Origin: an uncultured Sulfitobacter sp.
GTDB lineage: Bacteria; Pseudomonadota; Alphaproteobacteria; Rhodobacterales; Rhodobacteraceae
Length of the DNA stretch: 64,000 nucleotides
Direction of reading: 5' to 3'
Assembly (NCBI GenBank): GCA_947501805.1
Contig: CANMXJ010000015.1
Location: forward strand, 1-64,000
The number at the start of each line of letters is the position of its first letter. The stretch's first letter is position 1. The notes below the pieces were generated by a model. The model did not search any database and was not told where the DNA came from. It saw only the letters and a program-made list of their open reading frames with translations. A program made the position numbers and the translations under genes. Below are positions 1 through 64,000 of the stretch, piece by piece.

Positions 1-573
1 GCCCCTCCGGCGACCCTCAGAGCATCGCTGCTCGTCCGGTAAGGGGGGTTCTAGTGTTAGATCAGCAGGGTCGCAAGCAGATTCTTGAAGAAATATCGGG
101 AAAAGTTGCCTGCAGCTCAAAATATTGAACTTTTAACTGTAAATCGTGAAAAACGGGGTGAAAGCGAAGGGGCAAATTGCCCGATTTGGCCAAGCGTCAC
201 CGTTAACTTGGGAGGAAATGCGCGCTTTGGCCCCGTTCGTAGATCGAATCCAGAATCAAACTTCTTAAATCCTCCGTAGATTCTCGAATTTTGCGGCCCT
301 TGGGGGAATCATCCACGTCTTCTTTTCTTCTCACCTTGCTTGAGACCCCCATAGGCGGCGAGTTATTCACCCGTTCTCGTACATGCGCACAAGACCTCGA
401 ACTAGATCGGGGGTTAGTGGGATCTTTAGCAGACTATATACCTATACAGCCCGTTGTCCGTCCTGACACACCGGTCCATTCAAGCAAGAGCGTTCTTGAA
501 AAAAATATCTGCCATTTCTGCACGGACACCTACATACTTGATCTAGTGCTGCGTTAATCAAGGATCCCCACAG
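1..573. other. Non-coding leader region before the amino acid ABC operon
   Basis: I find no convincing gene here. The short ORFs in the track have no family resemblance and no good ribosome binding site. The first 48 bases can fold (CCCCTCCGG against CCGGTAAGGGG, with an inner GAGCA/TGCTC hairpin), which could be the 3' end of something outside the window. The last bases hold AAGGA about 9 nt before the ATG at 574. The promoter of the downstream operon should lie here, but I cannot place it. Confidence 0.4.
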
Positions 574-1320
574 ATGGAAACCCACGATACCATGATCGCG
601 GTCTCGAAGGTCGACAAATATTATGGTCCGTTTCAAGCACTCACAGAAGTTGACCTGATTGTCAGGAAAGGCGAGCGGGTTGTCATCTGTGGCCCCTCCG
701 GTTCCGGCAAGTCCACGCTGATCCGCTGTTTAAACGGATTGGAGTTTCATGATGCGGGCACAATCATCGTTGATGGCATGGAAGTCGCCGAGGGTTCAAA
801 GCAACTGACCACTTTGCGTCAGGACGTTGGTATGGTGTTTCAGCAGTTCAACCTGTTCCCGCACCTCACCATTCTGGAGAACCTGACCATCGGTCCCATC
901 CGTGTGCAGAAGATATCGAAGTCCGCCGCCGAGAAACGCGCGCGTCACTATCTGGAACGGGTGCATATTCCTGAGCAGGCGGACAAGTATCCTGCGCAAT
1001 TGTCCGGTGGCCAGCAACAGCGGGTCGCGATTGCACGTTCCCTGTGTATGGAGACCCGGATCATGCTCTTTGACGAGCCGACCTCTGCACTCGACCCTGA
1101 AATGATCAACGAAGTACTGGATGTCATGGTGGAGTTGGCAGACACAGGCATCACCATGGTTTGCGTCACACACGAGATGGGATTTGCGCGCAAGGTGGCA
1201 GATACAATGGTGTTCATGGAGGCAGGTCGCATTGTCGAAGTCGCCCCGCCCGAGAAGTTCTTTACAAACCCTGATAGTGAACGTTGCAGGCTGTTCCTTG
1301 GCCAAATCCTGGAACACTAA
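574..1320 (+). CDS. Polar amino acid ABC transporter ATP-binding protein (GlnQ/HisP family)
   Basis: This is the cytoplasmic ATPase that powers a polar amino acid importer. At 248 residues it has the usual family length. Walker A GPSGSGKST is at residues 40-48, the Q-loop lies around 90, the ABC signature LSGGQQQR starts at 143 and Walker B LFDEP is at 165-169, followed by SALDP. The start at 574 has AAGGA upstream; a second in-frame ATG six codons on is possible. It is the first gene of a four-gene operon with permease, binding protein and second permease, so its partners are the products of 1324, 2169 and 3087. The exact amino acid transported cannot be read from the sequence. Confidence 0.93.
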   Translation: METHDTMIAVSKVDKYYGPFQALTEVDLIVRKGERVVICGPSGSGKSTLIRCLNGLEFHDAGTIIVDGMEVAEGSKQLTTLRQDVGMVFQQFNLFPHLTILENLTIGPIRVQKISKSAAEKRARHYLERVHIPEQADKYPAQLSGGQQQRVAIARSLCMETRIMLFDEPTSALDPEMINEVLDVMVELADTGITMVCVTHEMGFARKVADTMVFMEAGRIVEVAPPEKFFTNPDSERCRLFLGQILEH

Positions 1321-1323
1321 AGA

Positions 1324-2145
1324 ATGACGCGCCCCTCCCAACGTCCGCGTCCGCGCAGTATTTCCACGCTGATGAACTCGGTTCCCGTGTCTGTTGCCCT
1401 TTACATGGGGATCGTCGGCGGGATTGTCTGGCTCGCCTACACAGGTGCGCAGAACATGGGGTACAATTGGCAATGGTATCGCATACCGCAATATTTTTAT
1501 TCATTGACCGATGATGGCTTTCAGTGGGGCGAAATTTCCATCGGTTTGGTCAAGACATTACAACTGTCGCTAACTGCCTTTGTCTTTGCCACCATCCTTG
1601 GCCTGATCGTTGCGCTACTGCGCATGTCCGGACTGATCATCGGCAAGGCAGTTGCCATCGGTTTCCTTGAATTCATCCGCAACATGCCGATCCTCGTGCT
1701 TCTCTACCTGTTTTACTATGTCCTTGGCCCGATCTTTGACCTCAACCGCTATACCGCCAGTGTTCTTTGCCTCGCCGTCTTTCACGCCGCGCTGATTTCC
1801 GAGATATTCCGCGCAGGCATTGAGGCCGTCCCAAAAGGCCAATGGGAGGGTGCGACCTCCATCGGTATGTCCAAAGGACAGGCTTACCGCTACATCATCC
1901 TGCCGCAATCTGTGAAGTTCATGCTGCCCCCGATGACAGGCGAAGTGATCCACCTGATCAAAAGCTCCGCCATTGTCAGCGTGATCGCGGTTGCAGAACT
2001 AACCACCATCGGGCGCAATATCATTTCCGACACTTATATGAGCTTTGAAATTTGGTTCACCATCGCGGCGGTCTACATGGTGGTAACGCTCATTCTATCC
2101 ATCGGCGTATCACGTTTGGAAAAACGATACGCCCTTCAAAACTAA
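1324..2145 (+). CDS. Polar amino acid ABC transporter permease (HisM/GlnP family), first subunit
   Basis: This is an inner-membrane permease subunit of 273 residues. It has an N-terminal membrane segment, a periplasmic stretch rich in aromatic residues and then the conserved five-helix BPD core. The EAA-type loop reads EGATSIGMSKGQAYRYIILP, which docks on the ATPase. The start lies 3 bp after the ATPase stop, so the two are co-translated. It pairs with the second permease at 3087, which has a similar N-terminal layout (WQWYRIPQY here, WRWDKIPNY there). That suggests a heterodimeric channel made from two paralogues. Confidence 0.92.
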   Translation: MTRPSQRPRPRSISTLMNSVPVSVALYMGIVGGIVWLAYTGAQNMGYNWQWYRIPQYFYSLTDDGFQWGEISIGLVKTLQLSLTAFVFATILGLIVALLRMSGLIIGKAVAIGFLEFIRNMPILVLLYLFYYVLGPIFDLNRYTASVLCLAVFHAALISEIFRAGIEAVPKGQWEGATSIGMSKGQAYRYIILPQSVKFMLPPMTGEVIHLIKSSAIVSVIAVAELTTIGRNIISDTYMSFEIWFTIAAVYMVVTLILSIGVSRLEKRYALQN

Positions 2146-2168
2146 GACGACTTAAACAGGAGAACGAC

Positions 2169-3002
2169 ATGACATTCACCAGACGCCTCACGGGCCTTGC
2201 GCTTGCATCCGCCGCTGCCGTGGCCCTTGCGCTGCCTGCCGCTGCGCAAGACACACGCCAAAACCTATCCAGCGAAAGCGTGATCGAAACAATCAAGCAG
2301 CGCGGTGTGATCAAAATCGGCCTGTCCATCTTCAAGCCGTGGTCGATGCGCGATCTGGACGGAGAGCTTGTCGGCTTTGAACTCGACGTGGGCCGCGAGT
2401 TGGCCAAGGACATGGGTGTGGACGCAGAATTCATCCCGACCTCATGGGACGGCATCATTCCCGCGCTGGTGTCGGGCAAATTCGACGTCATCATCAGCGG
2501 CATGACAATCACCCCACAGCGTAACCTGACGGTCTCCTTCTCTGACCCCTATGCCTATTCCGGCCTGACCATCCTTGCCAATCGCGCCATGACCGAAGGA
2601 TTCACGCTGGAAGATTACAACAGTTCGGATGTGACCTTTGCGGGTCGCCGCGGTGGAACACCGGCAACTGTAATCGCGTCGATGTTCCCCGAAGCCACAC
2701 TGTTGTTGTTTGACGAAGATGGTGCCGCAACCCAAGAAGTGCTGAACGGCAACGCACACGCAACAATGTCATCAGAACCATCCCCCTCTACCGAAGCGCG
2801 CCGCTATCCTGATACGCTGTATGTGCCATTCGAACAGTCGTTCCTCGCTGCGGGTGAAGGCTTTGCCTTTCGCAAAGGCGATCCGGACGCCGAAAACTTT
2901 TTCAACAACTGGATCGGCACCAAAGAGCGCACCGGCTGGCTGGAAGAGCGCAACACATACTGGTTCAAGGGCGAAGAGTGGAAAGATCTCGTTGCCGAAT
3001 GA
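2169..3002 (+). CDS. Polar amino acid ABC transporter periplasmic binding protein
   Basis: This is the periplasmic receptor of the importer. The ORF track starts at 2052, but the ATG at 2169 has AGGAGAACGAC in front and gives a clean Sec signal peptide (MTFTRRLTGLALASAAAVAL, cleavage after AAAQ), so I use it. The mature protein of about 250 residues has the family-3 binding-protein features: GVIKIGLS at the start of the first lobe, GFELDVGRELAKDMGV, and FDVIISGMTITPQR. It lies 23 bp after the first permease and is followed by a strong hairpin at 3021-3047, which may raise its expression above that of the second permease. Confidence 0.92.
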   Translation: MTFTRRLTGLALASAAAVALALPAAAQDTRQNLSSESVIETIKQRGVIKIGLSIFKPWSMRDLDGELVGFELDVGRELAKDMGVDAEFIPTSWDGIIPALVSGKFDVIISGMTITPQRNLTVSFSDPYAYSGLTILANRAMTEGFTLEDYNSSDVTFAGRRGGTPATVIASMFPEATLLLFDEDGAATQEVLNGNAHATMSSEPSPSTEARRYPDTLYVPFEQSFLAAGEGFAFRKGDPDAENFFNNWIGTKERTGWLEERNTYWFKGEEWKDLVAE

Positions 3003-3020
3003 CCTCACAACATACTTCAA

Positions 3021-3047
3021 ACGGGTGGGCGTTAATCGCCCACCCGT
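3021..3047 (+). terminator. Intercistronic hairpin after the binding-protein gene
   Basis: A perfect 11-bp stem (ACGGGTGGGCG against CGCCCACCCGT) encloses the loop TTAAT. It lies 18 bp after the binding-protein stop and 40 bp before the second permease. There is no long T-run, so partial termination or 3'-end stabilisation fits better than a strong terminator. Confidence 0.7.
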
Positions 3048-3086
3048 CCTTGCCCATCCTGCCCTGATTGCCGCGAAAGCAAACTG

Positions 3087-3956
3087 ATGCCGAAATTCCT
3101 CAAACGCCTGCACTGGATGGACTACGTTATCTTGGCGGTTGTGATCGGCCTTAGCGTGTTCATCGCCGCACGCATCGGCACCGCGCTGAATTATGAGTGG
3201 CGCTGGGACAAAATCCCGAATTACATATTCCGGTACAAAGAATCCGAAGACCGCTGGGTCGCAAACCTGCTGATCCAAGGGCTTGTCACCACCATACGCA
3301 TCAGCATCTACGCCTCCGTTCTCGCGTTGATCCTCGGCGTGATCCTAGGTATTGCACGTTGCTCGGCAAACCTTACGGTGCGCATGCTCGCGCGCACCTA
3401 CCTTGAATTCTTGCGAAACGTCCCGCCGGTCGTGGTTATCTTTATCTTCTTCTTTTTCCTGTCCGAGCAACTCATCGTTGCGCTCAACATGGAAAGCTGG
3501 GCACGTGGTATTGCCCGCCAAGAGGATAACGCGCTCTGGACGTTCTTCTTTGGCGACATGCGCCGTTTTCCGCAGCTTATCTCCGGCGTGATTGTGCTAG
3601 CCCTGTTCGAGAGCGCCTTTGTCGGTGAAATCGTACGCGCAGGCATCCAGTCTGTCGACCAAGGCCAGCGCGAGGCGGCGCGCTCAATCGGGATGAACCG
3701 CTATCAGGAAATGCGTTACATCGTGCTGCCACAAGCCATGCGCAAAGTGCTGCCGCCGATGGCCAACCAATTCATCACGCTGGTGAAAGACAGCTCGCTT
3801 GTCTCACTGATTTCCGTGCAAGAGCTAACGTTCAAAACGGTTGAATTGGTCGCTTCAACGCGGATGATCTTCGAGGCATGGTTGGTCGCGGCGGCGTTTT
3901 ACTTTGTCATCTGTTTTGGATTGTCGATGTTGTTCCGGCGGCTTGAGAGAAGCTGA
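3087..3956 (+). CDS. Polar amino acid ABC transporter permease, second subunit
   Basis: This is a 289-residue inner-membrane permease, the paralogue of the protein at 1324 and the likely second half of the channel. It has a hydrophobic N-terminal helix, a periplasmic stretch with RWDKIPNYIFRY, and the five-helix core. The EAA loop reads EAARSIGMNRYQEMRYIVLP. A charged insertion around GDMRRFPQLIS is not in the first subunit. The ribosome binding site is weak. It ends the operon, and the next gene is convergent. Confidence 0.9.
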   Translation: MPKFLKRLHWMDYVILAVVIGLSVFIAARIGTALNYEWRWDKIPNYIFRYKESEDRWVANLLIQGLVTTIRISIYASVLALILGVILGIARCSANLTVRMLARTYLEFLRNVPPVVVIFIFFFFLSEQLIVALNMESWARGIARQEDNALWTFFFGDMRRFPQLISGVIVLALFESAFVGEIVRAGIQSVDQGQREAARSIGMNRYQEMRYIVLPQAMRKVLPPMANQFITLVKDSSLVSLISVQELTFKTVELVASTRMIFEAWLVAAAFYFVICFGLSMLFRRLERS

Positions 3957-4013
3957 TTGGCCCTGCCGCCAGACAAGGCCACCTCAGACAACAGAGGCCG
4001 CCTTGCGATTGGT

Positions 4014-4832
4014 TCAGGCAAATTCGGCGAGCAACTCGTCGACACTACGTTCCAGTTCCGCAATTTTTGACATTCGCTCTTCTTTAGCAGGATCCGCGCC
4101 TTTCGCGCCTGCTTCGGGGATGTCGCCATCATCAAGTGCTTTTGTAATCGTGGTCTTGAGCATTTCCAGAACCGCGCGGGCTTTCTTTTCGTTGCCCTCG
4201 ATTTCCTTTTCGAACATGCCTTTCAGGCCGCCGATCTTCTTGGCAATGCCTGCGTTTGGAGACAGCTCTGACGCCTCGACCTGTGGCACCAATTCAGCGT
4301 ATTCCCGTTGCAGGATTTCTTTGGGAGTTTCTTCTTTTGCACCCCCGCCGGCTTCGGCTTCCTCGACGGTTTCTTCCTCAGCAGCGCCGCCACCGTCGGC
4401 TGCTTCGCCGCCGCCACTCTCGGCGGGTGCTGCAGCTTCCTCGGTCGTGCCCTCGTCTGCGGTGACATCTTCGTCATCGCCTTCTTCTTCAACGCCAAGG
4501 ATCACAACCTTTGCAGGTTGGCCGCGATCCGCAAAATAGACCTTTGCCTTTCTTGCAAGGCCAGCTGGCACGGCACCTGGATCTTCGCAATCCAGCTCCA
4601 TAACCTTGCCCTTCATCGTGACCGTCCCCATCGCGCCTTTGCTGCTGCCGCCGTCCTTCTTGGCGGCACGCCACAGGGCTGCGGCGGGCTTTTTCTTGTC
4701 CGCTACGAACACAATGCCTTCTTTGCCGATCTGCAACGCAAACTGGTGCTGCACCTTGCGCATCGCGCCAAATGTCTTTTTGAGTTCTTCGCCTTGCTTC
4801 TTCAGCTCGGCGGGGCTGGGTTTCTTAGCCAT
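4014..4832 (-). CDS. Unrecognised acidic, low-complexity-linker protein
   Basis: I do not recognise this 272-residue protein. Three parts are visible. The N-terminal region of about 110 residues is lysine-rich with beta-like stretches (FALQIGKEGIVFVADKKK, KVYFADRGQPAKVVILG). A strongly acidic Glu/Ala/Gly linker covers about 114-172. The C-terminal helical part is charged and coiled-coil-like (GMFEKEIEGNEKKARAVLEM, ending in SVDELLAEFA). There is no signal peptide or membrane segment. A consensus TAGGAGG lies 5 nt before the ATG, so strong translation is likely. It stands alone, convergent with the ABC operon. The architecture suggests a soluble scaffold or adaptor, but that is inference. Confidence 0.7.
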   Translation of the reverse strand: MAKKPSPAELKKQGEELKKTFGAMRKVQHQFALQIGKEGIVFVADKKKPAAALWRAAKKDGGSSKGAMGTVTMKGKVMELDCEDPGAVPAGLARKAKVYFADRGQPAKVVILGVEEEGDDEDVTADEGTTEEAAAPAESGGGEAADGGGAAEEETVEEAEAGGGAKEETPKEILQREYAELVPQVEASELSPNAGIAKKIGGLKGMFEKEIEGNEKKARAVLEMLKTTITKALDDGDIPEAGAKGADPAKEERMSKIAELERSVDELLAEFA

Positions 4833-5264
4833 CAGGTCCTCCTAGTCATAATCTATAATGTCGGTATCCGAAATGTCCCTTGTCAGCGTCAGTAGTGCGC
4901 TCTGTTGGTATTGATACCCGTTGGTCCGTGTCGATTGCCCTTTTGCGTCTCACAGGGCAGGTCGTTCGCAAATTTTTCATCATTCGAAACAACCGCACTC
5001 AAACAGCCGTTATTCTGGCGTAGGCGATGCGGCAAATTCGATTGATGTTATCAGGTAGGAAGTGTCGTCCAGAAAGTCGGTGTTCATGATCCATATCCCT
5101 TAGGCAAATGAACAGTGAAAATGGGGTTGGTTAAAAATTCGTCTTATAATGGAGGCAGTCTAGCGAGGAATGCAGCCCTAAATCAATGATTTTCGACTCT
5201 TGAGCTTTGACTTGCATCTCAGGTCCAGCCAACATGGCCCGATCTGTCTCTCTTTGAGGTTGGC
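4833..5264. other. Intergenic gap with no clear gene except one possible 25-residue ORF
   Basis: This 432-bp gap lies between the acidic protein and the end of the UPF0261 gene. It is AT-richer than its surroundings. On the minus strand the start of the gap carries the strong ribosome binding site of the gene at 4014-4832 and an AT-rich stretch (TATAGATTAT) that could be its -10 region. On the plus strand a TATAAT occurs at 5145-5150 without a matching -35. The only ORF with a plausible ribosome binding site is listed separately at 5010-5087. Confidence 0.4.
5010..5087 (-). CDS. Possible 25-residue small protein or leader peptide
   Basis: A 25-codon ORF reads MNTDFLDDTSYLITSIEFAA and ends in SPTPE. 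It has AAGGGA at 8 nt before the ATG. It is too short for the ORF track. Its composition is protein-like (no cysteine, acidic start, hydrophobic middle), but short ORFs arise by chance and I know no family that fits. It lies about 180 bp upstream of the acidic protein at 4014-4832, on the same strand. Confidence 0.2.
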   Translation of the reverse strand: MNTDFLDDTSYLITSIEFAASPTPE

Positions 5265-6497
5265 CTACACCTGGACGATGCCAGCTGCGCACCATTCGTC
5301 AAAAACCGCCAATGCCGCTTGGCAAAAAGCTGCATCATTTATGTGGCCATCCACATTAATGCGACGCACATTATCCGGGCAAGTCGCTTCGATCTCTGCC
5401 AAAAACACCGCGAGACCTTCCTGATCACACAAATCAGCGCCGACCCGATCCCATTCGCCCAAACCATCTTGCGGCAACAAAAGTGCGACAGGCCCAACAG
5501 CCGTCGCCAACTGCCTGGAATGTGCGCGGGCCACCTCTTTACGCTCTTCGTGATCCAGTACAATCGATGTCAACAACCGGTTGTGCGCATGCTGCATATG
5601 ATCCGCCCATTTGTCCGGTAGAGGTTTCCAGCCGACAATATCGACCAGATCATAGCAGCCCGGCGCAACCAATTGAGGCGTGCCGTGTTTCCCTGCATTG
5701 GCCAAACGATCGGCACCTGCCGAGATATTCGAACCATGGATATGATTGCCCAACTCCTGCGTGCAAAAATCAAACACACAGGCAAAAGCGCCCTGCGCGG
5801 CGAGACTCTCAAACGCCCGCCCGCCCATGCCAGTTGCATGAAAGACCGCGACTTCAAAACCGCGCTCTTCCAATGCGGGTTTCAGCGCGACCATGTATTT
5901 CAGCGCCGACTTCCCCAGCGAAGTCATCCCGATCAGCGGCTTGCCGCGATCCGGTGCAAGGGCGGCGCGGGCGGCCCCCAGAACGGCACCTGCCGCCTGG
6001 CTGAGTGACGCCTTGCAAACCGAATTCAAACCATAAAGCCCCCCCGCCCAAAGGATCATCTGCGTATCCGCAGCCAGACGTTCGGCGGGGATCAATGGGG
6101 AGAATGAAACTGTGGACACAATGTATTTTGGCACACCTAACGGCAATGCAGCACAGACATCCAGCGCAAGGTCCGTGCCCATTGTGCCGCCCAGCACGAC
6201 CATCCCGTCAAATCTTCCCTCTGCGTACAGGCGCGCGGTGAGCAGTGCGGCACCCTGTGCCATAATCTGCATCGCGTGATTTTCATCACCAGTGTCGATC
6301 GCCGCCTTGATGGAGCTACCACCCTCCTCAGCCACCTGATGTTTGGAGTAATCCGTAGGCTGCGAAGGATCGCCCAAAACCGACACATCCATCGTAATCA
6401 CCTGTCCACCTTGCCCACGGATGGTGTCAGCCATAAAACCCAACTCGTCGTCTTTTGTGTCATAAGTGCCAATCACCAGAATGGTCTTGTCAGACAT
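5265..6497 (-). CDS. UPF0261 / Tm-1-like ATP-binding domain protein
   Basis: This 410-residue protein belongs to the UPF0261 family, which shares the fold of the ATP-binding half of the plant virus-resistance protein Tm-1. Its bacterial reaction is not established. Family features are the N-terminal VIGTYDTKDDELGFM, DGMVVLGGTMGTDLAL in the first lobe and GMTSLGKSALKYMVALKPAL in the second. The start has AAGGAGCACATC before the ATG. It is the last gene of the tctCBA-ALDH operon. The context points to a catabolic role acting on the imported carboxylate, but the step is unknown. Confidence 0.85.
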   Translation of the reverse strand: MSDKTILVIGTYDTKDDELGFMADTIRGQGGQVITMDVSVLGDPSQPTDYSKHQVAEEGGSSIKAAIDTGDENHAMQIMAQGAALLTARLYAEGRFDGMVVLGGTMGTDLALDVCAALPLGVPKYIVSTVSFSPLIPAERLAADTQMILWAGGLYGLNSVCKASLSQAAGAVLGAARAALAPDRGKPLIGMTSLGKSALKYMVALKPALEERGFEVAVFHATGMGGRAFESLAAQGAFACVFDFCTQELGNHIHGSNISAGADRLANAGKHGTPQLVAPGCYDLVDIVGWKPLPDKWADHMQHAHNRLLTSIVLDHEERKEVARAHSRQLATAVGPVALLLPQDGLGEWDRVGADLCDQEGLAVFLAEIEATCPDNVRRINVDGHINDAAFCQAALAVFDEWCAAGIVQV

Positions 6498-6515
6498 GAT
6501 GTGCTCCTTGCGGGA

Positions 6516-8000
6516 CTAGAGTTTTACCCAGGCGGTTTTCAGATCGGTATATTTGTCCAGCGCATGCAAGGATTTGTCATGCCCGTTACCTGATTGCCCA
6601 ACACCGCCCAGCGGCACGGTGCCGTCCGCGCCGCCATAGGTGTTCACATGCATTACGCCAGTGCGTACAGCCCGGATCATCCGGTGCGCACGTGACAGGT
6701 TTTGCGTCCAGACAGCGCCAGCCAAACCATAGTCAGTCGCGTTGGCGATGCGGGTCGCTTCGGCTTCATCGGTGAAGGGCGTCACAGCCAAAACAGGGCC
6801 AAATACCTCTTTTTGCGACAGCGATGCTTCCGGTGTCACGTCTGTAACAATTGTCGGGTCCATGTAGTAGCCCCCAGTTTCGGACAGGATGCGCCCGCCA
6901 CCAAGGGTCACCGTGCCGCCTTCGCGCTGTGCTGTTTCGACAGACTGCAGGTTTTGCATCAGCTGCGTTTCAGAGTTTATCGCACCGATGTGGTTCTCCA
7001 GATCAAGCGGATCACCGACCTTGAGCGCTTTTGTGACATTGACGACAGCGTCGACAAATTCATCGTGGATTGATGCCTCAACCAGCAACCGTGATCCCGC
7101 CACGCAAACCTGACCGGAATTACGAAAAATACCCATCGCGGCCACTTTGGCCGCCTCGTCTAAATCCGGTGCGTCCGCAAAGATGATGTTGGGGGATTTC
7201 CCGCCCAACTCCAGATACACCCGCTTGAGGTTCGAGCGTGCGGAATACTCCATTAACCGCCGCCCTGTTGAACCGGAGCCGGTGAACACTAACGCATCCA
7301 CATCCATCGACAGGCCCATTGCCTCACCAACCACCGCGCCTTCGCCCGTCACGACGTTTAGCACACCGGCAGGCAAACCCGCTTCATGCGCGAGCTCTGC
7401 CAAACGGATGAGGGAAAGCGATGCAGTCTCGGCAGGTTTAAGGACGACAGAATTGCCCATTGCCAAGGCTGGCCCAAGTTTCCACGCGCCAATCATCAGC
7501 GGGAAGTTCCACGGAACAATTGCACCGACGACGCCCACAGGTTCGCGGTGGATCAGGCCCAGAACGTCATCAGCTGTTGGGGCAATCTCTCCATACACTT
7601 TGTCCAACGCTTCGGCATAATAGCGGATCGTGCCAGCCGCTGATCCCGGCTCGGCCTTGAATGCCATCCCGATCTCGGTGCCATTATCGCGCACGCCCGA
7701 TACGGCCAGTTCTAGCGCATGCGCGTCGATCAGATCAGCCCATTTCATCAACACCTTCTTGCGGGCTGCAGGCGGTTGCCCTGCCCAACGCCGATCGTCG
7801 AACGCGGCACGGGCGGCGGCGATCGCAGCCTGCATATCCTGCGCCGTTCCCCGCGCCATTGTGGTGATGACTTGCCCGTCAATCGGGGACGTCACCTCCA
7901 TTGTTGCACTATCCGAAGCAGGCGCGTTCTTCCCATCAATCAGATGCGTTTGAGGAGGAATGTCTTTGGCGCGCCACGTGTTGATCTGGGTCTGGTCCAT
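6516..8000 (-). CDS. NAD(P)-dependent aldehyde dehydrogenase
   Basis: This is a full-length ALDH-superfamily enzyme of 494 residues that oxidises an aldehyde to the acid. Visible motifs are the Rossmann stretch VVGAIVPWNFPLMIGAWK, the catalytic-base motif LELGGKSPNIIF, the nucleophile cysteine in NSGQVCVAGSR and the C-terminal PLGGVGQSGNGHDKS. It is closest in style to gamma-glutamylaminobutyraldehyde/betaine-aldehyde dehydrogenases. It starts 6 bp after tctA and lies in the IclR-controlled cluster beside a class III aminotransferase. An amine to aldehyde to acid route is therefore plausible. Confidence 0.92.
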   Translation of the reverse strand: MDQTQINTWRAKDIPPQTHLIDGKNAPASDSATMEVTSPIDGQVITTMARGTAQDMQAAIAAARAAFDDRRWAGQPPAARKKVLMKWADLIDAHALELAVSGVRDNGTEIGMAFKAEPGSAAGTIRYYAEALDKVYGEIAPTADDVLGLIHREPVGVVGAIVPWNFPLMIGAWKLGPALAMGNSVVLKPAETASLSLIRLAELAHEAGLPAGVLNVVTGEGAVVGEAMGLSMDVDALVFTGSGSTGRRLMEYSARSNLKRVYLELGGKSPNIIFADAPDLDEAAKVAAMGIFRNSGQVCVAGSRLLVEASIHDEFVDAVVNVTKALKVGDPLDLENHIGAINSETQLMQNLQSVETAQREGGTVTLGGGRILSETGGYYMDPTIVTDVTPEASLSQKEVFGPVLAVTPFTDEAEATRIANATDYGLAGAVWTQNLSRAHRMIRAVRTGVMHVNTYGGADGTVPLGGVGQSGNGHDKSLHALDKYTDLKTAWVKL

Positions 8001-8005
8001 CTAGT

Positions 8006-9523
8006 TCACCGCATTTGTGTATCGTGAAGGTCGTGATCGTCATCAATCTGATGTGCCTTTATTTCGCGGATCAGCGTGCGCAGGTGCAATCCGATCACCA
8101 GCAGGATCATCACAAAAATGATAAAGGAAATCGGTCGATCAATCATATCCATTGGCGTCTTCAGGCGTGGCAGGGCAGAGCGCAGTTTCACCTCCAAAAT
8201 GCCCCCCAACACCATGCCAAGTATGATCGGTACCACAGGCAGGTTCAGACGTTTCAGGATCAGGCCCAATACCCCGAAACCTGCCGCCAACATACAATCG
8301 GTCAGCGAGTTGCGCAGGGAATAGACACCAACAAAAGACAGGATCAGGATCAACACACCAAGGAAGCGGGTCGGCACGCGAATGATCTTGGTCAGCAGAT
8401 TGGTGGAGACAAGCAAGAACAGGATCACAATCACGTTCAACAACAACAGCGCGAGATAAAGGCCGTAGACCAGATCAATGTTGTTCTGGAACAGCTGCGG
8501 TCCGGGGATCACGTTATGCACGTAAAATACCGACAGCATCATCGCGGTCAGCGCCTCACCCGGAATACCCAGTGCCAACAGCGGGATCATCGCGGCGGCA
8601 GGCACGGCGTTATTGGCGGCCTCGGATGCAATCAATCCTTCGGGCGCGCCTTTACCAAAGTCATCGGGCGTATCGGATGATTTCTGAGCGTAAGTGTAGC
8701 TCATGAACTGCGCTGTGAATTCGCCTACGCCGGGGATCATGCCCATCATCACACCCAAACTTGCGGAGACGGATGCCACACGTTTGTGCCCCATCAGTTC
8801 GCGAAATCCAGAGGTGAGCTTGCCCGAAACCGGCTGCGCCTCGGGCGAACTGTCTGGCGCGGTGAGCAGAAAGAACGCTTGGCTGAGCGCAAAGAGGCCC
8901 AACACCACCACAATCAGATTGATGCCCGAGGACAGAAAGGAATAACCGAAGGTGTACCGCTGTGTATACGTGAATGCGTCCAGCCCAATGGTGTTCAAGA
9001 AGATGCCAAACATTGCGAGCATACCTGCCGCAAAAATCTGCCCACGATGCGCAAGAACAACCAAGATAATACCGAGTAAAGCGGCGAGGAAAATCTCACG
9101 ACTGCCGAACATCGGGGCGATCAAAGCGAGGACCGGAGACAGGAGGATCAGGCACAAGATGCCAAAAATCCCGCCGAAAAACGAGGCGCTATAGGCAAGT
9201 GACAGCGCGCGATGCCCCTCACCCCTCTTTGTCATCGGGTAGCCGTCATAAGACGTCAGCGCGTTCACTGCCGTACCCGGCGTGTTGATCAGGATCGCCG
9301 GGATCGCGCCACCGTACATCGAGGATCCATAGATGCCGAGCAGCATGGTCAGGCCGACAATCGGGTCCAATGAAAACGTCGCGGGCAACAGGATCGCAAT
9401 CGCCACCGCGGGACCAACACCGGGGATCGCACCGATGATCACACCGCCAATGGAGCCAACCAGAAGGGCAACCATCACATCCCAGCGGGCCAGCATTTCG
9501 GCACCTGCAAGTAGATTTTCCAT
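8006..9523 (-). CDS. tctA: Tripartite tricarboxylate transporter, large permease TctA
   Basis: This is a 505-residue polytopic inner-membrane protein, the main translocation subunit of a TTT importer. The family hallmarks are GAIPGVGPAVAIAILLPATF near the N terminus, YGSSMYGGAIPAILINTPGT, and the second-half repeat MMGMIPGVGEFTAQFMSYTY. The start has AGGGGCCGGGC in front and lies 9 bp after the end of tctB. With TctB and the periplasmic receptor TctC it imports a carboxylate; the substrate is not readable. Confidence 0.93.
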   Translation of the reverse strand: MENLLAGAEMLARWDVMVALLVGSIGGVIIGAIPGVGPAVAIAILLPATFSLDPIVGLTMLLGIYGSSMYGGAIPAILINTPGTAVNALTSYDGYPMTKRGEGHRALSLAYSASFFGGIFGILCLILLSPVLALIAPMFGSREIFLAALLGIILVVLAHRGQIFAAGMLAMFGIFLNTIGLDAFTYTQRYTFGYSFLSSGINLIVVVLGLFALSQAFFLLTAPDSSPEAQPVSGKLTSGFRELMGHKRVASVSASLGVMMGMIPGVGEFTAQFMSYTYAQKSSDTPDDFGKGAPEGLIASEAANNAVPAAAMIPLLALGIPGEALTAMMLSVFYVHNVIPGPQLFQNNIDLVYGLYLALLLLNVIVILFLLVSTNLLTKIIRVPTRFLGVLILILSFVGVYSLRNSLTDCMLAAGFGVLGLILKRLNLPVVPIILGMVLGGILEVKLRSALPRLKTPMDMIDRPISFIIFVMILLVIGLHLRTLIREIKAHQIDDDHDLHDTQMR

Positions 9524-9532
9524 GCCCGGCCC

Positions 9533-10072
9533 CTAGAAGTAATTCAGCATGAGTTGGCGCAACCCGTCCGGCAGCACCTCGTAGATCTGACCCGCAGGCA
9601 GTTTGACCTGTAGGAGCGTCTTGAACAGCAAGACGATGATCACAGCAGATAGCAGAGTGGACAAAAGGAGCATGCGACTGCGATAGCCCACGCGCAGCAC
9701 AAGCAGCAGCGCAAAAATGATCGTTGCAGGAAGGTAGCCAGCATAAGGCACAGCGGCAGCGTAAGCGATGAACCACGCGGCATATTCAAGCGAGGCAATC
9801 CAAAGACCAACTTCGCGCCAACGACCGTCAAGCCGTTCTGACAAGGCCGACCCCAGCAGGTGCAGCGCCGCAAAAAAGCTCATCCCCGTGAGCGAAACCG
9901 CAGGCCAGAAACGGGGCTGCGCAGGCAACTTGCCACCAGCCTTGAACGCGGTCTGCTCAAACAGCTGTGACAGCAGGAAAAGCGAAACAATCAGCGCGAA
10001 CCATGCAAAGACGATGTCACCGGGACGACGATAGCGTTTGAACAACGCTTGAAGTGTACGCACCCGCGACAT
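9533..10072 (-). CDS. tctB: Tripartite tricarboxylate transporter, small permease TctB
   Basis: This is a small inner-membrane subunit of 179 residues with four predicted membrane segments, the TctB layout. The ORF track begins at a GTG (10093), but the ATG at 10072 is preceded by GGGGAGGGG at ideal spacing, so I take that start. It lies between tctC and tctA and completes the TTT system. Confidence 0.88.
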   Translation of the reverse strand: MSRVRTLQALFKRYRRPGDIVFAWFALIVSLFLLSQLFEQTAFKAGGKLPAQPRFWPAVSLTGMSFFAALHLLGSALSERLDGRWREVGLWIASLEYAAWFIAYAAAVPYAGYLPATIIFALLLVLRVGYRSRMLLLSTLLSAVIIVLLFKTLLQVKLPAGQIYEVLPDGLRQLMLNYF

Positions 10073-10102
10073 GTCAGCCCCTCCCCAATTCACCTTCGAG
10101 AA

Positions 10103-10125
10103 CAGGCCGGGCTTCCCCCGACCTG
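10103..10125 (-). terminator. Intercistronic hairpin between tctC and tctB
   Basis: An interrupted stem (CAGG-C-CGGG against CCCG-A-CCTG) with a 5-nt loop lies 14 bp after the tctC stop and before tctB. No T-run follows. It probably stabilises or partly terminates the binding-protein message. Confidence 0.5.
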
Positions 10126-10139
10126 CTTGTCAATTCAAG

Positions 10140-11084
10140 TTACTCGGACAGCATCGTATCAATGTTGCCCAATGTCTCGATGTCTTTGGTGATCTGCGAG
10201 GCGACAGCCGCCGCATCCTGCCAATACACCAGCGCACCGGTTTCTGCGGCCAGTTTCTGCGCGCGGTCTGACATCACCGTCTTTTGCGCAACTGCAATGA
10301 TCTTGGCGCGAACATCGTCAGGGGTGTCTTTGTGCACAAAAAGACCATTCCACAGGGCGACATCCAGATCAGGTGCCAGTTCCGTTACAGTTGGCGTGTC
10401 CGGCGTGAGCGGAATCCGCTCTGACCCGATAGACGCGAGTACCTTCACCTGATCAAGGCAAGGCAGGATCAGCTGCAAGGTGGTGTTGATTACATCAACA
10501 TCACCAGAGGCCAGCGTATTGCAGTCCAGCGCGTCAAATGCAGCATCGGAAGCGTAAGCAAAGCCCATTTCCTTGGCCAAAGCAAAAGTGACCTGCGTCG
10601 GGACAAGTGGCGCACCAAAATGGCCCAACACAACTTCATTATCTTTCGCATGGGCTGCAAGACCCGTCATATCATTATATGGCGCATCGCCACTTGTCGC
10701 GATGACAAACGGATAGGTCAGAAAGTTGCCCAAAGGCTCAAACGGGTCGGGGTTTAACTCAGGAATGCCGATCTGCGGACCCACAACAGGAATGGCGATG
10801 ATGAAAGACCCGATTGTATATCCGTCAGCAGGGGCGTTCGCGACTTCAATAGCACCGGGGAATGGACCACCGCCGCCACCCGGTTTATTCACAACGGCTG
10901 CTGCAACGCCGTATTCTGCCTGAAAGTCCTCGGCAATCATTCGTGTCAAGACATCTTCAAGATCGCCCGGCGGCCACGGCACAATGAACTGTACCGGCTT
11001 TTCAGGGTATTCCGCTTGAACCGCGCCAGCGAACGATGCTGCAGCAATCGCGGTTGCCGCCAGAGTCTTCACAAAGATATTCAT
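10140..11084 (-). CDS. tctC: Tripartite tricarboxylate transporter periplasmic receptor TctC
   Basis: This is the 314-residue periplasmic binding protein of the TTT system. The ORF track starts 24 bp upstream, but the ATG at 11084 has GGGAGAAATCA before it and gives a proper signal peptide (MNIFVKTLAATAIAAASFAG, cleavage near VQA). YPEKPVQFIVPWPPGD is the TctC-family start of the mature protein, and NKPGGGGGPF follows. It is the first gene of the tctCBA-ALDH-UPF0261 operon. A 17-nt palindrome lies just upstream. Confidence 0.92.
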   Translation of the reverse strand: MNIFVKTLAATAIAAASFAGAVQAEYPEKPVQFIVPWPPGDLEDVLTRMIAEDFQAEYGVAAAVVNKPGGGGGPFPGAIEVANAPADGYTIGSFIIAIPVVGPQIGIPELNPDPFEPLGNFLTYPFVIATSGDAPYNDMTGLAAHAKDNEVVLGHFGAPLVPTQVTFALAKEMGFAYASDAAFDALDCNTLASGDVDVINTTLQLILPCLDQVKVLASIGSERIPLTPDTPTVTELAPDLDVALWNGLFVHKDTPDDVRAKIIAVAQKTVMSDRAQKLAAETGALVYWQDAAAVASQITKDIETLGNIDTMLSE

Positions 11085-11101
11085 TGATTTCTCCCTAGAT
11101 C

Positions 11102-11118
11102 GGTTCATTTATTGAACC
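11102..11118. promoter_or_regulatory. Candidate IclR operator between tctC and iclR
   Basis: GGTTCATTTATTGAACC has perfect 6-bp arms around a 5-nt AT centre. It sits 17 bp upstream of the tctC start codon, within the 114-bp divergent region shared with the IclR-family gene. Position and symmetry suit an operator for that regulator. Confidence 0.6.
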
Positions 11119-11198
11119 ATTATTGTAAAAAATAGATTGCCATCTTCGATCTAAACGGTCAAACTTTTTCTTAACGTGTGAACTGAAGTGAGAGCAGA

Positions 11199-12008
11199 AT
11201 GTCCGTTGTCGCCAAAGCAATCGAGCTTCTGGGGTACTTCTCCAAAGAGATGCCGGAGGTGGGCCTGTCCGAGCTTTGCCGCATGGCAAAGCGCGACAAA
11301 GCGACCACATACAGGCATCTGTCCGCACTTGAGGCGCTTGGGTTTATTGAACAAAACCGGATAACCAAGGCTTACCGGATTGGGCCTGCTGTTCTTCCGC
11401 TCGCCGAACTGAGGGAAACGACAGTACCCCGCCGCGAAGGTGCATTGTCCCCGCTAAAGGCGCTTGCAGATCTGACAGGTGAAACCGCACATGTCGCTGT
11501 CCTGTCAGGGCAATCCCTGCATTCGCTGGTATCGCGCGAATCGACAGCCCATAGCACGCGGGCGGTAATGGATGTGCGCCAGTTGCCGCTACATGCGACT
11601 GCTTCTGGTCTGTGCGCCTTGGCATTTGGTCCAACCGACTTGATGGACACAGCCATTGTCCATTTGCACCCCTTCACGGCGCAAACAGCGACGACACAAG
11701 ATGCCGTAGCGGCCCTGACAAAGCTGGCGCAGGAAACCGGTTTTGCCGAGAGCAAGGGCAGCTTTGAAAGTGACATTCACAGCATCGCTGTTCCCGTTTT
11801 CGACCATCAAGGCCAGTTGGCCGGCACCGTGGCTGTCGCCGGTGTGGCAAACCGGATGACGCCAGAACTTGAACAAAAGACCCGCACCGGTTTGGTGAAG
11901 GCAAGCCGGGACATCACCCGTAATTGGGGCGGTACGATCCCCTCGCACATCGACGTCCTATGGCGCAAATCGCTTGAAGCAGATCAACAGAAAGAACTGG
12001 CACCATGA
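11199..12008 (+). CDS. IclR-family transcriptional regulator
   Basis: This 269-residue regulator has an N-terminal winged helix-turn-helix (residues about 1-60, with RDKATTYRHLSALEALGFIE) and a C-terminal effector-binding domain, with VAVLSGQSLHSLVSRES and IAVPVFDHQGQLAGTVAVAG. It is divergent from tctC and overlaps the aminotransferase start by 4 bp (ATGA). It is probably the local regulator of the transporter operon and the aminotransferase, with the transported carboxylate or a product as effector. Confidence 0.9.
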   Translation: MSVVAKAIELLGYFSKEMPEVGLSELCRMAKRDKATTYRHLSALEALGFIEQNRITKAYRIGPAVLPLAELRETTVPRREGALSPLKALADLTGETAHVAVLSGQSLHSLVSRESTAHSTRAVMDVRQLPLHATASGLCALAFGPTDLMDTAIVHLHPFTAQTATTQDAVAALTKLAQETGFAESKGSFESDIHSIAVPVFDHQGQLAGTVAVAGVANRMTPELEQKTRTGLVKASRDITRNWGGTIPSHIDVLWRKSLEADQQKELAP

Positions 12009-13351
12009 AAGATTCCAATTTCCTAAAAGAAAACAACGCCCGTCACTTCTGGCACCCGATGACCTCACCAGAGGACAGTAAGCACACACCTCCCAAGATC
12101 ATTACCAGCGCGCAAGGTGTGTCGATTACCGACATCGACGGACATGAAGTGATCGACGCGGTTGGAGGTCTATGGAACGTAAACCTTGGCTATTCCTGCC
12201 AGCCGGTCAAAGACGCAATTGCCGCACAACTGGACACCCTGCCCTATTATTCAACATTTCGCGGCACCAGTAATGATGCGGCGATTGAGTTGTCTTATGA
12301 GCTGGCCGAATTTTTTAAACCGGACGGCATGCTGCGGTCGTTCTTCACCTCTGGTGGATCGGATTCGATCGAGACCGCCCTGCGCCTATCGCGCCAATAT
12401 CATAAACTGCGTGGTGAACCGGGCCGCACCAAGTTCCTGAGCCTCAAGAAGGGCTATCACGGCACACATTTTGGCTGTGCCAGCGTCAACGGCAACGCGA
12501 ATTTCCGTAACGCCTATGAACCGCTGATGCCCGGCTGTTTCCATATTCCTGCGCCGTATACGTACCGCAATCCCTTCAACGAGACCGATCCAGAAAAGCT
12601 GGCCCATCTCTGTGTTGCCGCCTTGGAAGACGAAATCGCGTTCCAAGGGGCCAACACCATTGCGGCCATGATCATCGAGCCGATCTTGGGCGCTGGCGGC
12701 GTCATCCCGCCGCATCCCTCCTTCGCGCCGATGGTGCAAGATATCTGTAACCGCAATGGCATCCTTTTGATCACCGACGAGGTCATCACCGCCTACGGGC
12801 GCACAGGTGCATGGTCCGGCGCGCGGCTTTGGGGCATCAAACCCGACATGATGTGTACCGCCAAGGCCATTACCAACGGTTTCTTCCCTTTTGGTGCCTT
12901 GATGCTGGGCGAGCGGATGGTGGAAGCCTTTGAAGACAATCCAGCGGCCAAGATCGCGCATGGTTATACATATTCCGGTCATCCGGTTGGTGCGGCGGCA
13001 GCACTGGCCTGTCTTGCGGAAACGAAACGCCTGAACGTGGTTGAAAACGCAGCAGAACGCGGCACCCAAATGTTCAATGGCTGTCAGGCGTTGATGGAAA
13101 AGCATGATATCATCGGCGATGTCCGTGGTGGCTATGGCCTGATGACCGCAATTGAAATGGTCAGTGACCGCACCACCAAATCCCCCATCAACGCCAAATC
13201 TGCGCAGGTTGTGCAGGATGTGGCTTACGAGAACGGCGCGATGGTGCGCATTTCAGGTCCGAACCTTATCCTGTCACCGTCTTTGGTGTTGAGTGCGGAA
13301 GATGTTGATACGATCCTTTCCGCGCTTGACGCAGGCCTATCAGCCGCTTGA
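12005..13351 (+). CDS. Class III pyridoxal-phosphate aminotransferase (omega-amino acid:pyruvate type)
   Basis: This 448-residue fold-type I aminotransferase moves an amino group from an amine or omega-amino acid to a keto acid. Visible motifs are FFTSGGSDSIETALRLSRQY for cofactor phosphate binding, the Asp motif LLITDEVITAYGRTG, the PLP lysine in CTAKAITNGFFPFGA, and THR-type HGYTYSGHPVG. N-terminal HFWHPMT is typical of the beta-alanine/taurine-pyruvate subgroup. It is coupled to iclR. With the divergent ALDH it could form an amine-to-carboxylate pathway. The donor is not known. Confidence 0.9.
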   Translation: MKDSNFLKENNARHFWHPMTSPEDSKHTPPKIITSAQGVSITDIDGHEVIDAVGGLWNVNLGYSCQPVKDAIAAQLDTLPYYSTFRGTSNDAAIELSYELAEFFKPDGMLRSFFTSGGSDSIETALRLSRQYHKLRGEPGRTKFLSLKKGYHGTHFGCASVNGNANFRNAYEPLMPGCFHIPAPYTYRNPFNETDPEKLAHLCVAALEDEIAFQGANTIAAMIIEPILGAGGVIPPHPSFAPMVQDICNRNGILLITDEVITAYGRTGAWSGARLWGIKPDMMCTAKAITNGFFPFGALMLGERMVEAFEDNPAAKIAHGYTYSGHPVGAAAALACLAETKRLNVVENAAERGTQMFNGCQALMEKHDIIGDVRGGYGLMTAIEMVSDRTTKSPINAKSAQVVQDVAYENGAMVRISGPNLILSPSLVLSAEDVDTILSALDAGLSAA

Positions 13352-13361
13352 CGTAAATATG

Positions 13362-13386
13362 GGCGCAGCGGATGGAATGCTGCGCC
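13362..13386. terminator. Bidirectional hairpin between convergent genes
   Basis: GGCGCAGC and GCTGCGCC form a perfect 8-bp stem with a 9-nt loop, extendable by a G-T and a T-A pair. It starts 10 bp after the aminotransferase stop and runs into the stop codon of the convergent phosphotransferase gene. Confidence 0.65.
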
Positions 13387-14411
13387 TAATTCGCTTGCGC
13401 AAGGTGCGGTCCTGCATTGCGCCAACCCGGCAAACTTTCGTCAAGAAACGCTAAGATCTCGCGCAACCCCGCCGCCTCCAGCGCGTTCTGCATCTGCCCC
13501 AGAACACGTGGCATAAAGCGCAGATAACCCGACTTCCCATCGCGCTTGTTCAGACGCAAAAACAATCCGGCGATGCGCGTGTGACGTTGTGCGGCCAGCA
13601 GATGATAGCGCACCATAATCTGCTCGGGCGTGCCGAGTACTTCAGGTATCGCTGATAAATACCGCGCCAGCATTGCCTCTTCCAATCCATCGGTCAAATC
13701 ACGCCTCGCATCTTGCAGAAGCGACATCAAATCGTATTCAGGTGCCCCCAGAACCGCGTCCTGAAAATCCAGCAAACCACAGCGATGCACCCCTTCGCGG
13801 TCTTGCAACAATATCAGATTATCAACGTGAAAATCGCGCAGAACCAGCGTTGTTTGCTGGTCGGCCAAAGCGCCAAAAGCATCCGCCCAAAATTCGCGGA
13901 AAGTCTGATCAAACGCCGCTGCGTCACAATCTGGTTGCAGTGCGGGACCAAACCACTGCGAAAAGATCGAAATCTCATCGAGCAAGACTGCGGTGTCATA
14001 GGTCGGCACCTTGACCGCCGTCGCCGTTTTGCTGCTGTGCAAATGGATCAAAGCATCAATGGCCAGGGCATACAGTGCCTCTTCGTCATAGCCTGCGTTC
14101 AACAGCGCGCCGTAGGTGTCTTTGCCAAAATCCTCGATCAACGCGAGACCTGATGCTGGGTCTGCACCAAAAATCTTTGGGGCGCTAAGGCCCAACGCAG
14201 CCAGATGATCCGCAAGCCGGACAAAAGCGGCGAATGCCACCGGATCGTCACGGTCTTCCATGAGCAATTTACCTTGCCCCACCAGACGAAAGTACCGCCG
14301 CGCGGAGGCGTCTCCTGGCAATGCATCCAATGTGGCATCACCCATTCCCTGTCGCTCCAGAAACGCAATTGTCGAAGGGGCAAGTTTGAGGCTGGCAGCG
14401 ATTTGGTTCAT
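13386..14411 (-). CDS. Aminoglycoside phosphotransferase-like kinase (COG3178, AmgK-like)
   Basis: This 341-residue protein has the APH/choline-kinase fold. It shows LPGDASARRYFRLV at the nucleotide loop, LIEDFGKDTYGALL at the hinge, VLRDFHVDNLILL as the Brenner catalytic loop (HxDxxN), and GLLDFQDAVLGAPEYDL as the metal-binding DFQ motif. These are the features of the AmgK-type cell-wall sugar kinases, which phosphorylate MurNAc/GlcNAc at C1. It is usually found beside tsaE or a nucleotidyltransferase. Here it instead ends an operon with a GNAT and a deacetylase-like protein, so the substrate may differ. Confidence 0.82.
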   Translation of the reverse strand: MNQIAASLKLAPSTIAFLERQGMGDATLDALPGDASARRYFRLVGQGKLLMEDRDDPVAFAAFVRLADHLAALGLSAPKIFGADPASGLALIEDFGKDTYGALLNAGYDEEALYALAIDALIHLHSSKTATAVKVPTYDTAVLLDEISIFSQWFGPALQPDCDAAAFDQTFREFWADAFGALADQQTTLVLRDFHVDNLILLQDREGVHRCGLLDFQDAVLGAPEYDLMSLLQDARRDLTDGLEEAMLARYLSAIPEVLGTPEQIMVRYHLLAAQRHTRIAGLFLRLNKRDGKSGYLRFMPRVLGQMQNALEAAGLREILAFLDESLPGWRNAGPHLAQAN

Positions 14412-14453
14412 CGGATCACATGTATTTGTTTAACGGATTGGAAACGGCCGGAC

Positions 14454-15311
14454 CTAATGGATTTTAATCGGCAACAAGACGCATTCGGAATAGAGCATAT
14501 CAATTTCTGATGGTTCCAGCAGACCGGGCTGACAGTAACGCGGCGTTTCGAACTGGCGCACTTCATCACACTCAATCCCTTCGGACGCAAAGCGACGGTC
14601 CAGCGACAGGATCGCCTCACGCTCTGGCAAAACCGCGCCTGAGATTTCAGCGGCATAGCGTGCAAACAGCGGCTGATCACCGAGATACATGATTTCGTGG
14701 GTGACAAAATCATCGTTCTTTTTCTGCGGATACACCACCATCGCAACAATCCCGTCCGGTGTTTCAACCGCAAGATGACGCAAGTTCAGACCCTGATGAT
14801 CTGCAATCACTTTGCGGTCCTTGTCACTCAGCCCCCCGCTTAGGGCCAGCGGATCATTATGCACGACAAGGCCTGCAGTGGCTTCACGCGGATGCCAAAC
14901 CAATCGTTCCTTATCCAACACAGTCAGCCCTGCATTGATCAAAACACTGACCGCCGCCTTGGCGGAAGAGAAATTCGTCACGGTCACGGTTGGATCAGAG
15001 GTCGCGAGCGCAATCATCTTTTGTCCGATGCCCTGCCCGCGATATTCCTTCATGACATACCACGAGGTCATATCAGCGGTCGTTCTGCGCCCCGCTTTTG
15101 TCATCCGTTCGGCATAGACCAGCCCCAAGACGCCGATCAGTTTGCCGCTGTCGCGCACGGCAATCGCATAGCGCCCTTCCGGTCCGCACCACCGACCGGC
15201 AACCAGCTTGCGCCACCCTTCGATATCCCACTTTGCGCGCACAAAAACGCTGTCCATAAACTGCGCAATCTCTTCGCGCTCTTCAGGGCGGGCATAGGCA
15301 ATCTCAACCAT
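14454..15311 (-). CDS. GNAT-family N-acetyltransferase
   Basis: This 285-residue protein has an N-terminal GNAT domain. TSWYVMKEYRGQGIGQKMIALA carries the acetyl-CoA pyrophosphate loop (RGQGIG). The C-terminal half is a second, unassigned domain rather than a plain single GNAT. It lies between the polysaccharide deacetylase-like gene (2 bp upstream) and the kinase (42 bp downstream), which suggests acylation of a sugar or cell-surface polymer. The substrate is not known. Confidence 0.8.
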   Translation of the reverse strand: MVEIAYARPEEREEIAQFMDSVFVRAKWDIEGWRKLVAGRWCGPEGRYAIAVRDSGKLIGVLGLVYAERMTKAGRRTTADMTSWYVMKEYRGQGIGQKMIALATSDPTVTVTNFSSAKAAVSVLINAGLTVLDKERLVWHPREATAGLVVHNDPLALSGGLSDKDRKVIADHQGLNLRHLAVETPDGIVAMVVYPQKKNDDFVTHEIMYLGDQPLFARYAAEISGAVLPEREAILSLDRRFASEGIECDEVRQFETPRYCQPGLLEPSEIDMLYSECVLLPIKIH

Positions 15312-15312
15312 T

Positions 15313-16071
15313 TCAGTGTTCTTTCAGCAACGAATGAAGCGTGATCCATTCAACACGCCCCTGCAATCTGTCGGCAAAGGCATCACAAAAATCCCAGACA
15401 TCCCGGGGCGTTTGCAAGTGATGGGTGACAAGGCCTGTGGGTTCGTCCTTGTCTGCAAGGCCCGTCCGGCGTTCGCGCAGATGGCCGACGCATTGCTCCA
15501 GCGTTTTCTCTGTACCGGCAAAACGGGCATCGGGACGCCACCGCAGCGGTTCAACATGTCCGTTGAGATGCAGCAAACCACTGGGGTCGGTCCGCATAGT
15601 GCGCCGATCAAACCCGGACAAGGCGGCATAACCCCAGTGCGTCAGATGAGGCACAACCTGTGCGCCAATCCGGTTCCATGGCGGAACAAAAACAGGCGCC
15701 ATGTTCGGCAAACCCGCATCCAACATGCGCCGCCACCCTTCGCGCAGGTCTGCCTCTTGCAGGGAAAGGTCTCTGGACACACCAACTTCCGAGGCGCGCA
15801 AACCTTTGGGTTCGTGGTTCTTGTGGGCATATCCGTGCTGCAAGGACCACACATGCGGAGAGGCTGCCAGCAATCCTGCCAACGCGGGGTCAATCTGTTC
15901 AGGGATAATCGCCAAATGCAAAGGTGCCGCATATCGCCCAGACAGATCAATCAACTGGCGCAACGCATCGGTTGGGCTTTCGCAATCATCATCGCGCCAC
16001 CAGAATGTCGGGCGCTCTCCGGCATTCTGCCAAAGGTCCAATTCTGCATCAAGGTCCTGCCATGTTGCCAT
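15313..16071 (-). CDS. Polysaccharide deacetylase-like protein (NodB-homology type)
   Basis: This 252-residue cytosolic protein (no signal peptide) resembles NodB-type deacetylases. WWRDDDCE carries the metal Asp motif, HGYAHKNH the HxxxH metal motif, VFVPPWNRI the third motif and LVTHHLQ the last histidine motif. These families remove N-acetyl groups from sugars. It is the first gene of the operon with the GNAT and the AmgK-like kinase, so an intracellular sugar intermediate rather than an exported polymer may be the substrate. Confidence 0.75.
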   Translation of the reverse strand: MATWQDLDAELDLWQNAGERPTFWWRDDDCESPTDALRQLIDLSGRYAAPLHLAIIPEQIDPALAGLLAASPHVWSLQHGYAHKNHEPKGLRASEVGVSRDLSLQEADLREGWRRMLDAGLPNMAPVFVPPWNRIGAQVVPHLTHWGYAALSGFDRRTMRTDPSGLLHLNGHVEPLRWRPDARFAGTEKTLEQCVGHLRERRTGLADKDEPTGLVTHHLQTPRDVWDFCDAFADRLQGRVEWITLHSLLKEH

Positions 16072-16222
16072 CTACTGCTTGCGCTCCGTTTGGCCTGCTT
16101 TCTGAATGTTCGTTCAATCCCACGGGCCGCATGTTTTGTCGACACACAAAGAATACTGCCGCGCCCGGGTTCGTCTGCTCCAACTTATTCGGATGCTGCG
16201 CATCACGTTTACGCGCAACCCC

Positions 16223-16241
16223 TTGGATAGAATTCTACCAA
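16223..16241. promoter_or_regulatory. Imperfect palindrome upstream of the exported protein gene
   Basis: TTGGATAGAATTCTACCAA has a perfect 10-nt core TAGAATTCTA and TTGG/CCAA flanks offset by one base. It lies 46 bp before the ATG at 16288 in the divergent region shared with the deacetylase-like gene. It may be an operator or overlap a -10 element. Confidence 0.3.
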
Positions 16242-16287
16242 GCCTATGTTCTGGGCAACAGAAATCCAATCATTTCAGGAGCCCGTT

Positions 16288-16683
16288 ATGTTACGCAGAG
16301 TTCTTTTTACACTTCCCCTCATTGCTATCGCAAGTGTGGCCAGTTCCCAGAACTTCAAAGCTGCAAACCGTGTAATCGTGGAGCCCGTTGGCCCCAGCAG
16401 TTTTTCGGTCCCAACGGGTAGCAATTTTGGCGCGCGCGGCACGTGGTGTGCAGCGGCTGAGTATGCAATGCGTGTTCTCGCCCAACCCGGCACTGCCCGT
16501 ATTTATGTCCAACAGCCCAAAACCACGCCAAGCGGTCAGGTCGTGTTCGGCCTTGATCCCGCAGGAGCTTCACCCAGTGCGGTGTTCAGCACCAGCGCAG
16601 CACTGCGCGTGGCAGGGTCGAATCTGTCGATTGATCATGCCATCCAGTTTTGCGCAGATGCCTATCTGACCCGAGAAAACTGA
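16288..16683 (+). CDS. Small exported protein of unknown function
   Basis: I use the ATG at 16288 (CAGGAGCCCGTT upstream) instead of the track start at 16246, because it gives a clean signal peptide (MLRRVLFTLPLIAIASVASS). The mature part of about 110 residues has two cysteines, in GTWCAAAEYAMRV and AIQFCADAY, which could form a disulfide. Roseobacter genomes carry many such short periplasmic proteins without a known role. I cannot assign a function. A hairpin follows it, so it is probably monocistronic. Confidence 0.75.
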   Translation: MLRRVLFTLPLIAIASVASSQNFKAANRVIVEPVGPSSFSVPTGSNFGARGTWCAAAEYAMRVLAQPGTARIYVQQPKTTPSGQVVFGLDPAGASPSAVFSTSAALRVAGSNLSIDHAIQFCADAYLTREN

Positions 16684-16692
16684 ATGGAAACA

Positions 16693-16722
16693 AACACGCT
16701 GTTCTTTTGTAAATGGCGTGTT
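16693..16722 (+). terminator. Hairpin after the exported protein gene
   Basis: AACACGC and GCGTGTT form a perfect 7-bp stem with a 16-nt loop starting 10 bp after the stop codon, followed by CCTTTG. It is a moderate terminator candidate. Confidence 0.45.
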
Positions 16723-16778
16723 CCTTTGTAAGAATACTGCTAGTCTTCTCCTTGGGCAGACAGGGACATGCAGGACAA

Positions 16779-17951
16779 ATGGGTCAACGAAAATCATATG
16801 AAGGTGTGGTTCTCGCAGCCCCGTACACTGAACCTTACGTTCGCTATTCAGCTGAAACAGCGCATTGGTGGATTGCACGGGCATTGCGTGGCTCATTAAA
16901 GGCAGCGGGTTTGCGCAAGGACGATCTGGACGGGTTTTGCGCCAGCAGCTTCAGTCTTGGCCCCGATACCGCCGTTGGTTTGACCCAACATCTGGGCCTT
17001 TGCCTACGGTGGCTTGATCATATTCCCATGGGCGGGGCGAGCGGGATCGTTGCGATACGTCGTGCGGCCCGCGCGGTTCAGGCGGGTGATGCTGACATAA
17101 TCGCCTGCGTCGCCGGCGACACCAATCACATCGACAGCTTTCGCAAACTCCTGTCAGGCTTTTCACGTTTCGCCACGGATGCAGCCTATCCTTACGGCGC
17201 GGGTGGCCCGAACATGAGCTTTGCGCTACTGACAGACCGCTATATGCAGGAATATGGTGCAACGCGTGAAGATTTCGGCAAGATTTGCATTGCCCAGCGC
17301 GACAATGCTCTGAAATTCCCGACTGCCTTAATGAAAAAACCGCTCAGCATGGATGAATATCTCGGCGCACGGATGATCTCTGACCCGATCGCGCTGTTTG
17401 ATTGCGTGATGCCTTGCGCCGGAGCCGAGGCGTTTCTGATCATGACCGAGGAACGCGCCGTTCAACTTGGCTTGCCTTACGCGCGGATTTCCGGCGTGAT
17501 CGAACGGCACAATGCGCACCGCGATGATCCGATACAACTGCGCGGCGGGTGGACCATGGACATCGACGAACTGTATACGCAGGCACGCTGCGGCCCCGAG
17601 GCCATCGACGTGATGCAGACCTATGACGATTACCCCGTTATCTCGATGATGCAATTCGAGGATCTGGGGTTCTGTGCCAAAGGCGAAGGCCCTGATTTCG
17701 TACGCAGACATGACCTTGGCATCAATGGCAGCTTTCCCCACAACACATCAGGCGGCCAGCTTTCGGGCGGACAAGCAGGCGCTGCAGGCGGATACCTTGG
17801 CCTGACCGAAGCGATCCGGCAGGTCACGGGCTCCGCTGGCTCGACACAAGTTGCAGATGTGAAACGCGCATTGTTCTCGGGCTTTGGCATGATCAACTAT
17901 GACCGCGGCATCTGTTCGGGTGCTGTTATTCTAGAGGGGGCAGCAACATGA
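16779..17951 (+). CDS. Thiolase-superfamily protein lacking the usual catalytic cysteine (Ltp-type)
   Basis: The ATG at 16779 (CAGGACAA before it) gives 390 residues and fits homologue N termini better than the track start. The fold is thiolase-like: an AGDADIIACVAGD nucleophile-elbow region, NTSGGQLSGGQAGAAGGY for the GxNxxGG region, and a C-terminal GICSGAVIL. At the place of the nucleophilic cysteine it has PMGGASG (residues 84-89), so classical thiolysis is unlikely. Such Cys-less members, for example Ltp2, work as acyl-CoA aldolases with a DUF35 partner. It overlaps the DUF35-fusion gene by 4 bp, which supports that reading. Confidence 0.82.
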   Translation: MGQRKSYEGVVLAAPYTEPYVRYSAETAHWWIARALRGSLKAAGLRKDDLDGFCASSFSLGPDTAVGLTQHLGLCLRWLDHIPMGGASGIVAIRRAARAVQAGDADIIACVAGDTNHIDSFRKLLSGFSRFATDAAYPYGAGGPNMSFALLTDRYMQEYGATREDFGKICIAQRDNALKFPTALMKKPLSMDEYLGARMISDPIALFDCVMPCAGAEAFLIMTEERAVQLGLPYARISGVIERHNAHRDDPIQLRGGWTMDIDELYTQARCGPEAIDVMQTYDDYPVISMMQFEDLGFCAKGEGPDFVRRHDLGINGSFPHNTSGGQLSGGQAGAAGGYLGLTEAIRQVTGSAGSTQVADVKRALFSGFGMINYDRGICSGAVILEGAAT

Positions 17952-19198
17952 GCACTGATGCTCCGGCAAGGAAAAATCCGCAAAAACGGTCCCGTTCGCC
18001 ACAATCCCCTCCGCAAACACGCAGTCGTGCTGCCCTCGGCCTGACGGTTGCCGCCGCCCAAGGACGCTTCGCACTGCAAGAATGCGCAGAATGCGGGAGC
18101 ATTCAGTATCCGCCCCGCGATGCTTGTGTGACATGTCTTTCAACCGATCTGCCGTGGCAGAACGTCGACCCTTCCGGCACCGTAATGGCCCACACCACTG
18201 TGCGCATTTCCGTAAACCTTTATTTTCGTGAACGTGGCGATTGGCGCATCGGACTTGTCCGCCTTGATGCTGGTCCAAGTGTTGTCTGCCATCTACATGC
18301 CGCGACGGCCCCCAACACCCGCGTGCGCCTGATCAACCGCCTTGATCGCTCCGGGCAAGCGGTGCTGATCGCCCTCCCCCATGACGCCCCCGCCACCCTG
18401 AAGGATGATCCACAGTTGCAACATATGACGTCATCCCCCCGCAATCGCCGAATTCTGATCACCGACGCCCGTTCAGCCAATGCTGCGCCGATCACGCAGG
18501 CCTTGATAAAGGCTGGTGCAGCCACCGTCTTTGTAGGCGAGGCTGAAAGCTGGCGGCCCTATCCGCAACGCGCGCAATTGGAAGCTATCGAAGGTGTCAG
18601 CATCCTGCCGCTGGACGTGACCGACACGTCATCCGTCAAACGCCTTGCTGCGGAACTGGGGGGCAAGACCGATATCCTGATCAACAATGCCCGCTTCATG
18701 CGCCCCGGCGGCGTGATGGCACGGGGCGATACTGCTTTTGCCGCGCAGGAAATGGAGGTGAATGTGCTGGGCCTGATGCGGTTGGCGCAGGCCTTTGGTC
18801 CAGCCATGTGTTCACGCACCGCAGACGGGGCGAACTCCGCTGTTGCATGGGTCAATATCCTGTCGGTACATGGCCTTTCGAATGATCCCGCATACGGATG
18901 TTTTTCAGCCAGCCACGCCGCCGCGCGGTCCGTTGCCCAAAACATGCGGTGTGATTTCGCACCCTCCGGTTTGCGCGTGATGAACACTTACGTAGGGCCA
19001 ACGGATGATGATTGGTATGACCCGTTGCCGCCACCCAAGGTTGCCCCGAACGCGCTTGCCCGCAGCATTGTTGCCGGTCTTGAAGAAGGGTTGGAGGACA
19101 TCTTTTGCGGTGAGGTCGCACAGGATTTTATTCAGCGATTTCGCATCAACCCCGATGTGGTGGAGCGCGAATTAACAATTTCAGGAGGCAGCACATGA
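17948..19198 (+). CDS. DUF35 (zinc-ribbon plus OB fold) fused to a degenerate short-chain dehydrogenase domain
   Basis: This 416-residue two-domain protein has DUF35 at residues about 30-150: a rubredoxin-like knuckle with Cys46, 49, 60 and 63, then an OB-fold with SGTVMAHTTVRI. Residues 167-400 align with SDRs by LDVTD, DILINNA, VNILSVHG and the C-terminal helices. The cofactor motif, normally TGxxxGxG, reads TDARSANA at 172-179. The catalytic YxxxK reads FSASH at 319-323. DUF35 proteins partner thiolase-like enzymes, and the overlap with the upstream gene fits. I infer a structural or acyl-binding role for the SDR half. Confidence 0.85.
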   Translation: MSTDAPARKNPQKRSRSPQSPPQTRSRAALGLTVAAAQGRFALQECAECGSIQYPPRDACVTCLSTDLPWQNVDPSGTVMAHTTVRISVNLYFRERGDWRIGLVRLDAGPSVVCHLHAATAPNTRVRLINRLDRSGQAVLIALPHDAPATLKDDPQLQHMTSSPRNRRILITDARSANAAPITQALIKAGAATVFVGEAESWRPYPQRAQLEAIEGVSILPLDVTDTSSVKRLAAELGGKTDILINNARFMRPGGVMARGDTAFAAQEMEVNVLGLMRLAQAFGPAMCSRTADGANSAVAWVNILSVHGLSNDPAYGCFSASHAAARSVAQNMRCDFAPSGLRVMNTYVGPTDDDWYDPLPPPKVAPNALARSIVAGLEEGLEDIFCGEVAQDFIQRFRINPDVVERELTISGGST

Positions 19199-19974
19199 GC
19201 CAGCAAACCCTGAACGATCTGGCCCATGGCATCGCCTCCGGTGATCTTAGGGTTGTTGATCTGACCCACACACTCGATCCTGATTTCCCTGTGATCATCC
19301 TGCCACCGGAGTTTGGCCAATGCGCGCGTTTTCGCATGGAAGAAGTCTCCGCGTATGATCATCGCGGGCCTGCGTGGAAGTGGCATAACCTGACGCTGAA
19401 CGAACATACCGGCACACATTTCGATGCTCCGTCCCATTGGGTTTCAGGGCGTGATTTGCCTAACAATTCAGTGAACGAAATCCCGCCAGGGGTATTTATC
19501 GGACCAGTTGTGGTGATTGATTGCGTGGCGGGTGCTGCCCAAGACGCGGACTTTGAACTGACGCCCGAAGTGATCTTGGCCCATGAGGCCACACACGGTA
19601 AAATTCCCGAAGACAGCTGGGTTCTGATGCGCACAGACTGGTCCAAAAAACGCGGCGCGGCTTATCTGAACATGCAAGAGGACGGCCCACATTCACCCGG
19701 CCCGACACCGGATGCGATCAATTTGTTGATCGAGGGACGCAACATTCGCGGCTTTGGAACAGAGACAGTGGGCACCGATGCGGGTCAGGGCGCGCATTAC
19801 ACGCCGCCCTACCCCGCACATTTCTATCTACATGGCGCGGGCAAATACGGGCTGCAATGTCTGTGCAATCTGGATCAACTGCCGCCAACCGGTGCCGTGC
19901 TGATAGCACCGCCGTTAAAGATCAAAGACGGTACCGGCAGCCCATTGCGGGTGATGGCGCTGGTCGCAGGTTAA
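19195..19974 (+). CDS. Cyclase-family metal-dependent hydrolase (kynurenine formamidase-like)
   Basis: This 259-residue protein of the cyclase/KynB-like family carries the metal motif HTGTHFDAPSHW, together with VVDLTHTLDPDFPV at the N terminus and TDWSKKRG. Members hydrolyse amides, lactones or isatin. The start has AGGAGGCAGCAC in front and overlaps the DUF35-fusion stop (ATGA). It ends the thiolase-DUF35-cyclase trio. Its stop codon overlaps that of the convergent SDR gene. The substrate is unknown; a ring- or lactone-opening step in the same pathway is plausible. Confidence 0.85.
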   Translation: MSQQTLNDLAHGIASGDLRVVDLTHTLDPDFPVIILPPEFGQCARFRMEEVSAYDHRGPAWKWHNLTLNEHTGTHFDAPSHWVSGRDLPNNSVNEIPPGVFIGPVVVIDCVAGAAQDADFELTPEVILAHEATHGKIPEDSWVLMRTDWSKKRGAAYLNMQEDGPHSPGPTPDAINLLIEGRNIRGFGTETVGTDAGQGAHYTPPYPAHFYLHGAGKYGLQCLCNLDQLPPTGAVLIAPPLKIKDGTGSPLRVMALVAG

Positions 19975-20696
19975 AGCGCCAGCGAGCCTACGCTGCCGCC
20001 ACCACAAACATAAAGCGTCTGTCCTGTGACAAACCCGTTTTCGGGATCACAGAAATACAAAAACGCGTTGCTGACATCGCGCGGCGTGCCAAGGCGGCCC
20101 ACCGGAATACGCTCGGCCAAGGCTTCTTCGCGCTCGCTGCCCTCGGGGATGATGCCCCAGAAGTTATCGGTCAGCACCGGACCGGGCGCGACCACATTCA
20201 CCGTGATGCCGTGCGGTGCCAGTTCCAGCGCCCATGTCCGCGCCATGCCAACTATCCCCGCTTTGGTCGCTGCATAGGCGGTGCGCGTCGGCACGCCCAA
20301 CGCAGCGCGTGAGCCGTTGAACAGCACACGGCCAAACTTGCGGTTTTTCATCGCGGGCAGGCAGGCTTGGGTCAGGGTCAGCGCAGCGCCTAGATGCAAT
20401 TGCGCAAGACCCGTGATGTCGGCAGGTGTGACATCTTCCAGCAGGTTCGGCCAGATCAGGCCCGCGTTGTGCACCAGATGCGTGACCTCATGTTGCGCGG
20501 CAATTTCCGCACTGGCCTCGGCCACGGCATCCGCGTCCAGCAGATCCACTTCGACGGGCACCATGTTCGCATGGCTCCAGTCAGGCGCACCACGCGACAG
20601 GCTGACCACGGTATAGCCTTTTTCCAGCAGACGTCCGGCAAGATCCGCCCCGATGCCTTTACTCCCGCCCGTGATCACAGCTGTCAGATTGTCCAT
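19971..20696 (-). CDS. SDR-family oxidoreductase
   Basis: This 241-residue classical SDR is complete: TGGSKGIG for cofactor binding, HNAG, a serine in FNGSRAA, and the catalytic YAATK. GAPDWSHANMVPVEVDLLDA suggests no obvious NADP specificity. It is the last gene of the Rieske operon, so it could oxidise the dihydrodiol or a hydroxyacyl-CoA product. It contrasts with the degenerate SDR domain in the facing operon. Confidence 0.88.
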   Translation of the reverse strand: MDNLTAVITGGSKGIGADLAGRLLEKGYTVVSLSRGAPDWSHANMVPVEVDLLDADAVAEASAEIAAQHEVTHLVHNAGLIWPNLLEDVTPADITGLAQLHLGAALTLTQACLPAMKNRKFGRVLFNGSRAALGVPTRTAYAATKAGIVGMARTWALELAPHGITVNVVAPGPVLTDNFWGIIPEGSEREEALAERIPVGRLGTPRDVSNAFLYFCDPENGFVTGQTLYVCGGGSVGSLAL

Positions 20697-20715
20697 TCCG
20701 TTTCCTCTTCGCCGC

Positions 20716-22332
20716 TTAGGTCTTGGCGCGTTTTTTCAACGCGCGTGTATCCGTTGTCTTGGGGTCATCCAACAAATCGACCGCCTTTGATTTCAGCACG
20801 GCGCGTTGCAGTTTCTGCGTGGCCGTGAGTGGCAGAGCATCAACAAAAGCCACAAAGCCGGGTGCCTTGTAATAGGCAAGCTGACCCAGGCACCATGTCA
20901 CAATTTCCTGCGCTTTCGCAGCACGGTCAGCCGGAACGGCCGTCAACACTACACAGGCAAACACCTCATCCCCACGCACCGCATCCGGCACCGCCGTGAC
21001 CGCAACACTGGCGATATCGGGGTGCCGCATCAGGGTTGATTCAACCTCAACAGCAGCAATGTTTTCGCCAGAGCGGCGGATCACATTCTTTTTGCGATCC
21101 ACAAAAAACATCGCCCCATCGGAATCCTGACGCACGATGTCACCAGTGTGGAACCAGCCGTCTTGCCAGACTTCCGCTGTCGCTTCGGCGTTCTTGAAAT
21201 AGCCTGCAAAGAACCCCTTGCGCGGATCGTCCCCCTTGCGCCGCACCAGAAGTTCACCTTGGGCGGCATCCTGACCGGCATCGTCGATGATCCGCACGTC
21301 CAAATCGCCTTCCGGTTTGCCCAAACAGCTTTCTCCAACACGGCGCGGGGTACGGTTGGCGCAGATCACGGCCCCCGCGCCTGTTTCCGTCATCGCCCAA
21401 GCCTCGATCAACGGAAAACCGAAGCGGGCTTCGAAATCGCCGTGCAGTTTCTGATCAACGCCAGCGCCGAAACCGAACCGGACGGAGTGATCCTTGTCGG
21501 ATGGATCGGGATCAGCGCCCATCAACATGGACGGCATCACCCCCAGATAATGCAGGCAGGTCGCGCCAGAAGTACGCACGCTGTCCCACCATGTGCGCGG
21601 GTGGAAACGGTCCAGCGCAGTCAGGCATCCGCCCACAGCAATCATCGCCATGAAGGAATACGCCATCGCGTTCATGTGGAAAATCGGCAGCGGCGTGATC
21701 ATACGCTCGCCGTCCTCTTTCAGTGCGCAAAGCCCACCGGTTGTAGCATACCAGCGGCCCGCTTCCAGAAAATAGGTGTTGGTCAGGATGCACCCCTTGG
21801 GCTGGCCGGTTGTGCCGGACGTATAGAGCATCGCGGCCTCAGGATCGCCGTCGCGTATGGCAACAGCTGCGTTTTCGCGCGGTGCAGGTAGGGACTGCGC
21901 GGGCGCGATAACGGGCATGTTGATGCCAGCACTTCTTGCTGCCTCTCGCAACTCCTCGCAGCGGTTTTCAAGCGCCACCGCCAGCACAGGTTCCGCGTGA
22001 CCGATCATATAGGTCAGCTCTGCCAGCCGCAGATCGGGGTTTACCGGCACAACCGACACGCCCAAGCTGTTCAATGCCAGCCACCAGAGGAAAAATGCCG
22101 GACGGTTCTCCATCAACAGCATCACGCGCTGGCCCTGCACATATCCGGCAGTCTGCAAATCCTGCGTCAAACGCGTCACTTCTGCGGCAGCTTGGCCGTA
22201 TGTAATTGCGCCCGCGTTGATCCCATAAACCTGCGCGGTTTCGTCCAGCACATTCAGGAAGGGACGTTCGGGCCAGCGACCAGCCGCCGCGCCAAACGCC
22301 TCAAAGACCGTGCGCACCTGATCCCCGATCAC
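20716..22332 (-). CDS. AMP-forming acyl/aryl-CoA ligase
   Basis: This 538-residue ANL-family ligase shows the P-loop-like LYTSGTTGQPKGC, the GFPLIEAWAMTETGAGAV adenylate motif, WFHTGDIV for ATP ribose binding and a C-terminal LTATQKLQR lysine motif. It starts with GTG overlapping the beta-subunit stop (GTGA), so translation is coupled. It activates a carboxylic acid to its CoA thioester. The Rieske oxygenase upstream suggests an aromatic or ring acid. The substrate cannot be set from sequence. Confidence 0.88.
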   Translation of the reverse strand: MIGDQVRTVFEAFGAAAGRWPERPFLNVLDETAQVYGINAGAITYGQAAAEVTRLTQDLQTAGYVQGQRVMLLMENRPAFFLWWLALNSLGVSVVPVNPDLRLAELTYMIGHAEPVLAVALENRCEELREAARSAGINMPVIAPAQSLPAPRENAAVAIRDGDPEAAMLYTSGTTGQPKGCILTNTYFLEAGRWYATTGGLCALKEDGERMITPLPIFHMNAMAYSFMAMIAVGGCLTALDRFHPRTWWDSVRTSGATCLHYLGVMPSMLMGADPDPSDKDHSVRFGFGAGVDQKLHGDFEARFGFPLIEAWAMTETGAGAVICANRTPRRVGESCLGKPEGDLDVRIIDDAGQDAAQGELLVRRKGDDPRKGFFAGYFKNAEATAEVWQDGWFHTGDIVRQDSDGAMFFVDRKKNVIRRSGENIAAVEVESTLMRHPDIASVAVTAVPDAVRGDEVFACVVLTAVPADRAAKAQEIVTWCLGQLAYYKAPGFVAFVDALPLTATQKLQRAVLKSKAVDLLDDPKTTDTRALKKRAKT

Positions 22333-22802
22333 GGCAAAAGCTGAATGTTGCGGAAGGCTGCATCGCAGTTGAGGATATCCACCCGCTTGTTTGCAATGCG
22401 CAAGGCACCATCCACAAGTGCCAGATCGTGCCGCGCGGTGAGGGCCAACAATTGCTGCTCATCCAGACGCGTTTCCACGTAGTGCATGAATGTGGTTGTC
22501 ACAAAACTATCGTCGTTCATCTCGTCCACAAAGGGGCGCTGGATCACATGATGGCAGCGGCTTTTGGGTTTCTGGCTGAACGTGCGCGCGCCGTTCAACC
22601 GCTCCACCCGCAGTTTCAGCATAAACATATCTTCATACATCAACGAGGTCTGGTTGATCGGGTCGGTCTGCTTGTACTCCAGCGGCATCCAGTAATGCCC
22701 ATCCGGCAGCCAAAGCGCGAGCCAGTCGTCATAGCGGCCCTCGTCCAACATGCGCACTTCTTCATAGATGAAATCAATCAATTGTTCCTTGGAAACACTC
22801 AT
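22329..22802 (-). CDS. Aromatic-ring-hydroxylating dioxygenase beta subunit
   Basis: This is a 157-residue small subunit of the NTF2-like fold, structural partner of the Rieske alpha subunit. Visible features are YEEVRMLDEGRYDDWLALW, the typical start with the WLALW cradle, and DGHYWMPL. I use the ATG at 22802, which overlaps the alpha stop (ATGA), instead of the track start 39 bp upstream. The length suits the benzoate/salicylate-hydroxylase type of beta subunit. Confidence 0.9.
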   Translation of the reverse strand: MSVSKEQLIDFIYEEVRMLDEGRYDDWLALWLPDGHYWMPLEYKQTDPINQTSLMYEDMFMLKLRVERLNGARTFSQKPKSRCHHVIQRPFVDEMNDDSFVTTTFMHYVETRLDEQQLLALTARHDLALVDGALRIANKRVDILNCDAAFRNIQLLP

Positions 22803-24130
22803 GTCGCATCCCCCAGACTGACCATCATGAACTTGCGCCACGCGTCAAACTGGTTGCGCATCTGGCGTTCGGTTGTGCCGTTCTCGACCGCTTCCTTGCT
22901 GAAATCCTCGTCACCTGTACGCAAACGCTGGATATTCACCCATTCCAGCCCGTCCGCCATCATGCCTTCCTGCGCACGCTCGTACATTTCCAGATCGTCG
23001 TGCCCGACAATCGACGTCGGCGCGTTGATCATGCGGTTGTACATCGCGGTGCGGGCCGTCAACTCGTCCGGCGCATCCACAAGACGGTAGATGTAGCTTT
23101 CAACAATGGTCTTGTCCGCACCGAGCGGAATGAAATTGCGCAGTTGCTGGATCGGACCCTTGATCATAATGTTGGGGAAATAGACGGTGTTATGGCGGTT
23201 TTCATCGAGGATCGCCTTGGCCTTCTCCTCGCCATAGCTCTCCACCATCGCCTCAAAATACCCCGGCACAGCAGAATAATCGGAGTGGATTGAATGATGG
23301 ACACCGGTATGACCATGGCCATTTGGCCATGTGCGGATGCCCATATCCTCAAAAAACTCATAAGCAGACATGAATGGTGCGATAATCTCCATCGCGGCCG
23401 GTTTGGGCGACCCTTCAGGCAGGTCCAGTTCCTCGAACAGTTTCACCGCCGTTCCGGCAGAGGATTCATGTGCCACCATCGGATGGCAAGTATCCGTCTG
23501 GTTTTCGACCAGCATTTTCCAGTTACAATGGTGCAGATAGCGCAGAGGTGATCCGACAACTTCAAGGCGCCCCGCAGGCGAGCGATCCACCATGTTGTCG
23601 ATAGAGGACAGGCTGTCGCCAAAGTAATCTTCGAAACTGATCCCCTCGGGGGCCAGCCGCGCAAAGATGAAGCCGCGATAGTTGTGAACCGCCCCCACCG
23701 CCTTCATGCCTTTGGCGCTTTCGGTCTGATCCAGGCCTGTATCTGTGTAGCCCTTTTTCAGCGGAATCGCGAGCAGGCAGCCATCGGTTTTGAACGACCA
23801 CGCATGATAGGGACAGCGGAAGAACTTGCCGGTGTTGCCCTGACGGTCGATCACGATCTTGGTGCCCTTGTGCGGGCAGCGGTTATACAAAACATGAATA
23901 TCGCCCGTCGAATGGCGCACCTGAATGACAGGCTGGTTGCCGATCTGGGTGGCAAAATAATCACCTTTGTTCGCGGTCTGGCTTTCATGCCCCACAAACA
24001 CCCAGGCATTTGCAAAAAGGTGCTTCATCTCAAGCTGGTACACTTCCTGCGAGATGTAGATGTCGCGATGCACCTGATGTGGTTCAACCAGTGCTGCAAC
24101 GCTGTCAGGGTTCTCGGTATAGCTGCCCAT
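22799..24130 (-). CDS. Rieske non-heme iron oxygenase alpha subunit
   Basis: This is a catalytic subunit of 443 residues. The Rieske [2Fe-2S] ligands are Cys85-x-His87 and Cys106-x2-His109 (CPHKG, CPYHAW). The mononuclear iron site and bridging Asp appear as ENQTDTCHPMVAH, with Asp213, His216 and His221. With the beta subunit and the reductase upstream it forms a complete three-component ring-hydroxylating system, probably two-protein electron transfer because the reductase carries its own [2Fe-2S]. The start has AAGGAGAGCCACC. The substrate class is likely an aromatic carboxylate, by context only. Confidence 0.92.
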   Translation of the reverse strand: MGSYTENPDSVAALVEPHQVHRDIYISQEVYQLEMKHLFANAWVFVGHESQTANKGDYFATQIGNQPVIQVRHSTGDIHVLYNRCPHKGTKIVIDRQGNTGKFFRCPYHAWSFKTDGCLLAIPLKKGYTDTGLDQTESAKGMKAVGAVHNYRGFIFARLAPEGISFEDYFGDSLSSIDNMVDRSPAGRLEVVGSPLRYLHHCNWKMLVENQTDTCHPMVAHESSAGTAVKLFEELDLPEGSPKPAAMEIIAPFMSAYEFFEDMGIRTWPNGHGHTGVHHSIHSDYSAVPGYFEAMVESYGEEKAKAILDENRHNTVYFPNIMIKGPIQQLRNFIPLGADKTIVESYIYRLVDAPDELTARTAMYNRMINAPTSIVGHDDLEMYERAQEGMMADGLEWVNIQRLRTGDEDFSKEAVENGTTERQMRNQFDAWRKFMMVSLGDAT

Positions 24131-24141
24131 GGTGGCTCTCC

Positions 24142-25092
24142 TTATAGGTCCAGAACCAAGCGGGGTGACTTGGACCGGCTGACGCAGATTTGCATGACTT
24201 TGCCGCTGGCGCGTTCGTCTTCGGACAATACCACATCGCGGTGATCCGGGGTGCCACTGATCACGTCACATTGACAGATCCCGCAATCGCCGCGCTGGCA
24301 ATCATACATCACATCGACGCCGCCGCCTTCCAATGCCTCAATAATGCTTTGCCCTGCGTTGACGGTGAACACCGCACCGGTTGACGCCACTTCGACCTCG
24401 AAGTCATCATCATCAGTTTGCGGGGCGACGGTTTCGAACAACTCGATATGCACGTGTTCAGCGGGTATATTTGCTGCCTCTGCCGCGGCTCGCGCCGCAT
24501 CAATCATCCCGCGCGGACCGCAGAAATAGACGTGGGCATCACCCAGATTTGCCATGATTGCGGACAGATCAAGCGCCGTTGCCGGATCGTCGTCAAAATG
24601 CAGGTGCAGCGCATCCCCGCAAAGCGCGGCCAGTTCGTCGGTATAGGCCATCACATTCCTAGATCGCCCCGCATAATGAAACACAAACCCCTGTCCAGCC
24701 GCCGCAAGCTGTGTCGCCATCGAGATCATCGGCGTTACGCCAATACCGCCCGCCAACAAGACAGCAGGCGCAGAGACATCCAGTGGAAAGTCGTTCTTTG
24801 GTGCCGAAAACCCGATGTTGTCACCCTGCTTGAGAGCATGCATGAACGTGGAACCGCCCTGCCCTTCCGGTTCACGTTGCACAGCGATCCGGTAGGACAC
24901 TGGTTCTCTATCCGGTGGTGTGAAATCGATCAGCGAATAGGCGCGGGTGTCATCACCGCTCACATCAAACAAGACATGTGATCCAGCGGTGTATACTGGC
25001 ATAACGCCATGATCCGTACGCCCCACCTCAAACGCGGTGATCCGGTCGGTTAGCTTTGTGACCGCCAAAACCTTGCCTTGAATCTTGTCCAT
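24142..25092 (-). CDS. Phthalate dioxygenase reductase-like ferredoxin:NAD(P) oxidoreductase
   Basis: This 316-residue reductase passes electrons from NAD(P)H through flavin to a C-terminal plant-type [2Fe-2S] centre and on to the Rieske oxygenase. Motifs are RAYSLIDFTPPD for flavin binding, LAGGIGVTPMISMATQLAAA for the nucleotide and CQRGDCGICQCDV for the cluster. I choose the ATG at 25092 with GGGAGA upstream; the track start adds seven residues. It is the first gene of the operon and diverges from marR. The module is the same type as the one fused to the dehalogenase at 50307. Confidence 0.92.
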   Translation of the reverse strand: MDKIQGKVLAVTKLTDRITAFEVGRTDHGVMPVYTAGSHVLFDVSGDDTRAYSLIDFTPPDREPVSYRIAVQREPEGQGGSTFMHALKQGDNIGFSAPKNDFPLDVSAPAVLLAGGIGVTPMISMATQLAAAGQGFVFHYAGRSRNVMAYTDELAALCGDALHLHFDDDPATALDLSAIMANLGDAHVYFCGPRGMIDAARAAAEAANIPAEHVHIELFETVAPQTDDDDFEVEVASTGAVFTVNAGQSIIEALEGGGVDVMYDCQRGDCGICQCDVISGTPDHRDVVLSEDERASGKVMQICVSRSKSPRLVLDL

Positions 25093-25112
25093 CAAATATC
25101 TCCCTTCAAACA

Positions 25113-25128
25113 ATATGAAAATTCATAT
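25113..25128. promoter_or_regulatory. Candidate MarR operator
   Basis: ATATGAAAATTCATAT has perfect 7-bp arms around AA. It lies 20 bp upstream of the reductase start and about 73 bp upstream of the divergent MarR gene, a typical autoregulatory placement. Confidence 0.6.
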
Positions 25129-25200
25129 AGTTTCAGTCAAGTGATTTCTCAACTCTGCAACCGCATTGACAATGTTACATCCAATCCTCGACATGAGGAT

Positions 25201-25683
25201 ATGCAAAGTTCACCGCCAGACAATTCTTCCAAAGAGACAACAGGATTTGTCGCTGACTATCTTCTGTACCTGCTTGCCGCCGCGAGCGAAGGGGCCAGCG
25301 CGCAATTTCATGAAGAGGTTCGCAATAAGGGTCTGCGCGTCCCCGAATGGCGGGTGCTGGCCTGTCTGAATGATCTTGATGGTGCGATGATCACACATCT
25401 GGCCAAGATTTCGCTGTTCGAGCAATCCCGACTGACCCGTATCATTGCCCAGATGGAGGAGCGTGGCCTTGTGGTGCGGCAAGGTGATCCCAAAGATGGC
25501 CGCCGCGTGCGGGTTTTTCTAACCGATGAAGGGCGCAATGTGGCTGGCGAGTTGGTGCCGCAGGCAAAAAAACACGAAGCAAGCCTGTTGGCACAACTTG
25601 ATCAACAAAAGGCATCTGATCTGAAGCCCGCCTTGCAAGCCTTGCTGGCCACACTTCAGAAAAGCCCTGACGGCAATCGCTGA
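25201..25683 (+). CDS. MarR-family transcriptional regulator
   Basis: This 160-residue winged-helix regulator contains the MarR core (VPEWRVLACLNDLDGAMITH, then the recognition helix SLFEQSRLTRIIAQMEERGL and the wing DPKDGRRVRVFLT). I take the ATG at 25201, preceded by GAGGAT, because the 41 extra residues of the track ORF do not look like coding sequence and would cover the operator. It is divergent from the Rieske operon and probably represses it until an aromatic ligand or CoA thioester binds. Confidence 0.88.
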   Translation: MQSSPPDNSSKETTGFVADYLLYLLAAASEGASAQFHEEVRNKGLRVPEWRVLACLNDLDGAMITHLAKISLFEQSRLTRIIAQMEERGLVVRQGDPKDGRRVRVFLTDEGRNVAGELVPQAKKHEASLLAQLDQQKASDLKPALQALLATLQKSPDGNR

Positions 25684-25765
25684 AACCGGGCGCATCCGTC
25701 AAAATGCAGGGATGTGAACCGGTCCGGCCACTCTCGGGCTACCGGAGTTACACCAACAGCGATCA

Positions 25766-27451
25766 TTATCCGCGCTGAAACGTTACCTGCCCGTCGCAAA
25801 TCGTTACCATGGCCTCTACGCGCGGCACGTCCGGCGGGGGCACAATCGCAATGTCTTCACTCAGGACGACAACGTCAGCCATCATGCCAGCTTTCAACTG
25901 GCCCTTGCGGTCTTCGTTGAACTCTACCCATGCGTTGTCTCTTGTGTAGCTGGCCAGCGTATCCGCCAGTGTCTGCGTTTGATCGCGCCAGCCTTCCCCC
26001 AGATCAAGCGGCGCGATCGCCGCCTTGATGTTGTCCATCACGTCTACGGGTATCACGGGCCAGTCGGTTGAAAAGATAACCTTCGCACCTGCAGCGCGGA
26101 TATCCTGCCATGCATACGCCCCCGCAATTTGATGGTCATGTAGATATTGACCGACACCTGTTGGCGGAAAAATATGACCGATCGGCGCATGCCCCGGCTG
26201 GATCGAGGCAACAATATCAAGCTCGGCCAGACGCGGGATATCATCCAGATGCATCACCTCCAGATGTTCGATCCGGTGGCGGCTGTCGCGCTTGCCGTTT
26301 GCATCACGTGCAGCCTCATAGGCGTCGATGGTGCGGCGCACGCCAGCATCGCCAATGGCATGCACCGCGATCTGGAAACCATTGCGATCCGCGATTGTTG
26401 CGGCGGCGACAAAATGCTCTTGGGTAAAGACCTCGTCCCCCATGTTATCATTCGCGCCCATCTTGCCGGGGTACGGTTGCAGCATCAGCGCGGTGCCGCT
26501 TTCGACCACGCCGTCGATGAACATCTTCATGTGGCCACACCAGACTTTGTCACCTTGAAAACGGTCCCGCATCGGCACACCTTCGGCCTCAATCCGGCTC
26601 AGATCGTCAGTGCCTTTGAAATGGAACGGGACCATGGTGCGGCAATGCAAACGCCCTTCGGCCTCCAGCTCGTTCAACAGTTCAAGCTGGTAGACATTTC
26701 CGTCCATCAAGTGCAGCCCGGTGATACCCTGTTCGGCACAATGGCGCAGGCCCGCTTCGATTGCGTCCTTGTCCATTTTTCGCTGCTCTGGTGTGGCGGC
26801 AGGATCAGGGTCACGGCCCGTGACCAAGCCAAGCATTTCGCGCCCCTTGTGGCGGGTCAGTTCCAGAATAGGACCATAAGCACCAGGCTCCAGCAACTCG
26901 CCATTGGCGAGACCATCCTCGCCCATCACGATCACCGATCCCGCATCCACTTCTCCGCCCTGTAAAAGACCGGCAGCCTCCAAGGCCGCCGTATTCGCCC
27001 AGATGGTGTGGTGGTCCGGAGCGAACATTGCAAGCGGGCGGTCGGGCAGGATGGCGTCAAGGTCATGGCGTGTGAGCGTGTTGCCCGTGCCAAGGATCCC
27101 GTAATCGGCCATCACACAAAAGACGAGGTCATCATCAGGGTTTTCGGCAGCATAAGGCAGGATGAGTTTGCGCATCTCCTCCAGCCCTTCGACGTCATAC
27201 AAACTCAGCAGGCTCAGTTCTATCGACCCGCCAAAAAGATGCACGTGACTGTCAATGAAACCTGGCATCACCGTGCCACCATGGGCATCAATGACACGGG
27301 TCTGCGGACCGGCAAGTGCCTTGATCCCATCGTTGTCACCAACCGCACTCAGCGTGCCACCGGTGATCGCAAGCGCCTGCGCTTCCGGCATGTCAGGGTC
27401 AAAAGTGATCAACGTGCCATTGTGAATGATGATGTCAGGCGTAGCGGTCAT
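25766..27451 (-). CDS. Amidohydrolase family protein (YtcJ-like)
   Basis: This 561-residue TIM-barrel hydrolase has GTVMPGFIDSHVHLFGGS as the first metal motif, AVHAIGDAGVRRTIDAYEAA for later metal histidines, RIEHLEVMH, and FSTDWPVIPVD with the catalytic Asp. The YtcJ/imidazolonepropionase-like group hydrolyses amides, but most substrates are unknown. I use the ATG at 27451 (GGAGAACCCTTT upstream). It follows the Pot-type importer operon after a hairpin, so it probably cleaves an amide imported by that system. Confidence 0.85.
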   Translation of the reverse strand: MTATPDIIIHNGTLITFDPDMPEAQALAITGGTLSAVGDNDGIKALAGPQTRVIDAHGGTVMPGFIDSHVHLFGGSIELSLLSLYDVEGLEEMRKLILPYAAENPDDDLVFCVMADYGILGTGNTLTRHDLDAILPDRPLAMFAPDHHTIWANTAALEAAGLLQGGEVDAGSVIVMGEDGLANGELLEPGAYGPILELTRHKGREMLGLVTGRDPDPAATPEQRKMDKDAIEAGLRHCAEQGITGLHLMDGNVYQLELLNELEAEGRLHCRTMVPFHFKGTDDLSRIEAEGVPMRDRFQGDKVWCGHMKMFIDGVVESGTALMLQPYPGKMGANDNMGDEVFTQEHFVAAATIADRNGFQIAVHAIGDAGVRRTIDAYEAARDANGKRDSRHRIEHLEVMHLDDIPRLAELDIVASIQPGHAPIGHIFPPTGVGQYLHDHQIAGAYAWQDIRAAGAKVIFSTDWPVIPVDVMDNIKAAIAPLDLGEGWRDQTQTLADTLASYTRDNAWVEFNEDRKGQLKAGMMADVVVLSEDIAIVPPPDVPRVEAMVTICDGQVTFQRG

Positions 27452-27472
27452 AAAGGGTTCTCCAAACGAAAT

Positions 27473-27498
27473 GCGGCCCCGAAACACATCGGGGCCGC
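27473..27498 (-). terminator. Hairpin between the Pot binding-protein gene and the amidohydrolase
   Basis: GCGGCCCCG and CGGGGCCGC form a perfect 9-bp GC stem with an 8-nt loop, 7 bp after the binding-protein stop. On the minus strand ATTTCGTTTGG follows. This is the strongest hairpin of the operon and probably limits read-through into the amidohydrolase. Confidence 0.65.
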
Positions 27499-27505
27499 CT
27501 CTGTG

Positions 27506-28525
27506 TCATTTCTGAAGTTCGGTCCAGATCGCGGTATAGAGCTTGGTTGCTTCAGGCGGGCAGGTCTTGGCCACATAAGCCGCTGCCTTCAACTCCGCTG
27601 GCACAACAATCTCAGGCGCGGTTTTCATATCTTCCGGCATGAAGGCCTCCGATCCGGCAATACCGTTGGCATAGCGGGCAAATTCGGACAGCATCGCTGC
27701 ATTTTCCGGATCCATGATGAAGTTCATAAAGATTTTGGCTTCTTCAACATTGGTGGCATCCGACAGGATGGCAGCGTTGTCCATCCAGACGGGATAACCC
27801 TCTTGCGGATAGCCAAACGCGATGTCGGGGTTCTGGTTGCGCGCACGGAAAGATGCACCGTTCCAGTTCACACCGGCGGACAGGTCACCCTTGGCATATT
27901 TCTCGATATTGCCGTAGTCCATGGAAAGCCAATTGGTCTTGGCCTCTTTCAGAATGTCGCGCACTTTCTTGAGGACGGTTTTATCTGCCGTACACTGCTC
28001 GCCGCCTGCATAATGGATCGCCATGCCCATCACATCGTTCATTTCGGGCACGACGTTGATCTTGCCCTTGAGTTCTTCGGGCGGATCAAAGATCACCGCT
28101 GCCGTGTTGATGTCGCCACTGTAGACAGCCGTGTTCACCGTCACGCCTACGGTGCCCCACTGCCACGGAACGGAATATTTGCGGCCCGGGTCAAATTCCA
28201 CATCTACCCACTGCGGGTCCATGTGTTTGAAGTTTTCCATCTGGTTCGGGTTGCTTTCCATCAGCAGCCCTTCACCTACAAAAATCGGGATATAGGTGCC
28301 GGACGGTACAACAATGTCAAAGCCGTGACCGCCCGCTTTCAGCTTCGCCAGTGCGGTGTCGTTGCTGTCATAATCCGTGATTGTGACCTTGATGCCGGTC
28401 TCTTTCTCGAACTTCTCGATCATCTCGGGCGATGTGTAATTGCCCCAGTTATAGAGGTTCAATTGCCCTTCGGCAAAGGCAGGACTGGCAAGGGCCAGCG
28501 TGAGGGCCGTGAGTGTCTTTTTCAT
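27506..28525 (-). CDS. Polyamine-type ABC transporter periplasmic binding protein (PotD/PotF family)
   Basis: This 339-residue protein has a short signal peptide ([18 protein letters not shown]) followed by [21 protein letters not shown], the standard PotD/PotF mature start. [16 protein letters not shown] is the next conserved strand. GGGAGAAACGAT precedes the ATG. It is the fourth gene of a potABCD-like operon. Substrate could be spermidine, putrescine or another cationic amine. Confidence 0.9.
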
Positions 28526-28549
28526 ATCGTTTCTCCCGTTGGTTTTTGG

Positions 28550-29350
28550 TTATTTCTTGATCTTTCCCAGCACCGTAAAGATGATGACAAACGTCACCGA
28601 GATGCCAAGCAGGACCGTCGAGATCGCGTTAATCTCTGGAGTCACAACGCGGCGCAACTGGCCCAGCATGTACGTGGGCAGCGTATCTTGCCCCGCAGAT
28701 TTCACAAATTCGGTGATCACCACATCGTCAAGCGAGATGACAAAGGCCAGCATCGCACCGGCCAGAATACCGGGCCAAAGCTGCGGCAAGGTGATGCGAC
28801 GGAACACCTGAAACGGCGTTGCATAAAGGTCGGCGGCGGCCTGTTCGAGGTTGAGGTCCATACCTTGCAAACGTGCGCGGATCGGCAGGTAGGCAAAGGG
28901 GATACAGAACGCCGAGTGCGCGATAATAAGGTACAACAGGCCCGTGTAGCCCGTCGCAACCTTGATCATCGCAAAGAAGATCAGCAGCGCTACAGCTGTC
29001 ACAATCTCCGGCACCATTAATGGTTGGTTGATCATGGCGAAAACGGCGGACTGCCCTTTGAACTTGCGCGTGCGGGTTGTGGCAAGAGCGGCGAGAACCG
29101 CCACTGTCGTCGCAATCGCAGAGGCCCACAGCGCGATCACAAGACTGCGCACGGTTGCGGCCTGCACCTGTTCGTTTTGCCACGCGGATTGATACCAGCG
29201 CCACGAAAACCCTTCCCAGATCGCAATCGACGTACCGGAGTTGAACGAATAGACCACCAACAGGATAATCGGCATATAAAGCAACACAAAACAAGTCATT
29301 GCTATGGCCGTGAAACCCGTCTGGCGACGTATGTTGAACGACCTAGCCAT
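28550..29350 (-). CDS. Polyamine-type ABC transporter permease (PotC/PotI family)
   Basis: This is a 266-residue inner-membrane permease with six predicted membrane segments and an EAA loop at DLYATPFQVFRRITLPQLWP. I choose the ATG at 29350, which overlaps the end of the preceding permease gene by 8 bp and has GAAGAGGA upstream. The track start adds 13 residues with no support. It forms the channel with the PotB-type permease. Confidence 0.9.
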   Translation of the reverse strand: MARSFNIRRQTGFTAIAMTCFVLLYMPIILLVVYSFNSGTSIAIWEGFSWRWYQSAWQNEQVQAATVRSLVIALWASAIATTVAVLAALATTRTRKFKGQSAVFAMINQPLMVPEIVTAVALLIFFAMIKVATGYTGLLYLIIAHSAFCIPFAYLPIRARLQGMDLNLEQAAADLYATPFQVFRRITLPQLWPGILAGAMLAFVISLDDVVITEFVKSAGQDTLPTYMLGQLRRVVTPEINAISTVLLGISVTFVIIFTVLGKIKK

Positions 29351-30254
29351 GCCGCGTATCCTCTTCACCAGCGGTGCGCACGTAAGCAAGCAAAGCGATC
29401 ATCACGATGGCGAGAAGCGTAATCGACAGCGCCGCACCCAAAGGCCAGTTGCGCCCCTGCCCGAACTGCAACTCGATGAGATTACCGATCATCAACTGGT
29501 TGCCCCCGCCCATTACCCGCGGCGTCACATAGGCACCCAAAGACGGCACAAACACGAGGATCGAGCCTGCAATCACTCCTGGCTTCACCAGCGGCAGGAT
29601 CACACGCCGCAGCACTTTTATCCGTGTGGCATAAAGATCGTAGCCTGCTTCGACCAAACTGAAATCCAGCCGTTCCATCGACGCATAAAGCGGCAGCACC
29701 ATCAGTGGCAGGTAAACATAGACCATCCCGACAAGGATCGAAAACTCGGTGAACAACATCTGGATCGGCTCGTCGATGATGCCTGTCCATATCAGCAAAG
29801 TGTTTACCGTGCCTTCATTTCGGATCAGCTCGACCACAGCAAAGGTCCGGATCAACAGGTTTGTCCAGAATGGAATGATGATCAGCAGCATCCACAGATC
29901 ACGCTGTTTCTTGGGCCGTGTTGCGATGAAATAAGCGGTCGGAAAACCAAAAAACAGACAGAGCAGCGTTGTCATCAACGACAGTTTAACAGAGCGCCAG
30001 AAGATGCTCAGATGCGCATCCGAAAAGCCGAGCGTGTCATCAAAAATGTCCCGCTCCATGAAGACATTGAACCATGCCGACCATGAAAACTGCCACTCGA
30101 CGCCGCCGTAATCACCAGCGCTCAGAAAAGAATAGACCAATGTGATCAACAGTGGTCCACTTGCCGCAATGATCAGGATCGTCAGCGCCGGTGCCAGCAA
30201 CAGCCATCGGTTGCGTGCCGCACGCCTTTCTTGTGGGGTGGCAAGATCAGTCAT
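29343..30254 (-). CDS. Polyamine-type ABC transporter permease (PotB/PotH family)
   Basis: This is a 303-residue permease with a long N-terminal cytoplasmic segment (QERRAARNRWLLLAPALTIL), a periplasmic loop and the EAA motif EAGYDLYATRIKVLRRVILP. Its start is 3 bp beyond the PotA stop, with AAAGGAT in front. It is the heterodimeric partner of the PotC-type permease. Confidence 0.9.
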   Translation of the reverse strand: MTDLATPQERRAARNRWLLLAPALTILIIAASGPLLITLVYSFLSAGDYGGVEWQFSWSAWFNVFMERDIFDDTLGFSDAHLSIFWRSVKLSLMTTLLCLFFGFPTAYFIATRPKKQRDLWMLLIIIPFWTNLLIRTFAVVELIRNEGTVNTLLIWTGIIDEPIQMLFTEFSILVGMVYVYLPLMVLPLYASMERLDFSLVEAGYDLYATRIKVLRRVILPLVKPGVIAGSILVFVPSLGAYVTPRVMGGGNQLMIGNLIELQFGQGRNWPLGAALSITLLAIVMIALLAYVRTAGEEDTRHG

Positions 30255-30257
30255 ACA

Positions 30258-31337
30258 TCAATCCTTTAACACCTGCCCTACATCGGGCGGAAAGGCGATG
30301 CCGACCCTGTCGCCGCTTGCGACATCGTTATCGTGGTCGGGACGGTTCTGTTGGCGCACAACAAAACCGGTGCCGTCATTCAGGGAGACGTGGTAATGTG
30401 TGTCGGTCCCGAAATAGACAACCTCGCCCAAAGTGCCGCTCAACAACCCTGCATCCTCGGCTCCGATGGTCGCGTGTTCGGGGCGCACAGCAAGAGTGAC
30501 CTTGCCTTGAACGGCTTCGCCTTCTGGCGTGCGCGCAACAATTGTCTTGCCCGATGCCAAACGCACCTGCGCGGTCTCCCCTTCAAACGTAACCACCTCA
30601 GCGGGCAGAAAATTCGTATCGCCAATGAAATCGGCGACAAAGCGTTCAGCAGGATGATCATAAATGTCCCGCGGCCCGCCAATCTGGCGAATGGTGCCAG
30701 CGCTCATCACCGCGATCCGGTCCGACATGGTCAGTGCTTCTTCCTGATCATGGGTGACAAAGATAAAGGTAATGCCCGTTTCAGTTTGCAACCGCTTCAA
30801 TTCAAGCTGCATTTCTTTACGCAGTTTGAAATCCAGCGCGCTGAGCGGTTCATCCAGCAAAAGCACCTTGGGTTTCGGTGCCAGCGCGCGGGCCAGTGCA
30901 ACCCGTTGCTGCTGTCCCCCTGATATCTGAGCCGTCTGACGGTCCGCCATTTCGGTCATTTTGACCAGCTCCAGCATTTCATCGACGGTCGATTTGATTT
31001 CTGCCTTTGGCTTGCCCAGCATCTCAAGACCAAAACCGATATTCTGCGCCACAGTCATATGCGGGAACAGCGCGTAATTCTGGAACACCGTGTTGATGGG
31101 TCGTTTATGTGGCGGCAAATCCACCACGCTGGACCCATGCATTTCCAGATCTCCGGACGTTGGATGTTCGAACCCCGCAATCAGCCGCAACAACGTGGTC
31201 TTGCCACAGCCCGAAGGCCCCAGCAGCGTGAAAAACTCGTTGTCCTTGATCTCGATGCTCGCCTCGGCCAAGGCCACAACAGGCGGTTGGCCCGCATAGA
31301 CCTTGCGCAGCTTGCGGGCGCTGATGGCGATACTCAA
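30258..31337 (-). CDS. Polyamine-type ABC transporter ATP-binding protein (PotA family)
   Basis: This 359-residue ATPase has Walker [10 protein letters not shown] (residues 40-48), signature [15 protein letters not shown], Walker [12 protein letters not shown] and, from about residue 240, a C-terminal TOBE regulatory domain. N-terminal [20 protein letters not shown] is family-typical. It is the first gene of the importer operon and divergent from a LuxR-type regulator 117 bp away. Confidence 0.92.
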
Positions 31338-31435
31338 ATGGTCTACTCCCCGGTCCTATCCTGACGACAGCAAAGCATATCTCTGACTTTTGCCAATGGT
31401 TAATTGATGATTGCCTGTAATTTTCAGTTCAAAAA

Positions 31436-31451
31436 TACCCCGAACGGGGTA
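31436..31451. promoter_or_regulatory. Perfect palindrome at the LuxR-type gene start
   Basis: TACCCCGAACGGGGTA has perfect 7-bp arms around AA and ends 3 bp before the ATG at 31455. A third copy of the half-site, CGGGGTA, is at 31477-31483 inside the predicted coding start. It may be an autoregulatory operator; CGGGG also doubles as the ribosome binding site. Confidence 0.55.
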
Positions 31452-31454
31452 GAT

Positions 31455-32285
31455 ATGGACAATTCAGCGGGATTTTCGGGGTATAAAATGGAACTCCTCA
31501 AGCCAAGAGACATACAGCGCCTGCAAAAAGCAATGGCGTCAAGCACCAGCGAATCGTTCTTCGGGGCGCTACGCAATCTTCTGCGTGCCCGATTGTTCTT
31601 TGACACGTTCCTGATCCTGAAATTCCCCTCGCGGGGCGCACCGGAGCCTGTTGCAACGTGGATCAAAGATGCCGTTGTCGCGCAAAATTATCCACAGCTT
31701 TACACTGAAAGAGCTTACCGCCTCGACCCGTTTTATCAATTTGGACAACGGCGCAGCCGAACCGGTCTGTTCCGTCTTTCCGAAATTGCACCGGTTCGTT
31801 TCTTTTCAAGCGAATACTACACACAGTATTACCGTGAAACGGGGATTGTTGATGAAGTAGGGCTGCTGGTTCCTCTTTCAGACGGATCGATCGGGCATCT
31901 ATCGTTTAGCCGCAGGGAAGCGGTTGGCCCATTTCGACGCAAAGAACTCCAGTGCTTGCGCCAATACAGCCCTATCCTGACCGAGCTTCTGCGCCAGCAC
32001 CTTGAACATCGTCTGAACGATAGCACTAACTCGATCCCTGAGCGTGAAACGCGGCCACTGGATGCGTTGATCCGCAGCTACGTAAAAGCAAAAACCGGTA
32101 CCGCAATCACCCAACGGGAAGGCGAAATGGCGGCCCTTATCCTTCAGGGACATTCCAATGTTTCAGCTGCCCTGCTCATGGGCATTTCGCGTGAAACAGC
32201 CAAAGTGCATCGCCGCAATATCTATCGCAAGCTGACAATTTCATCGCAGACAGAACTGTTCGCGCTGCTTGCCGAGTTATTCTGA
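31455..32285 (+). CDS. LuxR-type helix-turn-helix transcriptional regulator
   Basis: This regulator of about 276 residues has a C-terminal LuxR DNA-binding domain (ITQREGEMAALILQGHSNVSA, then GISRETAKVHRRNIYRKL). The N-terminal sensor region has RLDPFYQFGQ and DEVGLLVPL, weakly like the autoinducer-binding fold but without clear acyl-homoserine-lactone signature residues. Two starts, 31455 and 31488, both have CGGGGTA upstream; I list the first. It is divergent from the Pot operon and is probably its regulator, which is unusual because Pot operons seldom have a LuxR-type partner. Confidence 0.8.
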   Translation: MDNSAGFSGYKMELLKPRDIQRLQKAMASSTSESFFGALRNLLRARLFFDTFLILKFPSRGAPEPVATWIKDAVVAQNYPQLYTERAYRLDPFYQFGQRRSRTGLFRLSEIAPVRFFSSEYYTQYYRETGIVDEVGLLVPLSDGSIGHLSFSRREAVGPFRRKELQCLRQYSPILTELLRQHLEHRLNDSTNSIPERETRPLDALIRSYVKAKTGTAITQREGEMAALILQGHSNVSAALLMGISRETAKVHRRNIYRKLTISSQTELFALLAELF

Positions 32286-32299
32286 CCTTTTGGTCTGTC

Positions 32300-32989
32300 T
32301 TATTCCCCTAAAAGGCGTCTTTCGATTTGTACAAACATGCCGTTGGGCATTTCCCCGACCAGCGTCAGGGCGTCAATGACAAACGGTGTGGGCAGGGTCG
32401 GCGCAAAAAAGTCTCTGACCAAAGGAGCGATATCGTTTGCATTCCCAACCCTTTGGGTCAGCGTCATGTGAAAGCGGAACGCTTCCATGACGTGCGGATA
32501 CCCCCAATCAATAAGATTGCGTTCCTGCGCCGGGGACAGGTTTGATTTACGTCGGCGCGCCAGTTCTGCATCTCCAGGAGGCGCGCGAAAACCGTCAAGC
32601 TCGCGCACACAACAGGCCGCCAGTTCATTCAGCGCATCCTGCGGGCCTTGCGGTGTCAATGCCAGAAACCGGCCCAATCGAGTTACCTGCAGTTCTTGCA
32701 AGGCAACCGGTTTCAAATGCGCACAGAGAGTTTGAAAGCCGTCTCGTAGGGCGTTTTCTGTCTTGCCTTCCCGCAGCGCAAACGGTGGTTTGAGGGTGCC
32801 GTGAAACCCGTATTTGCGTGGTGTTTGCGTGATCGCCGCAATGTCGAGACCTTCAATGTCTGGTTGCGCAACCTTCATTGCTGCCGCGACATCCCAACCC
32901 AGCCATTGCGCGCCACGCTGTCCCAACGCACCAGACGGTGTGTAGTAAACGGCATATCTAGAGTAGACAGGCGTCGAAGCAGCGTTCAA
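32300..32989 (-). CDS. DUF1045 protein, 2H phosphoesterase-like
   Basis: The track ORF runs to 33118, but that would overlap the TRAP permease by 133 bp. A TTG at 32989 overlaps the TRAP stop (TTGA), has GAGG about 10 nt upstream, and gives 229 residues beginning just before YSRYAVYYTP, the normal DUF1045 start. The two 2H histidine motifs are visible, in YGFHGTLKPPF and FRFHMTLTQ. DUF1045 proteins usually accompany C-P lyase phosphonate operons. No phn gene is present here, so the TRAP-imported compound or a nucleotide-like intermediate may be the substrate. Confidence 0.8.
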   Translation of the reverse strand: MNAASTPVYSRYAVYYTPSGALGQRGAQWLGWDVAAAMKVAQPDIEGLDIAAITQTPRKYGFHGTLKPPFALREGKTENALRDGFQTLCAHLKPVALQELQVTRLGRFLALTPQGPQDALNELAACCVRELDGFRAPPGDAELARRRKSNLSPAQERNLIDWGYPHVMEAFRFHMTLTQRVGNANDIAPLVRDFFAPTLPTPFVIDALTLVGEMPNGMFVQIERRLLGE

Positions 32990-34758
32990 ATCCAGACCCT
33001 CGCGAACATGATGACCAGCCCACCGGCGAGAAGTGCGATACGAAGCGGCAAACCCGCAGCACCGATCAACCCATAAGACACCAGCGCCAAACCTGCACCC
33101 ATGCGCAGCGTCGCCCACAGCGCCAATCCCGGTGCTGCGCCCAGTTTGATCAGTTGCTCATTGGCAATCATCCCAAGCGGGATCAGATAGAGTCCGACAC
33201 CCAGGGCCATTGCCGTCAGCGCCACCCTAAGCCAGTTTTCTTCGATCATACCCGCTGCAATAAAAACCGCGCCACAGACAGGTGGCGTTATGGTTGAAAG
33301 CAGCGCAAACCAGAAAACAAACAGATGTGCCTGCAAAGGCTCCAAACCCAATTCGATCAATGCAGGACCGGCCACCGAAACGCAGATCACATAAGCGGCT
33401 GTCGTTGGCACTTCCATGCCCAGCAACAGACAGGCGAGGGCCGTTAGAAAAAGGGATGGCCACAACAATCCACCAGACCCCGATATGATCACAGAGGTTA
33501 GCTTCACCCCCAGACCGGTGATACCCAAAACGCCAATGACGATAGACGCACAAATGATAATAGAACCAATCATCGCAACCTGTTTGCCTGCAGACAGGGC
33601 TGCATCGGCCACTCGTGTGCCCCATTGGTTCAGATCCAACCCACGTCTGCCGTCCAGGGCGAGGGCCAGAACGCCAACCAATACGGCAATGCAGGCCGCG
33701 TATTGTGGCGTGTAGCCCAGCGCAAACATCGCGCTTAGTAGAACTGTAAAGGGAACGAGGAAAAAAGCGGACGTCACCAGAACGTCCCGCGCGCTCGGGC
33801 GGTCCTCGACTGGAACACCCTTCAGGTCATATCGGCCCGCATAAGCGTTGATCCCAACCCAGACGGCAAAGAAATAAAGCAGCGCAGGCAAGATCGCGGC
33901 AATCATGATTTGAGTGTAGGGCACGCCTGTCAGTTCTACCATGACAAAGGCCCCTGCCCCCATCAACGGTGGCATGATCTGCCCCCCGGATGAGGCCACA
34001 GCTTCGACCGCTGCGGCGAGGCGTTTGGGGTAGCCGAGTTTGGTCATGGCGGGCAACGTAATTGCGCCGGTAGAGGCCACATTGGCCGAGGCCGAGCCGG
34101 ATATCGACCCGAAGAGCGCAGAAGAGATAACCGACACTTTCGCTGCGCCGCCCTTGAGACGCCCCGCCGCTGTGGAAGCCACGTTCATAAACCCCTGTCC
34201 TGCTTCGCCTGCGTTCAGAACAGCGCCGAAGATCACGAATATCGCAACAACATTCGCCGAGACACCCGTAAGACTGCCCCAAAGCCCACCTTCTGCAATC
34301 GTCAGCGTGCCCAGGAAACTGGGCAGCGGCGTACCGGAATGGCCAAACTCCCCCGGCAGGTATTGGCCAAACAAGCCGTATGCCAGCGCAGTCAGTGCCA
34401 CCAGCGGTAACGGCCAGCCGATCATTCTGCGTGCGCCCTCGATTGCGATCAGCAACAAAGCCACAGCCATCCAGATCTGCGCGCGCCCTTCAAGGAAACC
34501 GTATTGATCGCGCAATAGCTGGTGATTGAACGCGATCCACAGACAACAAACAATGCCGATCACCATGATCAGCGCACCCGAAATCAGACTAACACGGCCC
34601 TTGGCGGCAAACAGAAACACCCATGGCAAAAGCAGCGCCATATGCAACGGACGGCTGACAAGGTTTGGCACCAATCCGTAAAAGATCAGGCCCAGATGAA
34701 ACACGCAGGTCAGTGCGCCCAAAGCAATCCACAGGGGCGGTCGGATTCGTTCTGTCAT
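32986..34758 (-). CDS. TAXI-type TRAP transporter fused permease (DctQM)
   Basis: This polytopic inner-membrane protein of about 590 residues joins the small 4-helix and large 12-helix TRAP permease subunits, as is usual for TAXI systems. Visible are AVLNAGEAGQGFMNVASTAAGRLKG, ALFGSISGSASANVASTGAI and LLGMEVPTTAAYVICVSVAG. I choose the ATG at 34758 (AAAGG about 10 nt upstream); two upstream ATGs have no better site. It works with the TAXI receptor and a sodium or proton gradient. Confidence 0.88.
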   Translation of the reverse strand: MTERIRPPLWIALGALTCVFHLGLIFYGLVPNLVSRPLHMALLLPWVFLFAAKGRVSLISGALIMVIGIVCCLWIAFNHQLLRDQYGFLEGRAQIWMAVALLLIAIEGARRMIGWPLPLVALTALAYGLFGQYLPGEFGHSGTPLPSFLGTLTIAEGGLWGSLTGVSANVVAIFVIFGAVLNAGEAGQGFMNVASTAAGRLKGGAAKVSVISSALFGSISGSASANVASTGAITLPAMTKLGYPKRLAAAVEAVASSGGQIMPPLMGAGAFVMVELTGVPYTQIMIAAILPALLYFFAVWVGINAYAGRYDLKGVPVEDRPSARDVLVTSAFFLVPFTVLLSAMFALGYTPQYAACIAVLVGVLALALDGRRGLDLNQWGTRVADAALSAGKQVAMIGSIIICASIVIGVLGITGLGVKLTSVIISGSGGLLWPSLFLTALACLLLGMEVPTTAAYVICVSVAGPALIELGLEPLQAHLFVFWFALLSTITPPVCGAVFIAAGMIEENWLRVALTAMALGVGLYLIPLGMIANEQLIKLGAAPGLALWATLRMGAGLALVSYGLIGAAGLPLRIALLAGGLVIMFARVWI

Positions 34759-34780
34759 GGAGGACTGCCTTTGGAATAAT

Positions 34781-34808
34781 TGCTCCGGCCAAGACATCAG
34801 ACGGAGCA
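34781..34808 (-). terminator. Hairpin between the TAXI receptor gene and the TRAP permease
   Basis: TGCTCCG and CGGAGCA form a perfect 7-bp stem with a 14-nt loop, 7 bp after the receptor stop. No T-run follows; it probably acts as a partial terminator or stabiliser. Confidence 0.45.
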
Positions 34809-34815
34809 GAAACAC

Positions 34816-35772
34816 TTACATATGCGCGTCAGAAAGGGCCACGCCGATCTCTTTGTAATACTTGATCGCGCCGGGATGGATTGACGTCTTTATGTTGCTC
34901 AGCATGTCAGCAGACACGCCTTTCCACCATGCCGCAGCTTCGCCCATTTCGGCCTGACGTTCCCAATAGGTCTTGGTCAACTGATAAGCTGTGTCTTCGT
35001 CCATTTTGGTCGTGGTAAAGGCGGCAACCGGAAGAGACGTTGTGACGATATCACTATCCTGTCCCGCATAGGTGCCCGCCGGAATGACCAACCTTGTGCG
35101 CTTGGATTGCGCTACTTGTTCATCACTTAACGAGATGACCTTAACAGGGGTGGATGCCGCGGCCTCAATGACGTTTGGTGCAGGGTATGACCCTGCTGTG
35201 ACAAATCCGTCGATCTGGCCATTTTTGAGCGCATTCACCGCATTGGAAAGTTCGCTGTCCGCGATGGTCACTTTGCCTTCCATGCCAAACAGCTTGAGGT
35301 ATTTCTCACCCTCACGCGCACCAAACGAACCACTACCGAGCAGGATCGTCTTGCCCTCCATATCCGCAAACGTGGTCACGCCGGATTTCTCTGCCATGAC
35401 AAAGTGCATGGTTAGCGACGGGATCGGGAACAAGGCCCGGATCTCGTCAAACGCCGGATCGCCCTTGCCCTCAAACATCGCTTTGCCACCCTGGGCAAGC
35501 GACACCAGAACAGGTGGTGTGGTGAAAACGTAGTCACTGCCGCGCGCGCGGACTTCCATCACGTTCTGTACGGAGCCTTGGCTTTCCTCGACCGTGACAA
35601 TCACGTTGCCATCGGTACCCGCCTTCATCGCTTCGGCAATCTGCACGCCCATCTGGTAATACGACGAACTGGTTTTCGCAGATTTATAGGTGATCCGCGT
35701 TTCGGCCCAAGCTGCCGGAGCCATCAGGCTGAACGCAACGACTGTACTTGCAATTATCTTGGTAAATTTCAT
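34816..35772 (-). CDS. TAXI-family TRAP transporter periplasmic receptor
   Basis: This 318-residue exported receptor has a signal peptide (MKFTKIIASTVVAFSLMAPA, cut at AWA) and the TAXI-family mature start RITYKSAKTSSSYYQMGVQIAEA. Strands LLGSGSFGAREGEKYLKLFG and GFVTAGSYPAPNVIEAA follow. GGGAGAGACACTA precedes the ATG. TAXI receptors bind carboxylates such as glutamate, but the ligand cannot be read here. Confidence 0.88.
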   Translation of the reverse strand: MKFTKIIASTVVAFSLMAPAAWAETRITYKSAKTSSSYYQMGVQIAEAMKAGTDGNVIVTVEESQGSVQNVMEVRARGSDYVFTTPPVLVSLAQGGKAMFEGKGDPAFDEIRALFPIPSLTMHFVMAEKSGVTTFADMEGKTILLGSGSFGAREGEKYLKLFGMEGKVTIADSELSNAVNALKNGQIDGFVTAGSYPAPNVIEAAASTPVKVISLSDEQVAQSKRTRLVIPAGTYAGQDSDIVTTSLPVAAFTTTKMDEDTAYQLTKTYWERQAEMGEAAAWWKGVSADMLSNIKTSIHPGAIKYYKEIGVALSDAHM

Positions 35773-36203
35773 TAGTGTCTCTCCCGTGTTTCCAAGCCTG
35801 ATCTTTGAGGATCACCGGCGGGTTTACAAGTCGTTGCAAGGGAAACGGCGCAATCGCGTTTGTTCACCGCAAACCCGCGTGAGGGGGAATATGTGTCTAC
35901 ATCCACAGCATGACAGACGAATTGCGCCTCAGAAGTGGGAACCCCGGCCTTCCCGAGAGTCCACCCAACATTGGTGATCATACGTTTACACAACAAGAAT
36001 AGCAGATGATCCAACTTGGCCTGAACCCACCGGCCCGAACTCTGTAAGATCAGGATACATAGCGGGAAATGCACCAGAAAAGGAAAACAACCGCCTTTGA
36101 AACGGCGCGCCCCTCAATCCTTACTGATTTAATAAACTATATTGCCTTTCAATGCGAATCTGTTACTTGAGTATTTAAGTAAAGAATTTAATCTGGAGAA
36201 ACC
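35773..36203. other. Divergent intergenic region (431 bp)
   Basis: No gene is visible. It must hold the promoters of the TAXI-TRAP operon (leftward) and the ferric-iron receptor (rightward). An 8-bp inverted repeat GCGGGTTT (35818-35825) / AAACCCGC (35871-35878) is separated by 45 nt. The last 90 bases before 36204 are AT-rich and hold the palindrome listed at 36163. Confidence 0.45.
36163..36182. promoter_or_regulatory. Candidate operator upstream of the ferric-iron receptor gene
   Basis: TTACTTGAGTATTTAAGTAA has perfect 6-bp arms and partial symmetry inside. It lies 21 bp before the ATG at 36204. An iron regulator of the Fur, Irr or RirA type is the natural candidate, but the sequence does not match a consensus I can quote with confidence. 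Confidence 0.5.
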
Positions 36204-37232
36204 ATGACCCTTCGCAGCCGTTCCATCACCGCTCTACTGGCCACTACAACCTTGCTGGGCGGCACTGTCGCCGCTTTGGCAGAAGGCGAGTTGAACCTGT
36301 ATTCCTCACGCCACTATGACACCGACGAACGCCTTTACTCAGACTTCACCGAGGCAACCGGCATCACCATCAACCGGATTGAGGGCAAAGCAGACGAGTT
36401 GATCGCACGTATGCAGGCGGAGGGCGCAAATTCACCTGCCGATCTGTTGATCACCGTGGATACATCACGCCTAGAGCGGGCCAAAAATGCCGGCATCTTG
36501 CAATCCATCGACAGCGCTGTGCTGGAAGAGCGCATACCATCCAACCTGCAAGACAACGACAACCAGTGGTTCGGTTTTTCCCAACGCGCGCGGATCATTT
36601 TTTATGACAAGACCGACGTGCAAGACCCACCGATGGACTATGTCGCGCTCGCCGATCCGAAATACAAAGGCAAGGTCTGCCACCGTTCGTCCTCAAACGT
36701 TTACGGCCAGACACTGCTTGCGTCCATCATCGAAAACCACGGTGCCGAAGCAGCCAAATCATGGGCTGCTGGCGTAGTCGCCAATTTCGCCCGTGATCCC
36801 GAAGGCGGCGACACCGACCAATTGCGCGGCATCATCTCGGGTCAGTGCGATATTTCCGTGGCCAACACGTACTACTTTGCCCGCGCTTTGCGTACGGATG
36901 TAAAAGGACTAAGCGCGGATATCGACCAGATCGGCTGGGTGTTCCCTGCACAGGACGCTGAAGGCGCGCATATGAACCTGTCGGGTGCCGGTGTTGCGGC
37001 GCATGCACCAAACAAGGACAACGCGATCAAGTTCCTTGAATATCTCGCATCCGATCAGGCGCAGCAGTACTTCTCTGCGGGCAACGATGAATTCCCTGCC
37101 GTTCCGGGTGTCACACTCAGCGAGAGTGTCGCGAAACTGGGCGAATTCAAGGCTGATGCAGTAGATCTTTCCGCCGTGGCTAAGAACGTACCGGAAGCAC
37201 AAAAAATCTTTAACGAAGTAGGCTGGAAGTAA
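36204..37232 (+). CDS. Ferric-iron ABC transporter periplasmic binding protein (FutA/FbpA family)
   Basis: This 342-residue exported protein has a signal peptide ending in AALA and a mature start EGELNLYSSRHYDTDERLYS, the FutA signature. Tyrosines in NTYYFAR are the usual ferric ligands. TCTGGAGAAACC precedes the ATG. No permease or ATPase gene follows; the next gene is convergent and a terminator lies between, so it is an orphan receptor that must use transporter parts encoded elsewhere. Confidence 0.9.
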   Translation: MTLRSRSITALLATTTLLGGTVAALAEGELNLYSSRHYDTDERLYSDFTEATGITINRIEGKADELIARMQAEGANSPADLLITVDTSRLERAKNAGILQSIDSAVLEERIPSNLQDNDNQWFGFSQRARIIFYDKTDVQDPPMDYVALADPKYKGKVCHRSSSNVYGQTLLASIIENHGAEAAKSWAAGVVANFARDPEGGDTDQLRGIISGQCDISVANTYYFARALRTDVKGLSADIDQIGWVFPAQDAEGAHMNLSGAGVAAHAPNKDNAIKFLEYLASDQAQQYFSAGNDEFPAVPGVTLSESVAKLGEFKADAVDLSAVAKNVPEAQKIFNEVGWK

Positions 37233-37255
37233 GCCTCCCTTCACAGTGTAAACAG

Positions 37256-37281
37256 CGGGGCGCACCAATGGGTGCGCCCCG
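37256..37281. terminator. Strong hairpin after the ferric-iron receptor gene
   Basis: CGGGGCGCACC and GGTGCGCCCCG form a perfect 11-bp stem with loop AATG, 23 bp after the receptor stop. The convergent gene ends 17 bp further on, so it may serve both directions. Confidence 0.75.
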
Positions 37282-37297
37282 TCTGCTTTCTGACAGC

Positions 37298-38248
37298 TTA
37301 CACCGGATTAAGCACCGCTTTGCCGTCAAAAAACGCAATCAGGTTTTCAACCGCCATCATTCCCATACCCTCGCGCACTTCCTGCGCTGCAGTGCCCAGA
37401 TGGGGCAACAGCGTGACATTTTCCAACGCAACCAGAGCTTCTGGCACCTTGGGTTCAAACTCGTACACGTCCAACCCCGCCCCCGCGATGCGGTTCTGTT
37501 GCAAGGCCTCGATCAAAGCAGCCTCAGCCACAATATCTCCTCTCGCGATATTGACCAGATAGCTTTGCGGACCCAAGGCCGCCAGGGCCGTCGCATCAAT
37601 CAAATGGTGGGTTTCGGGTGTGGCTGGCAAAGCGATGATCACCACATCTGCGGCTGACAAAACCTCGTGCAATGTGTCGAGTTGTCTGGCATCGCTCTCA
37701 AGTTCGCTCACTTTCGAGCGGTTGTAAAACACCACTTTCATGCCAAACCCGTTTATCGCCCGCTTGGCAATCGCCTTGCCGATCCGACCCATACCAATCA
37801 CCCCCAACGTCTTGCCTGACACATGCATGCCCAACAGCTGTGTCGGGTGCCAGCCGGGCCAATTGCCTGCACGCACCATCCGCTCGCCCTCTCCTGCGCG
37901 CCGACAGGTCATCAACATCAAGGTCATGGCGATATCGGCAGTCGCGTCAGTCACCGCACCGGGCGTATTGGTTACCTCAACGCCTGCTGCGCGGGCAGCT
38001 GCAGCGTCAATATGGTTAAAGCCAACGCCGAAGTTCGCAAGGATGCGGCAGCGCGGCTTGCCCTCAAATACATCAGCCGGAAAAACATCACCAAGCGTTG
38101 GCAGAACAGCGTCAAACTCCGCAAGAACACTCGCGATTTCGGCCTTAGTCAAAGGTGTATTTTCGGACCGCACAGTGACGTCAAAGGAAGCCGCAGCAGC
38201 GTCAATCACGCGTTGGGGCAAGGGGCGCGTTACAAATAATGTGGGCAT
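37298..38248 (-). CDS. D-isomer-specific 2-hydroxyacid dehydrogenase (glyoxylate/hydroxypyruvate reductase-like)
   Basis: This NAD(P)-dependent dehydrogenase of about 316 residues has the Rossmann motif GKTLGVIGMGRIGKAIAKRA, the catalytic Arg region LVNIARGDIVAEAALIEAL and the His motif LLPHLGTAA. It interconverts 2-hydroxy acids and 2-oxo acids. A GTG three codons upstream (38257) is the track start; the ATG at 38248 has GGTGA at 5 nt and is preferred. It is convergent with the iron receptor and transcribed in the same direction as the hpa operon, 117 bp downstream of it. Membership in that operon is uncertain. Confidence 0.87.
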   Translation of the reverse strand: MPTLFVTRPLPQRVIDAAAASFDVTVRSENTPLTKAEIASVLAEFDAVLPTLGDVFPADVFEGKPRCRILANFGVGFNHIDAAAARAAGVEVTNTPGAVTDATADIAMTLMLMTCRRAGEGERMVRAGNWPGWHPTQLLGMHVSGKTLGVIGMGRIGKAIAKRAINGFGMKVVFYNRSKVSELESDARQLDTLHEVLSAADVVIIALPATPETHHLIDATALAALGPQSYLVNIARGDIVAEAALIEALQQNRIAGAGLDVYEFEPKVPEALVALENVTLLPHLGTAAQEVREGMGMMAVENLIAFFDGKAVLNPV

Positions 38249-38365
38249 CTTGTTCACCGTTCAACTTGGAGTTTCTCAATTGCTCCAAGCTGAACGGTTG
38301 ACGCTCGACGTCAAGAACAAATGATGTCAGAAAAATTGCCCACACTGCCTATGTCGGAAGAACGA

Positions 38366-39166
38366 CTAAGCAAAATCGACTGCAACTGTGCCAAACGGAC
38401 CGTAATCTGCAATGATTTTCGAGCCAGACGGACATTCAACGGGCCGAATAAAGCTCCCTGACAAGATCACTTGCCCCGCCTCGATCTGTTGCCCGTATTG
38501 CGACATGCGCCGCGCTAACCAGACAACACTTTCGACAGGATCGTTCAGCACACCAGCACCCAGACCTGTCTCTTCAATCTCCCCGTTGCGAAAAACCATT
38601 GCGCCAACCCAACGCAGATCATGCGCGCCAAATGTGTGTTTCCGCGGCCCCAAGACGATACCCGCGTTCGCTGCATTGTCACTGATCGTGTCGTATACTT
38701 TGCGCGCCTGTCCGGTGTCGGGATCGGCCCGTAAAATCCGCGTATCGAGGATTTCGATCGCGGGCGTCACATGATCGGTTGCCGCAATCACATCCTCACG
38801 GGTGATACCCGCACCACCAAGGGCAGACTTCATCACAAAAGCAATCTCGGCCTCCATACGAGGTTGGATAAACCGCCCCTTCGGCACGACAGCCCCACTA
38901 TGAAACAGCATATCATCAAACAGAATACCGCTGTCGGGAATGTCGATGCCAAGGGCGGCCTGCATCGCCTTTGACGTCAGACCAATCTTCCAGCCAATAA
39001 CTTTGCGCCCCTCCGCCAGCTTCGCCTGATAAATCGCATTCTGGATCGCATAGGCATCGTCCATGTCGATCTCTGGATACCGGATCGAAAGCAAACCGAT
39101 TTGTGCGCCCGTCTTCTCGGCGCTGATCAGGGCTGCGGCAGCGGCGGCATGCTCTTGTGGTGTCAT
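38366..39166 (-). CDS. hpaH: 2-oxo-hept-4-ene-1,7-dioate hydratase (HpaH)
   Basis: This 266-residue hydratase of the MhpD/HpaH group adds water to the 2-oxo-hept-4-ene-1,7-dioate formed in homoprotocatechuate degradation. Visible are KVIGWKIGLTSKAMQAALGI, FIQPRMEAEIAFVM with metal-binding acidic residues, and PAIEILDTRI. Its ATG overlaps the stop of the FAH-family gene (ATGA). It is the last recognisable hpa gene; the next step, the HpaI aldolase, is not encoded in the window. Confidence 0.9.
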   Translation of the reverse strand: MTPQEHAAAAAALISAEKTGAQIGLLSIRYPEIDMDDAYAIQNAIYQAKLAEGRKVIGWKIGLTSKAMQAALGIDIPDSGILFDDMLFHSGAVVPKGRFIQPRMEAEIAFVMKSALGGAGITREDVIAATDHVTPAIEILDTRILRADPDTGQARKVYDTISDNAANAGIVLGPRKHTFGAHDLRWVGAMVFRNGEIEETGLGAGVLNDPVESVVWLARRMSQYGQQIEAGQVILSGSFIRPVECPSGSKIIADYGPFGTVAVDFA

Positions 39167-40014
39167 GCTTCGTCCTCGATTGAATTGCGCAGGGTGCCGA
39201 TGGTATTGACCTCCACCTCGACCACATCGCCGGGTTTCAGGAAGACAGGCGGATCAAAGCGCGCACCTGCGCCGGTGGGGGTTCCGGTGACAATGATATC
39301 GCCGGGCTGAAGCGTCATGAATGTCGAGATATAGGCAATCTGCTCGCGGATCGGGAACATCATGCGGCTAAGCGTATCGTCCTGACGGACCTCGCCGTTG
39401 ACGCGGGTTGTGATGCTGGCATCATCCAGTTGAACGGCATCGCTAAACGGCACAATCCAAGGGCCAATCGCGCCCGAGTGGTCCCAGTTTTTGCCCTGCG
39501 TCACGTTGAATTTCGCATGGCGCACCCAATCGCGGATGGTCCCTTCGTTGCAGATCGTGATCGCCGCAATGTGGTCATAAGCATCCACCGCCTGAATACG
39601 CCGTCCTGTTTTACCGATGACAATGGCGACTTCACCCTCATAATCCAGTTGCGCGCTTTCCGGCGGCCGGATAAGCGGCTGGCCGTGCCCTGTGAAACCA
39701 CTGGCGAAACGCGGAAAAAGCGACATGTGTTTGGGTAGTTCAGTGCCATCCTTGTACTCCGCATTGCGGTCGGGGAAGTTTACGCCAACGCACAAGATCC
39801 GCGTCGTATCGGGCAGGACCATATCATAGGTAACGTCTTTGTGCGTGACGTTCTTGCCCAAGGCCGCATGTTCGAGCGTTTTCAAACCACCTGCGATCAA
39901 GGCCTGTCGCAAGGTTGGCCACTGCGAAAAATCTGGCGATAGGGCGATCATCCCGTCCTCGCTCACAGCGCCATAATAGCTCTGATCATCGACCTTATAA
40001 GTCGCAAAACGCAT
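39163..40014 (-). CDS. hpaG: Fumarylacetoacetate hydrolase-family protein (HpaG-type isomerase/decarboxylase)
   Basis: This 283-residue single-domain FAH-family enzyme contains LDYEGEVAIVIGKTGRRI (metal-binding acidic motif) and GDIIVTGTPTGAGARFDPPV. In this context it should act as 2-hydroxyhepta-2,4-diene-1,7-dioate isomerase and/or 5-oxopent-3-ene-1,2,5-tricarboxylate decarboxylase. Enteric HpaG is a fused two-domain protein about 430 residues long, so here one domain may do both jobs or a second gene lies elsewhere. AAGGGGACCAGA precedes the start. Confidence 0.85.
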   Translation of the reverse strand: MRFATYKVDDQSYYGAVSEDGMIALSPDFSQWPTLRQALIAGGLKTLEHAALGKNVTHKDVTYDMVLPDTTRILCVGVNFPDRNAEYKDGTELPKHMSLFPRFASGFTGHGQPLIRPPESAQLDYEGEVAIVIGKTGRRIQAVDAYDHIAAITICNEGTIRDWVRHAKFNVTQGKNWDHSGAIGPWIVPFSDAVQLDDASITTRVNGEVRQDDTLSRMMFPIREQIAYISTFMTLQPGDIIVTGTPTGAGARFDPPVFLKPGDVVEVEVNTIGTLRNSIEDEA

Positions 40015-40025
40015 TCTGGTCCCCT

Positions 40026-41009
40026 TTACTGGGCGATAATTGGTGTGGCCTTCAGACCAGCCTCTTTGGTGTCGACCCCGACGAACTTCGTGCCGTGTTC
40101 AAACCAGCTTTTGGGCGCAGGCGCACCCCAAAGCGTCTGGCGCTGCGGGTCTTTGAGATCCCATTTGATCGGTTCGTGATCGGGATCAAGTGTCTGATAA
40201 TCAGAACAATATATCTCGATACGGTGACCATCGGGGTCAAGTATATAGAGAAAGAATGCGTTTGAAATGCCGTGCCGCCCTGGCCCACGCTCGATGTTGT
40301 CGACGTAGCCCGTGGTCGCCATCAGATCGAGCAGATCAATGATATTAAGCGGTGTCGGCACCCAGAACGCCACATGGTGCAAGCGCGGTCCCGTGCCATT
40401 GGTAAACGCCATATCATGCACGCCCCCTTTGCGATGCATCCACGCCGCCCAGAGTTTCTTGCTTTCATCATCCTCGGTATATTCCGTCACGCGAAAGCCG
40501 ATGTCGTTGTAAAAAGCGACGGAGGCATCGACGTCGGGCGAGAAGCAATTGAAGTGGTCGATCCGCAGTGGTTTCACCCCGCGATACAGCGCGTATTTCT
40601 GGTGGATCGGCTCAAGCCTGTCCATCTTGTGATAAAATTCCAGCGGAATGCCGATATTGTCCGAGGTGAGTAAGGTGCGACCCTGATAGGGGCGCTCCAC
40701 CCATTCGGTTGGACGTCCTTTGGCTTTGAAACAGGCCTCAGCGCGGTCCAGATCGTCTTCGTCATAGGTTTTGAAACCCATCACTTCGACGGTGCCGGGT
40801 TGATCGGACTGTTGCAGGATAATGCAGTGATGTCCGCGCTCTTCCATGGCACGCAAGTAGACATACGTGTCGTCCTCGTCCGTGACCTGAAGGCCCAGAG
40901 TCTCGGTATAGAATTTGCGTGAAACGGCCAGATCAGCGACGTTCAGACACGTGTGGCTTAACCGGATGACATTGAAATCCGGGTACAGGTTGGGGGCGGG
41001 AACAGGCAT
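40026..41009 (-). CDS. hpaD: 3,4-dihydroxyphenylacetate (homoprotocatechuate) 2,3-dioxygenase
   Basis: This 327-residue extradiol dioxygenase has two vicinal-oxygen-chelate repeats. The C-terminal one carries the metal ligands: IDHFNCFSPDV, RLHHVAFWVPT and HRIEIYCSDY (His, His, Glu). It opens the ring of homoprotocatechuate between C2 and C3. The overall sequence pattern matches the HPCD family (FYTETLGL, YVYLRAMEERGHHC). AGGAGAG lies before the start, 15 bp after hpaE. Confidence 0.92.
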   Translation of the reverse strand: MPVPAPNLYPDFNVIRLSHTCLNVADLAVSRKFYTETLGLQVTDEDDTYVYLRAMEERGHHCIILQQSDQPGTVEVMGFKTYDEDDLDRAEACFKAKGRPTEWVERPYQGRTLLTSDNIGIPLEFYHKMDRLEPIHQKYALYRGVKPLRIDHFNCFSPDVDASVAFYNDIGFRVTEYTEDDESKKLWAAWMHRKGGVHDMAFTNGTGPRLHHVAFWVPTPLNIIDLLDLMATTGYVDNIERGPGRHGISNAFFLYILDPDGHRIEIYCSDYQTLDPDHEPIKWDLKDPQRQTLWGAPAPKSWFEHGTKFVGVDTKEAGLKATPIIAQ

Positions 41010-41023
41010 CAGACTCTCCTATC

Positions 41024-42532
41024 TCACACGCCGAGGCGCGAAATTTTGTGGGCACCGGTAGCGAAACCGATGTGTTTTTGCTCCATGTAGAACTCAAAGC
41101 TCCAGTCACCGCCGTCGCGGCCAATGCCGCTTGCTTTGACGCCACCAAAGGGGGTTGGCAGGTGACGCACGTTTTCGGAATTGACCCAGATCATGCCCGC
41201 CTCAAGCTGGTCGGTAAAGCGTAAGGCACGGGTCAGATTGTTGGTCCAGACATAAGCGGTGAGGCCGTAATCAGTGTCGTTGGCGATCTCCAGCGCCTCC
41301 TCCTCTGTCGAGAACGGGATGGAGGTGAGGACAGGGCCAAAGATTTCTTCGCGCGCAATACGCATCTGGTTGGTGGCGCCAGTGAAAAGCGTCGGGCGCA
41401 CAAAGTAGCCTTCATCGCCCACTGTCACACCACCCGCAGCAACGGTTGCTTTGTCTTCTTTGGCGATGTCGAAATAGGAGGTCACTTTAGCAAAGTGTTC
41501 ATCCGATATCAGCGGGCCGATTTCCGTTTCTGGATCAAGCGGATGACCAACCTTGATGTTGTTCACGCGGGCGACCAGTTTGGCCTCAAAGTCTTCTTTG
41601 ATCGTGTCCTGCACCAGCAATCGCGAGGAAGACGTGCAGCGTTCGCCATTGATGGAATAGATCATAAAAATCACCGCATCCAAGGCACGTTCCAGATCAG
41701 CATCGTCAAACACAATGACGGGGTTCTTGCCACCCAACTCCAGATGCACGCGCTTCAGCGTATCCGCCCCCTGCTTGGTGATCATGCTGCCCGTGCGACT
41801 TTCACCGACGAAAGCGATGGCACGAATATCTTTATGCTCAGTCAGCGCTTTGCCTGCGTCTTCGCCGTAACCGTTGACCACGTTCAATACACCCGGCGGC
41901 AGGCCTGCTTCTTCGGCAATCTCAACCAGCAGACGGGCGGTTAATGGGGACGCTTCGGCAGGCTTGTGAACTACTGTACAACCGGCGGCTAAAGCGGGCG
42001 CGATCTTCCATGTGGACAACATAAATGGCGTGTTCCATGGCGTGATCACGCCAACCGGACCAATGGGTTTGCGGGTGGTGACATTCATCAAGGTGGCGGA
42101 CGGCAGGTTATGACCGTTGCGGGCTGAGGTCACTTGATCGGCAAAATAGCGGAAGTTTTCGGCCCCACGCAGCGCGGCTTTGGACATGAAACGCCATGCT
42201 TGGCCAGTGTCCCAACATTCGCATAGGGCAATTTCTTCCGCGCGGGCTTCGATGCCTTCGGCAACGCGGATCAGGATTTTCTTGCGCTCCAATGCAGGCA
42301 TGTCGCGCCAAGCGGGGAATGCGGCTTTGGCGGCTTTCGCAGCTGCATCAATTTCGGCAGAGGTACCAAGCGCCACGTGACAAATGTGGCTTTTATCCAC
42401 AGGCGACGTGGTTTCGAACGTCCCACCGCTGCCCGCAACGTCTTGCCCTGCAATCCGGTTCAGGATGCCGGTTTCGCGAAAGCGGACCAGATGGGGGCCC
42501 AGCTTGGCGATGTTCTCACTCAGAATGTTCAT
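41024..42532 (-). CDS. hpaE: 5-carboxymethyl-2-hydroxymuconate semialdehyde dehydrogenase
   Basis: This 502-residue aldehyde dehydrogenase oxidises the ring-cleavage product of HpaD. It shows GVITPWNTPFMLSTWKIAP, LELGGKNPVIVFDDADLE, the nucleophile cysteine in NGERCTSSSRL, and a C-terminal PFGGVKASGIGRDGGDWSFE that is typical of HpaE. AAGGACATGCC precedes the ATG. Its place between hpaF and hpaD fits the pathway order. Confidence 0.92.
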   Translation of the reverse strand: MNILSENIAKLGPHLVRFRETGILNRIAGQDVAGSGGTFETTSPVDKSHICHVALGTSAEIDAAAKAAKAAFPAWRDMPALERKKILIRVAEGIEARAEEIALCECWDTGQAWRFMSKAALRGAENFRYFADQVTSARNGHNLPSATLMNVTTRKPIGPVGVITPWNTPFMLSTWKIAPALAAGCTVVHKPAEASPLTARLLVEIAEEAGLPPGVLNVVNGYGEDAGKALTEHKDIRAIAFVGESRTGSMITKQGADTLKRVHLELGGKNPVIVFDDADLERALDAVIFMIYSINGERCTSSSRLLVQDTIKEDFEAKLVARVNNIKVGHPLDPETEIGPLISDEHFAKVTSYFDIAKEDKATVAAGGVTVGDEGYFVRPTLFTGATNQMRIAREEIFGPVLTSIPFSTEEEALEIANDTDYGLTAYVWTNNLTRALRFTDQLEAGMIWVNSENVRHLPTPFGGVKASGIGRDGGDWSFEFYMEQKHIGFATGAHKISRLGV

Positions 42533-42541
42533 GGCATGTCC

Positions 42542-42919
42542 TTACATATGATCGCGGATGGTGCCGGTTTTGGGCGAAAGCTCAGGGTCGATGTCGCGCA
42601 TCTCGAACGACAGGGCGATGGGCTGGCGGGCCATGACAGGCGCAACAAAATCGCGGGCAATGGTAAACAACGCTTCGGTTGCCGCCTTCTTCGCGTCCTT
42701 CTTGCGCCCTGCACGCAGCCGCACAGAAATGTCGATATAACCATGCGCCGGATTGCCATCCGCGATGCTGTAGTGCGGCGCTGGGATTGCCCGCACGCGC
42801 AGACCCGCGGTGGGGAAGACGTCCATTTCGCTTGCCGCTTGGCGCAGCGCATTGCACAGGCCCGCTATATCAACGGCGTCTTCGAGGTTGGCAGAGTAGT
42901 CGATCACAAAATGCGGCAT
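42542..42919 (-). CDS. hpaF: 5-carboxymethyl-2-hydroxymuconate delta-isomerase
   Basis: This 125-residue tautomerase-fold protein starts MPHFVIDYSANLEDAVD, with Pro2 as catalytic base after Met removal. It isomerises 5-carboxymethyl-2-hydroxymuconate. RAGRKKDAKKAATEALF is the family middle region. It is the first gene of the operon; the candidate HpaR operator begins 6 bp upstream of its start codon, and no strong ribosome binding site is visible. Confidence 0.9.
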   Translation of the reverse strand: MPHFVIDYSANLEDAVDIAGLCNALRQAASEMDVFPTAGLRVRAIPAPHYSIADGNPAHGYIDISVRLRAGRKKDAKKAATEALFTIARDFVAPVMARQPIALSFEMRDIDPELSPKTGTIRDHM

Positions 42920-42924
42920 GAGTT

Positions 42925-42940
42925 ACTTACCATGTTAAGT
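42925..42940. promoter_or_regulatory. Candidate HpaR operator
   Basis: ACTTACCATGTTAAGT is palindromic at 14 of 16 positions. It overlaps the region just upstream of hpaF and lies 80 bp from the hpaR start. An adjacent TTAAGTTAA adds a further near-palindrome. Placement suits repression by steric block of hpaF transcription. Confidence 0.55.
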
Positions 42941-43019
42941 TAATACCAGAAATCATCCCAAGCCCCCTCATGTCAAGAATTTTCCTTCACATGTGTACGA
43001 TCCTGCCTATAAGTCAGAC

Positions 43020-43487
43020 ATGACCAAACGCACGCCAACCGCCCAACTGCCCAACACGCAACGCTCTTTGCCGATTGCGCTGATCCGTGCGCGTGAAAAG
43101 GTCATGGCCCCGATCCGAGAGATGTTATCAGAGACCGGCATCACCGAACAGCAATGGCGGGTCTTGCGGGTGTTGTCAGAGCATGATGCGCTCGATGCAA
43201 CCGAACTGGCGGAGCGTGCCAGCCTGCATCAACCCAGCCTGACACGCATCTTGCGGACATTGAGCGAACGGAGCTTCATTGCCCGCACGCAGGACAAAGA
43301 AGATCGTCGCCGTCAGGTGGTGGTGCTGACCGAAGCCGGACAGCGCGTAATCTCCGACAACCTTGCGCAGGCCACGCGGATATCAGTGGCCCTGCGCGGT
43401 GCTTTGGGTGAGGCCGAATTTGAGCGGTTGCTGGATCTGCTGGCGGTGCTCGATGACTTCAAGTTCGAGGATGTTCAGGAAATATAG
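43020..43487 (+). CDS. hpaR: Homoprotocatechuate degradation operon regulator HpaR (MarR family)
   Basis: This 155-residue MarR-type repressor has the HpaR-like N-terminal RSLPIALIRAREKVMAPIRE, a recognition helix HQPSLTRILRTLSERSFI and the wing KEDRRRQVVVLT. I take the ATG at 43020 instead of 42993. It is divergent from the hpaFEDGH operon. HpaR proteins are released by hydroxyphenylacetate-type ligands; that is family knowledge. Confidence 0.9.
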   Translation: MTKRTPTAQLPNTQRSLPIALIRAREKVMAPIREMLSETGITEQQWRVLRVLSEHDALDATELAERASLHQPSLTRILRTLSERSFIARTQDKEDRRRQVVVLTEAGQRVISDNLAQATRISVALRGALGEAEFERLLDLLAVLDDFKFEDVQEI

Positions 43488-43508
43488 GCCAAGCGCAGCG
43501 CCATCGCG

Positions 43509-45161
43509 TCAGGATGCGGCATCATCATCCTTATGAAGCTGACGAGCAGGGCCACAGTATTTTTCGGTCAATTCATCAGGGACTTCGCTACCATCATACA
43601 TGAACGGCAGGATGCCTTTTCGTATGGTTTTGCCGCGCATGTTGATGATATCATTTTCCGACTTTGTCACCCGCTGCGACATCCGCCTGCCCCATTGCGC
43701 CAGCATGGCATACATCCGGTCCAGCACTTCACCATGCCCGTCGCCCTTGGCGAGGTCGTGGAATTCATCCGGATCGGTCTGCAAATCAAACAGCATCGGA
43801 CGGAATCCCCCTTCGGCGTGCATCATTTTGTAACGACCATCAAAGACCATAAACAGCCGCGCATCGCGGGGTTTCAGGCCCAGATTGACGGCCTGCGGAG
43901 TGGCGGAATAGTCGTATTCACTGATGGCAAACTCGCGCCATTCCGGCGTTTCACCGCGTAGCCACGGCAACAACGAGCGCCCTTCGATGATGTGATCCGG
44001 CACCTCGCCACCTGCAGCCTCGACAAAGGTTGCAGCCAGATCAATGCTTTCTACCAAAGCGGCACAGGTGGTGCCACGGGTACTGTCCGCATCCTTGCGC
44101 GGGTCATAAATGATCATCGGCACTTTCACGGATTGTTCGTGGAACAGGTCTTTTTCGCCTAGCCAGTGATCGCCCAGATAATCGCCGTGATCCGCTGTAA
44201 GGACGATCATCGTATCCTTCAGCGTATCGGTTGCTTCAAGATGGCCCAACAACCGGCCAAGTTGATCATCACATTGTTTGATCAGGCCCATATAGGCGGG
44301 AATAACCTTCTCGCGCACCTCGTCACGCTGGAATGCCTGCGCAACCTTGTTCTGCATGTAGGCACCAAAAACCGGATGGGGATCATCCTGTTCCACCGAA
44401 TGTCGTGTCGCGGCGGGAACGTGGTTCTTGCCATACATATCATGATAGGGCGCGGGTACGATGTAGGGCCAGTGCGGCTTGATATAGCTGACATGCGCGC
44501 ACCACGGGCCTTTGGCCTGATCCATAAACGCAATTGTTTCCGAGGTCAGCCAAGGTGTTTCGCTGTCTTCCTCGCGGATATTCGCGGGCTTGTCGGCATT
44601 GCGAAACATCCAGCCCGACGCGATCTGGTCGTCGCTGATACCGGCGTTGGCGTAATCGGCCCACGGATTCTCGCCATCATAGCCTTTGGATTTCAGGTAT
44701 TCGTTATAGGGTGATCGTTTCTCGTCATAATACCCGTCAGGTCCGTATGCCCAAAGACCGTCATCCCTGATCCAGCTGTCAAAGCCACATTCAGCCTGTC
44801 GCGCCCCGATCATGGTATCGGGCGCAAGGCCTAGCCGCTCCATCCCCGCAGCGTCCGCTTTCATATGGGTTTTGCCAATCAGCCAGCAATCCATTCCGAC
44901 CTTGCGCAGATGATCGCCCAAGGTCTGTTCGCCAACGCGCAAAGGAAAACCGTTCCATTGCGCCCCGTGGCTGGAGGCATAGCGGCCCGTGTAATAGCAC
45001 ATCCGGCTGGCCCCGCAGATCGGAGACTGCACATAGGCGTTGGTAAACCGCACACCCATTTGCGCCACGCGGTCAAAGTTCGGCGTGTCGAGATGCGGAT
45101 GACCTGCGCAACTGAGATAATCAAACCGCAGCTGGTCATACATGATAAACAGAATATTCAA
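43509..45161 (-). CDS. Sulfatase-family hydrolase (arylsulfatase / phosphonate monoester hydrolase type)
   Basis: A TTG at 45161 with AAGGGAG 8 nt upstream gives 550 residues beginning NILFIMYDQLRFDYLS, the usual start of this family; the track ATG adds ten unsupported residues. The formylglycine motif reads CGASR at 49-53 in place of C-x-P-x-R. Other motifs are GKTHMKAD, HVSYIKPHWPY and LTADHGDYLGDHWLGEKD. It is cytosolic (no signal peptide) and stands alone between hpaR and the UDP-glucose dehydrogenase. Substrate could be a sulfate, phosphate or phosphonate ester. Confidence 0.88.
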   Translation of the reverse strand: MNILFIMYDQLRFDYLSCAGHPHLDTPNFDRVAQMGVRFTNAYVQSPICGASRMCYYTGRYASSHGAQWNGFPLRVGEQTLGDHLRKVGMDCWLIGKTHMKADAAGMERLGLAPDTMIGARQAECGFDSWIRDDGLWAYGPDGYYDEKRSPYNEYLKSKGYDGENPWADYANAGISDDQIASGWMFRNADKPANIREEDSETPWLTSETIAFMDQAKGPWCAHVSYIKPHWPYIVPAPYHDMYGKNHVPAATRHSVEQDDPHPVFGAYMQNKVAQAFQRDEVREKVIPAYMGLIKQCDDQLGRLLGHLEATDTLKDTMIVLTADHGDYLGDHWLGEKDLFHEQSVKVPMIIYDPRKDADSTRGTTCAALVESIDLAATFVEAAGGEVPDHIIEGRSLLPWLRGETPEWREFAISEYDYSATPQAVNLGLKPRDARLFMVFDGRYKMMHAEGGFRPMLFDLQTDPDEFHDLAKGDGHGEVLDRMYAMLAQWGRRMSQRVTKSENDIINMRGKTIRKGILPFMYDGSEVPDELTEKYCGPARQLHKDDDAAS

Positions 45162-45211
45162 ATCGGGTCTCCCTTGATCTGCAGTATGCACAACCGGTCA
45201 TTCGACTTCTA

Positions 45212-45234
45212 GCGATTGCTTGCAATGGAATCGC
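45212..45234. promoter_or_regulatory. Nested inverted repeats upstream of the sulfatase gene
   Basis: An outer repeat GCGATT/AATCGC encloses an inner perfect ATTGCTTGCAAT (45215-45226). It lies 51 bp upstream of the TTG start in the divergent region before the UDP-glucose dehydrogenase gene. Confidence 0.4.
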
Positions 45235-45251
45235 GAACGTATCGCAGTGGC

Positions 45252-45264
45252 TCACTGACAGTGA
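45252..45264. promoter_or_regulatory. Perfect 13-nt palindrome in the sulfatase/ugd divergent region
   Basis: TCACTGACAGTGA has perfect 6-bp arms around A. It lies between the divergent genes, about 100 bp from each start, and could bind a regulator of either one. Confidence 0.4.
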
Positions 45265-45366
45265 TGTACCACCCGATTATCCGAACGGCCCACGCCCATC
45301 CCGACATTGCCAGCCACAGACGAATATGAAAGGTGTGGCGCAGTTATCCGGGGCTGGACCATAGCG

Positions 45367-46533
45367 ATGAAAATAGCAGTTTTTGGCATTGGCTATGTAG
45401 GGCTATCCAACGCAGCCCTTCTGGCCCAGCACAATACCGTTGTCGCGGTTGACCTGTCCGCAGACCGCGTAGCCCAGATCAATGCGCGCACCTCACCGAT
45501 CGAAGAAGTCGCCCTTTCCAAATGGCTCGCCGAGCGCAATTTACACCTAAGCGCGACCACCGACGCCGTTGCAGCCTGCGAGGGGGCGGAATTTGTCATT
45601 GTCGCAACGCCAACGGACTACGATCCCAAGACGGATTTCTTTGATACGTCGTCTGTTGAACAGGTTTTGACCCTTGCCCACAAGGCCAACCCGTCAGCCA
45701 CGCTGGTGGTGAAGTCGACCGTACCGGTAGGCTTTGTGCGCCGGATCCGTGCAGCTATGGCCACTGAAAACATCTTTTTCTGCCCCGAGTTCCTGCGCGA
45801 AGGACAAGCATTATATGACAACTTGAACCCCTCAAGGATTGTTGTCGGGGCGGACACCGAAGCCGCGCACAGGTTTGCGCAATTGATGGCGGACGGAGCG
45901 CAAGCAAGCAACATCCCACTGCTGTTCACCGGCCCCGAAGAAGCGGAATCCATCAAACTTTTCGCCAATACTTACCTCGCCATGCGGGTCGCGTTTTTTA
46001 ACGAACTCGACAGTTACGCGCTGGCGCAAGGCATGGACACACGTCAGATCATTGACGGCATCGGCCTCGACCCGCGCATTGGCACGCATTACAACAATCC
46101 GTCTTTTGGCTATGGTGGCTATTGCTTGCCCAAAGACACCAAGCAGTTGCTCGCCAACTTCTCGGATGTACCCCAAAACCTGATGCGCGCTGTCGTACAG
46201 GCAAACCGGACGCGGCAAGGGTTTATCGCATCACAGGTGATCGATATGGCCCCCAAGACTGTCGGCATTCATCGTCTGGCGATGAAAGAAGGGTCCGACA
46301 ACTTCCGCCAGACCTCTGTTCAGGGCGTGATCCGCGAAATTCGTGATGCGGGTATTCGGGTCGTGGTCTACGAACCTGCACTGGACAAAAAGAAGTTTAT
46401 GCAATGCGAGGTTGTGAATGATCTGGCGGCGTTCAAGGAGCAGAGCGACATCATCGTCGCCAACCGCGCCTCTGACGATTTGGATGATGTTGCTGACAAG
46501 GTGTTCACCCGCGACATTTTCGGGGTTAGCTGA
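45367..46533 (+). CDS. UDP-glucose 6-dehydrogenase family nucleotide-sugar dehydrogenase
   Basis: The ATG at 45367 begins MKIAVFGIGYVGLSNAALLA, the normal N-terminal Rossmann strand, so the 20-residue track extension is dropped. The 388-residue enzyme has FCPEFLREGQALYDNLNPSR and the catalytic Cys in FGYGGYCLPKDTKQLL. It oxidises UDP-glucose twice to UDP-glucuronate. The gene for the next enzyme, a UDP-glucuronate 4-epimerase, lies on the same strand 7 kb on, beyond the dehalogenase block. It probably serves surface polysaccharide synthesis. Confidence 0.88.
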   Translation: MKIAVFGIGYVGLSNAALLAQHNTVVAVDLSADRVAQINARTSPIEEVALSKWLAERNLHLSATTDAVAACEGAEFVIVATPTDYDPKTDFFDTSSVEQVLTLAHKANPSATLVVKSTVPVGFVRRIRAAMATENIFFCPEFLREGQALYDNLNPSRIVVGADTEAAHRFAQLMADGAQASNIPLLFTGPEEAESIKLFANTYLAMRVAFFNELDSYALAQGMDTRQIIDGIGLDPRIGTHYNNPSFGYGGYCLPKDTKQLLANFSDVPQNLMRAVVQANRTRQGFIASQVIDMAPKTVGIHRLAMKEGSDNFRQTSVQGVIREIRDAGIRVVVYEPALDKKKFMQCEVVNDLAAFKEQSDIIVANRASDDLDDVADKVFTRDIFGVS

Positions 46534-46625
46534 TCCGGCCCACCCCCTTGCAAAAGGTGCCGACTATCCGAACGGCACTCAAGAATTTACGGGCGAAACA
46601 GGCGATGATGCACCTCAGTCAAAAT

Positions 46626-47546
46626 TCAGACAGCATGTTTTGCAGCCACATGTGCACCAATCAACTCTTTGTAGAGAGCCTGAATACGTTTTGTGACCGC
46701 ACGATCACCATTGCCAATCGACTTGCCGTCAATTTCGGCCACAGGCGTCTGCGCCCCGAATGTCCCCGTCAGGAACGCCTCGTCCGCGCCGTAGGTTTCA
46801 TATAGCGAAAAATTCTTTTCAAATACGGGAATTCCATCCGCGCGGCACAGGTCGATCACCTTTTGGCGTGTCACACCGTTCATGCAGTAATCCCCCGTCG
46901 AGGTCCAAACTTCGCCGCGCCGCACGATGAAAAAGTTGCAAGCGTTGGTGGTATTCACAAATCCGAGTGGGTCCAGCATCAGCCCCTCATCGGCACCCGC
47001 TGCTTCGGCCTGCAAACACGCGATGATACAGTTCAGTTTGGAATGACTGTTCAGCTTGGGGTCTTGCGCCATCGGCAGCCCGCGCACTTGCGGCACACTG
47101 GCCAGCCGGATGCCCGCTGATTGCAGGCGGTCGACCGGTTTGGAATGCTCCATAATGATAACCAGCGTTGGTCCAGACGTGCTGAGTTGTGGATGCTGAA
47201 AAGGCTTGTCCTTGATCCCGCGCGTCAGCATCAGCCGGCAATGCACATCATCGGTCATCCCGTTGGCTTCAGCCGTTAGGCGCATGGCTTGCGCAATACC
47301 CGCCTTATCCATGCCAACGTCTAGCGAAATCGTTTTGCAGGAGTTGAAAAACCGATCCATATGCTCGTCAAAGAACGCCCAGACCCCGTTATACAGCCGC
47401 ATGCCTTCCCAGATGCCATCGCCCAGCATAAACCCGCTGTCATAGACGGAGACCTTTGCTGCGTCACGGTGCACGATATCACCGTTTACGTAGATCTTGA
47501 TGTCGCGGTTGCGGATATCTTCGTCCGCCTCATGGGTCGTACTCAT
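46626..47546 (-). CDS. Class IV pyridoxal-phosphate aminotransferase (branched-chain / D-amino acid type)
   Basis: This fold-type IV transaminase of 306 residues starts at 47546 with AAGGAGACAAGA upstream; the 28 extra residues in the track lie in the gap after the permease gene. Visible are VYDSGFMLGDGIWEGMRLYN at the N-terminal domain start, LNSHSKLNCIIACLQAEAAG with the PLP lysine, and the phosphate-binding GDYCMNGVTRQKVIDL. It is the last gene of the NitT/TauT-type ABC operon, which suggests that an imported amine or amino acid is transaminated. Substrate unknown. Confidence 0.87.
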   Translation of the reverse strand: MSTTHEADEDIRNRDIKIYVNGDIVHRDAAKVSVYDSGFMLGDGIWEGMRLYNGVWAFFDEHMDRFFNSCKTISLDVGMDKAGIAQAMRLTAEANGMTDDVHCRLMLTRGIKDKPFQHPQLSTSGPTLVIIMEHSKPVDRLQSAGIRLASVPQVRGLPMAQDPKLNSHSKLNCIIACLQAEAAGADEGLMLDPLGFVNTTNACNFFIVRRGEVWTSTGDYCMNGVTRQKVIDLCRADGIPVFEKNFSLYETYGADEAFLTGTFGAQTPVAEIDGKSIGNGDRAVTKRIQALYKELIGAHVAAKHAV

Positions 47547-47568
47547 TCTTGTCTCCTTGTTCGGCGGT

Positions 47569-48363
47569 TCAAACCCGCCAGCGCAAAACGCGCCGTTCAA
47601 TTGCGGCAATGCCAGCCGAGACCACAACACCCATCACAGACAGGATCACGACACCCGCAAACAAGCGCTCCAGATCATACAGGCTGCCAGCTTGCAAAAT
47701 ATAGGCACCAATCCCGTATTCCGCACCCAGCATTTCCGCCGCCACCAGCAGAATAATTGCAATCGTCAAGGAAATGCGTAGCCCTGACAGGATACCGGGC
47801 ATTGCACCGGGCAGCACGATCTTGGTCACAATCGAACGCCAGTTCAGGCCAAAACTTTGTCCCATGCGGATCAACGTGCGATCGACGTTATCAACGGCGG
47901 CGTAGGTCGCGACCACCGTGGGCGTGAAGGTGCCAAATGCAATGAGGGCATATTTGCTCATCTCGTCGATGCCAAACCAGATCACGAATAGCGGCAGCAG
48001 CGCGATTTTGGGAATGGGGAAAATGGCGGCAACAAGCGGCACAAGGCCTGCACGCACCAGTGAAAACAGACCGATTAGAACGCCGATTGTAATGCCAAGG
48101 GTCGCGCCCATGGTCGCGCCGATCAAAAGGCGGCTGAGCGACGGAACCAGATGTTTGAACAGCAGTCCCGATTGGTAGAGTTCCTGAAACGTCAACAACA
48201 CGTCAGTTGGGCGGGGCAACGTCAGCGCACTGATAAAACCTGTCCGTGTCCCCCATTCGGCGAACAACAACAGGACAATGAAGACCAACAGCCCGACGCC
48301 ACGTTTGCGCGTCGCAACAAAACCACCGCCACGAAAAGGTACGTTCCGGACCGGATCAGACAT
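47569..48363 (-). CDS. NitT/TauT-family ABC transporter permease
   Basis: This is a 264-residue inner-membrane permease of the SsuC/TauC type with six membrane segments and the EAA-like loop IRMGQSFGLNWRSIVTKIVLP. The ATG at 48363 overlaps the ATPase gene by 8 bp; the track start lies inside that gene. It is co-transcribed with the receptor, ATPase and aminotransferase genes. Confidence 0.9.
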   Translation of the reverse strand: MSDPVRNVPFRGGGFVATRKRGVGLLVFIVLLLFAEWGTRTGFISALTLPRPTDVLLTFQELYQSGLLFKHLVPSLSRLLIGATMGATLGITIGVLIGLFSLVRAGLVPLVAAIFPIPKIALLPLFVIWFGIDEMSKYALIAFGTFTPTVVATYAAVDNVDRTLIRMGQSFGLNWRSIVTKIVLPGAMPGILSGLRISLTIAIILLVAAEMLGAEYGIGAYILQAGSLYDLERLFAGVVILSVMGVVVSAGIAAIERRVLRWRV

Positions 48364-49123
48364 GCAGCAACTCCGCGTCCGCTGCTGCGGCTTCATCGCG
48401 CATCAGGCCCCACAGATGTTGCTGTTTCTGCTCCAAGGCCACGTCGCCATAGCTGCGCTCAGCCAATGGCGTGTCAATCTCCACCACTTCCCGAATTTGA
48501 CCGGGGCGGCGGGAAAGCACGACAATTTTGTGGCCCAATCGAACAGCTTCGGCGAGGTTATGCGTGACGTAAACAGCGGTAAACGGCTGACGTGTCCAAA
48601 GGCTGATCAGATCATCCATCAACAATTCGCGCGTTTGGCTGTCCAACGCAGAAAGGGGCTCATCCATCAGCATGACCGCGGGGTTAACAGCCAAAGCACG
48701 AGCAATGGCAACGCGCTGTTTCATGCCACCCGATAGCTGTTTGGGCAGTGCATCAGCAAACTCACTCAGCTTGGTGCGCATTAGAACATCACCAATGATA
48801 TCCTGTTTCTCCGCAGTCGAAAGGTTGTTATCTTCCAGCACCAAACTGACATTCCCCTGAACACTGCGCCAAGGCAGCAACGCAAAGTCCTGAAAGATGA
48901 ACGTCAAAGGGTTGAGGCAATCCGCAGGTGGCGCGCCAACTTGCAAGACACGTCCCGCGCCAGGTTTCTCCAACCCTCCCAACATCCGAAGCAGCGTAGA
49001 CTTGCCGCAACCGGACGGGCCGACAATGCACACAATCTGCCCTGACGCGATATCAAGACTGATATCGCGCAGCACCTCGGTCTTGCCGTAGCTGTGGCTT
49101 ACGCTGTCCAACTTCAAATCCAT
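48356..49123 (-). CDS. NitT/TauT-family ABC transporter ATP-binding protein
   Basis: This 255-residue ATPase has Walker A GPSGCGKSTLL, the Q-loop in FIFQDFALLPWRSVQGNV, signature LSGGMKQRVAIARAL and Walker [13 protein letters not shown]. This pattern is typical of SsuB/TauB proteins, which import sulfonates, nitrate, taurine or aromatic acids. It is the second gene of the operon, after a hairpin that follows the receptor gene. Confidence 0.92.
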   Translation of the reverse strand: MDLKLDSVSHSYGKTEVLRDISLDIASGQIVCIVGPSGCGKSTLLRMLGGLEKPGAGRVLQVGAPPADCLNPLTFIFQDFALLPWRSVQGNVSLVLEDNNLSTAEKQDIIGDVLMRTKLSEFADALPKQLSGGMKQRVAIARALAVNPAVMLMDEPLSALDSQTRELLMDDLISLWTRQPFTAVYVTHNLAEAVRLGHKIVVLSRRPGQIREVVEIDTPLAERSYGDVALEQKQQHLWGLMRDEAAAADAELLHV

Positions 49124-49144
49124 GGAGCGCCTTTCAAATAGCCA

Positions 49145-49169
49145 AAGGCCGGACGCAAGATCCGGCCTT
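49145..49169 (-). terminator. Hairpin between the receptor and ATPase genes of the NitT/TauT operon
   Basis: AAGGCCGGA and TCCGGCCTT form a perfect 9-bp stem with a 7-nt loop, 22 bp after the receptor stop and 22 bp before the ATPase gene. It probably raises receptor message relative to the rest. Confidence 0.6.
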
Positions 49170-49190
49170 CGCAGAAATCAGAGTCTGGGA

Positions 49191-50210
49191 TCAAGCGCCC
49201 ATCGTTTTAACATAGGACGTATCCACCAACTGCTCCATCGTGATATCGGCATCAACCAGATTTTCTGACTGGAACCATGCCAACTGGTCCGCAACAGACG
49301 CGACATTCAATGCCGCCCCTTCATTCAGACGCATGGTGCCGTTGATAATCGAGGGGGCGGCCTTTTCGCGCGGGCGGTCCGTATAGACGTATTTGTGGAT
49401 CAGATCGACCATCGCGTTTACACCGTCCTCCCCACCATCCTTGGCAATCATCGCCGCGTTGTAGTCGGCCACCCCTTTTGAGAAACCACCAAGGAAGTTA
49501 CGTGTCATATCGCGTTCGTCCGCCGCATTCCTGGCCGATGTAAAGACGGTTGTGACCTGATAATCCGGCACATAGTCGGCCACGTCGCCGATGATGTGCA
49601 CCGCACCACTACCTGACAGCGGTTTGGCGATATGTGGCACAATGGACCAGGCGTCAATCTGCCCAGACTTCAAAGCACCGATGATTGCGCCGACCTTTTG
49701 CAACGGCTTGAAGCTCAGTTCGATACCTTCCTTTTTCGCGATCTTGGATCCCATGTAGTGAAACGACGATCCCGCCTGCGTCACGCCCCAACTCTTGCCA
49801 TCCAGCATGGCGGGTGCAGTGATACCGGCCTGAAACGCAGCGTCCGAGACGAGGATTTTCTGACCGTCAATGCCCGCTTCTTCCTGCAAAGCACCACCAA
49901 TGACCTTGATCGCGCCTTTGTCGGCCAACGACACCAAGCCACCGGAGATTGCAGTGACAGCATAGTCCACATCACCACTGGCAATCGCAACGGCCATGGG
50001 TTGTGCAGCTTCGAAAAACCGCAGTTCAACGTCAAGACCCATCTCGGCAAAATAACCCCGCTCAAACGCGACGAAACTGCCCGAGTGACTGGTGAAACGC
50101 AGCGCGCCCACGACGATTTTCTTGTTCTGCGCCAAAGCGGGTGCGGCAAGGCCCACAGCAGTCGCAGCACCCATGGTGGCGATTGCGTGGCGGCGGTTGA
50201 ATACGGTCAT
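49191..50210 (-). CDS. NitT/TauT-family ABC transporter periplasmic binding protein
   Basis: This 339-residue exported receptor has a Tat-like or Sec signal (NRRHAIATMGAATAVGLAA, cut after ALAQ) and the family mature start KIVVGALRFTSHSGSFVAFE. FFEAAQPMAVAIASGDVDYA is the conserved lobe-1 region. It is the first gene of the operon and divergent from the dehalogenase with 96 bp between start codons, so the two probably share regulation. Related receptors bind sulfonates, pyrimidine precursors or phthalate-like aromatic acids. Confidence 0.9.
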   Translation of the reverse strand: MTVFNRRHAIATMGAATAVGLAAPALAQNKKIVVGALRFTSHSGSFVAFERGYFAEMGLDVELRFFEAAQPMAVAIASGDVDYAVTAISGGLVSLADKGAIKVIGGALQEEAGIDGQKILVSDAAFQAGITAPAMLDGKSWGVTQAGSSFHYMGSKIAKKEGIELSFKPLQKVGAIIGALKSGQIDAWSIVPHIAKPLSGSGAVHIIGDVADYVPDYQVTTVFTSARNAADERDMTRNFLGGFSKGVADYNAAMIAKDGGEDGVNAMVDLIHKYVYTDRPREKAAPSIINGTMRLNEGAALNVASVADQLAWFQSENLVDADITMEQLVDTSYVKTMGA

Positions 50211-50306
50211 ATCAGTCTCCTTTTGTTGGGCGAAGAATGGGCAGGCGACACCAAGGGAGTCAAGCGCGCTCTGGTTTTCGCGCCGTGCTTATGGCAGGTC
50301 AGAAGC

Positions 50307-53300
50307 ATGAAGATATTTTCGTCCAGATCGCGGCCTCTGCACTTGGGGGCCTTTCCGTTGGAACGATTGCGCAGATTGCCAGCCTTACCGGCACAATTGC
50401 CGGAAGTACCCTTTCCCACCCTGTCCTTCACACGCCCCGATGATCCGCAAAGTATTGCCAACGCGATGGAACCGTTTCAGGCGATGATGGACGTGCTGCG
50501 CACAGGCAAGGTGAATCCTGTGCGCGCCGAAATACCTCAGGATTGCCAGACCCGCGCAGATCATCTCAAAGCGTTCGGATACTATAACGATGCTTCAATG
50601 ATGGGAATTTGCACGCTGCCCGATACCGCGCGCCTCCCCAGTTCGCGTTATAGTTCCAGCACGCAAAACCTTGCCCGTGATTTGCGCGATCGCCAGACCA
50701 AGACGCTGGCAGCAGGCGTTGACGTGATCATGGCGGGACTGCGCGAAGCCGCAGGTGCACCGGCAACACCGCTTCCGGATCATACGCATGCGCTGGTGAT
50801 CCTGACCGCCTATCCGCGTGATCCGCAGGAGGGTGAAGCGGGCACTGCATGGATCAAAAATGCCCAGGCCGAACGCGCCTGCTTGCGCAGCACAGAAAAT
50901 GCAACGGTTCTGGCCGAATACATCCGCCAGCTTGGGTTTGATGCGCGGGTGCATTCGGCAACCACATCAGACATCAACCTTGGCACTTGCGCCATTGCCG
51001 CCGGCTTGGCCGTCTGGGAGAAAGGCATGTTGCAGGCCCCATGGATCAGCACGCGTTTCGGTCTGGCGGTTGTGAGCACGGATATGGCGCTGGCGACAGA
51101 TCTGCCACTTGCACCTATGAAACAGCAGTCCCTCAAAAGTCTGCATTGGCAATTCGGCACGCACGGCGGCGCAAGTGCGCGCACCGTCGATCCTTACGCC
51201 AAACGTGATTTTGTCGATGGTCCGCATCCATTTGAAACCCTCAAACGGGTCGACACGCCCACCACATACATCGACGCACCCAACGTGCCGCGCGTGCCCA
51301 AACGTGCCGATCTGTTCGCCCGTGGCCAGTTTGGCGACATGGGGCAAAAGGTGCAAAGTGCTATGAAAGGCGGGCGACACATCATCAAATCCGCGCCCTC
51401 TGCTGCGCAGCGGCGTCTGCTGGGAGCATTGATCCTGTTACAGGACGGTGCCGTGAACACCGCCCGAACAGATGCTGATCCCGCGATAAATGCCGCCAAT
51501 CTCAAAGCCGCAAGTTACTTTCTAGGGACGGATGCGGCGGGTCTGTCCGCCTGTCCCGACTGGACGTGGTATAGCCATGACGCAACTGGCACGCCGGTTG
51601 ATCCGCCTCATGATCAGGCGTTGAGCATGATCATTGATCAGGGCTTTGACACGATGGAAGGGTCATCCGGCGATGACTGGATTGCCGTGTCGCAAAGCAT
51701 GCGGGCCTATTTGCGCTTTGCGATCCTTGGCGGTGTGATCGCGCAGCACCTGCGCAATCTGGGTTATGCCGCCAAAGCGCATACAGTGATGGACGGCGAC
51801 GTGTTGCAACCACCGCTGTTATTGCTCGCGGGTCTTGGGGAAGTCAGCCGGATTGGCGAGGTGATCCTGAACCCGTTCCTTGGCCCGCGCTTGAAATCCG
51901 GTGTGGTCACGACCACGATGCCGGTACAACATGACAAACCCATCGACTTTGGCCTGCAAAAGTTCTGCGAAGCCTGCAACAAATGTGCGCGGGAATGTCC
52001 GTCGGGTGCGATTACTGCAGGGCCGAAAAAGATGTTCAACGGCTACGAAATCTGGAAATCCGACAGCCAGAAATGCGCGACCTACCGGATCACCAACCAA
52101 GGCGGCGCGATGTGCGGGCGCTGCATGAAGACCTGCCCGTGGAACCTTGAAGGGCTGTTTGCCGAAGCGCCGTTTCGTTGGGCCGCTATGCATATCCCCA
52201 AAGCGGCACCGATGTTGGCCAAGCTGGACGACAAAGTCGGTAAAGGTCGTCTCAATCCCGTCAAAAAGTGGTGGTGGGACATTGAAGTGAAGGAAAACGG
52301 CGGTTTTGCCGTACCGGACACGCCCGTGAATGCCCGCGACCTGCAAACCGGTCTTGACCTGAAGTTCGAGGATCAGACCCTCGCCGTCTACCCTGCCCCG
52401 CTGGCCGCGCATCCATGGCCCTATCCCGATCCGATGAACCGCGAAGCGGGGATTGCCGCACATGCCGCCCTGATCACCGCTGACGAGCACCGCGCCAAAA
52501 ACGCACGCGGGGACACAGATCACCTGCATCTTTATGATCGCAGCGGCGATGCCCCTGTCCTTGACCTGCGCATCAGCGGAATTGAGCGTTTGAGTGATTG
52601 CGTTACGGTCTACACTTTCACTCACCCACAAGGCTACGACCTTCCTGAGTGGACTGCAGGTGCCCACCTTGATCTGGTTGTCGCTCCTGAATTTCTGCGC
52701 CCTTATTCGATGATGGGCGATCCGTCAGACCAAACGCGCTACCAAATTGCCGTCTTGCGCGAGGATGCTGGGCGCGGCGGTTCGGCCCTGCTGCACCGCG
52801 TCTTTACCCAAGGGCGGCGTGTGTTCGTGTCCAAACCGGTGAACCATTTTGAACTGGTCGAGGACGCCCCGCATACCCTAGTGATGGGTGGCGGTATTGG
52901 CGTGACCCCGATGATTGCTTTTGCGCACCGCCTGCATGCCTTGGGCAAGCCGTTTGACCTGCACTATTCCGCCAGTACCCGCGAAAGCGCCGCGTTCAGC
53001 GATGTCTTGGCTGAAATGCCTTGGGCGCAACACGTCCACCACCATATCTCTGACGAGGGCAGCCGCGCTGATCTGCCTAAGATCATGTCTGCGTTACCGC
53101 GCGGCAGCCACGTTTACACCTGCGGGCCGGATGCCTACATGCAGAGCGTTATGGACAGCGCGATCGCATCAGATATTCCCGAAGATCATCGGCATCTTGA
53201 GTACTTCTCGACGCCGGACGCGCCTGAGTATGTGAACCACCCGTTCACACTTCGCCTGTCCTCTGGCCGCGAGATTGTGGTGCCTGCGGATCACTCTGCT

Positions 53301-53501
53301 TCTGATGCGTTGATTGCGGCGGGCATTCCGGTGGATATCAAATGCTCTGACGGCATATGCGGTGTGTGCAAATGCGGCATGATCACGGGAGAGGTCGAAC
53401 ACCGCGACTTTGTCTTGTCAGCCAAGCAACGACAAAACGAGATGATCCTGTGCCAGTCGCGTGCGGCGCAGGTGGACGGCATACTGGAGATTGATCTGTG
53501 A
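50307..53501 (+). CDS. Catabolic reductive dehalogenase fused to a ferredoxin-type NAD(P)H reductase (BhbA/NpRdhA type)
   Basis: The track ORF starts at 49632 inside the divergent gene; the first usable ATG is 50307, giving 1064 residues. Residues about 1-690 form a corrinoid-dependent RdhA module. LAGLGEVSRIGEVILNPFLG (from 507) is its cobalamin-core motif. Two [4Fe-4S] motifs follow: Cys554-x2-Cys-x2-Cys-x3-CysPro, and Cys590 with Cys603, 606 and 610. Residues about 720-1064 form a phthalate dioxygenase reductase-like module (RPYSMMGD, GGGIGVTPMIA near 860, plant-type [2Fe-2S] with Cys1013, 1018, 1021, 1049). No twin-arginine signal and no rdhB, so it should be cytosolic and non-respiratory. 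Substrate is probably a halogenated phenolic, by family only. Confidence 0.9.
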   Translation: MKIFSSRSRPLHLGAFPLERLRRLPALPAQLPEVPFPTLSFTRPDDPQSIANAMEPFQAMMDVLRTGKVNPVRAEIPQDCQTRADHLKAFGYYNDASMMGICTLPDTARLPSSRYSSSTQNLARDLRDRQTKTLAAGVDVIMAGLREAAGAPATPLPDHTHALVILTAYPRDPQEGEAGTAWIKNAQAERACLRSTENATVLAEYIRQLGFDARVHSATTSDINLGTCAIAAGLAVWEKGMLQAPWISTRFGLAVVSTDMALATDLPLAPMKQQSLKSLHWQFGTHGGASARTVDPYAKRDFVDGPHPFETLKRVDTPTTYIDAPNVPRVPKRADLFARGQFGDMGQKVQSAMKGGRHIIKSAPSAAQRRLLGALILLQDGAVNTARTDADPAINAANLKAASYFLGTDAAGLSACPDWTWYSHDATGTPVDPPHDQALSMIIDQGFDTMEGSSGDDWIAVSQSMRAYLRFAILGGVIAQHLRNLGYAAKAHTVMDGDVLQPPLLLLAGLGEVSRIGEVILNPFLGPRLKSGVVTTTMPVQHDKPIDFGLQKFCEACNKCARECPSGAITAGPKKMFNGYEIWKSDSQKCATYRITNQGGAMCGRCMKTCPWNLEGLFAEAPFRWAAMHIPKAAPMLAKLDDKVGKGRLNPVKKWWWDIEVKENGGFAVPDTPVNARDLQTGLDLKFEDQTLAVYPAPLAAHPWPYPDPMNREAGIAAHAALITADEHRAKNARGDTDHLHLYDRSGDAPVLDLRISGIERLSDCVTVYTFTHPQGYDLPEWTAGAHLDLVVAPEFLRPYSMMGDPSDQTRYQIAVLREDAGRGGSALLHRVFTQGRRVFVSKPVNHFELVEDAPHTLVMGGGIGVTPMIAFAHRLHALGKPFDLHYSASTRESAAFSDVLAEMPWAQHVHHHISDEGSRADLPKIMSALPRGSHVYTCGPDAYMQSVMDSAIASDIPEDHRHLEYFSTPDAPEYVNHPFTLRLSSGREIVVPADHSASDALIAAGIPVDIKCSDGICGVCKCGMITGEVEHRDFVLSAKQRQNEMILCQSRAAQVDGILEIDL

Positions 53502-54499
53502 AAACCGCACTTGTGACTGGATCTTCCGGCTTTGTCGGCTACTTCACCTCGCTTGCGTTGCTTGCTGCGGGCTGGCGCGTGGTCGGTATCGACAGCATGT
53601 CGGATTATTATGATGTGTCACTCAAAGACGCGCGACAGGCAATGCTACTGAAGCACGAACATTTCTGTGTGGTGAATGACAAGATCGAAAGCCCTGGCAC
53701 GCTGCTGACCCTGTTTGAACAGCACCGCCCAGACGTGGTGATCCACCTCGCCGCGCAAGCCGGGGTGCGCCATTCCATCGAAATGCCCCGCGCCTATGTG
53801 GAGGCAAACCTCATGGGTACCTTCGAGTTGCTGGAGGCTGCGCGCACCTTCCCACCCAAGCATATGCTGCTCGCCTCAAGTTCCTCCGTGTATGGAGCCA
53901 ACACCAAGCTGCCTTATGCCGAGACCGACAAGGTCGATTCGCAGATGTCCTTTTATGCGGCGACAAAAAAGGCGACCGAGAACCTCGCGCACAGCTATGC
54001 GCACCTCTACAATCTGCCCACCACAATGTACCGTTTTTTCACGGTGTACGGCCCATGGGGCCGCCCCGATATGGCGCATTTCAAATTCACCCGTGCGATC
54101 CTGAATGGCGATCCCATCGACATTTACAACCACGGCAAGATGCAGCGTGACTTCACCTATGTGGATGATCTGGTTGCCTCGATCCTTGCGCTGATCGACT
54201 GCGTGCCGGACCCTGCGCATCCAGTTGCAGGCGACAGCATCTCGCCCACCGCCCCGTTTCGCGTCGTAAACATTGGCAACGACAGCCCTGTCAAACTACT
54301 GGACTTCATCGCCGCGATCGAGGTCGCCTGCGGACGCGAGGCCATCAAGACGTTCCACGACATTCAACCGGGTGACGTGCCTGCCACATGGGCGGATGCC
54401 ACGCTGCTGGACACCCTCACAGGCCAGCGCCCCGTCACACCAATTGCAACAGGCATCCAGCATTTTGTCGACTGGTACCGCGATTATTATAAGGTGTGA
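53498..54499 (+). CDS. UDP-glucuronate 4-epimerase family NAD-dependent epimerase
   Basis: This 333-residue SDR-type epimerase starts with GTG overlapping the dehalogenase stop (GTGA). Motifs are TGSSGFVGYF for NAD, HLAAQAGVRHSIEMPRAYVE, SSSSVYGANTKLPY, catalytic YAATK and RFFTVYGPWGRPDMAHFKFT, which together are diagnostic of enzymes converting UDP-glucuronate to UDP-galacturonate. It has no obvious role in dehalogenation. Its natural partner is the UDP-glucose dehydrogenase at 45367. Confidence 0.9.
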   Translation: MKTALVTGSSGFVGYFTSLALLAAGWRVVGIDSMSDYYDVSLKDARQAMLLKHEHFCVVNDKIESPGTLLTLFEQHRPDVVIHLAAQAGVRHSIEMPRAYVEANLMGTFELLEAARTFPPKHMLLASSSSVYGANTKLPYAETDKVDSQMSFYAATKKATENLAHSYAHLYNLPTTMYRFFTVYGPWGRPDMAHFKFTRAILNGDPIDIYNHGKMQRDFTYVDDLVASILALIDCVPDPAHPVAGDSISPTAPFRVVNIGNDSPVKLLDFIAAIEVACGREAIKTFHDIQPGDVPATWADATLLDTLTGQRPVTPIATGIQHFVDWYRDYYKV

Positions 54500-54572
54500 G
54501 GGCGCTTTCCCCCTTTTACAAATGGACTGTACCAGCCTATCCCCCGAGAAACGCAAATCAATGAGGCCCATC

Positions 54573-55262
54573 ATGAGTTTTGACCGCAACATCAAGATCG
54601 CCCCTTCCATCCTTGCCGCCGATTTCGCGAACTTCGGCGCGGAATGTGCCGCCGTTGAAGCTCAAGGTGCGGATTGGGTGCATGTGGATGTGATGGACGG
54701 CCATTTTGTCCCGAACATCAGCTTTGGCCCGACAACCTGTGCCGCAATCCGCCCCCATATCAAAGGCGTGATGGACGTACATTTGATGATCTCTCCCGTT
54801 GATCCCTATATCGACGCTTTCGCTGAGGCTGGTGCGGATTTCATCACCGCCCATGTCGAAGCGGGACCGCATATTCACCGTACCTTACAGGCGATCCGCG
54901 GCGCGGGTGCCAAAGCGGGTGTTGCGCTCAATCCCGGCACACCTGCTGAAAGCGTTGCGCATTTACTGGATTTGACTGATCTCATCTGCGTGATGACCGT
55001 CAACCCCGGCTTTGGCGGGCAGAAGTTTATCGACATGTCCGACAAAGTCAAAACCTTGCGTGCGATGATCGGCGACCGTCCCATCCACATCGAGATCGAC
55101 GGTGGTGTGGACCAGAAAACCGCGCCAATCGTTGCTCAGGCAGGTGCGGATGTGCTGGTCGCAGGATCAGCCGTGTTCAAAGGTGGTTCTGTCAGTGACC
55201 CTGCCCCGTACGGCGCAAACATCAAAGCGATCCGCGCGGCGGCAGAAGGCGTTTACGTCTAA
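54573..55262 (+). CDS. rpe: Ribulose-phosphate 3-epimerase
   Basis: This 229-residue TIM-barrel enzyme interconverts ribulose 5-phosphate and xylulose 5-phosphate in the pentose phosphate and Calvin pathways. Motifs are IAPSILAADFANFG, WVHVDVMDGHFVPNISFG with metal ligands, and VMTVNPGFGGQKFI for phosphate binding. The track ORF starts 300 bp upstream inside the epimerase; the ATG at 54573 begins the family sequence. It follows the sugar epimerase by 73 bp. Confidence 0.94.
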   Translation: MSFDRNIKIAPSILAADFANFGAECAAVEAQGADWVHVDVMDGHFVPNISFGPTTCAAIRPHIKGVMDVHLMISPVDPYIDAFAEAGADFITAHVEAGPHIHRTLQAIRGAGAKAGVALNPGTPAESVAHLLDLTDLICVMTVNPGFGGQKFIDMSDKVKTLRAMIGDRPIHIEIDGGVDQKTAPIVAQAGADVLVAGSAVFKGGSVSDPAPYGANIKAIRAAAEGVYV

Positions 55263-55265
55263 GTC

Positions 55266-56759
55266 TCAGTCCAGTTGATCCGCAAAAGTAGCCAGCAGCT
55301 TGTGCTTTAGAATCTTGCCTGTTGGTGCGGCAGGCAGGCTAGTTGCCGCAACAATCTGGCTGGGCCGTTTGTAGCCCGCCAGACGTTCACCTACAAAGCG
55401 GCGCAACGCGTCACTGTCTATCTCGTCGCCTTCGGCAATTTGCACAAAGGCGAGCACCTGTTCATCGCCATCCTTTACCCGCCCGACCACAGCAGACTGG
55501 ATCACTTGCGGATGATCATTCAACGCAGCTTCGACCTCGGGCGGGTAGACGTTGAACCCGCCGTGAATGATTAGCTCTTTGGAGCGACCCAGAATGTGCA
55601 GATGACCGTGCTCGTCAATCTTGCCCAGATCGCCGGTGTGCAACCATCCTTCTGCATCAAGCGCCTTTTCGGTCTCGATCGGATTGAGGTAATAGCCTTT
55701 CATCACATTTGGTCCGCGCACCAGCACCTCGCCAACGCCTGCACCGTCACCGCCAACAGCCTGATCATCAATACGAATTTCAGTTCCCGGCGTCTTGGGG
55801 CCAACGGAAATATCTGACGATCCCAGCGGGCTGCTGGTCGCTGTTGCGCCCGCAGAGGTTTCCGTCATGCCAAAGCCGTTTTGCAGCGGCAGGCCATAAA
55901 ACGCTTCGGCCTTGCGCTTCCATGCCGGATCAAGCGGCGCGCCACCTGAGGACACATAGCGCAAACTGGGCGAGCCAAGTTGCGTCAGCCCCTGTTCTTT
56001 GGTGTATTGCATGACCAACGCGTGCATTTGCGGTACCGCAGGCAAAATTGTGACGCCATTCATCACCGCATCGTAAAGTGCTGCTGCCGAAAACCGCGAC
56101 TCCAGCTGCACTGAAACACCCGCATAACAGGCCGCCGTGACGACCGAGACCAGACCAAAAACATGGGTCAGTGGCAGTACCCCATAGATCACATCACCCG
56201 GCCCCATCTTGCGCAGGTTGGCGGATGCAAGGCCGCCAAACCGCATATTGCCATGGGTTAGCATCACGCCTTTGGGATCACCTGTTGTTCCGGTGGTGTA
56301 AAGCAAAACAGCAACATCGCGCAGATCCACATCTGGATTTGCAGTGAGGGTCGCCATGTGAATCTTGCCAAAAGCGCCTGTGGTTTCGACAGCCCCCATC
56401 CGTTCTGCATGCGCTACAGCATCTTTGGAAACGGCGGTGGTCATCAGCACAGCAGCAGGGGTTGCATGCGCAAGAATGCGCTGGACTTCACTCTCCGTTT
56501 GACGGGCATTCACCGGAATCGCCACCGCACCCATCTTCCAGCACGCAAACAATGCTGCCACGGCCGAGGCGCAATTCTCTGACAGGACCAACACACGGTC
56601 GTTGGCCTGTACCCCTGCACTGCGCAACTGATCCGCCAGAGCCTCACTTGCGCTATCAAGATCCGCAAAAGTCCATGTTGTACCAATGCTGTCGCTCAAG
56701 GCGATTGCCTGTGGCCGCGTATTGACCTGATCGGCCAGAAACGTTTCTACGCGTGCCAT
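55266..56759 (-). CDS. AMP-forming acyl-CoA ligase of the pim-like operon
   Basis: This 497-residue ANL ligase shows LLYTTGTTGDPKGVMLTHGN, the LQNGFGMTETSAG motif, GWLHTGDLGKIDEHG and a C-terminal PAAPTGKILKHKL lysine motif. I take the ATG at 56759 (GGAGCGACAAAAA upstream) because the longer track ORF overlaps the crotonase gene. It should activate a fatty or dicarboxylic acid for the beta-oxidation enzymes upstream in the operon. It is convergent with rpe, with 3 bp between stop codons. Confidence 0.88.
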   Translation of the reverse strand: MARVETFLADQVNTRPQAIALSDSIGTTWTFADLDSASEALADQLRSAGVQANDRVLVLSENCASAVAALFACWKMGAVAIPVNARQTESEVQRILAHATPAAVLMTTAVSKDAVAHAERMGAVETTGAFGKIHMATLTANPDVDLRDVAVLLYTTGTTGDPKGVMLTHGNMRFGGLASANLRKMGPGDVIYGVLPLTHVFGLVSVVTAACYAGVSVQLESRFSAAALYDAVMNGVTILPAVPQMHALVMQYTKEQGLTQLGSPSLRYVSSGGAPLDPAWKRKAEAFYGLPLQNGFGMTETSAGATATSSPLGSSDISVGPKTPGTEIRIDDQAVGGDGAGVGEVLVRGPNVMKGYYLNPIETEKALDAEGWLHTGDLGKIDEHGHLHILGRSKELIIHGGFNVYPPEVEAALNDHPQVIQSAVVGRVKDGDEQVLAFVQIAEGDEIDSDALRRFVGERLAGYKRPSQIVAATSLPAAPTGKILKHKLLATFADQLD

Positions 56760-56799
56760 TTTTTGTCGCTCCTCAAAGAGTTTCGTGTGCTCACACCAT

Positions 56800-57570
56800 C
56801 TATGAATAGACTGCGGGCCGCTTTTCCAGGAATGCCGAGATGCCTTCTGCCGCTTCATCTGCGCCAGCCGCAGCCGCCATTGCGTTGCGTTCCGCATCCA
56901 ATTGCTCGGTTTCCAGCGTTTCATAAGCGCTTGAGACCAAACCGCGAATGACGCCTTGTGCGCTGCGCGGGCCTGCCGCAAGAGCATCCGCAAGAACCGT
57001 TGCCTCTTCCATCGCTTTGCCCGGTGCACACAGGCGGTTGATTGCACCCAAGTCAGCAAAACGGGACGCCATCACAGGACGCCCCATCAGGCACATTTCC
57101 ATCGCCAGAGGACGCGGGATCAGGCGTGCCATAGCTGAGGTCAATCCACCATCGGGCACCAAGCCTGCTTTGACGTAAGCGGCTGTGAACTTGGCATCTT
57201 TCGCCGCAATAATTAGATCACACGCGAGTGCGAGGCTCAGCCCTGCCCCCGCTGCACCACCTTCGACGGCGGCGATCACAGGTACCGGACAGGCACGGAT
57301 GCCACGGACCAGATCGTGCAGTTCGTCAACCTTCTCGCGGCGCTCCGGTTCTGAAATCTTACGCCGCTCGATCAGGACATTAAGATTACCGCCCGCACAA
57401 AAGAAATCACCCTCGGAGGTGAGGATTAAAGCGCGGATGCGTGGTTCATGTGCTTGCCTCAAGGCAGTGTTGATGCAGTCATACAATTCTGGCGACAGCG
57501 CCCCGCGTTTGTCGGTGTTGCCGTTCCAGACGATCAGGCGGTCGCCCGCGTCCTCAATCCGTGCGCTCAT
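56800..57570 (-). CDS. Crotonase-family protein, isomerase-like
   Basis: This 256-residue enoyl-CoA hydratase/isomerase-fold protein has an oxyanion-hole loop at FFCAGGNLN and GGAAGAGLSLALACDLI. Both glutamates of classical hydratases are missing (Ser112 and Tyr132 in their place), while Asp140 in GLVPDGG is kept, as in PaaG-type isomerases. It therefore probably shifts double bonds (or acts on a ring-type enoyl-CoA) and does not hydrate. Its ATG overlaps the thioesterase stop, and GGAGAAATTGAA is its ribosome binding site. Confidence 0.85.
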   Translation of the reverse strand: MSARIEDAGDRLIVWNGNTDKRGALSPELYDCINTALRQAHEPRIRALILTSEGDFFCAGGNLNVLIERRKISEPERREKVDELHDLVRGIRACPVPVIAAVEGGAAGAGLSLALACDLIIAAKDAKFTAAYVKAGLVPDGGLTSAMARLIPRPLAMEMCLMGRPVMASRFADLGAINRLCAPGKAMEEATVLADALAAGPRSAQGVIRGLVSSAYETLETEQLDAERNAMAAAAGADEAAEGISAFLEKRPAVYS

Positions 57571-57995
57571 TTCAATTTCTCCTGTGGCACCCGTTTAAAC
57601 ACTCCGGTCGAGGTTGCGATCACGGTGCCGTCTTCGTGTTTCAGCTCACCATTGATGTACAGCAAACTGCGCCCGCCCCCTGTCACTGTGCCGGTGGCTT
57701 TCACCCAACCGGGCCGCCCCGGCGCAATAAACTGCGTGGTCATGGAAATGGTCAGGAACGGCGCGGTGCCGGAGGGATCAACGGTCAGCGATCCGGCAGT
57801 GCCGCAGGCGTTATCAAGCAAACAGGCGGCTATTCCGCCATGCAGGACGTTGTGCCGGTTTGTGTGCTGCGGGCTAACATTCAACCAGCAATGCGAGAAC
57901 GGCGGATCGGACACATCAACGATGTATCCGATCAGGGTTTGCGTGCCGGTTTCGTCACGGATCAGATAAGCTTCATCAGGCAGCGGAGAGGTCAA
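57567..57995 (-). CDS. PaaI-type hotdog thioesterase
   Basis: This 142-residue hotdog-fold protein has NRHNVLHGGIAACLLDNACG, the PaaI-family motif with the catalytic HGG/Asp region, then TISMTTQFIAPG. It probably releases stalled acyl-CoA intermediates. The start is TTG, 20 bp inside the end of the dehydrogenase gene, with GGAG at 10 nt. It is unusual in pim operons, where no thioesterase is normally described. Confidence 0.85.
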   Translation of the reverse strand: MTSPLPDEAYLIRDETGTQTLIGYIVDVSDPPFSHCWLNVSPQHTNRHNVLHGGIAACLLDNACGTAGSLTVDPSGTAPFLTISMTTQFIAPGRPGWVKATGTVTGGGRSLLYINGELKHEDGTVIATSTGVFKRVPQEKLK

Positions 57996-59109
57996 TGAAG
58001 CGCTCCAAGTGATAGTCTGTGTCGCCGAACCGGTGGTCGCCCATTACAATACGCTTAGCGATATGGGCCAGTTCGTATTCTTGCGTCATGGCGATGCCGC
58101 CGTGCATCTGGATGCTATCCTCGGCCACCAGTCGGCCTGCGCGGCCCATCAGGTTCTTGGTTGCCGAAACATTGGCCTCGCGCGTGTTGCGATCCGCTTC
58201 CAGATGACCCGCAGCGTTGATCACCGCCGAGCGGGCCTGCTCCATCTCGATCAGCAAATCAGACATGCGGTGGGCCAGTGCCTGAAAGGTGCCAATGGGT
58301 CGGCCGAACTGCTTACGGGTCATCAGGTAGTCTTTGGTCAGCGTGGTTGCCGTTTCCATGGCCCCCAAAGTTTCCGCGCATTGCGCAATGGAAGCCGCCG
58401 CAATACGTGCTTCGATCGCCGCAAATGCTTCGCCTGCTTTACCCAAACGGGCGGTGGCGGGGATCGTCACGTCATCCAACATGACTTCGGCGGCGCGGCC
58501 ACCGGCCAACAATGCATAGCCCTGAATGGTGATGCCTTTGGTACCGGAAGGCACAAGGAACAGTGAAATGCCCGTGTCATCGCCCGGCTGTCCACTTTCA
58601 CGCGCAGAGATAACGAGGTGATCCGCCGCTTCGGCATTGATTACAACCGCTTTGTGGCCGTTCAGCACGATATTGTCGCCGTCCGCTTTGGCCGTGGCTT
58701 GCACGCGGTTCAGATCATAACGGCTGGTTGGTTCACCATGGGCAAAGGCCATCTGGCAGGTGCCGCCAATGATCTCTTCGACCAGCGATTGCTGGCTCTC
58801 ATCGCCGAGATCAGCGACAAGACCACCCGCGAGGACCGCCGTGTCGAGGAAAGGTTCGACAACACCGGCGCGGCCCAGTTCTTCAAACACCACGGCAAGG
58901 TCAAAGCCTTTGCCGCCAAAGCCGCCCTGCTCTTCGGTAAAGAGCGCCCCGATGACGCCAAGTTCGGCCAGTTGTGCCCAGATGTCGGCGGAAATGCCTG
59001 TATCACTGTCGATGATCGCATTCCGCGTAGCCGTATCATAGCGTTCGCGCAGGAACCGGCGCAGTGAATCCTGCAGCATCTGCCGCTCTTCTGTCAGCTC
59101 AAAATTCAT
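57976..59109 (-). CDS. Acyl-CoA dehydrogenase, PimD-like small subunit
   Basis: This 377-residue flavoprotein of the acyl-CoA dehydrogenase superfamily has ELGVIGALFTEEQGGFGGKG and a C-terminal QMHGGIAMTQEYELAHIAKR. It matches the PimD half of a two-subunit dehydrogenase better than a canonical FadE. The partner is the gene 3 bp upstream in transcription. GGGAGG precedes the ATG. The pair should oxidise long or dicarboxylic acyl-CoA to the 2-enoyl-CoA. Confidence 0.88.
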   Translation of the reverse strand: MNFELTEERQMLQDSLRRFLRERYDTATRNAIIDSDTGISADIWAQLAELGVIGALFTEEQGGFGGKGFDLAVVFEELGRAGVVEPFLDTAVLAGGLVADLGDESQQSLVEEIIGGTCQMAFAHGEPTSRYDLNRVQATAKADGDNIVLNGHKAVVINAEAADHLVISARESGQPGDDTGISLFLVPSGTKGITIQGYALLAGGRAAEVMLDDVTIPATARLGKAGEAFAAIEARIAAASIAQCAETLGAMETATTLTKDYLMTRKQFGRPIGTFQALAHRMSDLLIEMEQARSAVINAAGHLEADRNTREANVSATKNLMGRAGRLVAEDSIQMHGGIAMTQEYELAHIAKRIVMGDHRFGDTDYHLERFIDLSAA

Positions 59110-59112
59110 AGC

Positions 59113-60318
59113 TCAGCCTCCCATGCTGACTTTGGCAATGATGCCGCGTTGGATTTCATTCGAGCCGCCAAAGATCGACAGTTTGCGATTGTTGAAATAC
59201 TGCGCTGCAACCGGTCCGGCACCCAATGGATCAGGCAAACCGGCGTTGGACCCTTCAACCGCTTCGGACGCGAAGGGCATTGCATAGGCACCCACAGCAC
59301 GCCGCGCCAGATCATTGATGGCCTGACGGATAATCGTGCCTTTCACCTTGAGCATCGACGCCTCAATGCCCGGCGTGCCGCCACCTGCCGCTTTGGAAAT
59401 GATGCGCAGATTGGTGGTCGCCATTGCTTTGAGGTCAATTTCGACCTGCGCTACACGGGCTGCAAAATGCGGGTTCTGAATCAACGGTTTGCCGTTTGAC
59501 ATCTCTGATTTCGCCAACCGTTTGACGGTGGCCAATCCAGCCTTGGAAACACCAACGCCTGCGATATTCGTGCGTTCATGGGTCAGCAGATATTTCGCAT
59601 AGGTCCAGCCTTTGTTCTCTTCACCCACAAGGTTTTCGACCGGCACTTCAACATCCGTGAACCAGACCTCGTTCACCTCGGGGGAACCATCCAGCAGGAT
59701 GATTGGCCGTACTTCAATGCCCGGTGTGTCCATGTCGATGAGAAGGAACGAGATACCTTCTTGCTGTTTGGCGTCCTTGTCCGTGCGCACAAGACAGAAA
59801 ATCATGTTGGCGTGCTGGCCCAGTGTGGTCCATGTCTTCTGGCCATTCACGATGTAATGCGTGCCCGCTTCGTTCTTGACCGCACTGGTTTTTAATGACG
59901 CCAGATCAGAACCGGCACCCGGTTCGGAATAACCCTGACACCACCAATCGTCCCCGTTCAACATGCGCGGTAACCAGTAGTCATTCTGCTCTTGTGAGCC
60001 GAATTTATGCAAGACGGGGGCCAGCATGGAAAAGCCAAACGGCACTATGCGCGGCGCATTGGCGGCACCGGCTTCTTCTTCAAAGATGTGCTTTTGCACT
60101 GCGTTCCACTCGGCACCGCCGTATTTCTTGGGCCAGTTCGGAACCAGCCAGCCTTGATCATTCAGGATCGCGTGCCAGCGTTCCATGTCAGCCTTGGTCA
60201 GGCCCTCCCCGTCACTGCCAGACACTTTGTCTTGCAAGTCCTTGGGTAATTTTTCCGCTAGAAAACTGCGGACTTCGTCACGAAACGCCTTTTCTTCGGC
60301 TGTATAGCTCAGGTCCAT
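59113..60318 (-). CDS. Acyl-CoA dehydrogenase, PimC-like large subunit
   Basis: This 401-residue acyl-CoA dehydrogenase-fold protein has the flavin-binding WWCQGYSEPGAGSDLASLKT, YIVNGQKTWTTLGQHANMIF and the end motif IFGGSNEIQRGIIAKVSMGG. It is probably the heteromeric partner of the 57976 gene, as in PimC/PimD. AAGGATTGATCT precedes the ATG. A 115-bp gap with a long hairpin separates it from the thiolase gene upstream. Confidence 0.9.
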   Translation of the reverse strand: MDLSYTAEEKAFRDEVRSFLAEKLPKDLQDKVSGSDGEGLTKADMERWHAILNDQGWLVPNWPKKYGGAEWNAVQKHIFEEEAGAANAPRIVPFGFSMLAPVLHKFGSQEQNDYWLPRMLNGDDWWCQGYSEPGAGSDLASLKTSAVKNEAGTHYIVNGQKTWTTLGQHANMIFCLVRTDKDAKQQEGISFLLIDMDTPGIEVRPIILLDGSPEVNEVWFTDVEVPVENLVGEENKGWTYAKYLLTHERTNIAGVGVSKAGLATVKRLAKSEMSNGKPLIQNPHFAARVAQVEIDLKAMATTNLRIISKAAGGGTPGIEASMLKVKGTIIRQAINDLARRAVGAYAMPFASEAVEGSNAGLPDPLGAGPVAAQYFNNRKLSIFGGSNEIQRGIIAKVSMGG

Positions 60319-60360
60319 AGATCAATCCTTAGAATATGCCTGTTTCAGGGCCGGTTCATT

Positions 60361-60402
60361 CACAAGGCGCCATTTAGTTTGATTGGTCGAACGCGCCTTG
60401 TG
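60361..60402. promoter_or_regulatory. Perfect inverted repeat between thiolase and PimC-like genes
   Basis: CACAAGGCGC and GCGCCTTGTG are perfect 10-bp arms separated by 22 nt, in which GTTTGATTGGTCGAAC forms a second near-palindrome. It may be an internal terminator or an operator for a promoter serving the distal half of the operon. Confidence 0.45.
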
Positions 60403-60433
60403 TTTCCAGTTTCCGGATGCTCCCGAAACGGCT

Positions 60434-61606
60434 TTAGTAGATTTCGAACAAACCGGCAGCACCCATGCCGCCGCCGATACACATTGTCACGACACCCAAC
60501 TTAGCGCCGCGCCGCTTGCCTTCCAGCAGCAGATGACCGGTGCATCGCGCGCCTGTCATGCCAAACGGATGCCCGATCGCAATGGATCCGCCGTTGACGT
60601 TGTACTTCTCGGGATCGATGCCCAGCGTATCGCGGGAGTAGAGGCACTGAGAGGCAAACGCTTCGTTCAGCTCCCAAATGTCGATGTCGTCGATTTTCAA
60701 ACCGTGACGCTCCAGTAGACGTGGCACCGCGTAGATCGGGCCGATGCCCATCTCGTCCGGCTCGCACCCGGCGACTGCAAAACCTTTGAAGGCACCCAGC
60801 GGGTTCAGTCCCTGTTTTTCAGCGTCCTTGCTGTCCATCAGGACAAGCGCGGCTGCACCGTCCGAAAGCTGGCTCGCGTTTCCCGCCGTCACAAAACCGC
60901 CCTCGCGGACAGGCTGTAATCCGGCCAGACCTTCAAGCGTGGTGCCGGGGCGATTGCACTCGTCCTTGTCGACCGTGACTTCGTGATGGGTAATCTCACC
61001 GGTCTCTTTGTTCTGCATGCCCATGGTCGTTTTCATCGGCACGATCTCGTCTGCAAACTTGCCGGCCTGCTGTGCCTCGTGAATCAAACGCTGGCTGCGC
61101 AGACCAAATTCGTCCTGATATTCACGGCTAAGGCCATAACGTTCAGCAACAATATCGGCTGTTTCAATCATGGTCATATAGACAGCTGGCTTGTTTTCCA
61201 GAAGCCACGCGTCTTTCACCGGTTTGACATGGGGCTGCACCATCGAGATGCTTTCAACTCCGCCTGCGACCATCGGACCGGCACCTTCTTGGGTAATCGC
61301 GTTGGCCGCCATGGCGATGGACTGCAAACCGGAAGAGCAGAAACGGTTCACCGTCACGCCTGCAACGCTCACCGGCAGACCTGCGCGCAGCGCCGCTTGT
61401 CGCGCGATGTTGCCGCCTGTTGCACCTTCGGGTGTGGCGCAGCCCATGACGACATCTTCGATCTGGGACGGGTCCAGTCCGGCGCGTTCCACTGCATGTT
61501 TGACCACATGGCCACCCATAGCTGCGCCATGGGTCATATTGAATGACCCCCGGAATGATTTTGCAAGGCCCGTGCGGGCAGTGGAGACAATAACAGCTTG
61601 GTTCAT
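60434..61606 (-). CDS. Acetyl-CoA acyltransferase (thiolase, PimB/FadA type)
   Basis: This 390-residue thiolase is complete, unlike the one at 16779. The nucleophilic Cys is in [36 protein letters not shown] carries the His motif and [12 protein letters not shown] the second Cys. It cleaves 3-ketoacyl-CoA to acetyl-CoA. Its ATG overlaps the stop of the bifunctional enzyme gene (ATGA), with AAGGAAGCTGC upstream. Confidence 0.93.
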
Positions 61607-63699
61607 TTTGCAGCTTCCTTGTTCAGATCATCAAATGTGCGGCCCTCGGCCACGAGTTGTTTCAACAGCGGTGCTGGTTGCCAGAACCACGCGTCATCCT
61701 TGGCGTAACACTCGATGTCAGCCAGAACGGTATCCAGCCCGACTATATCCGCCCATTTCATAGGTCCCCCCCAATAGCGTGGAAATCCGTACCCAAAGAG
61801 CAACGTCATATCGACGTCCAGCGGACGGCGTGCGATGCCTTCGCCTACAACTTTTGCGGCTTCGTTCACCATCGCACACATGTAGCGTCGCACAATATCT
61901 TCATCGCTGAATTCACGTGGCGTAATTCCAAGTTCGGCCTGTTCAGTGGCGATCAGTTTTGCGATTTTCGGGTTTGGCGTGCCGCCGCGCTTACCTTTTT
62001 CATAGACGTAGTACCCTTCACCTGTTTTCTGTCCGAAATGGCCCTCTTCACAGAGCTTGTCGATGTAGGTCGGTACGCGTTCTTCGGGATGACGGTCCCG
62101 CGCTTTGCGTTTGCGGGTCATCCATCCGATGTCCAGTCCGGCAAGATCGGCCACGGCAAATGGCCCCATAGCAAAGCCAAAGCCCACCAAGGCCTTGTCG
62201 ATCTGGAAAGGTGTCGCCCCGTCCAGAACCATGTGATCCGCGGCAGTGCGGTAGGTCGCAAGGATACGGTTGCCAATGAACCCGTCACAAACGCCTGCAC
62301 GCACCGAAATCTTGCCCAGCGCCTTGCCAAGCGAAAAGCCTGTTGCCACCACGTCAGGTGCAGTTTTGTCTGCCACAACCACTTCAAGCAGTTTCATCAC
62401 ATGCGCCGGAGAAAAGAAATGCAACCCGATCACGTCTTGCGGGCGGGAGGTCGCTGTAGCAATTTCGTCAACATCGAGATACGAGGTGTTGGACGCCAGC
62501 ACACAGCCCTGCTTGCAAACGGCGTCCAGCTTGCCAAAGACTTCCTTTTTGACGTCCATGTTCTCAAAGACTGCCTCGACCACAAGGTCCACGTCTTTCA
62601 AAGCATCATAATCGGTGGAAACCACAAGCGCCTGAGTGGTCAGCGCATCAAATTTCTCCTGGCTGATCTTGCCGCGTTTTAATGCACCTTGCAGGTTGCC
62701 CTCAATGCGGCCTTTTGCGGCGGCGACCGCCTCGTCTTTCATTTCGATCAAAACCACAACAAGACCTGCAAGCAATGCCGCTGTGGCAATACCAGCACCC
62801 ATGGTGCCACCACCAATGACGCCGATCGCTTTTAGTTCGCGTGGCTCCACGCCCTTTAATTCAGGCAGGTTGCTGACAGCACGTTCCGAGAAGAACGCAT
62901 GGATCATGCCTTGGCGTTGATCCGTTTCCATCAGTTCCGAGAACAGATCGCGTTCTTTTTTCAAGCCTTCGGCAAACGGCAGTTCGCTGGCAGCTTGAAC
63001 GGCACGTACGGCGGTCGCCGGACTGATCTGGCCACGCCCCTTTTTCAGCACCGCATCATAAGTTGCGTCCCAATCTATTGCAGGTGCAGCCGGCATCTCG
63101 CTGACGGGGCGGCGCTCTGCGCCCTCTGCCAGCAGTTCTTGAGCATAGGCAAGACCAACCGCTTCGGGATCACCCTCAACAACACGATCCAGTACACCCA
63201 TATCAAGTGCTTCGCCCGCTTTGACGTGGCGGCCCGATGTGATCATCTCTATCGCTTTTTCGGCACCTGTAAGGCGTGGCAGACGTTGTGTGCCCCCGGC
63301 ACCGGGGATCAATCCCAGATGCACCTCAGGCAATCCGACACGCGCTGTTGGTTGAGCGATGCGGTAGTGTGCGGACAACGCAACCTCAAGGCCGCCTCCC
63401 AAGGACACGCCATGCATCGAAGCAACAACCAGTAAAGGCGAAGCCTCGATCCGGTCGCACAAAACGGGCAAGTGTGGCTCCTTCGGCGGCTTACCGAATT
63501 CGGTGATGTCAGCACCCGCAATGAACGCACGTCCTTCACCCACGATCAGCACAGCAAGTACACCTTCGTCCGCTTCCGCGCGATCCATTGCATCCGATAG
63601 CCCCTGACGCACAGCATGGCTTAGTGCATTGACAGGCGGGTTCTGGATACGCAGCACCGCAACATCGTCATGACGGGTGTAGGCAATCTTGTCGTTCAT
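61603..63699 (-). CDS. Bifunctional enoyl-CoA hydratase / 3-hydroxyacyl-CoA dehydrogenase (PimF/FadB-like)
   Basis: This 698-residue fusion starts at 63699 with AGGAGACTAAA; the track adds 20 residues upstream. The N-terminal crotonase domain keeps both glutamates ([14 protein letters not shown] and [18 protein letters not shown]). The dehydrogenase half begins with [14 protein letters not shown] for NAD and shows [16 protein letters not shown]. It performs two steps of beta-oxidation. It is the first gene of the operon, as pimF is in Rhodopseudomonas palustris. Confidence 0.93.
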
Positions 63700-63712
63700 T
63701 TTAGTCTCCTGT

Positions 63713-64000
63713 TCATCCGCGCCGCGTGAGGGCGGGGGCATGTCCGGTTCGTTGTTCAAGGGCGCGCACCGCGTCTCTGAGGGCTGGGCCCACAGTGCTG
63801 ATCATGCGCTGGTCTGGCAAGTCGCGTGGCAGCGCGCCGCAGGTAAACGCAACGCTTTCACCAAATTCGCTTGCGAAATACGGAACGCTAACGGCGTTGA
63901 CTGTGCGGGCATAACGGAGGTGTTCTGGCGTGATAACAAAACCCTGCCCGATCAGTTGATCGTACCCGTCCTGTCGAAAGGCCGCCATGGTGTCTGCATC
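63713..64000 (-). CDS. IclR-family regulator, C-terminal part (cut by window edge)
   Basis: The reading frame is open to the end of the window, so the gene begins beyond 64000. The visible residues, with YARTVNAVSVPYFASEFGES and SVAFTCGALPRDLPDQRMIS, match the last third of the IclR effector-binding domain. It ends 13 bp before the bifunctional enzyme start, on the same strand. It is probably the operon's regulator and could be co-transcribed with it. The DNA-binding domain cannot be seen. Confidence 0.75.
   Translation of the reverse strand, partial: DADTMAAFRQDGYDQLIGQGFVITPEHLRYARTVNAVSVPYFASEFGESVAFTCGALPRDLPDQRMISTVGPALRDAVRALEQRTGHAPALTRRG

Follow-up and report, generated by a model that had tools for sequence, protein, structure and literature searches.

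What a dehydrogenase-like protein does once its cofactor-binding and catalytic motifs are gone is the question raised by a gene at positions 17948-19198 (+ strand) of the stretch of DNA analyzed here, 64,000 nucleotides from an uncultured Sulfitobacter sp. that we refer to as the window. The gene encodes a protein of 416 amino acids with no internal stop, in which a DUF35 portion is located N-terminally to an SDR domain. The zinc ribbon (Pfam zf-ChsH2, 2.7e-10) covers residues 35-68 (18050-18151), with its cysteines arranged as C46-x2-C49-x10-C60-x2-C63, and is followed at residues 70-127 (18155-18328) by an OB_ChsH2_C domain (Pfam, 1.2e-9) that matches the DUF35 of ChsH2 in PDB entry 6ok1_B (1.2e-4). 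The C-x2-C-x10-C-x2-C ribbon and the OB fold thus place this portion with the ChsH2-type DUF35 proteins, and the spacing of the four cysteines is the same as in TcChsH2 (PMC12329534). The SDR half extends over residues 165-400 (18440-19147) and is recognized by the Pfam model adh_short at residues 169-353 (2.8e-18). It retains the fold signatures LDVTD at residue 222, NNA at residue 246 and NILS at residue 303, and both Pfam and Foldseek match it to SDR structures. The best Foldseek match of the predicted model is 5u4s (TM 0.82 by target length), although the model is modest (pLDDT 63, pTM 0.61) and was built on a five-sequence alignment, which makes it too weak for a reading of the pocket. 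Upon inspection, the classical catalytic motifs TGxxxGxG and YxxxK are both absent, being replaced by TDARSANA at residues 172-179 (18461-18484) and FSASH at residues 319-323 (18902-18916), respectively. A preliminary description of this DNA had proposed a DUF35-SDR fusion that keeps the fold signatures but has lost the glycine motif and the catalytic Tyr and Lys, and the domain matches and the motif inspection agree with it on both points.

The same losses recur in a comparison set of 54 distinct proteobacterial DUF35-SDR fusions. None of them contains TGxxxGxG; the first glycine of the motif is replaced in all 54 proteins, by an Asp in 50 of these, and some retain one glycine (TDGRxxxG). The Tyr and Lys of YxxxK are both retained in a single protein, and nine fusions from the family of the Variovorax-like genome G751 have kept the Lys (FSASK). 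The four cysteines of the zinc ribbon are present in all 54 fusions. Among the unfused SDR relatives, 12 of 13 contain TGxxxGxG and all 13 contain YxxxK, and in a tree that includes these relatives the fusions form one clade of single origin (support 99/87). The SDR half has dN/dS values of 0.04-0.23 (Nei-Gojobori, close pairs), its mean identity to the window protein is equal to that of the DUF35 half (0.55 and 0.54, respectively), and R252, R290, D293, G294 and R334 are invariant in the SDR half of the fusions. The conserved motif loss, the low dN/dS and the equal identity of the two halves indicate that the SDR half is, as far as sequence comparisons can tell, a pseudoenzyme domain that is maintained under purifying selection rather than decayed, and that, with few exceptions in the clade, it is unable to act as a normal dehydrogenase. 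The preliminary description had held that homologs with intact and active SDR motifs would make this copy a decayed gene, but the losses turned out to be shared among the proteobacterial fusions. The sole member with YxxxK (L088 from genome G811, TYSASK) is located inside the FSASK clade, and its glycine motif is still degenerate (TDGKTAVGQA).

Full-length fusions were identified in 30 of the 395 sampled genomes of the order, as well as in further families of the Alphaproteobacteria and in the family to which G751 belongs. This spread across several families led us to reject a sampling artefact from a single lineage. A match to the fusion was also found in 36 plasmid records, mostly from Sulfitobacter and Roseibium/Labrenzia. 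A plasmid of Paroceanicella profunda (L080) contains a divergent ligase-thiolase-DUF35-SDR set at positions 3144-7059, in which the fusion has 366 amino acids and a very degraded SDR half, the thiolase still contains YDDY, and there is no cyclase gene among the annotated neighbors.

The neighboring genes provide the identity of the fusion protein, as a complete iad (indole-3-acetate degradation) cluster spans positions 16779-25683 of the window. ATGA overlaps join the fusion gene to both the upstream thiolase-like gene and the downstream cyclase gene, suggesting that the three genes belong to a single operon. The cyclase gene (19195-19974, + strand) encodes IadI, isatin hydrolase A, which matches PF04199 and PDB entry 5nnb (1.9e-147) and contains HTGTHFDAPSH, GLQC and WKW, consistent with the isatin hydrolase motifs HxG[T/A]HxDxPxH, GLQC/GLAS and WxW/F (PMC6117287). 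The cyclase that abuts the fusion in Roseibium is nearly identical to the 5nnb protein, LaIHA, an isatin hydrolase with measured activity (PMC6117287). On the minus strand follow the genes for IadJ, an intact SDR with TGGSKGIG and YAATK (19971-20696), the acyl-CoA ligase IadF (20716-22332; AMP-binding, 4e-55), the Rieske oxygenase beta subunit IadE (22329-22841; PDB 7yls_A, 2.3e-42), the alpha subunit IadD (22799-24130; full-length matches of 565-567 bits to Variovorax IadD, PDB 9o71/7yls), and the reductase IadC, assigned by a domain match and synteny (24142-25113). The MarR regulator IadR (25078-25683, + strand) has its best PDB match in 3cdh (1.8e-46), an IAA-binding regulator from R. pomeroyi (PMC9613470).

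In a Variovorax-like genome (L057), the genes are ordered iadC-D-E-F-G-[fusion]-I-J, and the alpha subunit shares about 95% identity with Variovorax IadD (7yls). The gene order from C to J is identical in Roseibium (L076) and in Ruegeria pomeroyi (L078), a species that was among the IAA-degrading strains tested (PMC9613470), and IadJ in the window has the same position as in these three loci. Since the fusion occupies the H position in a locus whose alpha subunit is this close to Variovorax IadD, as it does in Roseibium and R. pomeroyi, the window protein is, judged by its gene context, IadH. Neither the iad pathway nor the iadH gene is new, and iadH is needed for anthranilate formation in Variovorax (PMC12633357). 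Compared to the Variovorax iad locus (IadC-J and IadR), the Variovorax-like genome has the same genes in the same order, and the window has the same genes, but with G-H-I on the opposite strand to C-D-E-F-J. A steroid or bile-acid side-chain cluster, which had been considered because of the similarity to Ltp2, was dropped since the neighbors are iad genes.

Further observations concern the surroundings of these loci. The iad locus in genome G367 (L075) contains two IadG-like thiolase genes, around positions 6378 and 10378. On plasmid pR76 of Agrobacterium pusense (L081, 4224-5870), a gene for a three-domain TPP enzyme, a candidate isatinate decarboxylase, is located next to the genes for the thiolase, the fusion and the cyclase. 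In the window, the iad cluster is adjoined at positions 25766-31337 by an amidohydrolase gene and a set of genes for an ABC transporter with a solute-binding protein. The minus strand at positions 5265-11108 contains genes for a UPF0261 protein, an aldehyde dehydrogenase and a TctA/TctC tripartite transporter, followed on the opposite strand by an open reading frame (11199-12008) and a class-III aminotransferase gene (12005-13351).

The gene upstream of iadH encodes IadG (16779-17951, + strand; the open reading frame is listed from 16713, but orthologs favor a start at 16779), a thiolase-fold protein with the active-site signature of the Ltp2 and Sal aldolases. A glycine is located at the position of the nucleophilic cysteine of thiolases (PMGGASG, 17025-17045), YDDY replaces the HDxF motif (17622-17633; YDHF in Ltp2 and YDCY in Sal), and GGQLSGGQ (17751-17774) corresponds to the Gln347/Gln352 pair of Sal. 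These features, including both glutamines, are invariant in all 25 IadG orthologs. With Gly for the nucleophilic Cys and Tyr for the His of the HDxF type, IadG lacks the residues that define a thiolase, although Pfam identifies a thiolase C-terminal domain. Both Sal and Ltp2 are retro-aldolases with a thiolase fold and depend on a partner protein with a DUF35 (PMC12329534, PMC11321319), and the best PDB matches of IadG are Ltp2 (6ok1) and the YDCY-bearing 9myr, which going by this motif is apparently CtSal; BbsB (7pxp) is also matched. The general acids known from the two aldolases, Tyr344 in Ltp2 and Cys304 in Sal, are replaced in IadG by Gln and Asp, respectively, which is the main weakness of the aldolase assignment. 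For this reason we classify IadG as neither Ltp2 nor Sal, although it probably works in a similar way. The predicted model of IadG, from a five-sequence alignment, was too poor to be used (pLDDT 42). The iadG and iadH genes are adjacent at every locus examined, in most cases with the four-base ATGA overlap, which agrees with the coupling to a thiolase-like protein that had been suggested earlier. The term "Cys-less" used for this protein applies to the nucleophilic residue only, as IadG contains nine cysteines.

Taken together, we consider it likely that the DUF35 domain of IadH docks on IadG to give a retro-aldolase, and that the SDR half has been kept as a structural or docking module; the complex, the reaction and the role of the pseudo-SDR half are all inferred from sequence. 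The oxygenase and reductase IadCDE together with IadJ are reported to convert IAA in Variovorax into C10H9NO4, named dioxindole-3-acetic acid (DOAA), which accumulates upon deletion of iadF, iadG, iadH or iadI (PMC12633357). IadF, going by its annotation, would form DOAA-CoA. The N-terminal DUF35 of IadH would then dock on IadG, and the pair would split DOAA-CoA, a tertiary beta-hydroxyacyl-CoA, in a redox-neutral reaction to give isatin plus acetyl-CoA. Isatin would be hydrolyzed by IadI to isatinate, which would be processed onward to anthranilate. The formula of DOAA minus acetic acid is exactly that of isatin; addition of water to isatin gives C8H7NO3 and a subsequent loss of CO2 gives C7H7NO, and both formulae have been reported (PMC12633357). 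Dioxindole, isatin and isatinic acid have been detected in Variovorax cultures (PMC9613470).

The pseudo-SDR half has been maintained ever since the fusion event and most likely has a structural or docking function, giving the complex its shape or passing on intermediates; a repurposed ligand cleft is possible. In the old cofactor cleft, an Asp is fixed at the position of the first glycine, with an Arg or Lys two residues further. A more speculative and rather doubtful idea is that this cleft binds the CoA-thioester or takes up isatin for the isatin hydrolase, so that IadG, IadH and IadI form a channelling complex around the pseudoenzyme. The preliminary description had proposed a structural or acyl-binding subunit of a new acyl-CoA-processing complex; a structural or binding role is still the likeliest, but the pathway is the known iad pathway and the protein is IadH.

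Among the alternatives, the one that survives best is that the pseudo-SDR half is an inert subunit in a mixed SDR oligomer with the active IadJ, comparable to BbsC and BbsD, and thereby ties DOAA formation to the aldolase. In the window and in the majority of complete iad loci, an intact IadJ is encoded beside the fusion or close to it, and BbsCD, which contains inactive pseudoenzyme subunits, is a published precedent (by a title cited in PMC10818641). We nevertheless regard it as improbable, as the reported pathway places IadF between IadJ and IadG and three genomes (G761, G646 and G230) encode IadG, IadH and IadI but no homologs of IadD or IadJ (E <= 1e-50), suggesting that a partnership with IadJ is not obligatory for IadH. 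In these three genomes, the G-H-I modules (L056, L060 and L073) are located near genes for a PF01177 protein (Asp/Glu/hydantoin racemase family) and an AMP-ligase, and the module in L073 additionally near a gene for a TPP-enzyme C-terminal protein. This context suggests that another route or substrate feeds the same cleavage module, the substrate of which may be a different one in these genomes.

Less probable again is the current interpretation of the pathway, which takes IadH for a functional alcohol dehydrogenase or reductase. A 2025 preprint assigned IadG as a ketothiolase and IadH as an alcohol dehydrogenase from annotation alone, and proposed that they remove the acetyl side chain together with IadF in a reductive manner to give C8H7NO2 (PMC12633357). 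This compound, which has the formula of dioxindole, accumulates in the iadI deletion strain instead of isatin, and the step was read as reductive. The YSASK of L088 also fits with this interpretation. However, the remaining 53 fusions lack YxxxK, the glycine motif is missing from the whole set, and IadG has no thiolase nucleophile. Moreover, no redox step is needed to close the carbon balance, which counts against a reductive dehydrogenase. Under the retro-aldolase model that we prefer, C8H7NO2 would presumably come from an off-path reduction of isatin.

It is very unlikely that IadG works as a genuine thiolase on a beta-keto intermediate and that IadH only provides the DUF35 subunit, as in BbsAB. 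The thiolase C-terminal domain and the match to BbsB are in line with such a function, but the Gly at the nucleophile position in all 25 orthologs and YDDY in place of the HDAF of BbsB are not, and on chemical grounds the tertiary alcohol of DOAA could not give a 3-ketoacyl-CoA. Finally, the idea that the SDR half is a decaying, functionless remnant accounts for the missing catalytic motifs but has a negligible probability and was rejected, given the purifying selection on this half, its identity to the window protein at the level of the DUF35 half, the recurrent Asp at the former glycine position and the five invariant residues.

None of the open-licence papers searched was found to describe IadH as a DUF35-pseudo-SDR protein or to report a retro-aldol step. 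The model proposes an enzyme that breaks the C-C bond in the iad pathway of auxin degradation and argues against the current labels "alcohol dehydrogenase" for IadH and "ketothiolase" for IadG. It predicts a cofactor-free, redox-neutral cleavage, which is open to direct test, and if true, DUF35-dependent retro-aldolases would extend from steroids to a plant hormone. The fusion is also a widespread case in which a catabolic cluster has retained a pseudoenzyme domain. Degradation of the iad type matters for root growth and occurs in many marine roseobacters.

Similar combinations of domains are known from other pathways. In anaerobic toluene degradation, BbsAB and BbsCD also bring a DUF35-thiolase pair and a pseudo-SDR into one pathway. 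However, BbsAB contains a true thiolase whereas IadG lacks the nucleophile, and the pseudo-SDR BbsC is a separate subunit beside an active SDR, whereas in IadH the DUF35 and the pseudo-SDR are located in one chain. The steroid side-chain aldolase Ltp2-ChsH2 (6ok1) resembles IadG-IadH in that the nucleophilic Cys is absent, a Tyr is present at the HDxF position, and the partner with the C4 zinc-ribbon DUF35 carries another domain. They differ in that IadG has YDDY rather than YDHF and no equivalent to Tyr344, and its inferred substrate is an oxindole rather than a steroid. The bile acid aldolase Sal-Shy (CtSal; 9myr by its YDCY) shares with IadG the Gly for the nucleophilic Cys, the YDxY motif and the Gln pair of GGQxSxGQ, but the catalytic Cys304 of Sal is an Asp in IadG. 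The release of acetyl-CoA and the binding of a DUF35 to the aldolase are known for Sal-Shy and proposed here for IadG-IadH. Shy has an active MaoC hydratase and a C3H1 zinc site, whereas IadH has a C4 site and a dead SDR. The DUF35 domains of the Ltp2 and Sal systems are carried by hydratase-type proteins, the second domain of ChsH2 being a hydratase part, whereas the DUF35 of IadH is carried by a pseudo-SDR.
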